NCBI GenBank assembly: GCA_030710605.1
Contig: CP092871.1
Span: 71,052,639-71,116,638 of the forward strand
Direction: 5' to 3'
From: Cordylochernes scorpioides
Lineage: Eukaryota > Arthropoda > Arachnida > Pseudoscorpiones > Chernetidae
Length of the DNA stretch: 64,000 nucleotides
Shown here: in pieces, positions 1 to 64,000 of the stretch
Position numbering within the stretch: the stretch's first letter is position 1
Layout of the letters: each line of letters starts with the position of its first letter
Notes under the pieces: model-generated
What the model saw: the letters and a program-made list of their open reading frames with translations, nothing else
The model's database searches: none
Told to the model about the DNA's origin: nothing
Position numbers and translations under genes: made by a program

Positions 1-465
1 GAACCATACTGATTGTGGAGGTGTCTTGTCCACTTCATGGAATGGAGGGTGCCATTGCCCCGTTAGTCAGCCACATTTCCCTGTTCACGGTTACCGTATA
101 CTAATATGAATGGATAATTTATGTCATAATATACACCATTTTGACCCATACTTTGACTCTATTTGCATACTTTACATGAAAAACATAAGCATGCCAAAAT
201 TGATTATGATAAATAGAAAAAATATATATGTGTTATTATGTATACATACAATCTATAAATTTTATTTATCATCAACAATTCTGGTATCACATAAATATTT
301 ACATTTTAATTATAAAATAAACTAAACAATGAAGAAGACAGATATGTAAATTTTCACCTTGAATTGAATCTGAAATAACTCACTATAGCTTCACACATAG
401 AGGAAAGGAAATATTTTTAGTTCCAGAATTGGAATTTCGCACTTTATACTCTCTTATCTGTATAA

Positions 466-657
466 AATGAAAGGATTTAAGCACGAATGTTTCTTTTATA
501 CAAACTTCTACTGTCCTTACTGCGATGAAATAATATATTTGGAGGGCTTAGCTCATCAGTGGTAAACCCTTAGGGAAGGTTTTTCATCGCAGTAAGGACA
601 ATAGAAGTTTTTATTGTATATAAAAGAAACATTCGTTTTTAAATCCTTTCATTTTAT
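466..657. mobile_element. Foldback element, family F1
   Basis: Long terminal inverted repeats contain CTTCTACTGTCCTTACTGCG and its complement, and the outer part reads AATGAAAGGATTTAAGCACG. The centre carries GGAGGGCTTAGCTCATCAG. No coding capacity. The right-arm counterpart is at 29690-29890. Related copies are at 41510-42205 and 46078-46215. Confidence 0.75.
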
Positions 658-1129
658 GTATATAGATGGCGCGTTATTTCTTATCTAAATTGATAGGAAA
701 CAAATAGCTTTCCATCTAAGTCTATATAACTTCCAAAAAGCTGCTATATTGAAAATATATTCCCCCTTATTGTTTTCTTCTCTATTTTACCTTTCATTCT
801 CTAATGTTTTTCCCAACTCGGACGAATTCTGTAATAGACGTAGGCCCCAAATAAACGCCGTTTGTGTTGTGGGGCCATTCATGCTAGGTATATTCAGATA
901 ATGTAAAGTGATTATACACAAGACCTCTTTCACATGTTGGAATGTTGAAGAAGTAAATGTGGTCATTCAGATTATGACTGTGGAAATCTGCGAGCTATAA
1001 AAGCCAGAAAACAAAGGTCATAAGTAGAATGGGCGAGTTGGGACTGAAATAAGATTACAGCTCGGGACTCCATGAACCTCAGAAGTCCGATATAAATCTA
1101 CACTCTATATATATATATTATATAGAAAT

Positions 1130-1520
1130 ATTCTATAAAATGTATTTTATTTTGAAATTATAATTTATAGGGAAAAAATTACTCTGTTGAATCGACCGCG
1201 CAGAGGTCGCGCTTTCCCTTTATAAAGCTTATTGTTGTTGTTTCTCGATGGCCGGCTCAAACCTTTTGTAAAGTATGTAAATAAGCTTTTCATTTTATTT
1301 TATTCTTACGCCTCAAATCAGGCAATATTTTCCTTAATTAGGTTTCATCATCACAATTAAATAAAATTGAATTCAAAGTTAATTTTATTTAAATATTACC
1401 ACGATTGCAAAACAATATCACATACTCATGGATTCCAAGATCAAGTAAATGACCAATAATTCCTCTACAAACAATTTTAATCTCTCAACAGAAGATAAGA
1501 TATTTCCTAATATATATATA
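1130..1520 (+). mobile_element. Old solo LTR, diverged
   Basis: This is a diverged copy of the LTR described at 1525 and 7771. It shares the block around CGACCG..CAGAGGTCGCGC, a TATA-like CTTTATAAAGC, the GTTGTTGTTT/GGCCGGCTCAAA block, the TATGTAAATAAGC stretch and the later CACGATTGCA block. It carries no LINE at the position occupied in the younger LTRs. It is also present in the right arm (about 28820-29210), so it predates the inverted duplication. Confidence 0.6.
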
Positions 1521-1670
1521 TATATGTTATATAAATGTATTATTTAAAATATTAAATTAAAATATTTTATTTAAAAATGTTATATGTTAAAATGTTATTT
1601 TATTTAAAGTTATAATTTCATAGAAATAAATACTCTGTTTTAATCGACCGCCAGAGGTCACTCTTTCCCC

Positions 1671-1677
1671 TATAAAA
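1671..1677 (+). promoter_or_regulatory. TATA box of the 5' LTR
   Basis: TATAAAA follows CTCTTTCCCC. The expected start of transcription, 25-30 bp downstream, falls at about 1696-1705. That is the junction with the inserted LINE (1695). Confidence 0.6.
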
Positions 1678-1695
1678 ACTCGTTGTTGTTCTTCT

Positions 1696-4600
1696 TCCAT
1701 CGACGTCACTTGCTGTAGTGCTAGCCTTGTAAATAGCGTTACCGATTGGCATCCTGAGTACCAGGAGTTGTCTGACCACAAACGCCTCGTCTTTAACCTC
1801 AATTTCGCTCCCTCTTCACAGGACAACACCAGATTTAAATTAAACAAATTTAGCGAAATATACTTCAGCTTTGGTCGTGCTGACTGGGATAGAGTTTTTG
1901 AACATTTCAGCCAAAAAATAGAAAATATTAATATTTTTTTAGAAAATGTGCGTGACTCATCCTCCCTCGACGATGTAATTAATTTACTCGGCGAAGAGAT
2001 TTTTCACACATGTCTAAACACCATTCCATCCCGTCCCAGAAGTGATAAATACCTCAAGTCCATCTCTTGGTGGAAATCTGATTTGAATCCTCTCAAAAGG
2101 GCCACTCAAAAGGCACAGCGGGCCTTTATAAAGGCACGCGGTGTCGTTAAGGGTGTGCTGGAGGTCTTTTACAAAAGACTTAAGGCAAGATATCGCCGTG
2201 CGAGGAGACTGGCTAAGAAAGAAGCATGGAGGGCAGCCTGCTCGCGTTGCGAAATCAGCCCTTGGGGTGGAATCTACAGTTTCATCAAGGGAAATTTTAA
2301 GCGCAAACCCCTCTCAGCTCTCCCAGTTGGTAGCGGCTTCACTGAAGGTCCGCGGGACACATTAAATCACGTATTAGATTACTATTTCGGCCGCGTCCCG
2401 CCCGATACCATGTTAGAACACAAAGATTTAAGCAAAGTCATCGCATCGTCATCTGATGACGACCCTTTGTTTACAGATAACGAGTTGTTGTTGACAGCGG
2501 ATAAGGTAAACTTATCTTCTTCTCCTGGTAGTGATGGCATGCCACCTCTTCTTATCGTAAAACTTGTTAAACATTTTCGGACGTTTTTTCTAAGTATTTT
2601 CAACAAGTGTTTAACCACTGGCCACTTTCCATCTACATGGAAGCTGGGGGACGTCGTTCTCGTCCCCAAGCGAAGTGGGGAGGACTTTCTCGCATCACAC
2701 CGTCCAATCACGATGCTGCCTGGTTTGGGCAAGATCCTTGAGCGTCTAATTCTTGCTAGGCTGTCGTGGATGGCCGATAGGATGTGTAAAGCGCCTCCAA
2801 ACCAGTTCGGATTTAAGCCTTGTAGGTCTACTACAGCCGCACTCTTAAATCTAAAATCTACTATTACCCGGACGATTAAAAATAGGAAATCTTGTCTTCT
2901 TCTTTCTTTTGATGTTAAAGGCGCTTTTGACAACGTGCTCCACTCCAGTATCTTGAGAGCGTTGCACAAAAGCGTCTGTCCCAGAAATATTTATCACCTG
3001 ATAAACTCGTTTCTATGTAACCGTGTTGTGAGACTATCTATGAATGGTTGTACTGTGTCGAGACGAGTTTCCAAAGGATGTCCCCAGGGTTCAGTTCTCG
3101 GCCCATTCCTTTGGAATATTGTCTTTGATGAACTCCTCACGCTGGACTACAGGAATAATGTTTTCCCGCAAGCCTACGCGGATGATCTGGTCGTGGTGGT
3201 CTCGGGATGCCGAACTAGTCAACTTCCCGCGGCCCAACACACCATAGATATGATCGCTAGGTGGTGCAGTTTGCATAAACTGGAACTCAGCGTGGGGAAG
3301 TGCCAGGCTATGGTTCTCCTCAGACCACACGGGAGACTGCCTGAACCGCGCCGGGATCTGGTTATCCACGGACGGCCAATCCAATGGTGCGACTCAATTA
3401 AGGTGCTGGGAGTGAGATTTGATCAACGTCTATCTTTCTACCAGCACGTAGTTGAAGTCTGCGCCAAGGTCCGCGGCATGTTGCCGCGTTTGACCGCAGC
3501 CGCTAATCTCAACTTTGGTTTTGGTTACCGCGCCTTGAGAACTCTGTATCTGCAAGTGGTTGTTCCGGCCATTGCCTATGCCTCGGCGGTATGGTTTCCT
3601 AATCTTTCTCAACGCTCCTTGAATGTTCTACTGAGTGCTCAAAGGCCTTTCCTAGTGAGAGCTTGTAGAGCTTTCAGATCAACCAGCAACGCTGCTCTAA
3701 TCTCCCTCTCTAGAGTCCTTCCTCTCGATCTGGAAATCTTGGCTAAAACTGAGCTATACCTTAAAAAGTATGGATTGGTTGACACTGAAATTCCACTCGA
3801 GCCTCCTCCCTTTCCACATCCTCTCCCCTACCCCCCCTATTACTCCGCTCCCAGTAATATCCCTGCTCTTTTCTTCCACGTGGCATACTATACAGATGGT
3901 TCCAAAACCAGAGATGGAGTTGGCGCCGGCGTGTACAGGTTCTCTTGTCTCGATTGTGCACCTGAAATACGTGAATCTCATGTTCTGTCCCCTCATTGTT
4001 CTGTCTTTCAGGCGGAAGCCCTTGGATTGGTTAAGGCTCTTGAAAACGCAACCACTTTACCAAATCATCTAACCTTAGGATTCTTCTTGGACAACCTCTC
4101 AGTCGTGAAGTCAGTTCTGAACTCTAAGACTGGTAATTACCTTATCGACAGAGCTCTGCTACTGATTTCGCGATTGAATCGCAATGGGAACAGATGCACC
4201 ATACAATGGATCAAGGGCTACAGTGGGAACGTGGGTAATGACATCGCGGACACACTCGCAAAGCGGGCTGCTGAGTCTGCTAACCCAAGCTGTTACAAAC
4301 TCGCTCCTTTGTCGTTTGTAAAATCGGCAATCTACGGCCGGGCGCGTGAAGCATGGGAAAGCAGATTCCTCTCTCTAGCTCCTTCTATCCACACCCGCTT
4401 TGGCCTTACTCCAATGAGTCTTTTAGACAAAAGGTATGCGTACATCGTCCCTAGCGAGCACATTGTGGTAGGCCTGCTATCGGGACACACGTGGACGGAC
4501 AGTTTCGCCCACAGGATAGGCGTCATTGACGATCCTTCCTGCCCTTACTGCGACGCTGACAGGGAAGAAACTCTGTCTCACATCGTGCTTGAGTGCAGCA

Positions 4601-4806
4601 GCCTTGATGCCCTTAGATTCCCCCTTCTTTCCACCTGTGCAGAAGAATTAGGGTACACTCCGCGGTCACTCAAAGACTTTATTTTCAACAGGAGCACTTG
4701 GCGAGCCTGCCTGGAGTTCCTAAAGGCCTCTGATAGACTTAAGCCACGCGTCCGCGCGGAGGATTCCGATCACCTGAGTGACTCGGACTCCTCACCTCAT
4801 GGTTAA
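1696..4806 (+). pseudogene. LINE ORF2 fragment: endonuclease end, reverse transcriptase, RNase H
   Basis: An open frame of about 1036 codons without a start codon. The frame is already open at the LTR junction, where only the last part of the APE-type endonuclease remains (SIDVTCCSASLV.., ending in SDHKRLVF). Reverse transcriptase follows: motif A DVKGAFD (about 2913), motif B GCPQGSVLGP (about 3080), and catalytic YADD at 3175-3186. RNase H follows: YTDGSK (about 3889), the AEAL glutamate, LDN, and GNDIADTLAK near 4240. In the last motif the usual histidine is a tyrosine (KGYSGN). A CPYCDADREETLSHIVLEC zinc motif lies near the end. RNase H plus a terminal CCHC fits the I/R1/LOA group of LINEs; the exact clade is an inference. 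No internal stop or frameshift, so it is recent but dead because the 5' end is missing. TTG at 1768 is not a real start. Confidence 0.9.
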
Positions 4807-5120
4807 CACCGGTCATTGGCGGCTGCCCGTAGACGTAACTCTGGCCTGTGCCGCTGCTTAAGATCGGTTTCGCGACCTGCCCTGCGTATGTGATCGCCCC
4901 CGACGCTGTCTCTGTATCCCAATGACAGAGGGCAAATGGTTTGGCGATTCGACGGCGCGGGCTGCTCGAGAAATCGACTTACGCAGCGACCCATTTGAAC
5001 GCGCTATGCAATCCATGGTGTACTTTTCTGGTTGGTCGTCTTAGCACTGGTACCCTCACCAGTAATCTTACCTAAAACTTTAATATATTCATTTTTACAA
5101 AAATATATATATATATAAAA

Positions 5121-5151
<31 letters not shown>

Positions 5152-5685
5152 TAATAATAATAATAATAAATAAAAATAAAAAAATAATCTATCTTTTCCC
5201 ATCAGTTGCTGAATCATTCTCGCTTTATCTAATATTCTTATTTAAACAACAGCTGTCTTTCTTTTATTTTCCCTGGCCTGGGGAATCTAACCTTTTTGAA
5301 CAGCCTTGGTTGCGTGCAGCACCTTGATACTTTGACACTGTGCATTGCGGCTTGTCTGCCTGCTACACCTTTTGGGCTTAAAAATCGTATACTTTAATCA
5401 TTGCGGTCTGTCTGCCCTCCACGGTCACCCCTGGGCTCAACACCATTGAACCCGTCTCTGCCACCCCCTGAACTCCCTGGATCACCACCCTGCTCCCCCC
5501 CCCCCCCCCCCCCCCCCCGGTCCTCCTCTACATCCCGGCTCTCCTGGCCTCACCTGGCGATGATCCCTGGCCACACATCCCCAGGCCCCTCCAACTATGC
5601 TTTGTATATATTCCGCTTTATGCGTCCATCGGGGCTCAAAAATCATTCATTTTGGTTAGCAGCCCCGTAAAATAAAGATATTTTC
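4807..5685 (+). other. 3' untranslated region of the LINE
   Basis: Non-coding. It contains (TAA)n and AT tracts (5100-5190), two related blocks with GCTTGTCTGCC / GGTCTGTCTGCC, and a run of about 22 C at 5497-5518. The last 60 nt match the 3' end of the gag-only LINE. The C run may be unreliable in length. Confidence 0.6.
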
Positions 5686-5949
5686 TCTTCCCCCGTTGGC
5701 CGACCCAAAACATTTGTACATTATGTAAATACGCTTTTCATTTTTTTATTCTTACGCCTTAAGCCAGGCAGTACATTTGTCAAATTATGTTTTTATATAT
5801 TTTTAAGCTCAATTAAAAAATTTATAATCTTTACTATTTTTATTATTTTTATTTCAAGATTATTCAACCACGACTGCACCACCATAGTATAATCACCAAG
5901 ATGATCCAAATCAACAGAAATCTTATCTATTTTTTCTATAATATAATAT

Positions 5950-7760
5950 AAGTCGACAGGATTACCTGTGTGTTCAATATGCCAAAAGCAAAATTTTTCA
6001 AACTCAAATATGCAAATCTTCTAACCAAATATAACTTTTTTCAATCAAAAATAGATCATTTCAATCAAAAATAGTTCATTTCAATCAAAAAATAGCCAAA
6101 TTCAAGTCAACATGCCCATCTCCAAGCAAACATAGCCACTACAATCAAACATCGCCATATCCAGTTAACTTAGGACAACTCCGGATTTCTCCATCCTCAA
6201 CCATCACCAGCCATCACACCTTCCGCCCAACACCAGCCATCTCCCGAGATCTTCAAATCCAGCCCATCTTCTATTTCAAGGTACTTTGTATCTGCCTTTT
6301 ACATAATTTGCCCCGTTTTAACTTTTTCTCTCTTGTTTACAATAGTTTTCAATCGCTTGTTTATAGTTATTTCCCTTTTTTGTTAAATCAATCTCAAATA
6401 TCAATTTTACCATAGCTGTTTTGCCCTTTAAATTAGAACCACACCTTTAATCCTTTTAAACCTTATTTTGCTCTCCATAATTGTACCTAAATATATCTCT
6501 TTTCATACTTTAACATTAAATATTTACAATTAAGTTAAACCATTTATAGATATCATTTTTTTATAATTCTATATGTAAAGCAGTCGGCCGGGAGGACAAC
6601 AACAACAACAAATTAACATATTTTTTACATTCAATTTCTTTATTAAAAATTAGCTAAACCTTAATGTTTCTCATATTATCAAATTATTTTTCAATATGTT
6701 CCGAATTCCCTATTGATTATCATATGACCACTATGCCTTATAGCTTCACACACATTTCCATCTTGTGTTTAAATTCCCCAACTTTTAATATTTGATAGTT
6801 TCTTATTAATTTCATTTCTTAATATGTTATTATTTTCAAAAATTTTCATTTTTACCCCTATTGCTTATTTCCTGTGTTAATATCTCAAAGCGTACCTAAC
6901 AAATATGTAAATTTAGCGTAGTCAACATATGTAAATTTTAACTTTTGTTTTTGTCCACCTTGATTCTTTTTCTTTAAATCATTCTTTTGCCCTACCATTT
7001 TTAAAAATCTTTACATTTTCATAACTTGTTTTCACATTTGCCTTTTGTACATAAACTTTCTCTTTTATTGCTTTTTCACAAATGCCTTATTTTCTTATCA
7101 TCCAATGTTGCCACCTATCCTTTACCAATGCCATTTTTAAATATATTGTTTATTTTCAATGCTATCATATTTATATCTTTCATTTATATATTTTGTTGTA
7201 ATTATTATGCATTTTATTTTTATTCCTCATTAATAACATATGTGTATCATTATCATGTTTTTCCCAATCTATTGACTCACAACAAGTCAATATGATCAAG
7301 GGATATCATCCTTTTTATTCCCACTTTTTAAATATGCATTCATTTTATTTTTCTTCCACATTTCTAATATTATGTGTATCATTTTTATCCTTGTCTTTTC
7401 CAATCTGTTGGCTCACAACAAGCCAATATGATCATGGAATATCACCCTTTTTATTTCTTACTTTTAATAATCATGCATTTTATTTTCCTTCTTCATTCTT
7501 ATTATATGTGTGTCATTTTCTCATGTTTTTCCAATCTATTGGTTCACATTAAGCCAATACGATTATGGAACACTTTTCTTTTCTCTCTTTAATAATCATT
7601 GACACTTTATACCATTTTGTACTTTCCTGTCTATTGGTTACTATCCAAAAACCAATATGATAAGTGAATATTACCTCACCTTTTCTTTCTATCAATCATT
7701 TTATCTTTTTTTAAACAATATTTTTATCACTTTTCTCTGAACCTATATTATTCTCTTCAC
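5950..7760 (+). other. Internal region of the LTR element, no ORF
   Basis: About 1.8 kb of pyrimidine- and AT-rich DNA with only short chance ORFs, so the element is non-autonomous. A short tandem repeat of ATTTCAATCAAAAATAG lies at 6058-6105. Near 6580-6610 is CAGTCGGCCGGGAGGACAAC, which on the other strand resembles the GTTGTTGTT/CCCG/GGCCG block at the LINE target site in the LTR. A similar block is at 44845-44880. The 3' third holds the hairpin series at 7271-7656. Confidence 0.6.
7271..7656 (+). repeat. Four repeated hairpins with covarying stems
   Basis: Four modules at 7271-7291, 7407-7427, 7538-7558 and 7633-7656 each form a 6-7 bp stem: TTGACT/AGTCAA, TTGGCT/AGCCAA, TTGGTT/AGCCAA and TTGGTT/AACCAA. 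At stem position 4 an A-T pair in copy 1 is G-C in copies 2-4. At position 5 C-G becomes T.G and then T-A. The first three follow a CAATCT leader (the fourth has GTCTATT), and all four are followed by an ATGAT/ACGAT block and mostly a GG..ATATCA-like block. Spacing is 136, 131 and 95 bp. Both changes keep pairing, which suggests an RNA structure kept by selection. Confidence 0.6.
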
Positions 7761-7770
7761 AGGGGGGAAA
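7761..7770 (+). other. Polypurine tract
   Basis: AGGGGGGAAA lies immediately before the TG that opens the 3' LTR. This is the expected plus-strand primer position and it fixes the orientation of the element as plus. Confidence 0.8.
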
Positions 7771-7916
7771 TGTTATATAAATGTATTATTTAAAATATTA
7801 AATTAAAATATTTTATTTAAAAATGTTATATGTTAAAATGTTATTTTATTTAAAGTTATAATTTCATAGAAATAAATACTCTGTTTTAATCGACCGCCAG
7901 AGGTCACTCTTTCCCC

Positions 7917-7923
7917 TATAAAA
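7917..7923 (+). promoter_or_regulatory. TATA box of the 3' LTR
   Basis: TATAAAA lies 73 bp upstream of the ORF1 ATG at 7990. The predicted start of transcription (about 7945) lies within the target-site duplication of the LINE. Confidence 0.6.
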
Positions 7924-7970
7924 ACTCGTTGTTGTTCTTCCCCGTTGGCCGTTGTTCTTCCCCGTTGGCC

Positions 7971-9485
7971 GTATCGGGTCGCTCTTGACATGAATCCTGC
8001 CAAGAAGAAAAAGAAGGCCTACAAGCCTACAACCCGCATCGTGAACGTCGCCGACCTGGAGAGGGAAGATGAGATGGTGATCTCACGCAACTGCAGCATC
8101 CTGAGCTCCATTGGCCATCCTGCCCTGAAATCCCTGCATGAGGACCTGATCCGCTACATCGCCTCGCGGACTGAAATGATCAAGGCCCTCGCTACCAATG
8201 TAGAGAACCTCACTGACACCCTCGAGTCCTTCGCAGAGTTGGACGAAATTGAGGAGGCCAACAAGCCCAAGACTGCTTGCCGCGGCACTCAAACCTGCCC
8301 TGCTCCTTCCTGCAATGAAACCAGCTCCCAGACTGACCCAATCAAGCCCGCCACTCCTGCTCCTGCTGCTCTCCCTGCCAAGAAGCCTGCCTCCTCCCTG
8401 CCTGCTCCTGCTCCAACCAAAAGGAAGCAGTCTGAAGCTCCCAACCCGCCTGCAAAGAGGACAAACCTGAATGGTCCTTCAAAACCTGTGCCTTCCCACG
8501 TCTCCAAGCCTGCGGCCGCCCAAGTGATCCTTCATGGAGAAAAATCGGCGGCCCACACAGTGGTCATCTCAGATGACCCACAGGCTGACCCAAGGGAGAT
8601 GCTGAAAACAGTCCGCGCTGCTCACACTCTCCCCCAAGGCGTTTGGGCCTCCCTGCGCACCAAGGGGAAGCTGGTCCTCCATTCCAGCAATCCTGACACC
8701 ATCCCTGAGGTTACAACCTCCCTGGCCAGCAAGTTGAATGGAATGAAGGTCCGCCAGCAGAAGGAGATCCTGCCACGGATCTGCCTCTTCAAAGTGGATG
8801 AGGAGACATCCAACTCCACAATTGAGGAGACCTTCCTGGAAACCGCTGCTGTTAGAAAACTTCCTGGGGACAAGGTGGTGCGCGTGGCGCACCGTTCTGC
8901 ACCCAGAAACGGGACCTGCACCGCCTTCATCGAGGTGGACCTCAAGACCTTTAGAGCCCTGGGCGTTCGCGGGAGGATCGTGGTGGATGGAGTAATCCTC
9001 AACTTCGAGGAGTCCATCCGCGCCCGCGTCTGCTTCCGCTGTTGTGGCTTCGGCCACAACTCTGCCCAATGCACCAGAGCTCCTAAGTGCTTCCACTGCG
9101 GTGAAGACGGCCATGAAGGCCGAACCTGCCCATCCATTGCTGACCAGCGCACCTCCAAATGTGCCAACTGCTGCTCCCAGGGCCTTCCTGACAAGCACGA
9201 GGCGAGAGCCTCAAGCTGCCCCATCCTGAAGTCTAGGGCCCTCAAGTTCTAGGCTTCAAGGACCTTCTGCCTCCATTTCCATCTGCCACTTCTCCTGGAT
9301 TCCTGGCCTATTCAACGCACCCGCCTCACTGCACCCTGGCGCTATTCCCCTGCTTGCCCAACGTTTCCACCACCCCTACGAGACATCTCCTGCTTCCACA
9401 TCCTAGGGTCCCTTGCCACCTGACATCGATTTTGGGCTCAAAAATCATAACTTTTGGTTAGTAGCCCGTAAATAAAGATATTTTC
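7971..9485 (+). mobile_element. Gag-only LINE inserted at the LTR transcription start
   Basis: Starts GTATCGGG after the duplicated target and ends ..AATAAAGATATTTTC. It encodes only ORF1; no endonuclease or reverse transcriptase sequence lies between the ORF1 stop (9252) and the 3' end. The last 60 nt are shared with the ORF2-bearing LINE at 1695-5685. The 15-bp flanking duplication TCTTCCCCGTTGGCC marks a LINE-type insertion. Confidence 0.8.
7990..9252 (+). CDS. LINE ORF1 (Gag-like) protein, intact
   Basis: A 420-residue ORF1 protein, intact from ATG to TAG. The N-terminus is very basic (MNPAKKKKKAYKP). A Pro/Ala/Lys-rich linker spans roughly residues 90-180, followed by a globular region. 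At the end are three zinc motifs: CFRCCGFGHNSAQC (about 348-361), CFHCGEDGHEGRTC (about 367-380) and a third with CANCC..H..C from about 391. Three such knuckles are the hallmark of ORF1 in R1/I/Jockey-group LINEs, where the protein packages the element RNA. I chose the ATG at 7990 because the frame upstream is LTR sequence without an ATG. The leader from the insertion junction is only about 20 nt. GC content is much higher than in the surrounding LTR DNA. Confidence 0.85.
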   Translation: MNPAKKKKKAYKPTTRIVNVADLEREDEMVISRNCSILSSIGHPALKSLHEDLIRYIASRTEMIKALATNVENLTDTLESFAELDEIEEANKPKTACRGTQTCPAPSCNETSSQTDPIKPATPAPAALPAKKPASSLPAPAPTKRKQSEAPNPPAKRTNLNGPSKPVPSHVSKPAAAQVILHGEKSAAHTVVISDDPQADPREMLKTVRAAHTLPQGVWASLRTKGKLVLHSSNPDTIPEVTTSLASKLNGMKVRQQKEILPRICLFKVDEETSNSTIEETFLETAAVRKLPGDKVVRVAHRSAPRNGTCTAFIEVDLKTFRALGVRGRIVVDGVILNFEESIRARVCFRCCGFGHNSAQCTRAPKCFHCGEDGHEGRTCPSIADQRTSKCANCCSQGLPDKHEARASSCPILKSRALKF

Positions 9486-9748
9486 TCTTCCCCGTTGGCC
9501 GACCCAAAACATTTGTACATTATGTAAATACGCTTTTCATTTTTTTATTCTTACGCCTTAAGCCAGGCAGTACATTTGTCAAATTATGTTTTTATATATT
9601 TTTAAGCTCAATTAAAAAATTTATAATCTTTACTATTTTTATTATTTTTATTTCAAGATTATTCAACCACGACTGCACCACCATAGTATAATCACCAAGA
9701 TGATCCAAATCAACAGAAATCTTATCTATTTTTTCTATAATATAATAT

Positions 9749-10130
9749 TTATATATATATATATAATATCTCACAAGATAAATCCATTCTTTTTGAGCTA
9801 AAAATTATAATATATATATATATATATATTTTAATCTAAAACCAAATTTCAACAAGCATTGATGTGAAATTTAATGGGATTTTTTCATTGTCTCTAGTAA
9901 ACGTGGTTATAAAGAGAAAAGAGGTCAGGTAATAATATTTAAAATAAAATAGGCATATCCTGATCTCTTACATAAATATTTTATATGTCAGGGCGCCATC
10001 TAGTGGAATAAAAATCAACTAAACGTATTTAGGTTTTTCCATAGTATGTGTTTATCTATTTAAAATACTTAGGTAACAGCAAAAACGTCGTTACAGCTCT
10101 ATTGTTAGTGGGGGAGGGGGTACAATTAAA
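9749..10130. other. Shared arm DNA without genes
   Basis: AT-rich sequence after the LTR element, matching 28450-28820 in reverse. It includes a TAGTGGAATAAAAATCAACT / AGATGGCGCC-like repeat end, related to the foldback element around 14891-16627. No ORF of note. Confidence 0.6.
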
Positions 10131-10412
10131 ATGTATTTCTATAAAATACTTGTAGATTTCGTATTTCATCTTGTTTATAATACGACGTATTTCCGGCTTG
10201 TCGCGGTCGAGAACGTAGTTGACTGGACTGAAGCTAAAAACCGGGTCGAAGATCTTGCATGCTTCTATAGCTTCTTTAATTTTCTTCTTCGTGTATTCAC
10301 ATACTTTTTTTATATTCTTAATAGACGTGACCTTGATAAAATATTGCTTTTTATAACTCTAAATAGAAATCGTAAAGATAGAAGCTGCCTGGCCGGTATT
10401 CCTATTTCTTGA
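10131..10412 (+). pseudogene. Penelope-like element remnant (GIY-YIG C-terminus)
   Basis: A 93-codon frame contains VAVENVVDWTEAK, then CFYSFFNFLLRVF and LNRRD. This order resembles the end of the GIY-YIG endonuclease of Penelope-like retroelements (W..A, a spaced aromatic block, then LNR-D). It is followed within 100 bp by a hammerhead-like core, which such elements are known to carry in their terminal repeats. The similarity is by eye and decayed. The right-arm copy lies at 28150-28440 on the minus strand. Confidence 0.45.
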
Positions 10413-10453
10413 AAATAAAGATACTTCGGTTTAATTTTCAATTTTTGTTTGCC

Positions 10454-10486
10454 CTGACGAGGACTAAAGATTTTTGTCGAAACGTC
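10454..10486 (+). ncRNA. Degenerate hammerhead ribozyme-like core
   Basis: CTGACGA is followed by a GAC..GTC pairing, then GAAA and CGTC. This is the hammerhead order CUGANGA, stem II, GAAA, minimal stem III (ACGU), NUH (GUC). Stem II is imperfect and stem I is not convincing, so activity is doubtful. The core lies inside an inverted repeat of GAAAATAAAGATACTTCGG (10412-10430 and 10509-10530). Confidence 0.4.
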
Positions 10487-10559
10487 GAGGTAATAAAAAG
10501 ATTTACTGGCCGAAGTATCTTTATTTTCATGAAATCTAAATAGAAATTTAATCTAACAA

Positions 10560-12415
10560 TTGACCCCTCAACATTTCTATAAGGAATTTCTCAAAATAAA
10601 ACGCCATAATACCAAAACAAAACACAAGAAACCGAGATACAAAAGATATTAAAACCTATTCATATTTCACAATAGCTGTAAAAGAAATCCCCTCGCTATA
10701 GACCGAATAATAAAATCTCAGATTTGGTTAGGAGGGAGGAAAGCATTTAAGAAGATTACATTAGGCAGTTTTTGTAATTCCCCTAAGAGCTAACGGTCCG
10801 GCTAGTCCGTGGTCAAATAAAATATTTAACAAGCGTCTGTGAGCCATTAATGGAAATTGATAGGATTTATTCTATACGCATTCTGATTTATTAGATGAAA
10901 TGTAGATTTTCTAGAAAAAAAACTTTTTAGAATATAGAAATACTAAGAATACACTATAAAATTGCGGTAGAAATATATCCATGTGCAAATATAAGCATTT
11001 CTCCATTTTGATAAATTCATAAAATGCATTTGATAACAGCTATATAGAAATATATTATGAAATTCTACTATATATTTACATAATGTATGAAGCTTATACT
11101 CAAAATATTATATTAATATTTGAAATATGATAAATAAATTAAATTTTTTAACTCCTCTGCGTGTTGATATATGATGTATGAGTAGCCATTAAGGAACGTA
11201 ATAGATTATAATTATCAGATTGATAAATGGTTTGTACCAAGAATCCATTTTATATATTTCTTTTTTATACTTTTTCTTGAGAAACTTTCAAAAACTTTTT
11301 AAAAAATATTATGCAATAACAACAAAAAACCTTTTTAATTAAGACATCTTTGTCTTATACAGATTATCCGAGTAGAAGAGGGGTATATACAGAAATGGCA
11401 GTAATAGTTTGAATTTTATATGTTTTAATTTTGTGATTATTCTTATTTTTTTAATTCATAGAAGCATCTCTCTGGCAGACATATTCAATATTTTATCATC
11501 ATCATTTCTGATTTAAAAAATTTCTTAGTTAGTTATCAAATCATTTTGTAATTGTAGTTTCTTTTTTGTTTTGTTGTGTTCCCTTTTAGGCAATAAAATA
11601 TATAAAACTAAGGTGTAGTATTCAATTCAAGCATATGGAACCAACATCGATTCATTTTAAAAACAAAGCAAAATCATAAGCTTATACAACTTTCACTTTT
11701 TCATACAGTAATAGTAACAATAATTGGCAATGATGTTATAATGTATCAAATAGGGGGAAAGAAGAAAGAAAGGGCTTGGAATGAAAAAAATATATATGGA
11801 TGTTTAATATTTTGTGATACAGTCATGTTAGCATTGTATTGCTATAATTTCAGAAAATTAAATGTCCCAAATATTGCTATCAAAATGTTGTGCTTTATTT
11901 ATTTACCAATATTTAAACATACAAGAAAATAAATTTTTAAAAAGTCTAATTCCTTTCATGTCAAGTCAAAAGAGAAGTTTGGTAGAAAAAAAAAAGTCAA
12001 AAGAATCCAACAATCGGAAGCCGCCAAACAATTGATTACAGACGATAAAGGAAAAAAGCGCGGGAAGTTTTTGCCGGTAGCAATTAGAAGAATCCTTAAT
12101 TAAATTAATTACTAGCATGAAAAATAACAGACGAGACCAGACAAATCTCTTTTTTTTATATAGGAAGTACAAAATAAATTGGCAACAAATATCTTTATGA
12201 ATGCTTAAATATTAAAAATTTCTAAAATATTTATAAATAAAATGAATCTTCTGTATTTCATTCTTTTTTAAAACAGATTTATTATATATATATATATAAA
12301 GAGAGAGAATTTAATAAATTTTACAATATTGTTTAATTGTTTTGAATTTTAAACTTTTGTGAATTTATATTGTATATATAATATTTGATATATTTTTATA
12401 TATTAAATAATAATA
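10560..12415. other. AT-rich arm DNA, no gene seen
   Basis: Matches 19750-22140 in reverse. Only short ORFs; the equivalent frames in the other arm differ by indels, so none looks maintained. Confidence 0.65.
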
Positions 12416-12585
12416 CAGTTAAACCTGTCTATAGCGCCCCCTCTAAATAGCGCCTTCCTCTCTATAGCGCCCGATTTTAAACATTAAAATGTGAACATTT
12501 TATATTAAAGGTGACCTGTAGCTCCCCCTCTATAGTACCCTATTTTGGTGAGTCCCAAGAAGGGCGCTGTAGACAGTTTTAACTG
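12416..12585. mobile_element. pogo-type MITE (CAGTTAAACCTGTCTATAGCG family)
   Basis: 170 bp with inverted ends CAGTTAAACCTGTCTATAGC / ..CAGTTTTAACTG, flanked by TA. TIRs starting CAGT and TA duplications are typical of pogo/Tigger elements. No coding capacity. Counterpart at 19575-19748; the same family forms the array at 46891-47748. Confidence 0.75.
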
Positions 12586-12762
12586 TATACCAATTCTAAG
12601 AACAATAAAAAAAACGCATTTTTAGACAAAGTATTAATATCCATGAATTCAGATAAACGATTTGAGATATTTTTTTCATATGAAAAATATTATTGTCGGA
12701 TTGGACACCCAATTAAATTAATATTTTATATAAGCTCGTGTTTATTTATATATATATATATA

Positions 12763-13505
12763 TGGTAATTTAAGCCAACAAACCCATATTGTAAATAACT
12801 TATAACAAGATTTTAATGTTGTATAATAGAAACACATCTGTTAATGATTATACGTATTATTGACATGTGTCTTTACATCATCATATGTAATGCAATTTGT
12901 ACAAACAGGATAAATAAATAAACTCTGTAATTGATTAAGAGTTGAGCTAAAGCAGAGATCGAGCATATAGTGTTGCCAAAACAACAAAGTCTAAAGATGG
13001 AAACGGCCACGGCGCCAGTGTACAGTTTCGCCAGACGATCCACGTCCCTCTCGCATGTGCTGAAATGCAATACCCCCTTTCTCAGAAAAGGTATATAAAG
13101 GCCCCCGTCTTTAGCCAAAAATACAGTTTAGTTCACCCTCAGTGCAAACCCGCGTCGGTCGTACCTTATGTCGATCTCAACTAACATGTAGTTAGTAAGA
13201 ACTCTTCTATCTCCATCTTTCGCTCCTAGCTCAACTTTTATCTGTTAACGGAACTTTCTTAGTGCAATTGTGTCTTCGTTTTTTGTGTGGACATTCCTAA
13301 ACTTTCCACTCTGCCTCGACCACGACTGCCTGTATTTTGTGAGAACTTTTAAAGGTCTTCCAAGGTGCAGAGAGGTACTGGAAAACTCTACATCCTGACT
13401 GTTCCTCTCGGTTAACACAGTATAGCGAGAGTCGACACTTCATCATCACAAAGTTAATCGACAGGATTCTCTACACAAGGCTTACCAGAACTTCAACTTA
13501 TTTCA
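12763..13505 (+). mobile_element. Solo LTR with TATA box, left arm only
   Basis: A 743-bp block starting TGGTAATTTAAG and ending TTATTTCA, flanked by TATAT on both sides. The right arm lacks it: at 19405-19420 it has only a short TA tract. Inside, GTATATAAAGG (about 13090) is followed roughly 50 bp downstream by CCTCAGTGC, an arthropod-like TCAGT initiator. TG..CA ends, a possible 5-bp duplication and this promoter fit a solo LTR. The family is not recognised. Confidence 0.6.
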
Positions 13506-13560
13506 TATATATATATATATATAGACAATATAGAAGAATATTTCCAACATTTATAGTTAA

Positions 13561-14007
13561 CTAGCGGATGTACCCGGCTTCGTCCGGGTTTTACCGGAGT
13601 GAGTTTCCTTAACGAATATTTGATAAAAAAATATTTTATATAGAGAAAGGACTTGGTTACGTCTTTATTCTGCTCGAGTGAATGTTTTGCTGTTTAAATC
13701 TTGTTCTTGCCTACTAAAATTATAGTTATAATTATAGTTATCGGCTTTAGTGAATATTCCCCGAAAGAATTTTGTTTCCGACAATTAAACATGACATAGA
13801 AATATTATCAGCATCATTTTATGATTAAAAAATACCTATTTTTGCCCATTACTTGATCAATTTTAATTTTTCTTGCCTAAAATGAGGCAATAAACTCTTC
13901 CAGATTTAACTCTATGTCCTGTTAAAATTTCAGCCAGATTAGATACTTATTGTGGACGTGTATAGCCGACAAACATATTTATATATACATTGACTTTTAT
14001 ATATAGA
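13561..14007 (-). mobile_element. Non-autonomous Helitron H1
   Basis: On the minus strand it begins TCTATATATAAAAGTC and ends with a GC-rich hairpin followed by CATCCGCTAG, with a T after it. 5' TC, 3' CTRR with a nearby hairpin, and insertion next to A and T are Helitron hallmarks. No Rep/helicase is encoded. Part of the same copy is in the right arm at 19121-19369. Confidence 0.7.
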
Positions 14008-14724
14008 CTAGCCGAATGACCCGGGCAACGCCCAGGTTTTACCCGATTAAATGTTTTTATTCAAATTCTATTCGTTACAATTATAAATTGACGCCGTTGA
14101 TGTCACTCTTGTGAAACGTCCTGCTCCAAACTTTGTGTCAGAGAAGCGATATTTTTATAAAGAGATTATCTGGCTTTGTGTCTTCTGCTCGAATGAATGT
14201 TTTTCTGTTAGAATTTTGTTCCTGCACACTAAAAATGAACTGGCTTCACCCGTGGTCTCAGCTTTTTGGAATTTTTCCCGATATAATTTTGTATCTGATA
14301 ATCAAACATGATACAGCAATATTGTCATCATCATTTTCTGACTAAAAAAACAACTATTTTTGCCCAGAACCTGTCAATTTAATTTTTTATTGGCTAAAAA
14401 TCCGATAAATATATTTTCCAGATTTTTCTCTCTGTCCTGTCAAAACACGTTTTACATGTACATTAGGTCAGCTGATATTACCTCCCATCTTCACCGCTAG
14501 AGGTGCTGCTTGCGAGCGAAAAGGCAAATTTGCAACGCAATTTGCAAATAACTCGAAGAATATTCGGGGTAGAGACCTGAAATTTTCACTATAAGTTTTT
14601 CCAGATTCTACTCTATTTACTGTTAAAATTTCAGGTAGATTAGTTACGTATTGTGGACGTGTATAGCCGACATAGATACACACATACATACATACACTGA
14701 CTTTTATATATATAGGGATATAGA
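14008..14724 (-). mobile_element. Non-autonomous Helitron H2, abutting H1
   Basis: On the minus strand it starts TCTATATCCCTATATATAT and ends GGGCGTTGCCCGGGTC..CTAG, where GGGCGTTGCCC is a perfect hairpin. Its CTAG directly abuts the TC of H1, so the two are head to tail. It is a different subfamily from H1. A fragment of the same subfamily lies at 63935-64000. Confidence 0.7.
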
Positions 14725-14944
14725 TATTCCTTTATTTAAAATCTATAAATTTCATTTTTTTACGAATGTATTTTTATTTGGGTAATTTTAATTCAACCTT
14801 GTCCTTATAGACGGGATATAAAAATGATAATGATTGAATCATTTGAGAAAAAAGTTGCCCCTGAGATATTGCAATTAAATGTTGCTAATAGCTTGCGCCA
14901 TCTATCGGAATAAATATAAACTAATCGTTGATTTTTTATAATTA

Positions 14945-16438
14945 CACTGGTGTCCAAAAAATAAGAAACTTAACCAATATTGAAATTTCTCAAAAGATAA
15001 TTTATTAACAAATATAAAATTTAGTATACGAATAGTTTAAACTATGGAGAATTTGACTAGCTATATGAAAATAATAAAAAAATATTTGAAATTATGAAAT
15101 ATGCAAATTATTACCAACATACCCAAAGCTAAGGTTCCAGATCTTAAAGAAATAAGATATCAATAGGGAGTATGATCACCTCTAACAGCTATCAAGGTCC
15201 CACAGCGAGCCCTCATACTGTTTACCAGGCTTTGGAGGAGGTCCATGGGTAGTAAACCCTACTCCTCCAATAGAGCAGTTCTTAGCTCAACGAGGGTTCT
15301 GGGAGAGGGGTGACGAGCTCCTATACGCCTCCCTAGAGCATCCAACACATGCTCTATTGGATTCAGGTCCGGAGATCTGGCTGGCCAATCCATCCTTCGA
15401 ATATTCTCACTCTGGAGATATTCATTGACTAGCCTAGCTCTATGCGGACGAGCATTATCGTCCATTGAAATTAAATTGTGACCAATTTGATCTCTATAAG
15501 GTCTTAGATAGGGCTCAAGGATCTCGTCCCTGTACCTTTGGGCAGTTAAAGTGCCCCCAGAAAAAATGTGGAGGGGTGTGAGTCTGCTAGAACTGATGCC
15601 AGCCCAGACTAAGAGACTGCCCCCTCTAAAACTGTCTATTTCCCTAATGTTTCTGGGATGATAGCGGGTTCCAGGCTCCCTCCAGATGAAAACTCGTCGA
15701 TAATCTGTGTTTAAACTAAATCTTGACTCGTCACTGAAGAAAACATTGGCCCACTGATCATGAGTCCAGGCGTGATTTTCCAAGCACCAATTCAAGCGGG
15801 CTCTCCTGTGAGCAGAGGTTAAAGGGATACAGACCATTGGTCGTCTTGCATAAAGAGCACCTTCGTGAAGCCTTCGGTAAACAGTTTGTCTTGAAATTCT
15901 CGTTCCAGTAGCACTTGAGAGTTCATTAGAGAGTTGAATAACTGTCATCTCCCTATGGCGCTTGGCAGTTACGACCAGATAACGGTTTTCAGAGGTAGCT
16001 GTTTTTCTTTTTCTACCAGAACCTTCTTTTCTTTTGATGGTTCCTGTCTCAATGAACTGTTTCCATATTTTGCTGACCACTGATTTATTCACATTTAGGC
16101 CTTTTGCTACTTCAACAACTGATTGCCCTGCCTCCATTCTTTCAACAGCTCTCCATTTTAAATCATCTGCTAAAATATTTCGTATACTCATAATTAACTA
16201 AGGATTAAATAAAATTATAATTGGACAATTCTTAGATGGGGTAAGCGACACGCCAAATAGCACACTTATAAAGACAAACAAAAATTTGCATATTTTCAAT
16301 TTTACCGAATCGAATGGTTGCGATAAATAAATTCTACGACTTAAAATACCTAATTAAATTACTTTTTAGCTTTTAGCGTTATATATTTCAAAACATATCA
16401 TTAAAAAATAAAAGTTTCTTATTTTTTGGACACCAGTG
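14945..16438 (-). mobile_element. Tc1-family DNA transposon
   Basis: A 1494-bp element with terminal repeats CACTGGTGTCCAAAAAATAA at both ends and TA duplications at 14943-14944 and 16439-16440. It encodes one transposase on the minus strand. Confidence 0.95.
15160..16191 (-). pseudogene. Tc1 transposase with one premature stop
   Basis: The frame opens with MSIRNILADDLKWRAV and runs 310 codons to a TAG at 15259-15261. An N-terminal paired-type helix-turn-helix lies at about residues 8-60 and a basic GSGRKRK linker follows. The DD34E catalytic triad is complete: D154 in FSDESRF, D245 in DDNARPH, E280 in LNPIEH. After the TAG the same frame stays open for 33 more codons and encodes the usual Tc1 end (..LVNSMRARC.., RGDHT), then TGA at 15160-15162. 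The stop sits where the family normally has Trp (TGG), so one base change probably truncated the protein. The product would have all catalytic residues but lack about 33 residues. Confidence 0.9.
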
Positions 16439-16492
16439 TATTACATAATCGGTCAATTACACATTCTCGATTAATCAAGAAAGCTAACCACG

Positions 16493-16522
16493 TACGCGTT
16501 TCGGGCTGTTGGTTTTTATCAG
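16493..16522 (-). ncRNA. Hammerhead-like core in foldback element
   Basis: On the minus strand CTGATAA is followed by AAACCAACAGCCC, then GAAACGCGTA. One core base departs from CUGAUGA. Stem III would be the palindrome ACGCGU, which could pair only between two molecules. Degenerate; listed as a candidate relic. Confidence 0.35.
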
Positions 16523-16779
16523 CGTGATGTAAGCTGTACCTTACCGACCGAATGGGTATTTGCCCAATTTTGGAAGAATTAAAAATCAACGATTAGTTGA
16601 AATTTATTCCGACAGATGGCGCAAGCCATCAGCTATTTCCAGTTGAAAGATAGGGAGATGCCTTTTTTTAACCTTACTTTATCCACTTGATACTAGCACA
16701 ATTTCACTTTTATACTATTTTTCAAATGGATATTTTTGTTACTCTTTTCTCCGACAGAACTACTCAACGAATCAATGAG

Positions 16780-17107
16780 GATTCTATCATTAATTCGGTC
16801 CTGTGCTACGAGGACGCTTGAAATTATTTTCACAACACACCGCGAGACCAAAGGAATATTCTTGCGGGCTTCTTAGACACAGTCATTGGGCGCGCCCGGG
16901 GCGGTGACCAGACTACTCTCAACGGATTGTTCAAATTCAGGGCAGCTCTGTAGCTACCGACTGAGATCAAAACGTCCCCTCGGGGAGGGCTCCGCCTGAT
17001 GTGAATTCCCACTTCCAACCAGAAGACTGTAAATATTTCTTAACTCTTGATGGAGTGTAAATATTGACTAGAATGTCAATAAAGTCTATTTTAATTGTCA
17101 ATTGTCA
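16780..17107 (+). mobile_element. Small retroelement with 17-bp target duplication
   Basis: Flanked by CTCAACGAATCAATGAG (16763-16779) and the same 17 bases with one mismatch (17108-17124). It ends AATAAAGTC..TTAATTGTCAATTGTCA, the same terminus as the Tx1-like LINE on the minus strand at 22182. It is probably a 5'-truncated LINE or a SINE that uses that LINE's machinery. No intact ORF. Confidence 0.7.
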
Positions 17108-17214
17108 CTCAACGAATCATTGAGAAATTTCACTTGTGCAGGTAGCTAGAGTTTAACATGTAACTATACATGAAATGATCCAAAGTACATAGAGTATCCC
17201 TAGTAGACATTATA

Positions 17215-17330
17215 TAGGTCATGATAATTATGGTGGGTTGTTGGTGACTGTTTTTACTGTAAGTACACCACATGTCTACACGTGTGAAAAGCAGTTTGAC
17301 TTTTTCACTTACAAGAGGAATTTTTGTTCA
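17215..17330 (-). mobile_element. SINE fragment (S1 family)
   Basis: Shares CATGATAATTATGGTGGGT and CACCACATGTCTACACRTG with the S1 copies at 30655 and 35310. The tRNA-like head is missing here. Confidence 0.55.
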
Positions 17331-17350
17331 CACTTGGCTATCTAGTGTTT

Positions 17351-17690
17351 CTTCAATAAAGGTCACTGTAATATCTTTCAGAGTTATTGTCTGAATCCCG
17401 ATATACATGTTAAAAGGTACAATTTCCTAAAGTTTTATCCACGAGTGTATATTGGTTATCTCGTGTGTCTTCAATAAAGGTCACTGTAATATCTTTCAGA
17501 GTTATTGTCTGAATCCCGAAATACATGCTAAAAGGTACAACTTCCTTAAGTTTTGTCCATGAGTGTATATGGGTTATCTCGTGTGTCTTCAATAAAGGTC
17601 ACTGTAATATCTTTAAGAGTTATTGTCTGAATCCCAATATACATGCTAAAAGGTACAACTTCTTCAAGTTTTGTCCATGAGTGTACATCA
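17351..17690. repeat. 118-bp tandem repeat, three copies
   Basis: Copies begin at 17351, 17469 and 17587 with CTTCAATAAAGGTCACTG. Each has GAGTTATTGTCTGAATCCCG and ends near GTTTTGTCCATGAGTGTA. The unit is the right half of the mariner-type MITE seen whole at 34524-34727, so a MITE end has been tandemly amplified. Confidence 0.85.
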
Positions 17691-18773
17691 TCGGTTCTTG
17701 AATTCCTTTATCTCCCGACATTTCGGTGACTGAGTGACGCCCTCTCTTCAGGGAAAGTGTACTTTAGAATTATATCTTCTACTTATACACGCTTTTCTAA
17801 ACTACACGCCGCGTATTTTTAGAGTCCCAGTAAAACTAGAATAGAAGAGATTAAAAATGTAAAGTTTAAACATTTAAATTAATTTTTAAAATATCAATAG
17901 ATATTTGCATAATGCATCTGCGCGCCATCTGTAACCAAGAATTAAAATTAATTTAACGTTACTTTTTCAATTTTAAGGATATTTTATCACTCTCTCTCTC
18001 TCTGCTATGACAATGAAATATTGCGAGGGCCTTAGCTTATCAGTAGTGCCTGCGGTTTCGCCTGTTTATTCTACCAGACTGCACTATTATTATGTTTAGA
18101 TATTTAGGGCTGATACATTTGGCAACGCCTAAAGCATATTTCTATATTTACCTCGAATACCAATCCCCAATAATTCCTTTAAAGTGATGGATATGTAAAT
18201 AGAACGACAAAATACAGTATTACAGCGGTCTGGTAAATTAAACTGGCGAAACCGCTGTCCTGGAATAGAACGAAATTATAGAAGAAAACAAATAAATATT
18301 TCTATATTCAGAAAATATTTTCACACAAATAAATAGCGACTTTTCAGAGCGAGAATCACAAATTCCATATAATAAAATCCACAACTGCGGACCTCCACCC
18401 CAAAATAAAAAAGACAAATCCACCTTCATCCAGACAAAGCCATCCATGTTAGAAAAGGTCGAATAATTGAGGTGAAAAAACCAACAACAAAAGAGGATTT
18501 GACGGCAGAAGAAAAGATTTGTTGCCAAAAGAGGATTTGGGATGGACGGACCTGTCGCCGCCTACCGGAGAAAGTGACGTCACAAGTTATCAGACAATTG
18601 ATCAATAGACAATTATTGCGGCAGAAACAAATATTTCTCTCAACATTAAACAAAAGTTGCTTCAACTTAGTTAGGCCTTCTGATTGCCATGAATTGGCAG
18701 CAGAAACTGCCCAACTTTGATAACCTTTGACCCACATTCTACACTTATTTCAGTTTTTTTTATTTCGAATATA
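17691..18773. other. Spacer DNA without a gene
   Basis: Contains a (CT)n tract near 17990, a diverged F1-type core at about 18020-18260 (GCTTATCAGTAG.., GGCGAAACCGCTG) and no credible ORF. On the minus strand at 17700-17750, CTGAAGAG..GAAATGTC looks weakly like another hammerhead relic. Confidence 0.5.
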
Positions 18774-18924
18774 CTTCAAATAAAAAGGCATATATTGGAT
18801 CAAAATATCATTTATTTTACCAATATTACTAATATTTTACCTTGATAAAGGTTGGCGTTTAGCCAACTAAAATATTGGTAAAATAAATGATTTTTTGATT
18901 CAATATATGCCTTTTTATTTGAAG
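18774..18924. mobile_element. Foldback element with GTTGGC/GCCAAC hairpin core
   Basis: Inverted ends CTTCAAATAAAAAGGCATAT / complement flank a centre of TTGATAAAG-GTTGGC-GTTTA-GCCAAC-TAAAA. The centre looks like a decayed hammerhead (CUGAUGA, stem II, GAAA). No ORF. Confidence 0.55.
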
Positions 18925-18975
18925 ATTTATTTATGGATTGCTCTATTTTCAAAAGGAATATACTGCGTACAAGTG

Positions 18976-19020
18976 GTTCGGCTCAAAAGTAACTTTATTA
19001 GGTACCGCTCAAAAAGAGCA
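18976..19020 (-). mobile_element. SINE fragment (S2 family) cut by assembly gap
   Basis: ACTTTATTAGGTACCGCTCA..AAGAGCA matches the distal part of the SINEs at 31447 and 48028. The rest lies in the N run. Confidence 0.6.
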
Positions 19021-19120
19021 NNNNNNNNNNNNNNNNNNNNNNNNNNNNNNNNNNNNNNNNNNNNNNNNNNNNNNNNNNNNNNNNNNNNNNNNNNNNNNNN
19101 NNNNNNNNNNNNNNNNNNNN
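19021..19120. other. Assembly gap (100 N)
   Basis: Exactly 100 N, the usual convention for a gap of unknown length. It falls at the inner edge of the right arm, so the true spacer length and symmetry centre are unknown. Confidence 0.99.
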
Positions 19121-19369
19121 ATAATATTGCTATGTCATGTTTAATTGTCGGAAACAAAATTCTTTCGGGGAATATTCACTAAAGCAGACCACGGGCGAAG
19201 CTCGATCTTCATTTTAGTAGGCAAGAACAAGATTTAAACAGCAAAACATTCAATCGAGCAGAATACAGGCGAAACCAAGTCCTTTCTCTATATAAAATAT
19301 TTTTTATCAAATATTCGTTAAGGAAACTCACTCCGGTAAAATCCGGGCGAAGCCGGGTACATCCGCTAG
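19121..19369 (+). mobile_element. Helitron 3' part (counterpart of H1)
   Basis: Ends CCGGGCGAAGCCGGG hairpin, TACATCCG, CTAG, then T. The 5' part is lost in the gap. Confidence 0.65.
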
Positions 19370-19574
19370 TTAACTATAAATGTTGGAAATATTCTTCTAT
19401 ATTGTCTATATATATATAAACACGAGCTTACATAAAATATTAATTTAATTGGGTGCCCAATCCGACAATAATATTTTCATATGAAAAAATATCTCAAATC
19501 GTTTATCTGAATTCATGGATATTAATACTTTGTCTAAAAATGCGTTTTTTTTTATTGTTCTCAGAATTGGTATA

Positions 19575-19748
19575 CAGTTAAAACTGTCTACAGCGCCCCT
19601 CTTGGGACTCACCAAAACAGGGTGCTATAGAGGGGGAGCTATAGACAGGTCACCTCTAATATAAAATGTTCACATTTTAATGTTTAAAATCGGGCGCTAT
19701 AGAGAGGAAGGCGCTATTTAGAGGGGGCGCTATAAACAGGTTTAACTG
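19575..19748. mobile_element. pogo-type MITE, right-arm copy
   Basis: Same insertion as 12416-12585, so it predates the inverted duplication. TIR CAGTTAAA../..TTTAACTG with TA flanks. Confidence 0.7.
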
Positions 19749-19794
19749 TATTATTATATAATATATAAAAATATATCAAATATTATATATACAA

Positions 19795-20268
19795 CTAGCG
19801 GACGTACCCGGCTTCGCCCGGGTTTTACCCGAGTAAAGGTTTGTCTAACGAATCTCTCAATAAAGTGAACATTTTCCCCGGTCCCTTGAAAAATACTCGA
19901 TAAGTTGAATAAAATCAATATTAATTGGTTCCCTCGGTAATTGGAAGTTAAAGGAATAGTATCTTTCCTTTGAATTGTATCATTATTCTTGTCTCAAATA
20001 AATTGCCGTGTCATCCTGAATTTTGTCTTTCCTAATTTTCTACATTACAAAATCATCGTATCATCATGATAATATTTAGAGCAGATTATTGAATTATAAC
20101 AGATAAATTAGAATATTTATCTTGATTATTTTAAAGCGAAAAGTTATTTCAAAAATTTTATTTGCTAGAAACCTTCCCAGTACTATACTAAATAACTTCC
20201 CAAAGTTTCATGGCGTTCGAATGAGTGGTTTGGTCAGGCATAAAGGACAAACAGACACACATACATTC

Positions 20269-20307
<39 letters not shown>
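19795..20307 (-). mobile_element. Non-autonomous Helitron H4 with exact empty site
   Basis: On the minus strand it starts TCTATATATA.. and ends CCCGGGCGAAGCCGGG, TACGTCCG, CTAG. Host flanks are ..ATTTATA before and TTGTATATATAATATTTG after. The left arm (12360-12390) has the same host sequence with nothing between ..TTTATA and TTGTATAT. The insertion is thus exactly between A and T with no duplication, as Helitrons do. No protein is encoded. Confidence 0.85.
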
Positions 20308-20309
20308 TA

Positions 20310-20373
20310 TAAATTTACAAAAATATAAAATTCAAAACAATTAAACAATATTGTAATATATTAAATTATCTTT

Positions 20374-20433
<60 letters not shown>

Positions 20434-22130
20434 AATCTGTTTAAAAAAGAATAAAATACAGAAGATTCATTTTATTCATAAATATTTTTAGAAATTTTTA
20501 ATATTTAAGCATTCATAAAGATATTTGTTGCCAATTTATTTTGTACTTCCTATATAAAAAAAAAGAGATTTGTCTGGTCTCGTCTGTTATTTTTCATGCT
20601 GGTAATTAATTTAATTAAGGATTCTTCTAATTGCTACCGGCAAAAACTTCCCGCGCTTTTTTCCTTTATCGTCTGTAATCAATTGTTTGGCGGCTTCCGA
20701 TTGTTGGATTCTTTTGACTTTTTTTTTCTACCAAACTTCTCTTTTGACTTGACATGAAAGGAATTAGACTTTTTAAAAATTTATTTTCTTTTATGTTTAA
20801 ATATTGGTAAATAAATAAAGCACAACATTTTGATAGCAATATTTGGGACATTTAATTTTCTGAAATTATAGCAATACAATGCTAACACCACTGTATCACA
20901 AAATATTAAACATCCATATATATATATTTTTTTTTCATTCCAAGCCCTTTCTTTCTTCTTTCCCCCTATTTGATACATTGTAAAATCATTGCCAATTATT
21001 GTTACTATTACTGTATGAAAAAGTGAAAGTTGTATAAGCTTATGATTTTGCTTTGTTTTAAAAATGAATCGATGTTGGTTCCATATGCTTGAATTGAATA
21101 TTACACCTTAGTTCTATATATTTTATTGCTTAAAAAGGAACACAACAAAAAAGAAACTACAATTACAAAATGATTTGATAACTAACTAAGAAATTTTTTT
21201 TTATCAAAAATGATGATGATAAAAAATTGAATATGTCTGCCAAAAAAATGCTTCTATGAATTAAAAAAATAAGAATAATCACAAAATTAACATATAAACT
21301 TCAAACTATTACTGCCATTTCTGTATATACCCCTCTTCTACTCGGAGAATCTGTATAAGACAAAGATGTCTTAATTAAAAAGGTTTTTTTGTTGTTTTTG
21401 CATAATATTTTTTAAAAAAAGTTTTCGAAAGTTTCTAAAGAAAAAGTATAAAAAAGAAATATATAAAATGGATTCTTCGTACAAACCATTTATCAATCTG
21501 ATAATTATAATCTATTACGTTCCTTATTGGGGGGGCTACTCATACATCATATATCAAGACGCAGAGGAGTTAAAAAATTCAATTTATTTATCATATTTCA
21601 AATATTAATATAATATTTTGAGTATAAGCTTCATACATTATGTAAATATATATCAGAATTTCATAATATATTTCTATATAGCTGTTATCAAATGCATTTT
21701 ATGAATTTATCAAAATGGAGAAATGCTTATATTTGCACATGGATATATTTCTACCGCAATTTTATAGTGTATTCTTAGTATTTCTATATTCTATAAAGTT
21801 TTTTTCTAGAAAATCTACATTTCATCAAATAAATCAGAATGCGTATAGAATAAATCCTATCAATTTCCATTAATGGCTCACAGACGCTTGTTAAATATTT
21901 TATTTGACCACGGACTAGCCGGACCGTTAGCTCTTAGGGGAATTACAAAAACTGTCTAATGTAATCTTCTTAAATGCTTTTCTCCCTCCTAACCAAATCT
22001 GAGATTTTATTATTCTGTCTATAGCGAGGGGATTTCTTTTACAGCTATTGTGAAATATGAATAGGTTTTGATATCTTTTGTATCTCGATTTCTTGTGTTT
22101 TGGTTTAGTATTATAGCGTTTCATTTTGAG
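20310..22130. other. AT-rich arm DNA, no gene seen
   Basis: Matches 10570-12360 in reverse. Contains a long (TA)n tract near 20380-20431. Short frames here and in the left arm are similar but carry no recognisable domain. Confidence 0.6.
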
Positions 22131-22320
22131 AAATTCATTATAATATAAAAATGAATGTATGTGTGTGTGTGTGTGTGTGTGTGACAATTGACAATTAAAA
22201 AATATTTATTGTCATCTTAGACAATATTACAAAATCCAATCAAAAAGAGAGAAGAAATATATTACATATAGGAAAGAGAGAAAGAAAGAAAAAAAAAAAC
22301 AAACATATATGACACATATA

Positions 22321-25300
22321 TTACATGATGGTAATTGGAGATGGAGGAAAGAAACCTCGACGCTGGAGGGTCCTGGACCAGGCGATGAGCGGGTCCTCCA
22401 CCGCTTCTCCGAGCCCAACCTGGACAAAGAAGCGATAAATTCGCAACTTTGCCGACGCCAGGATGGAAAGGGCGTCGTCCTCAAGGCCGGACCCGCCGAA
22501 GATCCAAGCCTGCAGGTCAGGGGGCCGCTCTATGATGTTGAAGGCCTCTCTGATGAGAGGCCTGATGGAACGGCAGCACCAGTAACGGTGGCCGAGGGAG
22601 CGGTCGATGGACCCGCAGGCAGGACAGGAGGGGCCGACCGAGGCAGGATGGGCCGGATGGGGCAGGGCGTGGAGGGCCAACTTGAGGACCGCGTCGGCCT
22701 CGTGGCCCGAGTAGGCGCCGCGCCGCAGCGAGGCCCAGTCGATCCTGGATGGTGGTGGACCGATGGTGGGCGACCATCTCGAGGTGAACCTCGAGATGGG
22801 CGTGGCGGCGAGGCGCGGGCGATCCAGGGCCCGTCGGGCCGAGCGGGTCGTGAGGCCGTTGAGGAACGGCGTAGCCGTCCCTCGCAGCACCACGGCCGCA
22901 GCTAAGGAACTGGAAGAAGGCGTGGATTCCGCCCCGAAGCCCACGGCGTTCTCGGAGGTCAGCCTCCGACAGAAGGCGCCCAGGGTCGCGGCGTCAGCCA
23001 GGACGGAGCGCGTAGGGCGGGCGATGAGGTGGCCCTCCGCGAGAAGGTCCCGGACTCGGGCTCCACGCCAGCGGGCGGGGGCCAGGAGGTCGGGAGGGCG
23101 GAGGAACCGGCAGCCGCCGATGATGGGGAGGTCCAGCAGCTGAGCCGTGGGGACCGCCCGGTGGTTGAGGCCCAGGATGTTGGAGGCCTCCTCCCATAGC
23201 TTCAGCAGCCGGAGACGGCGGGGCTGGAGACGGGTGCCGTCCGGTGGAGGGTGGATCCAGGCCTCACCGCTTTCTACCTGCCAGCTGAAGGCATTTCTGC
23301 CTCCGCGGAGCGCGACCTGCACCCCCTTGAGGCAGGCGAGCTGGAGTTGGGTTGCCAGGTCGAGGAGGCCGAGGCCTCCGATGGCTACGGGCCTCGCCAT
23401 GACGGCGGCGGGAAGCCACGCCGTATGCTCGGGCCCCCATACGAACCTCGCTAGTCTGGCCTGCAGTTTGGCGATGGTCGGGGGTGATGGCAGGTACCCG
23501 TGCAGGTGATGCTGGATGGTGGAGCCCACCAGCGAGTTCGCCGCTCTAGCTCGTCCAACGAGGGATAGGCCGCGGGTGAAGGGCGTCCATCTGCGGCAGG
23601 CGGACTCCAGAAGGGCGAGAAGATGCTGCTCCTGATGGACTACGGAGCTTCTGGGGGCGATGTCGAGCCCGAGGACCCTGATGGAGGTGGTCGACCAGGA
23701 GGCGCCGAGAGGGGAGTCGCCGCGGTTGCGCCAGGCTCCGCACCAAAGGCCCGCGCTCTTCCCGAGGTTGACGGCGATACCGCAGGCCCGCTTGAAGTCT
23801 TCGAGGACGGTCGCCACCCGCTCGAATTCTTCGTCGCGATGGAAAAGGAGGACGATGTCGTCGGCGTAGGCGATGACGTTGCCCACGCCGAGGGTCAACT
23901 CCAGGCGACGTAGCAGCGGCCCCGTAGCGATTCTAAAGAGAGCGGCACTCACGGCGCAGCCCTGCCGTTGAGAAGGGGGAAGGCGGTGGTGTGAAAGCCT
24001 CCAGCCCGGATCGTTGCGTCCGCCCCGGCGTACAAGATGTTAAACCAGCCCATGAAGGCCGGCGGGAGGCGGAGGGACGTCATCAGGGACTCCAGGAAGC
24101 CGCGGTCCAGGGAATCGAAGGCGGACTCCAAGTCGATGCCCATGACGGCCAGCGGCGAGCCCATGGCGGTTGCCTCCTCAACAGCATCCGTCACCTTAGC
24201 GATGTTCCAGGGCGGGGACCTCCCGGGGACGGCGTAAGTCTGGCATTCCGGCACAAGGGTCCGCAGGTGGGGCTTGAGGCGCCGATGAAGGATGGCGGCC
24301 AGGACCCTGTAGTCGGCCGAGGGCAGCGCGACGGGCCTGTAGCCGTCAAGGCCGCGACCTCCGCGGGCCTTGGGCACGAGGCAGATGGAGCTGCGCCGCG
24401 TCGACGGAGGTAGGGCACCGCGGAGCCGTGAAGCCGCGAACACCCGGGCCAGAGCTTCCGCGAAGAAGTCCTCGTTGAAGGCGACGAGGAGTTCGCACGG
24501 CAAGCCGTCCCAGCCGGGGGCCTTTCCGCGAGGGAGGTGCTCGATGGCGTTGGCGATCTCGCTGGGGCTGATGTCCGGCCGGTGGAGCGGGTCCTCCTCA
24601 CTCAGCTCGCAGGTGGTGGTGGGCGCGCTGCTGGCGATGAAGGCAGCTCCCGCAGCTGGATCGGTGGTGGGACGGGCGAAGCGGGGCCGGAAGGTCGCGA
24701 ACGCCCTCCGCCGAAGCTCGGGGCCCTCGATGACGTTATCTTCGTCGTCCCTGATGACGCTGACCGGGCGTCGGAGACGGATGACGCGTGCCAGGTCCGG
24801 CAGCGATTGGTAGTCGGCCCGGATGGAGGAGGCCTCGAGCTGCGCCGCGATGTAACGTCTCGCCCTGTAGACGTAGCTGTCTCTGGCAGCGTGGCGTGGG
24901 TCGTGCAGGGATCTGGCCTCCGCCAGCAGCCCCGCCTTGATGGAGGTCCACCTATCCCAGAAGGTCCCGTCGTCGTCATCGTGCGCTGCGTCTTCCTCCA
25001 ACTCCCGGATGTAGCCAGCCAGATGTTCGAGAGCAAGGCCCGAGCGGAGCATCGCGGCCAAGCGAGGCTGGGTGGGGGAGGAGACGGCGGTGGTGGGCGG
25101 GCCCACCTGGAGCAGCACGAGGCGGTGGTCCGAAAGGTGGTAGTGGCTGGTCGCGTAGATGGACACGCGATCCAGGACTCCAGCAGGGACGAGGATCCGG
25201 TCCAGGCGGTTCGATTCGACTTGGTCGCCGTGCATGGCGACTCTGGTGGGCAGGTGGGCGGCGTCGAACTGGGTGGCCACGTCGACCAGCGCGGCCAGGT

Positions 25301-25787
25301 CCAGAAGAGCGGCGAGGGTATCCGATGATGATGATGATGAGGGGCCCCGATCCCTGATGTTAAAATCGCCGATGATCCAGCAGGCCCCCTCCTCCTCCAG
25401 TGCCGCTGTCGCCGCCAGGAGCTCCAGTTGCCGGTTTCTCTCCCGGGGTTCATGCGCCAGATGAACGACGATGGCCGTCATCTCCTCGCCGTGGACATCT
25501 ATGGTTGCCAAGGCGATGTGGCCCGGCCACAGGACGCGCTGTTGTATCACGGCTATGCCTGGCCCGAAGACGCAGGCGAATCCGGATCCCGAGATGGCTA
25601 CGGGATGGGCCAACACAACAGCGTTGTAGCCGAGGCAGAGGTCTTGGCCGCTGCCGAGATGAAATGCGTTTGTCTCCTGGACAAACGCGATGTCCACGTG
25701 ATGTTGCCTTAGGAGATGACAAATGGCAAGGCTCCTCCCCCGAGTGGCGAGCCCTCGCGCGTTGATGGTGGCGACGCGGTAACTCAT
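22321..25787 (-). pseudogene. LINE ORF2 (endonuclease + reverse transcriptase), one frameshift
   Basis: The first frame (25787 to 23949, 612 residues) begins with a real ATG and has an APE-type endonuclease: TINARGL near the start, FVQET, GDFN, and DRILV..SDHRLV. The reverse transcriptase follows: GKAPGWDGLP, VPKARGGRGLDGYRPVALPS and motif A GIDLESAFDSL. The frame stops where motif B should begin. The second frame (from about 23952 to 22321, 543 residues) resumes in motif B (GCAVSAALF on the shifted frame), then catalytic YADD, GKSAGLW and a late CPACGS..GHRYWCC zinc motif. A few bases, probably 7, are missing between two GGC triplets, and this is the only visible lesion. No RNase H. The protein would nick DNA and copy the element RNA in place. 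Confidence 0.9.
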
Positions 25788-27322
25788 TTGGGCCGTCCAA
25801 CAAGCAGCACCGCCCTGGTCTTCTGGAGGGTCTTGTAGACAAGGGTGCTCGAGTTAGGGCATGAGTCCATGATGATTTTGGACAGCTCAATGAAGGCGGT
25901 GACTTGTGTTTCCAGCAGCGAGGGTACTCGCTTCTTCATGTTGGTTGGAGAGGCGAGGAGCTTCTGTTCGTCCTCCCAGTTTAGGCCGAGCAGCCCGGAG
26001 TGGTCGATGGCAATGGAGGGGAGCTTCTCGAGATGTTCTCGCAGCTGGACGATTGCGGGTTTTGCCTTGGAAGGCGTGGAGGGAGTTGAGGTCCGCTCCT
26101 CCTCCGACATCTCGCTGTCGAGCGGGAGGATCGCGGGCTCGAGGGGCCGCGGGGCAGTCATAGGAGCAGGGAGGGCAACAGGGGCGGGCTGGGCAAGATT
26201 CTTCGGTTCGGCAGGATGGGGCGCCGAGGGGATCGCTGGAGCCTCGGTTGATGTCTTCGCCGGTTGGACAGGGGACGCCGGTGTTGCGGGCGCAGGTGTC
26301 GGCCTCCTTGGCTGCTGAGGAGGAAGAGGAGGGGGGAGGGGCCTAGCGTCGGTGGGAGACGCTGCTTGCCTGGGGCTGCTGTTCTGCCTGGCGAGCGATG
26401 GGCAGTTTGCTCTGCGGTGGCCCTGCCTTCCGCATTTGGAACATTTAATTCCGAAGGAGAGGAAGGCAGATAGGGTGTCTCCCTTGGACTGGATGGTCAG
26501 TCGGGCGGGCAGGGTCTCCAGCCTTACGCCCTCGTGGAGTAGGATGAACGCCTCCCGACGGCCGTCGCTGAAGGCGAACTCCCCCATTTTGATCATGATG
26601 GGGGCGATGAAGGTGATGTCTCCGTATTTACGCAGAGCCTGCACGATGGTGGCGTCCTCTACAAAGCCGGGGAGATTGGCCACGATTATCCTTTCGGCCC
26701 TCTTGCGGAAGGGGAAGACCTTGAGGAGTGTTCCCTCGATGTTCAGGCCCTCCTCCACCAAACGGCTCGCAAGGTTCCTGCTCGCGAGGCCCACGATGTG
26801 GTGGCCGTTCATCCTGCCAAAGTGGGTGATGTTTTTGGGCCCTCCGACCTGGTCGCCGATTGCCCGGAGGTAGGAGTAGTCCGGAATGATAGGGCACAGC
26901 TCCACGAAGATGTAATTTTCGTGGTTGGTTGTGGCCTGCCTCGCCTTGGCGTCGGCGATGTTGGCGCGTGTCGCCTTGATCTCCTGAGGCGGCACTGCTC
27001 TCGGCCCTGTTGGCCGCTTACGCTGTTGGGGGCTGGGCTTCTTAGCAGGCCTGCCAGGCTGCCCAGCGGCGTGCTCCGGCGTTGAAGTGAGGCGCCTCTT
27101 CTTGCCCTTCACGACGATGAAGTCGTCGTTGGCGCCGACCTCCGTCATCTCGCTGTCCGCCCAGTTGAGCGAGGTCGGGCTGGCTGCAGTTGCGCTGGTC
27201 GTAGCAGCATTCTTCGGCGCCGTGACGTCACCACGCGCGGCGGCCGGATTTACATGCATATCGCCTGCCGGCGGATTTGCATCTTTTTGATTATTAGAAG
27301 AAATTTCAATTGTTTTCTTCAT
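25784..27322 (-). CDS. LINE ORF1 (Gag/RNA-binding) protein, intact
   Basis: 512 residues from the ATG at 27322 (MKKTIEISSN); the longer frame to 27421 has only a GTG. The first third is disordered and Pro/Ala/Lys-rich. A folded part resembling an RRM-like RNA-binding region follows (NYIFVELCPI.. to ..GRREAFILLHEG, roughly residues 135-270). Then comes one zinc knuckle CSKCGRQGHRRANC (about 294-307), a Pro-rich stretch and a helical end. It would coat the element RNA. Its stop overlaps the ORF2 start as ATGA, which suggests ORF2 is made by termination-reinitiation. No lesion seen. Confidence 0.85.
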   Translation of the reverse strand: MKKTIEISSNNQKDANPPAGDMHVNPAAARGDVTAPKNAATTSATAASPTSLNWADSEMTEVGANDDFIVVKGKKRRLTSTPEHAAGQPGRPAKKPSPQQRKRPTGPRAVPPQEIKATRANIADAKARQATTNHENYIFVELCPIIPDYSYLRAIGDQVGGPKNITHFGRMNGHHIVGLASRNLASRLVEEGLNIEGTLLKVFPFRKRAERIIVANLPGFVEDATIVQALRKYGDITFIAPIMIKMGEFAFSDGRREAFILLHEGVRLETLPARLTIQSKGDTLSAFLSFGIKCSKCGRQGHRRANCPSLARQNSSPRQAASPTDARPLPPPLPPQQPRRPTPAPATPASPVQPAKTSTEAPAIPSAPHPAEPKNLAQPAPVALPAPMTAPRPLEPAILPLDSEMSEEERTSTPSTPSKAKPAIVQLREHLEKLPSIAIDHSGLLGLNWEDEQKLLASPTNMKKRVPSLLETQVTAFIELSKIIMDSCPNSSTLVYKTLQKTRAVLLVGRPK

Positions 27323-28077
27323 ATTCTCGTTCTTTGGCGATAATTCCTCGCCTGTTTGTAGAAGGATGCTGGGCCTTTCAGGCACTTTTTCAGTACATCC
27401 TGGGCTCTCTGCCAGTACCACACTTGCCAGGTTAAACGCCCTTCACACGCACTCTAAAGGCGAAAACGGCGGAGCTCGCAAAAGTGCGGCCGCACGCTCG
27501 AGTGTGTGTGTGTGTCTGTTTGTCCTTTATGCCTGACCAAACCACTCATTGGAACGCCATGAAACTTTGGGAAGTTATTTAGTATAGTACTGGGAAGGTT
27601 TCTAGCGAATAAAATTTTTGAAATAACTTTTCGCTTTAAAATAATCAAGATAAATATTCTAATTTATCTGTTATAATTCAACAATCTGCTCTAAATATTA
27701 TCATGATGATACGATGATTTTGTAATGTAGAAAATTAGGAAAGACAAAATTCAGGATGACACGGCAATTTATTTGAGACAAGAATAATGATACAATTCCA
27801 AGGCAAGATACTATTCTTTTAACTTCCAATTACCGAGGGAACCAATTAATATTGATTTTATTCAACTTATCGAGTTTTTTTCAAGGGACCGGGAAAAAAT
27901 GTTCACTTTATTGAGAGATTCGTTAGACAAACCTTTACTCGGGTAAAACCCGGGCGAAGCCGGGTACGTCCGCTAGTTCATTATAAAAATGTTGAGGGGT
28001 CATTTGAGAGATTAATATTTTATTTAGATTTCTTGAAAATAAAGATACTTCGGCCAGTAAATCTTTTTATTACCTCG

Positions 28078-28109
28078 ACGTTTCGACAAAAATCTTTAGT
28101 CCTCGTCAA
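28078..28109 (-). ncRNA. Hammerhead-like core, right-arm copy
   Basis: Counterpart of 10454-10486. Here CTGACGA reads TTGACGA, so the core is further decayed, while GAAACGTC is kept. Confidence 0.35.
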
Positions 28110-28149
28110 GGCAAACAAAAATTGAAAATTAAACCGAAGTATCTTTATT

Positions 28150-28440
28150 TTCAATAAATATGAATGCCGGCCAGGCAGCCTCTATCTTTACGATTTCTAT
28201 TTAGAGTTATAAAAAGCAATATTTTATTAAGGTCACGTCTATTAAGAATATAAAAAGATATGTGAATACACGAAGAAGAAAATTAAAGAAGCTATAGAAG
28301 CATGCAAGATCGTCGACCCGGTTTTTAGCTTCAGCCCAGTCAACTACCTTCTCGACCGCGACAAGCCGGAAATACGTCGTATTTTAAACAAGATGAAATA
28401 CGAAATCTACAAGTATTTTATAGAAATACATTTTAATTGT
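28150..28440 (-). pseudogene. Penelope-like remnant, right-arm copy
   Basis: Counterpart of 10131-10412. The frame is interrupted by a stop relative to the left arm, so it is not maintained. Confidence 0.4.
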
Positions 28441-28819
28441 ACCCCCTCCCCCACTAACAATAGAGCTGTAACGACGTTTTTGCTGTTAGATAAGTATTTT
28501 AAATAGATAAACACATACTATGGAATAACCTAAATCAACGTTTAGTTGAATTTGATTCCACTAGATGGCGCCCCCTGACATATAAAAATACTTATGTGAG
28601 AGATCAGGATATGCCTATTTTATTTTAAATTTTATCACCTGACTTCTTTTCTCTTTATAACCACGTTTACTCCACGTGTACTAGAGACAATGAAAAAATC
28701 CTACTAAATTCCTCATTAATGCTTGTTGAAATTTGGTTTTAGATTAAAAAATATATATATATATTATAATTTTTAGTTCAAAAAGAATGGATTTATCTTG
28801 TGAGATATTATATATATAT

Positions 28820-29210
28820 ATTAGGAAATATCTTATCTTCTGTTGAGAGATTAAAATTGTTTGTAGAGGAATTATTGGTCATTTACTTGATCTTGGAATC
28901 CATGAGTATGTGATATTGTTTTGCAATCGTGGTAATATTTAAATTAAATTAACTTTGAATTCAATTTTATTTAATTGTGATGATGAAACATAATTAAGGA
29001 AAATATTGCCTGACTTAAGGCGTAAGAATAAAAAAAAAAGGAAAAGCTTATTTACATACTTTACAAAAGGTTTGAGCCGGCCATGAGAAACAACAACAAT
29101 AAGCTTTATAAAGGGAAAGCGCGACCTCTGAGCGGTCGATTCAACAGAGTAATTTTTTCCCTATAAATTATAATTTCAAAATAAAATACATTTTATAGAA
29201 TATTTTATAT
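28820..29210 (-). mobile_element. Old solo LTR, right-arm copy
   Basis: Counterpart of 1130-1520. It contains GAGCCGGCCATGAGAAACAA, the intact equivalent of the LINE target site. Confidence 0.6.
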
Positions 29211-29689
29211 AATATATATATATAGAGTGTAGAGTTATATCGGACTTCTGAGGTCCATAGAGTCCCGAGCTGTAATCTTATTGCAGTCCCAACTCGCCCA
29301 TTCTACTTATGACCTTTGTTTTCTGTCTTTTATAGCTCGCAGATTTCCACAGTCATCATCTGAATGACTACATTTACTTCTTCAACATTCCAACATGTGA
29401 AAGAGGTCTTGTGTATAATCACTTTACATTACCTGAATATACCTACCATGAATGGCCCCACAACACAAACGGCGTTTATTTAGGTTCTACGTCTATTACA
29501 GAATTCGTTCGAGTTGGGAAAAACATTAGAGAATGAAAGGTAAAATAGAGAAGAAAACAATAAGGGGGAACATATTTATAAATATATTTTCAATATAGCA
29601 GCTTTATGGAAGTTATATAGACTTAGATGGAAAGCTATTTGTTTCCTATCAATTTAGATAAGAGATAACGCGCCATCTATATACATAAA

Positions 29690-29890
29690 ATGAAAGGATT
29701 TAAGCACGAATGTTTCTTTTATACACAATAAAATCTTCTATTGTCCTTACTGCGATGAAAAACCTTCCCTAAGGGTTCACCACTGATGAGCTAAGCCCTC
29801 CAAATATATTATTTCATCGCAGTAAGGACAGTAGAAGTTTGTATAAAAGAAACATTCGTGCTTAAATCCTCTCATTTTATATAGATAAGA
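29690..29890. mobile_element. Foldback element F1, right-arm copy
   Basis: Counterpart of 466-657, with inverted CTTCTA.TGTCCTTACTGCG ends and centre CACTGATGAGCTAAGCCCTC. Confidence 0.75.
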
Positions 29891-30346
29891 GAGTATAAAG
29901 TGCGAAATTCCAATTCTGGAACAAAAAATATTTCCTTTCCTCTATGTGTGAAGCTATAGTGAGTTATTTCAGATTCAATTCAAGGTGAAAATTCACATAT
30001 CTGTCTTCTTCATTGTTTAGTTTATTTTATAATTAAAATGTAAATATTTCTGTGATACCAGAATTGTTGATAATAAATAAAATTTATAGATTGTATGTAT
30101 ACATAATAATACATATAATAAATATAGTTTCTATTTATCATCTCAATTTTGGTATGTTTATGTTTTGCATGTAAAGTAGGTAAATAAATATAAAGTATGG
30201 TTAAAAATGGTCTATGATATGACATAAATTGAACGGTAACCGTGAACAGGGAACTCTGCAATGTGGCTGACTAACGGGGCAATGGCACCCGCCTCCCCTT
30301 TCCATGGAGAAATGGACAAGACACCACCACCACAATCAGTATGGTT

Positions 30347-30654
30347 CTCCTCAGAATAAAAAGCGAAAGTTTCTATTTAACAAAACATAGATACTTCTGG
30401 TCTCTCCTGGAGTTGGTCGTACATTAGAGAAATATTGGATTAGATCAGTTCAAGTAATTTTTGAACTTATAAAGTGGTCGCTTGGAGAGATGGTCTCTCG
30501 TAAAGGTGGTCGCCCATTGAAGGTTGTATGATACCAGGACTAGTTCTTATTTAGTTTATAACTAGTCGCTCAGGGAGGTGGTATCCCATTGGAGGTTTTA
30601 TTGTAAACGTATTTCGGTAAAAATAAATAATAGATTAATATCCATAATCAATTT
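30347..30654. other. DNA beyond the inverted repeat, no gene
   Basis: Contains repeated GGTGGT..CCATTGGAGG-like blocks (30470-30600) that resemble the ends of a worn pogo-type element. No ORF. Confidence 0.4.
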
Positions 30655-30965
30655 TTTTTTCTTATTCCTAGTACACGTGGTACAGAGCATGATAATTATG
30701 GTGGGTAGAGGTAGGCGACTGCTTTTACTGTAAGTTCACCACATGTCTACACATGTGAAAAGCAGTTCGACATTGCACTTACAAATGTGCCAGAACCCCG
30801 TTTGGTTATTTGCACTCGCTGGAGGGGTTGGACTTTTGCAAGAATCGTGGGCCATTGAGGCACCTTTTTCTTTAAATCAGAAAAAAAGTGCTCAATGCGG
30901 GAATCGAACCCGGGTCATAGCGGCCGAAAACCAACGGTTTAAACCATCCTTCCACCGACCCCCTC
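30655..30965 (-). mobile_element. tRNA-derived SINE (S1 family)
   Basis: The minus-strand head (30892-30962) has a D-arm-like GGTCGGTGGAAGGATGGTTT and a B box, GGGTTCGATTCCC. A body with ATGTGTAGACATGTGG follows and it ends in an A-rich tail. Other members: 35310-35625 and fragments at 17215 and 38585. Confidence 0.7.
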
Positions 30966-31134
30966 CACAAAATATAAGAGGATTAAAATTGTAGAGTATA
31001 ACCATTATAGTTTAAGGAATTATTTACAATAAGTATTTTAATTGTGTATTTAAAAGGCAAATTTTCGAGTAAGCCTCTTCAACAAATCTATTAACAAGTC
31101 GTCTGCTATTTAATTTATGCATATAACTGGTCTT

Positions 31135-31270
31135 CGTGAAGATAGAGGCTGCCTGGCCGGCCTTCATAGTTCTTCAAATAAAAGACACTTCAGCCAGTAT
31201 GGCGTCGAAACGTCGAGACAATAAAAAGACTGGTATATAAGACTGAATAACTGGTCTTGTCTTTATTGTT
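31135..31270 (+). mobile_element. Penelope-like 3' end fragment
   Basis: GAAGATAGAGGCTGCCTGGC and GTCGAAACGTCGAGACAATA recall the block downstream of the GIY-YIG remnant at 10380-10500. The GAAACGTC half of the hammerhead-like core is kept and the CUGANGA half is absent. Confidence 0.4.
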
Positions 31271-31446
31271 TGCGGAATCTTTGCTTTATGCAAATATTTA
31301 TATATTTAAACTGTCCTAAACGCTTATGTCCATAGTGTATCTGCTAAAATGCCATAACTAAGATTCTATCATTCACTGTCACATACATAAGCAGATTCAT
31401 TCAATACAGTATTAGAGCTCTATCGTAAGGTCACCATTGATGAGCC

Positions 31447-31628
31447 AAGGTTCGGTCCAAAATCACTTTATTAGGTACCGCTCAACAAGAGCAACCTAGT
31501 TTATGATATTTACAACAATGAATAATATGTGAAGTTTATTCACATATTAAATAAAATGCTAACGCGGGATTCGATCCCGGTTCATGACTGCCAGGAATCG
31601 AGGGTGTTACCCACTCGTCCACCGAATT
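31447..31628 (-). mobile_element. tRNA-derived SINE (S2 family)
   Basis: The minus-strand head has GGTGGACGAGTGGGTAAC (A-box-like, Leu/Ser type) and GGGATCGAATCCC (B box). The body has TAAACTAGGTTGCTCTT and GAGCGGTACCTAATAAAGT. Copies at 48028-48205 and 18976-19020. Confidence 0.7.
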
Positions 31629-32559
31629 CTTTGTTAAGCCAAGGTGACATCTTAAAGAAAATATAAACTATTAATCAAACTAGTTAAGTGATAATTAGAT
31701 CTCCTGTTTAACTATAATACCATTTGGATGTAAACCAGTGTTGAGCGGTCAAAGTAAGACTGCCGAGACAATGTGTCCTATTGAAGCCATTATGGAACTT
31801 CCAAATTAAATCGGGGGCCGTCAATTGGGATGGATTAGGGGAAAGCTTAGGCAAATCCTTTCCCGATAATGGACCAATCATGTGGCTGACATCCCTGTGT
31901 TCCATGGAGAACCTGAGGGTTTTACCTAAATTAAAATCCATTCTTTTAATGAATACACTATAGAACCTACCTTCAAGTTGTCTTTAAGTTGAATGGTTGA
32001 CTGAATATACTTACTCTGTGTTTAATCTTGTTTGATAATACATACTTTTATATGGAAATATTTCGGCATATTTGCATATACTGTGTATCATAATGGTTGA
32101 GGTTCTCAGTTTACCGAAATATATATATATAAGGTTATGATGTTTCAACATGAGAAATCAAGTACATATAATTGAATGGATTTTTAAGCGTATAATTTCA
32201 ATTAGATTAATACACACATATTGAGATTATTAAAACAAAAATGTTACTAGAGTTTAATGTGAGATGTTTTTATAACGGTAGTTCAAGTAAATCACGATAA
32301 TTTAATATATATCAACATTACATTACATTTCATTACTTAATGAAAAGAAGAAATAAATGAAAGTTCTTTTGATGTGGACATTTAGAAGCTTTAATAATGT
32401 GCTCAACCAAGGTCAAGAGTTTCTATTTCGTATCAATTCATTCCTCCTAGATCTTTAGAATTCCAGGTATGTAGACAAAATCTAGGTTATTTCTGATACA
32501 TAGTGTGAGTAAATGATTGAATGAAGAAACGGATGTTGATTGAGTTTGAAAGGAGAGAT

Positions 32560-33310
32560 CTGCTATATGGGTTGGACGGATTGGGTAAAGAAAGACTCCG
32601 TAAGGTCATTGGATGAATTGTGAGCTATTGTCCTTAGCAGAATTTTTAAATAAGAGAGGTGATTATAAGGTGTAAAAGAGAAAGATTATGAAATATAAAA
32701 GAAAAATGTTTCTTTGAAAGGGGGAAGTAAAGAATTGAAGTCTTTGAAATATGGTCATTGAGAAATCTACTTAGGGTTACATTAGTAGATAGAACATCAA
32801 ATGTTTCCATCTCAAATGATATAAATACTTTTTAGATTCTTAGAATCCTAACTTTAAAATAAAAACCTGTTTATTACTGATTATAATGAGAGAAGATTTT
32901 AAAGGTATGAAGTGGATTTTGAGAAAATTTGAAAATAAGATGTGAATACCTATTATGAGTTGAAAGGATGGGTTAAGAAAGAATCCATAAGGTCATTAGA
33001 TGATCTGCGAGCGATTGTCACAAACAGAATTTTTAAATAAGAGAGGCAATTATTAGAAGTGTACAGTAGAACCCCAATAGAGGACAACTCTCTACAAAGA
33101 ACAATTTCCATTTGCAAAATTCCATTTTTACTATTAAGGAATTCTCTGGTAAGAGGACACCTCTCTTTAAAGGACCTTTTGGCTCTGCAATTAGGTGTCC
33201 TTCACAAGGAGGTTATACTATATAATATTATGAAATATAAAAGAAAAAATAAATTTTCTTGAAAGGGGAAGGAAAGAATTGAGAAAACTTCTCGAGAAAG
33301 CTACTTAAGA
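32560..33310. repeat. Imperfect direct repeat, second copy split by a pogo-type MITE
   Basis: 32575-32760 and 32960-33310 share AAGGTCATT.GATGA, TTTTTAAATAAGAGAGG and ATTATGAAATATAAAAGAAA. The second copy is interrupted at 33064-33219, and the first is the empty site. Confidence 0.65.
33064..33219. mobile_element. pogo-type MITE (GGACACCT family)
   Basis: Starts CAGTAGAACCCCAATAGAGG and ends with the inverted match ..AAGGAGGTTATACTA. TA flanks. Same family as 43935-44109 and 45915-46072. Confidence 0.65.
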
Positions 33311-33354
33311 AATATACTGCTTCTGATAAGATTTTAATTGGCAACATTTATGAA

Positions 33355-33395
<41 letters not shown>

Positions 33396-33424
33396 AACTA
33401 TTTCTTTTCACAGATGGAAATTTT

Positions 33425-33720
33425 CCAGGAAGAAATTGACCTATAGAAATAAAAGTCACCTCTCCCGTTAAATCCCGTCTAAAACTAAGAAGCGCCATCT
33501 ATTGACCGTCTCGCAAACTAGCGGCCTCAAGTCGGCGACAAAGCCTCAACACCAGATTTGGCAAACTGAGAAGCGTCAACCTGTAGACCATTGTTTGGGG
33601 CTATTGGCCCTCTTGAGTGTACGGTCTCCAGGTGAACGATTCTTAGTTTGCCAAAGCTGGTGTTGTGATTGTCTAGTTTCAGCGTCATTTTGACGGAAAA
33701 GATGAACCTTTTTAATATTT
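33425..33720. mobile_element. Foldback element, family F2
   Basis: GCGCCATCTATTGACCGTCT and CAAACTAGCGGCCTC on one side, with inverted matches such as CCAAAGCTGGTGTTGTGATT on the other. Related copies: 40335-40925 and 51680-52015; a worn one near 37690-38030. Confidence 0.55.
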
Positions 33721-34019
33721 ATTTTCAATTGGTTGTGGTATAAAAATCCAAGAGGCCTATATTTGTATGCATAAAGAGATAAAAGGTAAATAAAAAGGTG
33801 GTAGCACACATAATAAAAGAACATATCTTGATCGTGTAACTGAAAGTTACTGATGGCATAACGCCATTTCTCGGATATAATATCCTCTACATTTAAAATT
33901 CGCCATTTTGAAAGATTAGATGTATACTTTTAAAGAAAATAAACGTTGAGACTTTTGAAAACGTTTTAAAAGACAAATTCATTTGATATGTTCGATAAAA
34001 TAAAATTTGAGAAATATAA

Positions 34020-34520
34020 TGGGAGGGCCTGGATCATATATCAAAGGGAATCCTCCCCAGCGGTTTCGCCAGTTTAATCACAAGACCACTTTAATATTGT
34101 ATTAGATGATAACGTATATAGCGCTGGCAATTGGTGGAAATTCTCTGTATATATGTACACACGGTTTCCCGTGTCAACCTCGTACCTCAGAGGTCCTTGA
34201 TTCGTCGGCAGGGGAGTACTGGGAACTAAGGGTACGAGGGCCAAAGGGGGCGGGGGGGGGGGATGTCCTATTGGAGCGTAGGACGGGTTTAACCAAGTCC
34301 AAATGAGAGGAGAGCAACCTGGCCATGAAACTCTCGTAGACGTCTGTGGGCTGATTGGTCGACCCCATGGAGCTAGACCATAAAGGCGGGCGCGAGGGAC
34401 CAAACCATTGGCCGCTCGGTGCATGGAGAATGCATCATTCCCTTGGCTATGTGACTGAAAAAGGACCGGCTTATGGACCGAGAGGTCTGGGTGGCCATAT
34501 TGCTCCTAGGACGTATATAT
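34020..34520. other. GC-rich island, no convincing gene
   Basis: Unusually GC-rich for the window, with a G run near 34250. A 116-codon minus-strand frame (34074-34424) is Pro-rich in low-complexity sequence and shows no domain; I do not call it a gene. CAGCGGTTTCGCCAGTTTAA at 34060 belongs to the F1-core group. Confidence 0.4.
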
Positions 34521-34523
34521 GTA

Positions 34524-34727
34524 CACTCATGGACAAAACAAAAAGAAATGGAAAGTCTTTAATTTCGCTAGTTGTCTGTTTATTATTGTATTTTTGGAAA
34601 TTTTGTTCACACTTGGTTATCTCGTGCGTCTTCAATAAAGGTCACTGTAACAGCTTCAGAGTTATTGTCTGAATCCCGATATATATGCTCAAAGGTACGA
34701 TTTCCTCAGGTTTTGTCTCCATGAATG
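34524..34727. mobile_element. Mariner-type MITE (M1), whole copy
   Basis: Inverted ends CACTCATGGACAAAAC / GTTTTGTCTCCATGAATG inside TA. The right half is the unit amplified at 17351-17690. Other copies: 36826-37046, a right-half fragment at 35165-35295, and worn copies at 60050-60140 and 62990-63080. Confidence 0.7.
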
Positions 34728-35309
34728 TATATGTATTTAAGTCAATTATACGGATATAAACTTTGGGGAGAAGAAATATAGGTAAATATTGGATCAATAA
34801 TGTCCCTCACTCCTGCAAATTATTCACAATCAATATGAGGCTTAGGCAATAGTTCAATATGAAGGCTTAGATTGTCAGAGTAGATATGCAATAGTAACTG
34901 GCAGATTGAACTGGCGAAACCGCTGATAGGTTCCATCACTGATGTGAGCCAAGCTCCCTCAATAACTCCCTTCACATAATAAGGACAGTAGAAAATAGTT
35001 TTTATATAAAAAAAATATCGCGCTATATAAAATTTTCATATTAAAACAAATGCAGAAAAATATATACCGTGTTGAAGTTAACTTTTAATCCTTTCCGCGA
35101 ATAAGATTTTCTAATATTATTCATCTTCAATATACACTATACAGTATACAGACACAGAAGCAATTTAATTCACATTTGGTTATCTCGTGTGTCTTCAATA
35201 AAGGTCACTGTAATATCTTTCAGAGTTATTGTCTGAATCCCGATATACATGCTAAAAGGTACAACTTCCTTAAGTTTTGTCCATGAGAGTAAAACATGTT
35301 TGAAAAAAA

Positions 35310-35625
35310 TCGGTTTCTTTTTTCATTATTCCTAGTACCCACATAGTACAGGCTATGATAATCATGGTGGGTAATATTTGGCGACTGATGTTAGTGCATC
35401 ACATGTCTATACTTGTAGGAAGAAGTTCGACTTCTACATTTATAAATGAGCCAGAGCTCGGTTTGGTTACTTGCACTTTTTAGTGGGGTTAGATTTTTGC
35501 GAGTATTGGGGGCCATTGGAGTAGTTATTTTATTTAGGAAAAAGTTCCCAATGCGGGATTCGATCCTGGGTGTTGGCTATCGGAAATCGAAGTTTTATAC
35601 CAGTCGTTCACAGAGTGACCTGCAG
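35310..35625 (-). mobile_element. tRNA-derived SINE (S1 family)
   Basis: Minus-strand head with a damaged B box (complement of GGGATTCGATCCT) and an S1 body. The A-rich tail lies at the low-coordinate end (complement of TTTCTTTTTTC). Confidence 0.65.
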
Positions 35626-35639
35626 TTTCAAATTAGAAA

Positions 35640-36825
35640 TCATGTTTTAATCTTCTGTGAGGAATTTTATTCTAAAATGTATATACAATAGCGTTAACCT
35701 CACGAATTAATTCACATAAATGATGTTTATAAGTTTCCTATTTAGAAATAATAGTTACAATACTTTGTGATTTAAAATTACAAAATATTTTCTCACAATG
35801 AGTTTCTTTTTATTGAAAAACGCTAGCTTCCAAGCGATAATCGCTCTTCAACGGGTTTAATGAAACCTAAACTAAAAAGAAATATTTACAAATACATACG
35901 CGCACAGCGTGGATATTTACAACTGAATTTTTTTAAATTGATATGTAATTTAACAATCTTATATATATGGAATATGTCTATTTACATTTTTAGGGCAACC
36001 AGAACCTATAAAATTGATCTATTGATTTCTTCTAAAATATCTAAGGTATTGTGATGGTAAATCTATCTTCCTGTTTATGCTGTTATATTAATTGGAAATG
36101 AGAGATTCTAAGAGTAACCGTTGATATTTGTTCTTAATGTTTTGTAGTGGCATTTCGTTTCTGTTATGTTGAATTGGTGACCGGTGTTGTGTTTTAATAT
36201 TTAAGTTAATTACAACAAGGTTAACCATAACATATAAACAAAGCTTATGCAAAATTAGAGAACTAAAGTATAGTGTACTACCTAACTATGAAGAAAATCA
36301 AAGAATAATTAAAAATTTACATAAATACAAAGCATGTTACAGTATTATAATACAATAATATAATATATATATAATACATATTTAATTGAATTCGTTATAA
36401 CTCAAATTTACATCCTTTTAGAAGACATTGCCAATTTCATTCATATTCTTCAATATCTCTTATATTTTTAGAAAATTTCAATTAAGCTTTTTTTACAGTT
36501 TTATATTGACTCTTTGAGGTGCATTATTAGGATTACTTTGCATAAATTAGATTTTAATATTGTGTATAGTGAATATATATATATAGATGGATATTTTACC
36601 AGGAAAGTATTGATCTATATAAAGTTACCTTTGTTAAAATAGACGTCAAACCTCTACGCAATCTCTGATTGTTTTATATAAGCATCGTTTGCTGCATTTT
36701 GAAGGAAGATTGGGCTATTTTTGATCATGACCATAATTCTTTGGCCAATACAATATAAAGGATAGTATATTCATGATGTGAGCCAATAATTCACAAATTG
36801 TATAAAAATTCATCCTTTCACAATA
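35640..36825. other. No gene seen
   Basis: AT-rich. At 35822-35856 the minus strand has a perfect AGCGATTATCGCT hairpin between GTTGAAG and GGAAGCTAGC, a possible hammerhead relic. Confidence 0.4.
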
Positions 36826-37046
36826 CACTCATGGACAAAACTTAAGGAAGAAGAAAGTCCTTGATGCCCCCGGTCGTCTGTTATTTATTTTTTTGGAGGA
36901 GATAGAGACAATTTTGTTCACACTTAGTTAGCTCATGTGTCTTCATTAAAGGTCACTGTAATATATTTCAGAGTTATTGTCTGAATCCCGATATACATGG
37001 TAAAAGGTACAACTTCTTTAATTTATGTCTCTCTCTCTATGAGGGT
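36826..37046. mobile_element. Mariner-type MITE (M1)
   Basis: Left end CACTCATGGACAAAACTTAA, middle shared with 34524-34727, right end worn to ATGTCTCTCTCTCTATGAGG. Confidence 0.6.
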
Positions 37047-37049
37047 ATG

Positions 37050-38580
37050 TTTATTGTTCACTTGACCGTAACAATAAGATGTTATAATGTGTATATAGAT
37101 CGTGTTTTAAGTTTCTTGCACGTGCTTCAGTCTTCGTTCAATTCTTTGGGTATTTTCAGCTCAATGAGGAGCTTTACTTATCGAACTTAGCCACGTTGGT
37201 AGAGAATGGCGACGAATCAGATTTTGTTCTTGAGATTCTTGTTCTTGTAGCCGCGATGACAGAACAGCTAAACCATCATCAGATACATTACTGGGAAAGG
37301 GTGGTGACAAGAGGCCATCGTGAAATCTTCGTGATAATATCCAGGGAATCATCAAGTCTTTCATTCGTCATCTTTTAACGAAGGTGATGTGGTCTTTGGA
37401 TCTATCTACGAAGGTGTTCTGAAAATGTTCCTTGAGAAATTGTCACCTCTACGCCAAGACCGCCATTGATGACATTCTCTATGTCTTCAAACGTCATGGA
37501 CACACGAGCGTTAAGCGCTGTAGTCAGAAATCGCCGTCCCTCAAATGTTCATATCCCGTCTACGCCGAACTGGCAGTTCGACTGAAGAGACTATAGTTCA
37601 TACTGAAGACGGATAGAGCTCTTCATAGTCCTGGTTGACAATTCACTTAAATTCGATGGAAAATTTTCTGTGAGGAAACTTTGTTCGAAAGGAATAAGTT
37701 TTACCCTCCCGTTGAAATTGACGTCAGTTAACTATGGACCATATATTGATCGTCTCTTAGATGCCGCATAGGTTTTACGTCGAGTTTGAAGCGAGAGGTA
37801 ACTTCCTTTTATTTCATAAAAGAAACATTCCTCCAGAAAGAAATATTCATTTAAATTTTACCACAGAATTAGCCTAACCACTTTGCCTCCAAAACAGACT
37901 TAGTATATTCAATGAATTCTATGACTCTGTTGTGAATTAAAGGAAATCAAAGAGGGCCATTTCCTGAAGCCACAGTCCCTAGGTAGGCATTCTATTTTCC
38001 AAAGCTGGTGTTATGATTTGCTTACATATATGTATACTAGAAAGTCAATAAAAGACGCATAGGTTTGAGGTCTATTTCAACTGAAAACTTAGACTTTATT
38101 TTTTTAAAATCATTTCTAAAGAGAGACAACTTGGTTTAAAACTGTATTTTATTTTAGAGGTGGTGAGAAACAGAGCTGGAGCTTTTGCGTTGTTCAAATT
38201 TTGGAAGACGGTTGAAGAGAAGAGGAGGCTATATACATAATCTAATTGATGTAAATAATTATATGCAAATAATCTATGTCAGAATTAGAATGACGTAGAC
38301 CAGTAAAAGGCTTGTTGCTGCTGTTGTATATAGTCACAGTGTAGAAAATACTATACCTACTACATGTGGGTTTCTCTCTGCACTTTTAGTTCTCTTCTCT
38401 TACTCTGTAAACTGGCGAATCCTGTATAGGACGAGAGGTCCTCAATAAAGGCTTTTGTTGTTGTTGTATTTTATTTTAGATAGGTTCATTATCAGCCTTA
38501 TTATCTCATCATGGAAAGTTGTCTTACTTGAGGCTGAACTGACGTTCCCTGATGTCAGAGATGACTCTATGTCCTGGTGT
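37050..38580. other. Unassigned, worn repeats
   Basis: Contains short frames (for example 37161-37378) without domains, a worn F2 copy (37690-38030), and two GGCTT.TTGTTG.TGTTGTA blocks (38311 and 38450). Nothing supports a gene. Confidence 0.4.
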
Positions 38581-38584
38581 GTTT

Positions 38585-39010
38585 GATGACTATGACATAT
38601 ATGTCTTTACTTCTCCCAAGTACACACGGCCATGGTGGGTAGTTAACGACTGTTTTTCATGTAATTGCACTTACAGTGTGTCAGAACACTGTTTAGTTAC
38701 TTGCACTCACTGATGGTTTTGACTCTTGCGAGAATTGGAGGCCATTGACGCAATATTTTCTTTCAATTACTTTAAATCTGGACTCAAATCAAACAATACC
38801 ACAGGTTTCTGAAGATGAGTTTCTTTTCGTTTTATTGACGTAGTCTCAAGATTTGGAACATCTCTGTCCTTCTACAGGAGAACATTAATAAACGGATAAA
38901 ATGCCACCTAATGCCAAATTATTCCAAAATATTTTTCTTCATAAGAAGGCAGGATTCGATCCCGGTTCGTGCACATCAAAATTCGACAGTTTACACTCCA
39001 CCTTTGACTA
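38585..39010 (-). mobile_element. SINE fragments
   Basis: An S1 body fragment at 38585-38770 (CCATGGTGGGT, TTGCACTCACTG..GACTCTTGCGAGAAT). A separate tRNA-like head at 38945-39010 carries GGATTCGATCCCGGTTC. Confidence 0.5.
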
Positions 39011-39631
39011 TGAAATGAAACAAGTTCTTGTCATCAGGAGATACTCCCATATCTGATCACATGTTTGATCGAATTTGAAATCAAATTAACTTTTTTTCTG
39101 GTTTCCAGTGAGAAGGTTTATTTAATGTTGCGGCCTCACGGGAAATCTATCCCGGCCATACAGCCCTCGAACAAAATCCTCTGCTAAATTAACAAAAATG
39201 AGGTTAAATTATTTGGAAAGAGCTTAATTCGATTATCTAATTGGATCAGTGAAGTTTTTATGGGTTAAATTGGCTTTGATAATTACCACTAATTAGCATT
39301 TTTTATACAATAACTCTTTATAGATTTTATCTGTTGTATAATTTTATTGAACATGATATATAATAGAACAAAATTTATTTGTGGTAAATTTGAACCTTTT
39401 TATATTGAAGAAGATATCATTGTAGGAATTTGACTAATATTTTATTCATTAATATGAAATTTAAAGATTTTCAATTTATTATTTAAGACGAATCAGACCT
39501 AAGACAGGTATACCTTTTCAATCAGGTTCCTCCAAGACAATCCATCCATAGTGTGGTGGTAAGTTGTCTTGATTTCTCTTTTTACTTGGTCCACAATGTA
39601 GTACGAGGACGTCCTGTTGATCTGGACCATT

Positions 39632-40265
39632 GGTGATCTACAATACTTAAACTGAAGACTACTAATTTGCTTGAAGTTGTGAACTAACCATTGGAAAACA
39701 CAGGTATTGTTTGTAAAGACAATTAAAATCTACAATGTTATTATTGTTGAAAGATACACGCCTCTTTATAATGGCCCTTCATCAAGCACATTTTATATTT
39801 GATTGAAATGCGATAGAAATGTTCTCCGGAATGTTTCAAGTGAAGAATCCGTTACAATTGTGCTGATTGGTGATCTACAAGAATTGACCTGGAGACTTCC
39901 TAGTTGCTGGAAGTGATGAACTAACCATTGGATAACACAGGTATCGTTAGTGAAGACATTAAAACCTACAATTTTGTTATTTTAGAAGATACACGCCTCT
40001 TTACAATGACCCTTCATTAAGCGCATTTTAAATTTGATGCGATAATGCGAATAGAAGTGTTCTCCGGAGAGTTTCAAGTGAAGAATCCGTTACACAAGTA
40101 CTGATTGGTGATCTACAATACTTGAACTGAAGACTCTAAGTTGCCGGAAGTTGTGAACTAACCATTTAAAAACACAGGTATCGTCAGTAAGGAAATTCTA
40201 CCATTGTTATTTATTTTAAAGATACATGGATCTTTATAATGATCATTAATTGAATCGTATTTTGG
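39632..40265. repeat. About 238-bp tandem repeat, 2.7 copies
   Basis: Copies start with GGTGATCTACAA at 39632, 39869 and 40107. Each contains AACCATT..AAACACAGGTAT and GATACACG.CTCTTTA. The copies are diverged by substitutions and small indels. Confidence 0.8.
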
Positions 40266-40334
40266 ATTTTATTGTACTCTATTTATTCAAGGAAAAAGAA
40301 ACAAAAAGTAGTGCAGATTTAGAACTGTAAATAA

Positions 40335-40925
40335 CAATTTTATGAGATCATCTCTACTGTCAAAATAGACAATATAATTATGCGCCATCTATTGACAGCC
40401 TCCGCAAACTATCGGACTCGGGTAGGTGACAAAGAAATAACACGAGATTTGGAAAATTTAGAAACGTCCACCTAGAGACCATATTTGAGGCTATTGGCTC
40501 TCGTCAGTCCAGGCCGGACATGAGATCCACTAGGGATATAATGAAATCTTCAGACTTTTCCAAAGAGGTATTTAGGCGGTAGAGTGGCTAGGCCAATTTT
40601 TTGACCGAAATATAAAATGGAAATGTTTTAATCCATACAAAATAAAGGTCGCCTTTCCCATCAAAATATACACTAAAACTAAACGCCGTCTATTGACCAT
40701 CTCGACAAACTAGCGGAGTTACAAAGCCCGGGTCGACGACAAACCGGGAACCTTAGGCAAAACCAGTCCCCAGGTGGACGTTCTGAATTTGATAAAACTG
40801 GTGTTGTGGCTTTGTCACCAATATGAGTCTACTAGTTTGCAGGGACGGTCAATAGACGGCGCATAGCTATTGGTGTCTATTTTGGCCGGGGAGGTGGTCT
40901 TTCCTTTTATATGGATCCGTGTCCT
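40335..40925. mobile_element. Two F2-type foldback copies
   Basis: TGCGCCATCTATTGACAGCC (40381) and AACGCCGTCTATTGACCATC (40682) begin related halves. The second ends with the inverted ..AGTTTGCAGGGACGGTCAAT at about 40840. Confidence 0.5.
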
Positions 40926-41387
40926 AACGACAAAATGCCAATCTACAGATTCTGTATATGCTGTATATAAGAATTTAGATTAATTTTCTAGTGTTTAAAT
41001 CGTATATTTTAATTACAGGTCGTTTTTACCATAGCGCGTTCTTGGTCTGTAATGAAAAATCAAATAACACTATATATAAATATTTCAAAGGTAAATAGAC
41101 CTACATAATAGACTTAGTCGATTCCCGATTTCAGACACAAGTCTGTGTGGGTCGGATATTTACAATCTTAAACCCAATTCAGCTTTAAACTCGGTATTTT
41201 TTTTATCATTCTTATTGAATGATTTCTTGAATTCTTAATGAAAAATTGTTGACATTGTTTTTAAATTAAAAATATGGAAATGAGTAAAATACATTCCTTT
41301 AGAAGATTCTAAGTGGAGTATTTATTTTAAAAGATTTTCTTAGGAGCACCTATCTATCATAATGATAGATTTGTTATAACATATTTG

Positions 41388-41476
41388 ACAATATGTGACA
41401 ATATGTAACAATATGTAACAATATGTAACAATATGTGACAATATGTAACAATATGGGAAAATATGTAACAATATGT
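41388..41476. repeat. 10-bp tandem repeat
   Basis: About nine copies of CAATATGTAA with a few changes. Confidence 0.85.
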
Positions 41477-41509
41477 TGAAATACAAAGCAATAAAGACAT
41501 CTATATAAA

Positions 41510-42205
41510 GGAAACGAAAGCATTAAAACACGAATGTGACCGCTTAAGAAGCGGTCTAGTAGATTAAATTGGCGAAACCGCTGGGAGGGTTTACCACTGA
41601 TGAGCTAAGCCCTCCCAATATTTTACATCGCAGTAAGGACAGTAGAAGTTTGTTTTATAAGTAAAAGAAACATTCGTGCTTCAATCTTTTCATTCCCTAA
41701 ATATGTGACAATATGGACGAGCTAAACATATATTTATTAAAATCCTAAACAAAAGATTGCGACTCCATATTGTAAACAAAGCAATAACGCGCCATATATA
41801 TATATAAAATGAAAGGATATAAAAGCACGAATGTTTATTTTATACATAATACAAACTTCTACTGCACTTACTGCGATGAAAAAATATATTGGGAGGGCTT
41901 GGCTCATCAGTGGCTCATTGCTCGATGCAAATATATAAATGTAGTTCTGCTTGTCCTATAAGCTTATGTCCATAGTTGTCTTTAAAACCATTTCTAAGAT
42001 TCCATCCTTCAGTGCTGCGTATATAGACAGAATCGTCCAATACAGAATCAGAGCTCTGAGAAGCGGTGTGGTGGATTAAATTGGCGAAACCGCTGGGAGG
42101 GTTCACCACTGATGAGCCAAGCCCTCCCAATATATTTTTCATCGCAGTAAGGGCAGTAGAAGTTTGTATTATGTATAAAAGAAACATTCATGCTTTTAAC
42201 TCCAT
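41510..42205. mobile_element. F1-type foldback cluster, includes longer member
   Basis: Two elements with ends GTCCTTACTGCGATG / CATCGCAGTAAGGACAGTAG. Cores contain AAATTGGCGAAACCGCTGGG followed by GGGAGGG..CCCTCCC around CCACTGATGAGC. The longer one (41808-42205) has extra middle sequence (CTTATGTCCATAG.. to ..CAGAATCAGAGCTCT) also found at 31320-31425. Confidence 0.6.
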
Positions 42206-42209
42206 ATTG

Positions 42210-43930
42210 TGCCACATATTTTTCAACACGATATAGTAACGCTAGCAATTCGACCTTTCTCCATTTCATTCATTTTGGTCTTCAATACGCAATCAATTTA
42301 CTATATGTTGGCGAACAATTTTTAACGCCTTGCCACACAAATTCTTTATTTCTCCTAATGAAGACAAAATATTTTTATAAAATAAATAAAGCTTCCAGTG
42401 TTAAGTTTCTTGTTCAATTTTTTATTTTCAAGCTTTCAGACTTGTCAGTACTTCAACAGGAGTATCACGATAATAAATTGATGATATATACTATTTTTAT
42501 ATACAAATTATTATTTACATATTTTATATATTAATGATATTGAAAGGGGGAGAAAATATATATTACCTTCTTTGTGTGTTATAAACAATTTTTTAGAAAA
42601 AAAATTACTATATGTTTCTGCGGATGTGTGCGCTCTTGCATTATCCATATAGAAACATTAAATCCATATCGCGTGGCTACAACTTCATCAAGCTTACGTA
42701 AAAATTCAACGAAAATTGTGCTATTACAACCGCCAAAACGTGTTTGACAACGAACTCCTTATTAAAAGTGACAAATTTATTTTTAAAAGTAATAAATTCA
42801 CTCTTAAAATGCTATATATAAAACCAAGTCGGGGGATTTAAAATCCTTAATAGTGATTGGTGTTATTTTTACGAACAGTTTTCCTATAAATTTGCTATTT
42901 GGAATACGGAAGAGAGTGGAATTCTTTGTCTTAAATTCGGTAGGTGAACTTACATAGAGAAACGACAATAATTATATTTATTTTTTTGAACTAATTATTG
43001 TGAGCGTATTTTAGTTGAATTATCACAACACAAAATATCCATCAACGCTATGGTTTATAAAATTATTTCTACGTGTTACAAGCTTTCGGAGGATTCCCTT
43101 TATCAAACATAGTTATAAACACGTATAATCATTTGTGATATTGTAAGTTGAATGGTTTTATGATGATCTATGTCTATATATTTTATTTTTATTCTCTATT
43201 TTTAATCAAAATCTTTCTAAAGACATTTCACCCTCAAAAAATTCAAAATAATATTAATCGACGATATAAAGATATTATTAGAGTTTAATGTGAAAAAAAA
43301 AACTAAAAAAAAAAAAGAATAAAACATGGAATCAGACCCCAAGGTTGAATAGCACCGGTGCATGACGGGAACGAATGCGACACCAAATCGTCTGCAGTGA
43401 TTTAGAGCTCGTCTGACAATAAATGATCCCAGGTAATTGCCGACTTCCTATTGGTGGTCTTGTGCTCTTTTCCTTCACAGCTGGGTGCTTAATTCTGGCC
43501 TGGAATAGTCACACAACCAATCTGGCTAGCTAGGCTACAAATGGAAAACCTATATGCATACGTTATATGCAAATTTTGTGTGATACTATATATGACCCCC
43601 CTCCCCATACTAAGGAAGCATTTTTGAATAGAATATATGTACAGAAACAATCAATCGACTATAATTTTCTATTCGATTTATTTTTAATTGTATTCATCCA
43701 TTTTCTTGATTTACCAAGAATTTAAAAACTGGGTTGAGGTCCCTCTCGAGGTGAAATGAGAATTTTAGATATCGAAAATGGCGAAGATTCATCTTCGCGT
43801 AGAAGAATGAGGAAGACAGATGTAAGGATGTAGTTTATTTGAATCAAGATAAATAAATACCCATCTCTATTCTTTAACATGAAGTGAGAGGCAGAAATAT
43901 GTTAGGTAACAAAATATAAAATTAAAAATA
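42210..43930. other. No gene seen
   Basis: AT-rich with short frames only. At 43072-43104 the minus strand reads TTTGATAAAGGGAATCC then TCCGAAAGCTTG, another hammerhead-like relic. Confidence 0.4.
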
Positions 43931-43934
43931 TATA

Positions 43935-44109
43935 CAGTAGAACCTCCCTGTAAAGGACACCTAATTTCAGAGCCAAGGTGTCCTTTAGGGAGAGGTGTGC
44001 TCTTACCAGAGAGTTGCTAAATTGTAAAAACGGTAATTTTGCAAATGAAAACTGTCCTTTGTAGAGAGGTGTCCGCAAGCGGGGTGTCCGCTAAAGAGAG
44101 GTTCTACTG
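43935..44109. mobile_element. pogo-type MITE (GGACACCT family), well preserved
   Basis: CAGTAGAACCTCCCTGTAAA and ..GAGAGGTTCTACTG as inverted ends inside TA. 175 bp, no ORF. Confidence 0.75.
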
Positions 44110-44169
44110 TATTTTTTAAATTATAAATATTAATTACCTTTATTATCAATTTTACAATCCTTATCCTTC

Positions 44170-44400
44170 CTTCCTTCCTTATATATATAAAAATGAAATG
44201 CGAATCGATGTTTGTTATCGCATCACGCAAAATCTACTGACTCAATCATTATGGAATTTCGCATGTAGGTAGCTGAAGATTTCGTTTAACATATAGGCTA
44301 TTCAAAAAACTAAAAAAGTTAATGTGCTTTTTTTAAAAAATAAAAAACCAAAAAGCGTTAGTTCCAGTCTTTTACCGCTAGGGCGCAGCACTGGTCGCGA
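44170..44400 (+). mobile_element. Helitron 5' fragment
   Basis: TATATATATAAAAATGAAAT then GCGAATCGATGTTTGTTAT is a Helitron-like 5' region without a 3' end. It lies just upstream of the tRNA gene. Confidence 0.4.
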
Positions 44401-44426
44401 CGATAAATGAATTTGATTTTTTTAAA

Positions 44427-44497
44427 GCATCGGTGGTTCAGTGGTAGAATGCTCGCCTGCCACGCGGGCGGCCAGGGTTCGATTCCCGGCCGATGCA
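44427..44497 (+). tRNA. tRNA-Gly (anticodon GCC)
   Basis: 71 nt folding as a complete cloverleaf. The acceptor stem is GCATCGG/CCGATGC, and the A box TGGTTCAGTGG and B box GGTTCGATTCC are both canonical. The anticodon loop carries GCC (CCTGCCACG). No intron. A T run (TTTTTTT) follows at 44498, the normal RNA polymerase III terminator. It is near-identical to the animal tRNA-Gly(GCC) consensus, so it is probably functional. Confidence 0.97.
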
Positions 44498-44504
44498 TTT
44501 TTTT
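44498..44504 (+). terminator. Pol III terminator of tRNA-Gly
   Basis: A run of T directly after the tRNA 3' end. Confidence 0.7.
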
Positions 44505-44547
44505 TAAACAATTTTTAAAACTCATTTATATTATATATTATATTATA

Positions 44548-45025
44548 TCTTCTATATAAATGGAAATTTCATAAGTGGTGTTCGCTAAAAACTTTCGTTA
44601 CAATGCATCAATTTCGACCAAATTTTCAACATTTATGTAAAACGAGATGGAGCAGGTTTTGCTTAACATCAAAATATTTTTCCTAACTTTAAAATACATA
44701 ACTTTGCTGTTATCGATAAAATACAAAAAAAAATCAACAGAGTTAATTTTATTTATATATAAATACAAAAAAAAATTCAGCAATTCATTCAACTCAATCT
44801 AAAAAAATATTCAAAACAAGCAATTTTAAGATAACACCATATGTAAAACAGTCGGCCAAGAAAACAACAACGATATTACATCTTTCTCACATATTCACAC
44901 ACAATCTTGATTAATAATTAAAACTAATCTTTAGCATTGTTTATTATACTTCATAATATATAATATTCGTTAGGCAAACTTTCACTCGGATAAAACCCGG
45001 GCGAAGCCGGGTACACATCCGCTAG
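44548..45025 (+). mobile_element. Non-autonomous Helitron H6
   Basis: Starts TCTTCTATATAAATGG after A. Ends with the CCCGGGCGAAGCCGGG hairpin, TACACATCCG, CTAG and then T. It contains CAGTCGGCCAAGAAAACAAC (44851), similar to the block at 6585 in the LTR element. Confidence 0.7.
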
Positions 45026-45029
45026 TATA

Positions 45030-45590
45030 TATATATATATAGCAAGGAAGCAGTAGGTGTGTACGAGGCATATAAAATAAATATTGATAGAAATAAGGTA
45101 TATAGACAACCTGTTTAATAAATTGCTATTTTAAAATGCTTCATTTAATTCCAGCTGTTCTCTTTCACTCCCAAGAACCTTTGTTTCGTCCATTTCCGTG
45201 TAATAGCTGTCCCATCCAATTCTGCTATATTTCTCAGATGATTCTCACCAGAAATCGTTCCTCTAGCAATAGATATATGTCATAATTTGTATAATGCCCA
45301 AGAGATATAATTTATTTTCGCCATAATTAGTATGTTAGAATGTAATTACAAATTAATCCATCTATAAATTTATTTTTTTATTTATTTGAGTAACCCAGGT
45401 TCCTGGAGCGTTCAGAAGTCGCCAACTACCCGGATCTATAAATCTGTACAAAATAAACGTGGGAGACAGCGCGCGCGGGTGAATGCTACGGCACGCCGCC
45501 GCGTGCGCGCGCTCACGAGTGTGGAACAAATTATTTTTCGAAGCTTTCATGCACAACGGTCGCGCCCTTCCATTCGACCACGATGGATAC

Positions 45591-45633
<43 letters not shown>

Positions 45634-45914
45634 TAAATATACTTCTGTATTTCTCTGATACTCTCAATTGTATCTATTATTCCTATTCTCTTCTACAGAT
45701 TCCCACATTGTGAATGCTTCCAATCTTCCTTCACTCTCATTAACCATGTCCTATACAGTACCACTGTCATCAACATTACAATCAATCTTCTAAGCCGTTC
45801 CTTTACATGTTTCCAATAAATATAGATCGACAACACTACCTTAAGTGACATGTCTTTGTCCAAGTGTCACCAAGAAGGTCCCTCGACATAATCTATAAAA
45901 TCACAATACCATCT
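45030..45914. other. No gene; GC-rich patch and TA tract
   Basis: 45450-45560 is locally GC-rich (alternating GCGCGC..), followed by a (TA)n tract near 45590-45625. AGAAGTCGCCAA is shared with 46440, so a dispersed repeat is present. Confidence 0.4.
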
Positions 45915-46072
45915 GTATATACACCTCCCTTTAGCGGACACCTCTTCACAAAGGACAGTTTTCATTTGCAAAATTATCATTATTACAATTTAGAAACTCT
46001 CCGGTAAGAGAACACCTTTACCTAAAGGACACTGACTCTGCAATTAGGTATCCTTAACAGGGAGGTTATACT
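45915..46072. mobile_element. pogo-type MITE (GGACACCT family), worn
   Basis: CACCTCCCTTTAGCGGACAC near one end and ..AACAGGGAGGTTATACTA at the other. Confidence 0.55.
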
Positions 46073-46077
46073 ATATA

Positions 46078-46215
46078 ACAAATGAAGACATTGAGACGCG
46101 AATGTTTATTTTCACAAATAAATCAAACTTCTACTGTCCTTACTGAGATTATATATTTTTAATCGCAGTAAGGACAGTAGAAGCTTGGTTTATTTGTGAA
46201 AAGAAACATTATCAC
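46078..46215. mobile_element. Foldback element F1, short member
   Basis: AACTTCTACTGTCCTTACTG and its inverted match CAGTAAGGACAGTAGAAGCT with a minimal centre. Confidence 0.65.
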
Positions 46216-46890
46216 TTATATAATGAGAATATAAAAATCTCAGAATTATACAGAGCAATAAAAAAAAGAACAATCAGAACTTTTAAAATATAGAAGAAAT
46301 GACCCTACAATCACAGTTAGTTCTGAGTCTTATTAAAGTTTTACCTTTATAAATCTAATGGATAAGTATGGCCAAGAGAGACATATATTTTACCAATAAA
46401 TTTAGATATCACTATTTATTGAGGTAACTCTCACTGGATCATACAGAAGTCGCCAATAAACTAATGTGAAAAATAATATCAGGACATTATGTTTTACACT
46501 TAATTCTTTATCTATGATCTCAATAATATATACCATTACACCTACTACCCTCAATTTTATTTAAGCTACAAAAAAGAGTTTTCATTAATATTTAGTGATT
46601 TCAACCTTTACTCCAATTTGCTTACTCGCGATGATAATTGAATTATTTCGATATCATAATTATTAATATTTCAAATAATAGAATCGTGATGCCCCCACTC
46701 ATGTTTATTGGAAACTAGCTGAATCTACCGGACAATCGTGGAATTTACTCGAGTGCAATTTTACCCGAGTTTATATGTATAAAAAATGCTAATTCTAAAT
46801 CGAATATAATTTTTACAACTATTGTCCAATGAAGAATACCTTTAACAAAAGATTATGATATTTTCTTATTATCCCCCTCGGAAGTTTATA

Positions 46891-47748
46891 CAGTTAAACC
46901 TGTCTATAGCGCCCCCCCCTCTAAATAGCGCCTTCCTCTCTATAGCGCCCGATTTTAAACATTAAAAGTGACCTGTCTATAGCACCCCCTCTCTATAGCA
47001 TCATATTTTGGTGAGTCCCAAGAGGGGGCGCTATAGAAAGGTTTAACTGTATATTTATTTGAAAATACAGTTAAACCTGTCTATAGCGCCCCCTCTAAAT
47101 AGCGCCTTTCCCTCTATAGCGCCCGATTTTAAAGATTAAAAGTGACCTGTCTATAGCACCCCCTCTCTATAGCATCCTATTTTGATGAGTCCCAAGAGGG
47201 GGCGCTTTATAAAGGTTTAACTGTATATTGATTTGAAAATACAGTTGAACCTGTCTATAGGGCCCCCTCTAAATAGCGCCTTCCCCTCTATAGCGCCTGA
47301 TTTTAAAGATTAAAAGTGACCTGTCTATAGCACCCCCTCTCTATATCATCCTATTTTGGTGAGTCACAAGAGGGGGCTCTATAGAAAGGTTTAACTGCAT
47401 ATTGATTTGAAAATACAGTTAAACCTGTTTATAGCGCCTCCTCTAAATAGCGCCCGATTTTAAACATTAAAAGTGACCTGTCTATAGCACCTCCTTTCTA
47501 TAGCACCCTATTTTGGTGAGTCCCAAGAGGGGGCGCTATAGAAAGGTTTAACTGTATATTGATTTGAAAATAGTTAAACCTGTCTATAGCGCCCCCTCTT
47601 GTGACTCACCAAAATAGGGTGCTATAGAAGGGGGTGCTATAGACAGGTCACTTTTAATTTAAATATCGCATCGTACTACGTATTTAAAATCGGGCGCTAT
47701 AGAGAGGGGGGCGCTATTTAGAGGGGGCGCTATAGACAGGTTTAACTG
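46891..47748. repeat. Tandem array of five pogo-type MITEs
   Basis: MITE copies start at 46891, 47068, 47242, 47416 and 47571, each running from CAGTTAAACCTGTCTATAGC to ..GGTTTAACTG. The 18-19 bp spacer TATATTGATTTGAAAATA recurs between them. Because the spacer is repeated too, the array arose by tandem duplication of MITE plus flank. The fifth copy has lost its first bases, and its internal halves are arranged differently. Confidence 0.85.
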
Positions 47749-48027
47749 TATAAATTTCAAGATAAACACAATATAATGATGATCATAATAATGATATATT
47801 AATTGTAAAATCCTAATGATAAATAATTATAGAGTGATATAATGATGCTATATAACCGTTTTTATATCAATATTCACCTGGCAAACATTCACTAGGGACG
47901 AAGCCGGGTGAAGCTGGGTCATTTAGTCAGTATATATGATAATAATTTTATTCTTATATGAGTACAAAATATGCAAAACGATGTATTTATTGTCTAATAT
48001 CAGTATTTGAATACTTTTTCTTGTTCC

Positions 48028-48205
48028 AAAATTACTATACCAGGTACCGCTCAAAAAGAGCAACCTAGTTTATGATATTTGCAACAATGAATAATATGTG
48101 AAGGTTATACACATACTAAACAAAATATTAATGCGGGAATCGATTCCTGTTCATGGCTGTCAGAAATCGAAGATGTTACCCACTCGTGCACCGACTCTTT
48201 TGTAT
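48028..48205 (-). mobile_element. tRNA-derived SINE (S2 family)
   Basis: The minus-strand head ends in a B-box-like GGAATCGATTCCC. The body has AACCTAGTTTATGATATTTG on the plus strand, as at 31490. Confidence 0.65.
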
Positions 48206-48543
48206 TTGAATAGCTTAATTGATATACCCACATGCAAAATTTCGCAATAGATATTAGGTAGTATTGTTAAAGAAGAAGAGAAACAAACCTCAATTTATCT
48301 TGACATGAATAGATTCAGTATGAGAGGTTTCTAACCTCGCAAATATTGTTCTGAAAAATGTTCTTTAGGAAGAATTCTGGAGATGCCGATTACATTGCCT
48401 ATTAAATAAATAAATAAACATACATATTAAAAAGAAGGAATCAAAGTGCTGTAAATTAAAGCACAAATGAAGAAACACGTCGCCGTGAATTATGATTCCT
48501 TCTTCAAGATGATGTCTGGGGATTACTTCTCTTGTAAACATAC

Positions 48544-49027
48544 TGTTACGACGCTTCTCAGCCGTCAATGTTTGCGTTCAAGGTTTACTGAGAAGACAAT
48601 GTGAGTTCGTTTTGGATACAGCTTAGTACTATGGATTTATTACCAGATCTTTGAAAGGGATATAAGTAACTATACAGTAGAAGATTAACTTGCCTTCAAT
48701 GTCCGCCACTACGTTCGGTGCCCACCTGCTGCGTCTGTTGTCACCACCGCCGTTCTCCTTGCTGCAGGTCCCGTTGTCAGCAGACAGACTTCTTCCCCCA
48801 GACTGCTATCTCTGCCAGACAGTCTTCTCGGCACACACCAATCCCCGGCAGCCGGCCGGCTTCCTTCACGGCGACACCAGCTGGGCTCGACTGATCCCTG
48901 CCTCCCACTGCCTGCCACCCCCTCCCCTGGAATTTCGTCAATCTACACTTCCCCTGCAGGAGCCCCGGCATACCTTCTCTCTTGGCTTCCCACTTCTTCC
49001 CTGCTACTTCTCTGCTGCATCGTTTCA
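48544..49027 (-). repeat. 3' LTR (484 bp)
   Basis: Same as 50646-51129. The long ORF ends inside it (48777). Confidence 0.9.
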
Positions 49028-50570
49028 CTGCCCCCTTCTCAATCCTTTTCGTCCCGAAAAGGCCGATTTCACCAGAGGCGCTTATCGGCGGCCCTTTGAT
49101 CTCCCTGACGTCTCTGGCCACATGAGGGTTGTCCGCCTCCCGGAAGCGTAGCGGCAGGGTTAACACCAACCCTTGTTTGCAGAACCACATCTCAACTCGG
49201 GCTTTCTTTCCACTCTCAACCAGTGCCGACGCCATTGATTGGTCTCGCTGTCTAGCACAGGGCGGTGGTTCTCCACAAGATGGCGGCCATATTTCACTGC
49301 CTACGATGCTTCCATCTGATATTTTGAATTCTCCTTGTGAGCACTCTGTAGCCGCAATGTACAAAGGGTTGTGATCGTTTGTGTTGCGCTTTCGCCGCTT
49401 CCTTCCACGACGGGGCTGTAGATCGCCGATCTTTACAGTGGATTCGTCCACCTGATCCACGCTGTCCATTTCGTGGCCTCCCTTTTCTTCTTTAGGTTTC
49501 CCATTCTCTTGCTCTAGAGGCTCTCTTTTTCCTAACTCTTCAAACCTGGGCTCCTTAGAGCCGACCACGCACAGGGCTGTGAATTTCTTAAACCTTCTGG
49601 AGGTGTCGGATCCCGTGACAGTCTCAAGATCGGGAGAACTTTTCCTAGGCGGTGGCTGCTTGATCTGCACCTTGTCGGGCGAAGGAACAAAGATGAATGG
49701 TACACATTCTTGGCACATCTTTTCAGCTTGCATTGCAGACGACGGCGCTGACACATTGCGCGCGACTTCCGTGTCACAGACATTGTCGTCGGACTTCCAC
49801 AGAGCGTCCAATGCTCTATCCCGTTCAGTCGGGTTGCCGGCTCCAACTTCAGGGTGCTTCGACCATCTAGCCTTGTCGCACTTCCACGGAGCATCCAGCT
49901 CCGTCCCATCCAGTTGGATCGCCGCTGTAGTCCCTGACAGTCTGACACTGTCGCTGAAGTCAGCCACGCTGTCGCACTGCAGCTCGCCAAGATCGTTGCT
50001 GTTCTCATGGAGTATTTCAGAAAGAATCCCAGGGGTTGAATTTTCGCTCTGTATATCACCTTGAGGGCATTCTCCTTCCGTCCGCTTGATTTTATACAAA
50101 ACACTCGTGCCACAGCCGTTGTCGGAGGCGATCAGCTCACCCTCCTCCGCTACACAACCAGTCTGGATCATTTCCTGCTGTCGACACTCTTCGGACTTCT
50201 GGATCACGGGAGAATCTTCTAGTGTAGATTCTGGCAGTTCCCTTACAACGTCTCCTGACGTGATGATCTTTGTTGTGATGGTCTTGTCGGGATCTTCATC
50301 ACCTGGGATCGTCTTTTGTCCCCTCAGACATTGAATACGTGGGCTATTGGTTGCTGTGATTGGTTTTGAAAAGCCATCAGGATTTTCTGGCGGTAGTACA
50401 TTGAACTTAACTTCGCAAGACATGGGTGTGGCAGAACGTTTGACATTCCGAATATGCTCCAGTCGGCTCAATCGAGTATCCAAGTTTTCTCCGAGCTCAT
50501 CTACTTTCTGGCTTAATAGTCTAAGCAATTTTGTGAATTTTTCAATTTCGAGGTCGGTTAGTTTTTCCAT
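48777..50570 (-). CDS. Single ORF of the LTR element, unknown function
   Basis: 597 codons from the ATG at 50570 (MEKLTDLEIEKF); the frame upstream to 50606 has only TTG. The first 40 residues form a likely coiled coil (KLLRLLSQKVDELGENLDTRLSRL). The middle is acidic and disordered. A basic patch PRRGRKRRKR near residue 400 could bind nucleic acid or enter the nucleus. There is no zinc knuckle, protease or polymerase motif. The frame runs through the polypurine tract, so about the last 83 codons are LTR sequence. It may be a Gag-like N-terminus with foreign or degenerate sequence behind it, or a chance-open frame. I do not recognise it. Confidence 0.5.
   Translation of the reverse strand: MEKLTDLEIEKFTKLLRLLSQKVDELGENLDTRLSRLEHIRNVKRSATPMSCEVKFNVLPPENPDGFSKPITATNSPRIQCLRGQKTIPGDEDPDKTITTKIITSGDVVRELPESTLEDSPVIQKSEECRQQEMIQTGCVAEEGELIASDNGCGTSVLYKIKRTEGECPQGDIQSENSTPGILSEILHENSNDLGELQCDSVADFSDSVRLSGTTAAIQLDGTELDAPWKCDKARWSKHPEVGAGNPTERDRALDALWKSDDNVCDTEVARNVSAPSSAMQAEKMCQECVPFIFVPSPDKVQIKQPPPRKSSPDLETVTGSDTSRRFKKFTALCVVGSKEPRFEELGKREPLEQENGKPKEEKGGHEMDSVDQVDESTVKIGDLQPRRGRKRRKRNTNDHNPLYIAATECSQGEFKISDGSIVGSEIWPPSCGEPPPCARQRDQSMASALVESGKKARVEMWFCKQGLVLTLPLRFREADNPHVARDVREIKGPPISASGEIGLFGTKRIEKGAVKRCSREVAGKKWEAKREGMPGLLQGKCRLTKFQGRGWQAVGGRDQSSPAGVAVKEAGRLPGIGVCREDCLAEIAVWGKKSVC
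49028..49042 (-). other. Polypurine tract
   Basis: On the minus strand GAGAAGGGGGCAG lies directly before the 3' LTR. Confidence 0.75.
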
Positions 50571-50625
50571 TTTCCTTTTTAAATTAGCGCAAAATAAAAT
50601 CTTCAATTAAAATTGACTAAGCTGT

Positions 50626-50643
50626 ATCCCACTTCTGACACCA
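50626..50643 (-). other. Primer-binding site, tRNA-Leu
   Basis: The plus strand reads ATCCCACTTCTGACACCA, the 3' end of an animal tRNA-Leu including CCA. It lies 2 nt from the 5' LTR. On the element's strand this is TGGTGTCAGAAGTGGGAT. Confidence 0.85.
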
Positions 50644-50645
50644 AA

Positions 50646-51129
50646 TGTTACGACGCTTCTCAGCCGTCAATGTTTGCGTTCAAGGTTTACTGAGAAGACA
50701 ATGTGAGTTCGTTTTGGATACAGCTTAGTACTATGGATTTATTACCAGATCTTTGAAAGGGATATAAGTAACTATACAGTAGAAGATTAACTTGCCTTCA
50801 ATGTCCGCCACTACGTTCGGTGCCCACCTGCTGCGTCTGTTGTCACCACCGCCGTTCTCCTTGCTGCAGGTCCCGTTGTCAGCAGACAGACTTCTTCCCC
50901 CAGACTGCTATCTCTGCCAGACAGTCTTCTCGGCACACACCAATCCCCGGCAGCCGGCCGGCTTCCTTCACGGCGACACCAGCTGGGCTCGACTGATCCC
51001 TGCCTCCCACTGCCTGCCACCCCCTCCCCTGGAATTTCGTCAATCTACACTTCCCCTGCAGGAGCCCCGGCATACCTTCTCTCTTGGCTTCCCACTTCTT
51101 CCCTGCTACTTCTCTGCTGCATCGTTTCA
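50646..51129 (-). repeat. 5' LTR (484 bp)
   Basis: Starts TGAAACGATGCAGC on the minus strand and ends CGTCGTAACA next to the primer site. Confidence 0.9.
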
Positions 51130-51679
51130 ATACATATGTTTACCTTTATGACGCTTTGTGTAGTTAGACCTTTGTACGTAGACCTTGGGTAGTTCTGCAC
51201 ATCTGGATATCATTGATTCTACTGTATGGTTGGTGAAATATAATCTTAAATCAACTTTTACTCTATAAGACATTGTTTTACTAGACATAGCCTGCTGTAG
51301 AACAAGTAATAGGAAGATTTGGGTATATCTATTTGTTTTTGAAACGTATATAAGATGCACATTTATTTAGGTATGATGTCCTTTAGAAGGGTTATCGGCC
51401 CGGAAGCTCGTCCTTATTAAAATCTAAAAAGAAACGCATCCTCGTTCGCTTTAAATTCTTTTACTTATATTCTTCAGAGGATTTCAACCTTCTCTAAATC
51501 AAACTGTATCTAGAATGAATATATAAAGTACAAGTGAAATGTGAATGGTGAAACAAAGAAATAATGCCTTGAATTGTGCCCTTTTCTCTATGTACCAGAG
51601 TTTGCTAAAACCAAGCAAATATTTCCACTACCATTTCCACTATATTGGAATAACTAGAATGAATGGATGAGAATAGTGA
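51130..51679. other. No gene; worn hammerhead-like sequence
   Basis: At 51380-51415 the plus strand has TTAGAAGGGTTATCGGCCC then GGAAGCTCGTCC, similar in layout to the other hammerhead-like relics. No ORF. Confidence 0.35.
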
Positions 51680-52015
51680 CGGGAGGAAATTGATCTATAA
51701 AAGTATAGGGCGCCTTCTCTCATCAAATTAAACTTCTAAACTAGACGCCATCTATTGACTGTCGCTGTAAACTAGTGGCCTCGGGTCAGTGACGAAGCCA
51801 CAACACCAGCTTAGGCAAACAGAGAAGCGTCCACCTGGAGATCATGGTAAAATGGTGGCCTAAAAACCATAGTATCTAGGTTGAACACTCTCAGTTTTCT
51901 AAAGTCGGCGTCATGTCTTTGTCACAGAACCGAATCTGCTAGTTTGTGGAAACGGTCAGATGGCGTCTAGGTTTGACGGGAGAAGCGCCCTATGCTTTTA
52001 TAGATTGAAAAAATC
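51680..52015. mobile_element. Foldback element F2, best copy
   Basis: Ends ATAAAAGTATAGGGCGCCTT / AAGCGCCCTATGCTTTTATA are inverted. TAGACGCCATCTATTGACTG inside is matched by CAGATGGCGTCTAGGTTTGA. No ORF. Confidence 0.7.
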
Positions 52016-52167
52016 GTAATTGGTTGGAATTTTATATTTAATTAGATTGGACATTCAATAAACATTTATTTTTATGTATACCTTAATTGGAATTAAGTGT
52101 GATATACGAATTATATAAGTGAGAGAGATATTTAAGATGTGAAAGTCCTTCTATATATATATATATA

Positions 52168-52350
52168 CTAGCCGAATGACCCGGGCAACGCCCGTGTTTT
52201 ACCCGACTGTAGATGTTACAACGGTGATCCTTAGGTCGCTGGTTCAAATCCGGCTCGAGGGAGCCGGCGAGCACGTGACCTCCCTGTGCGCGCGCATCCG
52301 TGACAGAGGCCGATGAGGAAAGTCGGTCGTGACTATATATAGGGATATAT
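52168..52350 (-). mobile_element. Short Helitron, H2 subfamily
   Basis: Plus strand CTAGCCGAATGACCCGGGCA is the H2-type 3' end. The TATATATAGGGATATATA end is the H2-type 5' side. The middle contains GGTCGCTGGTTCAAATCCGG, which resembles a tRNA T-arm. Confidence 0.55.
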
Positions 52351-52861
52351 AATATAAATATTTCATTCTATAAAAAAAGGTGTACCTGGATTTGTGAAAG
52401 AAATACATTTTTCCCCCAACTATATAACTTTTTTTTATAGTATCTGTGTATTTCTCTAGGAGTTGTTGAACTGAACTGGATTCCTGAGTAATCGATAGAT
52501 TTTAAAATGAGATTATCATGGAATATTTTAGGTAATTAATATTAAATATATATATTTTAGAAATATACACTCGGAACATGTACATTTCCACAAGTTTTTT
52601 TTCAGTGAACATATTTTCAAATAAATTTATTAAATTATATTAAAGTAACATATTTAAAAAAAAAAAAAAAACAGATTTAAAAAAAAATAATATTCACTAT
52701 TTAAAATTGCTATATATTCATTATTTAAAATTGCAATATATTCATTATTTAAAATCACTGCTTCTATCTTCATGCTTCAGAGAGAGAGAGAGAGGAACCT
52801 GAGAGTCAAACAAATTATATAAATATTATCAAAATTATATAAATCATATAAAAATTTAAAA

Positions 52862-54877
52862 ATGACAACTAGCATGAAGCAGACTGTAGAAGATGCAGTC
52901 CATTTATTAAAGAAAGTTTTATCAGGTTGTAGGAAGGTAAAATTATCAGATTTTGATGCTATTATCTTTCCAGAATCGGAAGCTGAAAGCTATGCGAATC
53001 TTGGTGCAAGGTACAAGGCTGTACTCATTGGTTATGTGACCTATGTTGACAATGAATTAAGGCAGGCTGTCCAACCGCTGTCGTGTTACATCAAATATTT
53101 CAACAGATTTGATATCGCCCTCCGGTATATCCGTAGAATAAGTGAAAGCAACGAAACAGATAACTCGATGGAGGCAATTATGAGAAACCTACACAACATC
53201 ATGGAAGTGGTATGGCAAATGATCGTTATAAGAAAACACGCGTCGAAGCTGGCAGCCTATATTTATACGGTGATGCATGGAGAACCATCAGTAAGAGATA
53301 TTATTGAAGTATCCTTTTACCTTCGCCAACTCCTTAATGCTGATTTACCAAGTGGTTCCGATGGTTTTAGAGTATACTTTATGAATCACTACATACAAAT
53401 TATAGAAACAAACCTGCCTATTCCAGGAAATTCACTACTACAGTATGTAAATGAAGTATGTCCATATTTTGAAATTGAAATTGATATCTTTGCCAAGCTC
53501 CATTTTGAGCTTCACTCGATAGATGAATTAACTGAGGTATTCCTTTCTAACAAGTTGGACCTGTACATATCGGATTTTGACACACTCTGTGATTCAAAAT
53601 TCATTCACCACTTGCATGAAGCCTTTAGGATATTTAGTGACAAGCTGAATCCAGATTTAAAATATTTCTCAGAGGAAATTATTTACAGAACTACAGGTCA
53701 AATAGCATTAGAGCATTTGGGAATGGCATCATTCCAAGACACAGATGATTATATTGAGGCAGTCACCCAGGTCAACCATTACTGTCAAAGTGTAGTTGTA
53801 AGCAAATACGACTTCACGTTCTTCTGCGCCATCAAGGACAATATGAGAGACTATCTTCTAGAGAAATGGGTAGATGGGAAGGGTTGTTCTCCTAGCACCG
53901 CCGTTGCCCAATATCTGAGCTCACTGGCAAAACGCTTGTCAATGCCAGGAGCTTCAGACTTTGCCAATATGAGAATTAATATTGACTATATTTTTTCACT
54001 ATTGAGTGATCCTGAACTTATTAAATATTTCGTTCAGGCCTATGAAGAGCTCCTGGCAAACAGAATTCTAGAAGAATGCCCCTTATCTCTAGATGTCGAG
54101 TTCAAGATCCTCGACGCCATAAACAAAGGTGTGCCAGGTGCACCAACACACAAAATAAGAAGGATCCTTGAAGACCTCCAAGTTGGCAAGTCCATCTCTG
54201 AACATTACAATGAGCTACACCCTGACCAGGTGGTCGAAGCCAGGATTGCGGCCTCTGATCTTCTCACAGAGAGAGAGCCCGAGCCATTCCATTGCATCCT
54301 GCCCGAGTCCATCCAAAGAACAGTGGACCATCTCCAGGAACTCTACCCGCAGGGTCAGAAGAAAATCCAGTGGCTGCTGCTCAGCGGCTCGATGGAGATC
54401 CAGCTCGAGTCCACGGTGGCCGTCATGAAGCCGGTGCAGGCGGTCGTGCTCCTGCAATTTCAAGATGGCAGCAGGACGCTGAAGGATCTAGAGAGGAGCA
54501 CTCGGCTGACCCTGCCGTTCCTGCTCAAGTCGCTCAAGGGACTTCAAGATGCGGAAATCCTCACCAAGTCCGGCGATACCTACAGCGTCAAAATGCTACG
54601 TCCTGGAAGGATCGAGGTGGACTACCCCCACGTGGTGGAAGTCCCCACTCAGTTCGACGGCTGTAAGCACCATGTCATCCAGGCCGCCGTCGTCCGGACT
54701 CTCAAGTCCAGCTCCCCGAAGTTTTCCAGCCTTGACGACATCTTCGCCAAGGTCCAGCCCCAGGTGGAGCGGTTGTTCGTCCTGGAACGTGGCGACCTGG
54801 TGGCGGCTGTAGATAAGTTGGAGGACTTGATGTGTGTGGAGAAGGGAGCCGAGGGACGCTACAAATATGTCCTCTAA
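52862..54877 (+). CDS. Cullin-family protein, intron-free
   Basis: 671 residues, ATG to TAA without introns; AAAA before the ATG is a favourable context. Cullins are scaffolds of ubiquitin ligases: the N-terminal repeats hold the substrate adaptor and the C-terminal part holds the RING protein. The first half is helical and diverged. The cullin homology part is clear: YIEAVTQVNHYCQSVV, YFVQAYEELLANRI (the FY..MLA.RL motif), GAPTHKIRRILEDLQV (the Y..KL..M..D motif), and VVLLQFQDG..TLKDLERST. The C-terminal winged helix reads IQAAVVRTLKSSS to GRYKYVL, with Lys615 (54704-54706) where cullins receive NEDD8. It is shorter than most cullins (about 750), mainly at the N-terminus. Base composition changes along the gene: AT-rich to about 54200, GC-rich after. 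It is either a lineage-specific cullin or an old retrogene that stayed open. Confidence 0.88.
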   Translation: MTTSMKQTVEDAVHLLKKVLSGCRKVKLSDFDAIIFPESEAESYANLGARYKAVLIGYVTYVDNELRQAVQPLSCYIKYFNRFDIALRYIRRISESNETDNSMEAIMRNLHNIMEVVWQMIVIRKHASKLAAYIYTVMHGEPSVRDIIEVSFYLRQLLNADLPSGSDGFRVYFMNHYIQIIETNLPIPGNSLLQYVNEVCPYFEIEIDIFAKLHFELHSIDELTEVFLSNKLDLYISDFDTLCDSKFIHHLHEAFRIFSDKLNPDLKYFSEEIIYRTTGQIALEHLGMASFQDTDDYIEAVTQVNHYCQSVVVSKYDFTFFCAIKDNMRDYLLEKWVDGKGCSPSTAVAQYLSSLAKRLSMPGASDFANMRINIDYIFSLLSDPELIKYFVQAYEELLANRILEECPLSLDVEFKILDAINKGVPGAPTHKIRRILEDLQVGKSISEHYNELHPDQVVEARIAASDLLTEREPEPFHCILPESIQRTVDHLQELYPQGQKKIQWLLLSGSMEIQLESTVAVMKPVQAVVLLQFQDGSRTLKDLERSTRLTLPFLLKSLKGLQDAEILTKSGDTYSVKMLRPGRIEVDYPHVVEVPTQFDGCKHHVIQAAVVRTLKSSSPKFSSLDDIFAKVQPQVERLFVLERGDLVAAVDKLEDLMCVEKGAEGRYKYVL

Positions 54878-54955
54878 CAACCTCTTTATAATCTGGTGAT
54901 TTTTCACATTTTTGGAAGTATTTTCCGATGTTTTAAGAAATTAAATACGAATTAA

Positions 54956-54961
54956 AATAAA
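54956..54961 (+). promoter_or_regulatory. Polyadenylation signal of the cullin gene
   Basis: AATAAA about 80 nt after the stop codon. Confidence 0.6.
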
Positions 54962-55740
54962 TCATGTATGTATATATATGTAAATATGAATTAAAAAAAA
55001 CTGCTAAATATATTTTTTTATACGAGTCAAAATCTTACTGTCTCTCTTGTCCGGTTATTAATAAACTCCAAAACTACTTGGGTAAATATCATTAAATTAT
55101 ACATATCTGAGCTTTTGACCCTTGGAAAAGTTTTACGTCAATTATATTTAGAGAAAAATTTCCTTGTACTTCACTCATTTTTTTTACCAACTCGTAACTC
55201 CTCGAGAAATTTGTTATAATATTCGCTTTGTTTTTTTTCATCTTAAAAAAAAATTGTCTTCCAAAATACTGTCACGTTTGTGAATTTTTTTATGATTATC
55301 CTTTGTATATTAAATGGACATTTGATAATAATTAATACACACAATGTATATTTTAAAAACAAGCGATAATAATAAACAAAAACAATGCAATTTGTATCTT
55401 TCTTATTATTATGCAATAAACAAGCTAAAATTAACAATTAAAAACATATTTTAACATTTAAAACACAATTCCTCAATATATTTTGCAAATGAATAATGAT
55501 TGGATGTTTTTGTAGAAAAAATAATATATTTCTAAAAAGGCCTTTTACACAGAGAAAGAGTGACTGTAACCTATATGGTTTGGTATATTCTCGGCAAACT
55601 AGGTTAGGGTAATATTTTGTAGAGATGTATTTTAAAAAAAAATATTTGAAACGTTATAAGCAATAAAATAAACATTTTAAAATTAGTGAGCCTCACTATT
55701 TTCAGACATTTAAGTTGCCTGGAATTAACTTATTTTGATA
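54962..55740. other. No gene seen
   Basis: AT-rich downstream DNA with only short frames. Confidence 0.5.
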
Positions 55741-55917
55741 CAGTTAAACCGGTCTATAGTGCCCCCTCTAAGCGGCTTCTCCCTCTCTATAACGCCCGAT
55801 TTTAACTACGTAGTACGATGCGTTTACATTAAAAGTGACCTGTCTTTAGCACCCCCTTTTCTATTGCACCCTATTTTGGTGTGTCTCAAGAAGGGGCGCT
55901 ATAGACATGTTTAACTG
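55741..55917. mobile_element. pogo-type MITE, single copy
   Basis: CAGTTAAACCGGTCTATAGT to ..CATGTTTAACTG inside TA. Carries the ACTACGTAGTACGATGCG insert also seen in the fifth array copy at about 47670. Confidence 0.7.
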
Positions 55918-56477
55918 TATTTGCTTTTAAATCTCATGTGTTGCACGATTTCAAATAGGAAACTACTAGGAGTTGATTGTTCAAGACTAAGGAGAAATAA
56001 ATCCTAATATTCTGGTTCTTATCTAACACCTTGGAATTACAATCAAAAACTGCTAAAAGTCAATAAATAAATTAATTTATCAATTATAAGCCCTCAATTT
56101 GTTTCCACAATATCATCATGCATATATATGAATATATTTTGGATATAAATATATATTCTGAATATAGAGCAATCCATAATATATATATTTAAATAAGGCC
56201 TTTTTTTTAGGATTGTAATAAGATTATTTATTAATCCGATATTTCGATGGACCAATATATATATGAAAAAAAATAAAAAGGTCAGGTTTTGATATCTCCT
56301 TATCGAGCAACTGAAAGTTTCTGAAGGCTTGCGCCATCTATAAGTATAAATGTAAACTATTCTCGTTGATTTTCAATTATTCCAGAATTGGCCAAATAAT
56401 TTATGTTCCTTATCCCAGTACAATATCACATTTGTACTATTTTTTCACACACACATATATATAATTAATATATAAAA

Positions 56478-56570
56478 AATATAAGTAAAAGATTTGAAGC
56501 GTACGAGGATACTTTTCTTTTACGCTCCTCGTACGCTTCAAATCTTTTACTTATACTCATCAGAGGATTC
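56478..56570. repeat. Palindrome with hammerhead-like arm
   Basis: ATAAGTAAAAGATTTGAAGC GTACGAGG and its complement lie 20 bp apart. On the minus strand CTCTGATGAG precedes TATAAGT..GATTTGAAGCG, which has the CUGAUGA box but GAAG in place of GAAA. Confidence 0.6.
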
Positions 56571-56856
56571 CAACTTTCTCTATATAAAAAGAATATATTA
56601 ATTTGTACCTGCCTAGAACAACAGCCACTTCAAAGATGTATAGTTATATGTAAATACCTTGATACAGCTTAGAAGTGGCTATCAATCCGTTCGTATAACG
56701 GGATAATGTTCTTGATATACTTCTAAACGATTTATGAGTCTGGTTTATTATAGGCCATTCCAATCCTGCTAACAATTCAAGTGAACATATATTAAGAAAT
56801 CTAGATATCTGTGGTGATAGGGAATACACAAGAGATATTGTAGATATCTTTTTTAA

Positions 56857-57090
56857 CACTTTCGACCCGAGGGATGCGAATTCGCGTCCTTTCCGAATTT
56901 GAATCAAGCCCGAAGGACGCGAATTCGCGACCTAGATCTTCAAAATTAAATATAATATTAATGCTGATTTCACGTCATCTTGTTCCATACTTCTTGTCTA
57001 TCTATCAGTGGGTTGGGGGATGTCAGATAACCTAATGTACATGTAAAACGTCGGCAAGGACGCGAATTCGCGTCCCTCGGGTCGAAAGTG
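56857..57090. mobile_element. piggyBac-like MITE (TTAA target)
   Basis: 234 bp with ends CACTTTCGACCCGAGGGA / TCCCTCGGGTCGAAAGTG and TTAA on both sides (56853-56856, 57091-57094). Just inside is GACGCGAATTCGCGTCC, itself palindromic, present three times. Confidence 0.75.
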
Positions 57091-57599
57091 TTAAACGAGG
57101 AAAATAGGCGAGGATCTGTTTCTGCGGCGTAAGGAGTGTAGCTACCATCTCATAAAAGATGGTCGGTAATGTACCAATTTCATACTTCCTTTTGATTTTT
57201 GCGATACATTATAAATATACTTATAGACCCCATATATGTTTTAATTGACCGTGAAGGTCCGACGTAGTAAATAGAATAAAATTTGTTTGTTTCCTTATAA
57301 ACGAATAAAATAGGCATAACCGTTTCTGTGGCGTAATGAACGACTGTCTACTATGATATCACGAATTTTCAAGCTTCCAATCAGAACTCTTGGCATTATT
57401 AACAGGACTAAAGCTATTCATATTTTTACCACATTAAAACTTCTCAATTGCCTCTTGACAGACAATTGGCCCTTTCTGCCATATGCAACCCCCACCACAA
57501 TGCACCTAGTGTACAATACTGTTGAATCGAAGGTCACAGCGATATTCTAAAAAAAAACCTTATCAGACCATGTTAGCATTTTTATAAGTTGTTTTTCAT

Positions 57600-57720
57600 A
57601 GATTAATATATAAATAAGTTAAAACAAAGCATCTAGGGCTGCGTATCTTTTATTTCATAATTATAAAATAAAAGATACGCAGCCCTAGATGCTTTGTTTT
57701 TAACTTATTTATGAATTTAA
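57600..57720. repeat. Long near-perfect palindrome
   Basis: AAACAAAGCATCTAGGGCTG CGTATC..ATAA meets its complement. In the duplicate at 61130-61190 the centre is deleted, leaving GCTGCGTATACGCAGC. Confidence 0.8.
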
Positions 57721-57769
57721 CAGGCTTTTTCTATTGATAGATTAATATATTTATATTTTTGACCAGAAA

Positions 57770-58218
57770 ATCCAGGAAATTTTCAATGAATGAAGTTAGC
57801 GTTAAGCAGATTATTTCTGAGAAATTTTCAAGCAATGCCAGGTTTAAATAGTGAATTTCTAGGAGAGTGGCCACCTGGAATCATTGGTATTGGAGTGATG
57901 ATTAATAAAGCAGATAATCCATTGATTGGTCATCATTCTATTAGTGGGAAAAAAATTGGATCCTCTTTCAAAATGTTTGCCTAGTAAGCTGTAACATAGC
58001 CATGGCCAGTTAGGATGGTTGCTGAAGTGTACTCAAGATTCTTTGTAACATAGAGATTTCTTTTTGGGATAGCTATACATTTCTGAGATTGATGGTTGAG
58101 TAATATCTGTCGGAAGATTTTGTTGTATCTGAGTATTTTTATTACGGGCAACGCTTTAGGGAAGGATTGTTCGAGATAGAGGTGTAAGTTAAAATGTGCA
58201 GCAGGTTTGAATTGCATG
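57770..58218 (-). repeat. Inverted third copy of the duplicated LINE remnant
   Basis: Reverse complement of 58352-58798. It carries the same remnant frame (57981-58217, FNLHLYLEQSFPKALPVIK.., ending ..TILTGHGYVTAY). Confidence 0.8.
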
Positions 58219-58354
58219 TATATATTTAGTTTTAGAAATTATGTAAGTTAGTTAGTTATGAAAGGAATTTAAAAGTATTAATTTCTCCGAGGTGTTGGTG
58301 ATTACTCTGCTCGATGATAATAAAGGAATGTCTTAGCTCCCAACAGACCAAATA

Positions 58355-59324
58355 TTCAAACCTGCTGCACATTTTAACTTACACCTCTATCTCGAACAAT
58401 CCTTCCCTAAAGCGTTGCCCGTAATAAAAATACTCAGATACAACAAAATCTTCCGACAGATATTACTCAACCATCAATCTCAGAAATTTATAGCTATCCC
58501 AAAAAGAAATCTCTATGTTACAAAGAATCTTGAGTACACTTCAGCAACCATCCTAACTGGCCATGGCTATGTTACAGCTTACTAGGCAAACATTTTGAAA
58601 GAGGATCCAATTTTTTTCCCACTAATAGAATGATGACCAATCAATGGATTATCTGCTTTATTAATCATCTCTCCAATACCAATGATTTCAGGTGGCCACT
58701 CTCCTAGGAATTCCCGATTTAAACCTGGCATTGCTTGAAAATTTCTCAGAAATAATCTGCTTAACGCTAACTTCATTCATTGAAAATTTGCTGGATTTTA
58801 AATAAAACGAAAAAAAGTTAAGTCTGATTGATAAGCCCATATGAAGCAAAATCGAAATGATAAAAAAATCAAAGTTAAGTATGCATATATAATACTTATA
58901 TATGAAATAAATAGACTTACCATCCGAGTAAAGTAAAATATACATAGAGAAAGATACAACTCATATAAAATCTAAACTAGTAAAATTCTCTGCAACTATT
59001 AAATGGGAATGTTATTTTTTTTCTGGAGATGTCAAGAGAAATTTCAAATTCCGATTTTTATTGAAAAATTCAGTCCGAATACCATATAATTTATCAAAAA
59101 TTGGAGTGGTTGAGGACTCTAGCTGTCATTATGGCAACGCATTCCAGGACTCGAGACACCTACTGCTGGAATGCCCACTCTTCTTTATCGCTAGACAACA
59201 GACAATAAACAATGTTGTAGATCTATATCAATTTGTAAATAGCAGAGAGAATTATCATAGATTCAACTATTTTTGTAAATATATTAATGATTATCTTTCT
59301 AACCTGAAAGGTTCAGGTTCCTAA
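58355..59324 (+). pseudogene. LINE ORF2 C-terminal remnant
   Basis: An upstream piece (58355-58585) reads ..NLYVTKNLEYTSATILTGHG, the RNase H/post-RT type of LTGHG motif. After broken sequence, 59061-59324 reads CHYGNAFQDSRHLLLECPLF, a typical C..H..LLECP zinc motif of LINE ORF2 ends. Stops and indels lie between. No catalytic domain is left. Confidence 0.6.
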
Positions 59325-59326
59325 TA

Positions 59327-59652
59327 CAGTCGAACTTGGATAATTCGAACCCCAAGGGACCATAAAAAAAATTCGAATTATCCAAAAATTCGAATTAAAG
59401 ATGTTTTGAATAAAAAGGCTTAAAACAATAAAATTCTCACAATTTCGATCAATTCCATTATTAAGAATAACATTAGTTGCTGTAAATTTACATTTTTACC
59501 GTATATTTAGATTATGTGCAATAATTGTATGTATATACTATATACATATTAAAAAATATATTTTTTTATATATATCATTATTTATATAGGAAATTCTAGG
59601 GACCAAGATAAATATTCGAATTAAAGAAGTTCGAATTATCCAAGTTCTACTG
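59327..59652. mobile_element. pogo-type MITE (GGATAATTCGAAC family)
   Basis: CAGTCGAACTTGGATAATTC to ..GAATTATCCAAGTTCTACTG inside TA, with a second AATTCGAATTA arm near each end. It lies 3 bp after the LINE remnant's stop codon. Confidence 0.75.
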
Positions 59653-60505
59653 TATATATTATTATTTCTCTTTGTATTTTTGATTACTTTCTTGTATATA
59701 ACTGTTTCTGTTTAAAAAATGTAAATCGACGCAATTATCCCTAGCCGGGATATCGCGTTTGTGTGTTGAAATAAATAAATACCATAAATGATTGAGTTAA
59801 AACAACTTTTTATTCTATTCGTTTAAAAATCCAGTAGGTGAAAACCCGAGTGTTTCTTGGGGCATTCTTCTAGTTTGATAAATATATTTTCATATATCTA
59901 TTAATATTTATTATATGTTGATATATCACGCGCTACACATTTTATTTACTTATGTTTCAAGCAAAAAGTCACTAATATAAAATACATTGGAAACAAACCT
60001 AAAGAAGTTTCATATTTTAAAGATGTCGGTCATTTTATTTTCAAGGAGACAGAGACAATTTTGTTCACACTTGGTTCAGAGTTCTTATTTGAATCCCGAT
60101 ATATATGCTAAAACTTTCTTAAGGTTTGTCTATGACTGTTCATTTTCTGGCTGAAATGTCCTCATTTGTCTAGACTATCAATCCCCGGTTCGGTAACTTC
60201 TATTATCGCGATAATTTTTCACATTGTTTAAACAGAAAAACTCTATGACAATAATCCCCGCTTCCAAAATAACCATTTTTAGATAATAAGCTGCTTTCCG
60301 GTAAGAGACTATTTCAATTCTAAGCAGTACTTTGGATCGGTAACTTAATGGTGTCTTTTAGATAGAGGCGTAGATGGTAAGATGTCCGGAGTCAAATTTG
60401 AATATTTTATATTAATTCTTTAGACAATTAAAATAATTTTATTGACATCTTGTCAATACATGCAAAAGTTCACAGTCTGCACTATTTTAAAAAGATAATT
60501 ATATA

Positions 60506-60773
60506 TGTTATATTTAAATATTATTTTATTTAAAATTATATTTATTAGATTCAAATACCCTGTTTAAATCGACCGCCAGAGGTCATGCTTCCCCTATAAA
60601 AACTCATTGTTGTTGTTTCCCGATGGTCGGCTCAAATCTTTTGTACATTATGTAAATAAGTTTTTCATTTTCTATTCTTACGCCTTAAGCCAGGTAGTAC
60701 TTTAATCAAATGATGTTTTTTATATATTCCATAAGTTCAATTAAAGCAATATCTGATCAAAACTATTTTTATT
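60506..60773 (+). mobile_element. Solo LTR, family of 1525/7771, 3' end cut
   Basis: Begins TGTTATATTTAAATATT; contains CGACCGCCAGAGGTCATGCT, CCTATAAAAACTC and an unoccupied target block TTGTTGTTGTTTCCCGATGG. It is cut by unrelated sequence at 60774. Confidence 0.75.
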
Positions 60774-61020
60774 AGTGTAGCGGCACGAGAATACCAAGAT
60801 AAGTCCGCCACCTGTTTATAACAATTAAGTGTCCTGCTGTAAAAATATCAGAGATAAATCTCGTAAAACCATTTATTAGGTAATATTTGAAAGAAATAAA
60901 GTTAAACAATTAATAACAGTCAAAGTTGAAGGAATCAAACAAAGGACAGCGGCACTCCCAGCTGTCGTCTCCAAACGCGCAGAGCTCTGACTTCTTGTGG
61001 ACACACACACACTCACACAC
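60774..61020. other. Sequence between the duplicated segments
   Basis: Starts TGTAGCGGCACGAGAATACC and ends with (CA)n. Not found elsewhere in the window. Possibly an LTR fragment; no ORF. Confidence 0.35.
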
Positions 61021-61276
61021 CTGATACTGTTGAATCGAAGGTCACAGCGATATTCTAAAAAAAAAAAAACCTAGCAGACCACGTTAGCATTTTTATAAGT
61101 TGTTTTTCATAGATTAATATATAAATAAGTTAAAACAAAGCATCTAGGGCTGCGTATACGCAGCCATAGATGCTTTGTTTTAACTTATTTATGAATTTAA
61201 CAGGGTTTTTCTATTGATAGATTAATATATTTATATTTTTGACCAGAGAGAGAGAGAGAGAGAGATGACCAAATAT

Positions 61277-62244
61277 TCAAACCTGCTGCACATTTTAACT
61301 TACACCTCTATTTCGAACAATCCTTCCCTAAAACGTTGTCTTTAATAAAAATACTCAGATACAACAAAATCTACCGACAGATATTACTCAACCATCAATC
61401 TCAGAAATTTATAGCTATCCCAAAAAGAAATCTCTATGTTACAAAGAATCTTGAGTACACTTCAGCAACCATCCTAACTGGCCATGGCTATGTTACAGCT
61501 TACTAGGCAAACATTTTGAAAGAGGATCCAATTTTTTTCCCACTAATAGAATGATGACCAATCAATGGATTATCTGCTTTATTAATCATCTCTCCAATAC
61601 CAATGATTTCAAGTGGCCACTCTCCTAGGAATTCCCTATTTAAACCTGGCATTGCTTGAAAATATCTCGGAAATAATCTGCTTAATGCTAACTTCATTCA
61701 TTGAAAATTTGCTGGATTTAAATAAAACGAAAAAAGGTTAAGTCTGATTAATAAGCCCATATGAAGCAAAATCGAAATGATAAAAAAATCAAAGTTAAGT
61801 ATGCATATATAATACTTATATATGAAATAAATAGACTTACCATCCGAGTAAAGTAAAATATACATAGAGAAAGATACAACTCATATAAAATCTAAACTAG
61901 TAAAATTCTCTGCAACTATTAAATGGGAATGTTATTTTTTTTCTGGAGATGTCAAGAGAAATTTCAAATTCCGATTTTTATTGAAAAATTCAGTCCGAAT
62001 ACCATATAATTTATCAAAAATTGGAGTGGTTGAGGACTCTAGCTGTCATTATGGCAACGCATTCCAGGACTCGAGACACCTACTGCTGGAATGCCCACTC
62101 TTCTTCACCGCTAGACAACAGACAATAAACAATGTTGTAGATCTATATCAATTTGTAAATAGCAGAGAGAATTATCATAGATTCAACTATTTTTGTAAAT
62201 ATATTAATGATTATCTTTCTAACCTGAAAGGTTCAGGTTCCTAA
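61277..62244 (+). pseudogene. LINE ORF2 remnant, copy 2
   Basis: As at 58355-59324. The zinc-motif frame at 61981-62244 differs by one residue or so (FFTARQQ against FFIARQQ). Confidence 0.6.
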
Positions 62245-62246
62245 TA

Positions 62247-62573
62247 CAGTCGAACTTGGATAATTCGAACCCCAAGGGACCATAAAAAAAAATTCGAATT
62301 ATCCAAAAATTCGAATTAAAGATGTTTTGAATAAAAAGGCTTAAAACAATAAAATTCTCACAATTTCGATCAATTCCATTATTAAGAATAACATTAGTTG
62401 CTGTAAATTTACATTTTTACCGTATATTTAGATTATGTGCAATAATTGTATGTATATACTATATACATATTAAAAAATATATTTTTTTATATATATCATT
62501 ATTTATATAGGAAATTCTAGGGACCAAGATAAATATTCGAATTAAAGAAGTTCGAATTATCCAAGTTCTACTG
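62247..62573. mobile_element. pogo-type MITE, copy 2
   Basis: Duplicate of 59327-59652. Confidence 0.75.
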
Positions 62574-63449
62574 TATATATTATTATTTCTCTTTGTATTT
62601 TTGATTACTTTCTTGTATATAACTGTTTCTGTTTAAAAAATGTAAATCGACGCAATTATCCCTAGCCGGGATATCGCGTTTGTGTGTTGAAATAAATAAA
62701 TACCATATATGATTGAGTTAAAACAACTTTTTATTCTATATACATATTCTTGTACATTCGGTTAAAAATCCAGTCGGTGAAAACCCGAGTGTTTCTTGGG
62801 GCATTCGTCTAGTTTGATAAATATATTTTCATATATCTATTAATATTTATTATATGTTGATATATCACGCGCTACACATTTTATTTACTTATGTTTCAAG
62901 CAAAAAGTCACTAATATAAAATACATTGGAAACAAAACTAAAGAAGTTTCATATTTTAAAGATGTCGGTCATTTTATTTTCAAGGAGACAGAGACAATTT
63001 TGTTCACACTTGGTTCAGAGTTCTTATTTGAATCCCGATATATATGCTAAAACTTTCTTAAGGTTTGTCTATGACTGTTCATTTTCTGGCTGAAGTGTCC
63101 ACATTTGTCTAGACTATCAATCCCGGGTTCGGTAACTTCTATTATCGCGATAATTTTTCACATTGTTTAAACAGAAAAACTCTATGATAATAATCCCCGC
63201 TTCCAAAATAACCATTTTTAAATAATAAGCTGCTTTCCGGTACGAGACCATTTCAATTCTAAGCAGTACTTTGGCTCTGTAACTTAATGGTATCTTTTAG
63301 ATAGGGGCGTAGAAATAATGGTAAGATGTCCGAAGTCAAATTTGAATATTTTATATTAATTTTTTAGACAATTAAAATAATTTTATTGAAATCTTGTCAA
63401 TACATGCAAAAGTTCACAGTCTGCACTATTTTAAAAAGATAATTATGTA

Positions 63450-63820
63450 TGTTATATTTAAATATTATTTTATTTAAAATTATATTTATTAGATTCAAAT
63501 ACCCTGTTTAAATCGACCGCCAGAGGTCATGCTTCCCCTATAAAAACTCATTGTTGTTGTTTCCCGATGGTCGGCTCAAATCTTTTGTACATTATGTAAA
63601 TAAGTTTTTCATTTTCTATTCTTACGCTTTAAACCAGGTAGTACTTTAATCAAATGATGTTTTTTATATATTCCATAAGTTCAATTAAAGCAATATCTAA
63701 TAAAAACTATTTTTATTGGCATTCTTTCAAGATTATAACCACGACTGCATTAACATAGTTTAATCCTCAAGATGATCAAAAATCAACAGAAATCTTATCT
63801 TTTTTATTTTTATATTGAAA
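63450..63820 (+). mobile_element. Solo LTR, family of 1525/7771
   Basis: As at 60506 but longer at the 3' side, with CACGACTGCATTAACATAG and CAACAGAAATCTTATC as in the LTRs of region 1. The LINE target block is unoccupied. Confidence 0.75.
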
Positions 63821-63934
63821 TATACAAGTATCAGAGTCATCAATTCTGTTATCGTTTGCTTTTGTGAATGGAATGCTTTTACATAATATACGTAAAATAC
63901 GTAACTAATATGACTGAAATTTTACATGTATAGT

Positions 63935-64000
63935 AGAATCTGTAAAACTTATATTGAATATTTCAGGTCTCTATCCCGAATATTCTTCGAGTTATTTGCA
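63935..64000 (+). mobile_element. Helitron fragment, H2 subfamily
   Basis: TTTCAGGTCTCTATCCCGAA TATTCTTCG.. is the reverse complement of 14540-14585 inside H2. Runs off the window. Confidence 0.5.

Follow-up and report, generated by a model that had tools for sequence, protein, structure and literature searches.

The window analyzed here, a 64,000-nucleotide stretch of the Cordylochernes scorpioides genome, contains an LTR retrotransposon in which each of the two LTRs is interrupted by a LINE (Table 1). Paired LTRs, a polypurine tract and an empty site identify the host element as an LTR retrotransposon, the empty site being a natural one in an inverted duplicate arm (~28.8 kb) from which the entire element is missing. 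The left halves of its LTRs (1525-1694 and 7771-7940) are identical at 170/170 positions, and the only difference between the right halves (5686-5949 and 9486-9748) is one C in the C-run at the junction, in agreement with an earlier note on this DNA that described the LTR parts as looking identical. The same note placed a LINE at the same nucleotide of both LTRs (1525 and 7771), which holds more strongly than stated there. Both LINEs meet the LTR at the same base of the 3′ junction, ..AATAAAGATATTTTC(TC)/TTCCCC. The internal region carries no ORF of at least 120 aa in the ORF list, and by eye no obvious tRNA complement that could serve as a primer binding site lies 3′ of 5949. Similar internal regions adjoin LTRs at loci L011, L027 and L031, and L011 repeats the window's order of LTR, internal region and LTR. 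Self-priming through a match of the internal-region minus strand to the LTR start was rejected, as the match was equalled by 42 of 300 dinucleotide shuffles and, among mononucleotide shuffles, by 20, 57 and 59 of 300. The LTRs that had been listed as unoccupied at 60506 and 63450 are empty and of the same family, but they represent a single insertion copied by a 97%-identical local duplication; the window holds two duplicated LTR pairs and therefore two independent empty LTRs.

Table 1. Features of the host element, its LINE insertions and related LTRs in the window
Feature	Position	Strand	Remarks
LTR, same family, more diverged	1113..1327	+	unoccupied
5′ LTR, left half	1525..1694	+	TATA box 1671-1677; first nick probably after 1691
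LINE-A insertion	1695..5687	+	5′-truncated within ORF2; ends ..GATATTTTC plus TC
5′ LTR, right half	5688..5949	+	first ~13 bases are target sequence
Internal region, LTR element	5950..7770	+	polypurine tract directly 5′ of 7771
3′ LTR, left part	7771..7950	+	TATA box 7917-7923; target duplication copy 1, 7938-7950
LINE-B leader	7951..7989	+	includes a further 20-nt copy of the LTR start region
LINE-B ORF1	7990..9252	+	420 aa gag-like protein, CCHC knuckles (read by eye)
LINE-B 3′ UTR	9253..9487	+	ends ..GATATTTTC plus TC
3′ LTR, right half	9488..9748	+	target duplication copy 2, 9488-9500
LTR, more diverged	28986..29217	-	unoccupied; inverted duplicate of 1113-1327; adjoins whole-element empty site
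LTR, same family	60496..60774	+	unoccupied; copy by local duplication
LTR, same family	63449..63823	+	unoccupied; copy by local duplication

The two LINEs of the window have only their last ~59 bases in common, at about 90% identity. The remainder differs, being a pol part in LINE-A and a gag part in LINE-B, and they are therefore two elements, as expected from the earlier proposal of two separate insertions. The window copy of LINE-A retains the end of the endonuclease, the RT, the RNase H and the 3′ UTR, and its frame is open to 4806. At full length LINE-A measures 5.8 kb and LINE-B 1.5 kb. Pfam finds endonuclease, RT and RNase H domains in LINE-A ORF2, with the 1230-codon open frame of copy L023 matching RVT_1 at 7.8e-38 and Exo_endo_phos_2 at 3.4e-15, and among solved structures R2 and L1 proteins match best. 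Of the 45 best-scoring matches, 42 have an ORF2 free of stops; as the best of 60,030 first-look candidates, this set is biased toward intact copies. Judged by this coding content, LINE-A looks autonomous. The coding capacity of LINE-B is limited to the gag-like protein. A Pfam search with the gags of both LINEs was fruitless, LINE-B ORF1 having no match at the cut-off, and the two gags are just 26% identical over 204 aligned positions, which rules out that LINE-B is a plain internal deletion of LINE-A. A LINE-type RT and an APE endonuclease in a single ORF, together with a constant 3′ end, variable 5′ truncation and target duplications, mark the family as non-LTR retrotransposons; it is young, and its motifs may resemble those of the R1 clade. 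With gag but no pol, in many near-identical copies, LINE-B corresponds to a HeT-A-like gag-only element.

We surveyed the 3′ ends of both LINEs in the window's 2.6-Gb genome, sampling them regardless of flank. Among 40 LINE-B ends, drawn from contigs 1 and 2 only (ties at 100% identity), 28 lie in the main LTR family (LTR1), 21 of them joined directly and seven placed by their left side or past another stretch (L038, L047, L048, L050, L057, L058, L064). Of the others, two fall in a second LTR family, two belong to arrays that could not be assigned to a host and eight lie elsewhere. For LINE-A, 20 of the 40 ends found were sampled, the window copy being among the 20 left out; under half (8/20, two being copies of one duplicated locus) are joined directly to LTR1, four are followed by another LINE and eight lie elsewhere. 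This is one of the checks that the earlier note had named as able to refute its interpretation, which is supported. L084 and L085, with flanks identical at 160/160 positions, were counted as one duplicated locus, and L013 and L044 are the same locus. All 20 loci retrieved by a junction query, which biases them to it, carry the same junction, and 18 of them have the left half of the LTR upstream. No LTR left half adjoins the LINE in L010 and L015, nor in L036 and L042. LINE arrays also occur at the target site. Independent insertions at one defined site characterize this family as a site-specific LINE, and with LTRs rather than 28S rDNA as the main host it is distinct from R1 proper. Of three scans of viral contigs, two gave no match and one gave a match, L001, judged to be chance; a plasmid search found nothing.

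In the LTR, the first nick lies 21 bases past the first T of TATAAAA and, counting the target duplication, the inserted sequence starts about 34 bases past it, values that replace the earlier estimate of 25-30 bp. The TC tail makes nick positions ambiguous by 1-3 bases. A target duplication of 13-16 bp is observed directly in 28 of 31 tested copies, a set from which array copies and copies with no readable left side were excluded, except L019; the window LINE-A copy has no clear duplication (no match of at least 7 bases). Outside LTR1 and outside arrays, the left side was readable in 9 of 18 sampled insertions, of which two are in the second LTR family, one is in another LINE's leader and six are at other sites. 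The 5′-truncated L051 and L056 were excluded from the TATA test, as were seven of the eight LINE-A copies located elsewhere, which have no readable left target; L078 is preceded by the 3′ end of another LINE. In 7/9, TATAWAW with at least 6/7 matches stands at exactly -21 relative to the first nick, with 6/7 matches also at -23 in 6/9 and at -25 in 5/9, and such a TATA-like box lies 21-23 bases ahead of the nick in 8/9. The box is weak in L052 (5/7), and L062, L065 and L072 have TA runs. The summed TATA score of the nine was reached by 0/200,000 resamplings, as was that of five sites not used in forming the rule, which had been viewed by eye ahead of the scripted test. In a base table of nine distinct targets, no stretch other than the TATA is clearly conserved.

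These observations bear on whether the LINEs are strictly specific for the LTR start sequence, in the style of R1 and 28S rDNA, with other sites as rare errors. The share of LINE-B ends held by one LTR family and the recurrence of GTTGTTC/TTCCCC or close variants in LTR1 argue for such specificity, but the other readable targets share the TATA box, while around the nick and within the duplication they have hardly more than a T preference in common, their duplications measure 10-13 bp, and sites outside LTR1 are not rare (10/40 LINE-B and 8/20 LINE-A ends). We therefore consider strict specificity unlikely, and of the sequence-specific LTR insertion proposed earlier, the recurrent use of the same LTR site stands, while other targets share the TATA distance and not the LTR sequence. 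Random insertion followed by the propagation of only those copies behind a promoter is highly improbable: the copies, nearly devoid of a 5′ UTR, would depend on an outside promoter, but survivorship could favor promoter neighbourhoods and not one exact base with a constant duplication, and 5′-truncated copies (window LINE-A, L017, L026, L027) share the same base.

The independence of the insertions is also established directly. At the same insertion site, mean identity across 25 loci is 0.988 for LINE-B and 0.847 for the host LTRs, and the LTR pair is more alike than the LINE-B pair in 1/325 pairs, which is one locus fetched twice. LINE-B copies ~99% alike thus reside in LTRs ~85% alike, and are therefore separate insertions rather than passengers of LTR retrotransposition. 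A switch of the LTR element's RT to LINE RNA at the 5′ end of the LTR RNA would fit a junction near the predicted position of that end, but it predicts the same insert in both LTRs of one element, where the inserts differ, and leaves unexplained both the non-LTR TATA sites with duplications and the near-identity of LINEs in diverged LTRs; we reject it as scarcely credible. The copying of a single LINE insertion along with LTR retrotransposition, which the earlier note named as its own refutation, would suit the practically identical LTR halves of the window but is excluded by LINEs 98.8% alike in hosts 84.7% alike. Also against it are the different LINEs in two LTRs of one element, since a single template gives rise to both LTRs during LTR replication, and the insertions in a different LTR family.

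The leader of the window LINE-B is 39 nt long, instead of the ~20 nt previously assigned to the region before the gag ATG, and half of it is the extra copy of the LTR start. LTR-start 8-mers are present in 10/23 leaders (shuffled mean 1.2, maximum 5); the other 13/23 lack such pieces, and the match counted in L029 may be a chance one. In L061, which is not at the LTR1 site, the leader carries 24 bases that match the start of the second LTR at 96% identity. LTR-start pieces in leaders are expected if the RNAs begin in LTRs. Together with the missing 5′ UTR, the leaders indirectly support LTR-driven expression from a start predicted by TATA distance, and the promoter of the host element is probably able to switch the LINE on.

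Our analysis favors, with a probability of roughly 85%, an APE-type LINE family that integrates at a fixed distance from the TATA box and whose copies are probably transcribed from the host promoter. Integration would presumably proceed by target-primed reverse transcription, with a first nick about 21 bases past the T of TATA. An excerpt of PMC11514446 places metazoan transcription starts 30-35 bp past TATA and the onset of melting about 21 bp past it. The roughly 13-bp duplication, spanning bases 22-34, would cover the start predicted for a metazoan TATA promoter, so that each copy ends up immediately downstream of a TATA box and its start. The LTRs of one LTR retrotransposon family, whose window copy has no coding interior, are the main hosts; insertions also use the second LTR family and further sites with a TATA box. 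Endonuclease and RT would come from LINE-A, and gag-only LINE-B is probably mobilized in trans by that enzyme via the common 3′ tail. Recognition may be of TATA or of a complex on it. A more specific mechanism, which we offer tentatively and with some doubt, is that the LINE machinery recognizes Pol II pre-initiation or open complexes, placing the bottom nick at TATA+21, where melting begins, and the top nick at TATA+34, just past the start. The duplication would then be the melted region, the captured start would be used for expression, and the leader would record past host promoters.

If this interpretation is correct, a LINE overcomes its lack of a promoter by targeting promoters, one retrotransposon, an LTR element, serves as host to another, an APE endonuclease follows a promoter-position rule, and the series of past host promoters could be read from the leaders. 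The titles and abstract openings of open-licence papers yielded no account of a LINE set by TATA distance or placed at LTR starts. R1 inserts in 28S rDNA, with two ORFs, a fixed nick and a short target duplication, and TRAS/SART insert in telomeric repeats. The present family is similar to these in its APE-type endonuclease, RT, two ORFs, fixed nick and short constant duplication and, like R1, would use its host's transcription. Unlike them, it targets a TATA promoter, mostly that of an LTR retrotransposon, rather than rDNA or telomere, and its specificity appears to reside in TATA distance. For the R1 and Tx1 clades, an excerpt of PMC4640811 describes APE endonucleases and target-specific insertion, and it lists transposons among LINE targets. 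Our family resembles Tx1L of Xenopus as a LINE aimed at another mobile element. However, Tx1L uses one site in a DNA transposon, whereas the start regions used here belong to more than one family of elements. LINE-B is similar to HeT-A of Drosophila telomeres in being a non-autonomous LINE without pol, and HeT-A copies have captured 5′ pieces of the upstream element. In HeT-A arrays, the neighbor bears the promoter in its 3′ UTR, as given in an excerpt of PMC5537684. HeT-A transposes to chromosome ends and relies on another HeT-A's 3′ end, whereas the sampled copies here lie inside contigs at LTR or TATA sites, and LINE-B probably relies on LTR promoters at an internal target. Finally, Ty3, Tf1 and TRE5 likewise integrate close to transcription starts or at a defined distance from genes; of these, Ty3 and Tf1 use an integrase and TRE5 is a LINE that targets tRNA genes.

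In the genome that contains the window (2.62 Gb, 24 contigs), the LTR retrotransposon at 1525-9748 (its family is called LTR1 here) carries a LINE in each LTR at the same joining base, as the earlier note claimed. The paired LTRs, described there as looking identical, are so over 170 and about 260 bases but differ by one C at the junction. One occupant is LINE-A, an autonomous-looking LINE whose 3′ UTR here holds a 24-nt C run (5495-5518), and the other is LINE-B, a 1.5-kb LINE encoding only a gag-like protein; they have only their last 59 bases in common, at about 90% identity. At 28.8-30.3 kb the flanks recur in inverted orientation but without any of the LTR element, which makes this a natural empty site. 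This belongs to a large inverted duplication (1-13.8 kb versus 19.1-30.3 kb, matching at about 96% of ungapped flank bases), of which only one arm has the LTR element and only the other a ~5.8-kb segment with minus-strand LINE ORFs. The LTRs at 60506 and 63450, said to be unoccupied, are empty but derive from one LTR copied by a tandem duplication of about 2.45 kb (58346-63717, 97% identity).

Features of the window and of fetched genomic loci
Feature	Sequence	Position	Strand	Description
LINE-A copy	window	1695-5687		pol part, 5′-truncated
LINE-B copy	window	7951-9487		420-aa gag-like ORF and short 3′ UTR
Tc1/mariner-like transposase ORF	window	15259-16191	-	open, 310 aa
LINE ORFs	window	22321-27421	-	RT domain split over two frames
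Cullin-like ORF	window	52862-54877		671 aa, one open frame; Pfam Cullin 3.3e-22; perhaps a retrocopy
Third gag-only type	L014	5020-6538		gag LINE-B-like (82%), tail of LINE-A (98%)
tRNA-Glu sequence	L064	134-206		followed by LINE-A-like 3′ tail
tRNA-Asp sequence	L094	68-141		followed by LINE-A-like 3′ tail

A full-length LINE-A elsewhere in the genome (L023) spans about 5.8 kb. Its ORF1 encodes a gag-like protein of 420 aa, and an open frame of 1230 codons contains endonuclease, RT and RNase H domains; 42 of the best 45 LINE-A protein matches, from 60,030 first-look candidates, are free of stops. The LINE-B gag is only 26% identical to that of LINE-A (204 aligned positions), indicating that LINE-B is a separate gag-only line with a common 3′ tail. 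The two tRNA-LINE-tail chimeras occur within insertion arrays like those of the LINEs and are perhaps nascent SINEs on the same target. A further LINE-like ORF starts directly downstream in the right flanks of L041 and L060 (ATGCTACCG.. and ATGCCACCG..), and its leader in L041 includes the start region of a second LTR family; sites of this type may therefore serve another LINE as well.

A junction-spanning query gave 40 scored places from 5369 first-look candidates, 20 of which were fetched with 9 kb each. The LINE 3′ end adjoined the right half of LTR1 in 20/20, with the left half upstream in 18 (exceptions, L010 and L015). As the query by its design biased this sample towards junctions, LINE 3′ ends alone were then sampled, following the check that the earlier note had proposed. 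LTR1 hosts 28 of 40 LINE-B ends (each on contig 1 or 2, with 100% identity along 106 bases), with its right half directly adjacent in 21 and assignment by the left side or past another stretch in 7; two lie in the second LTR family (L043, L046), two within arrays of unassigned host (L060, L063) and eight elsewhere. Of the LINE-A ends (20 fetched out of 40 places), eight lie directly in LTR1 (L084 and L085 among them count as one duplicated locus), four are followed by another LINE and eight lie elsewhere. First-look candidates (1193 LINE-B and 1360 LINE-A ends) hint that copies may number about a thousand.

That the insertions are separate, as had been proposed, is borne out by 26 LINE-B/LTR pairs from 25 loci, the window's among them: LINE-B copies average 98.8% identity (minimum 95.9%) versus 84.7% for their hosts, and the LTR pair was the more alike in only 1/325 comparisons, a single locus fetched twice. 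Young LINEs thus entered diverged LTRs many times. The LINE 3′ terminus (..GATATTTTC) is followed by a TC tail of variable length (nine repeats in L039). Target duplications measure 13-16 bases in 28/31 copies tested, lengths above 13 possibly including chance overlap with the tail; shorter ones occur in L032 (12) and L034 (9), and the truncated window LINE-A has none of 7 or more bases. In L014, L019 and L023 two or three LINEs stand in an array at a single site, which is expected where the duplication restores the target.

In LTR1 the first nick falls 21 bases past the initial T of TATAAAA, give or take the 1-3 bases by which nick positions are uncertain, rather than 25-30 bp downstream as first stated. 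At the second LTR, whose polypurine tract and start (TGTTAT) can be seen in L046, and at the remaining readable sites, a TATA-like box is found at this spacing too, although the sequence downstream is different. The sequence specificity proposed earlier holds as a fixed base within LTR1, whereas other targets share the TATA spacing instead. Among nine insertions outside LTR1 with a readable left side (half of such targets), TATAWAW matches of at least 6/7 occur at exactly -21 in seven and between -21 and -23 in eight; matches also at -23 in 6/9 and -25 in 5/9 reflect TA runs. Summing each site's best score between -19 and -23 gave a total that 0/200,000 resamplings of their own flanking sequence reached. 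The rule had been suggested by four of the sites; the other five alone, although already looked at beforehand, were matched by 0/200,000 (pooled null for L072); the box of L052 is weak. Across nine distinct targets (seven besides LTR1 and the second LTR), the TATA box is the clear feature, with only a T preference around the nick. The right flank TTACTCGYTAGTCTAGTTAAATCRAGCC, common to L056 and L065, marks a third target that recurs; in L065 it has a TATATA box.

LINE-B's own 5′ UTR is short, and in L030 its ATG directly follows the duplication. In 10/23 copies the leader contains 8-base pieces of the start region of one or other of the two LTRs (shuffled leaders: mean 1.2, maximum 5), although in L029, counted among these, the piece may be due to chance. 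The L045 leader has pieces of both LTR starts in a row, and that of L061, outside the first LTR, has 24 bases from the start of the second. On the simplest reading, RNAs would begin in the host LTR and take its start along into the next copy. The simple repeats in leaders could stem from slippage or from template jumping at the 5′ junction, but pieces of a different LTR could not.

According to PMC11514446, transcription at metazoan TATA promoters starts 30-35 bp after TATA, and the promoter begins to melt about 21 bp past it. By these distances the duplication (TATA+22 to +34) covers the predicted start, so that each LINE would end up immediately downstream of a TATA box and start, and it resembles the melted region of such promoters.
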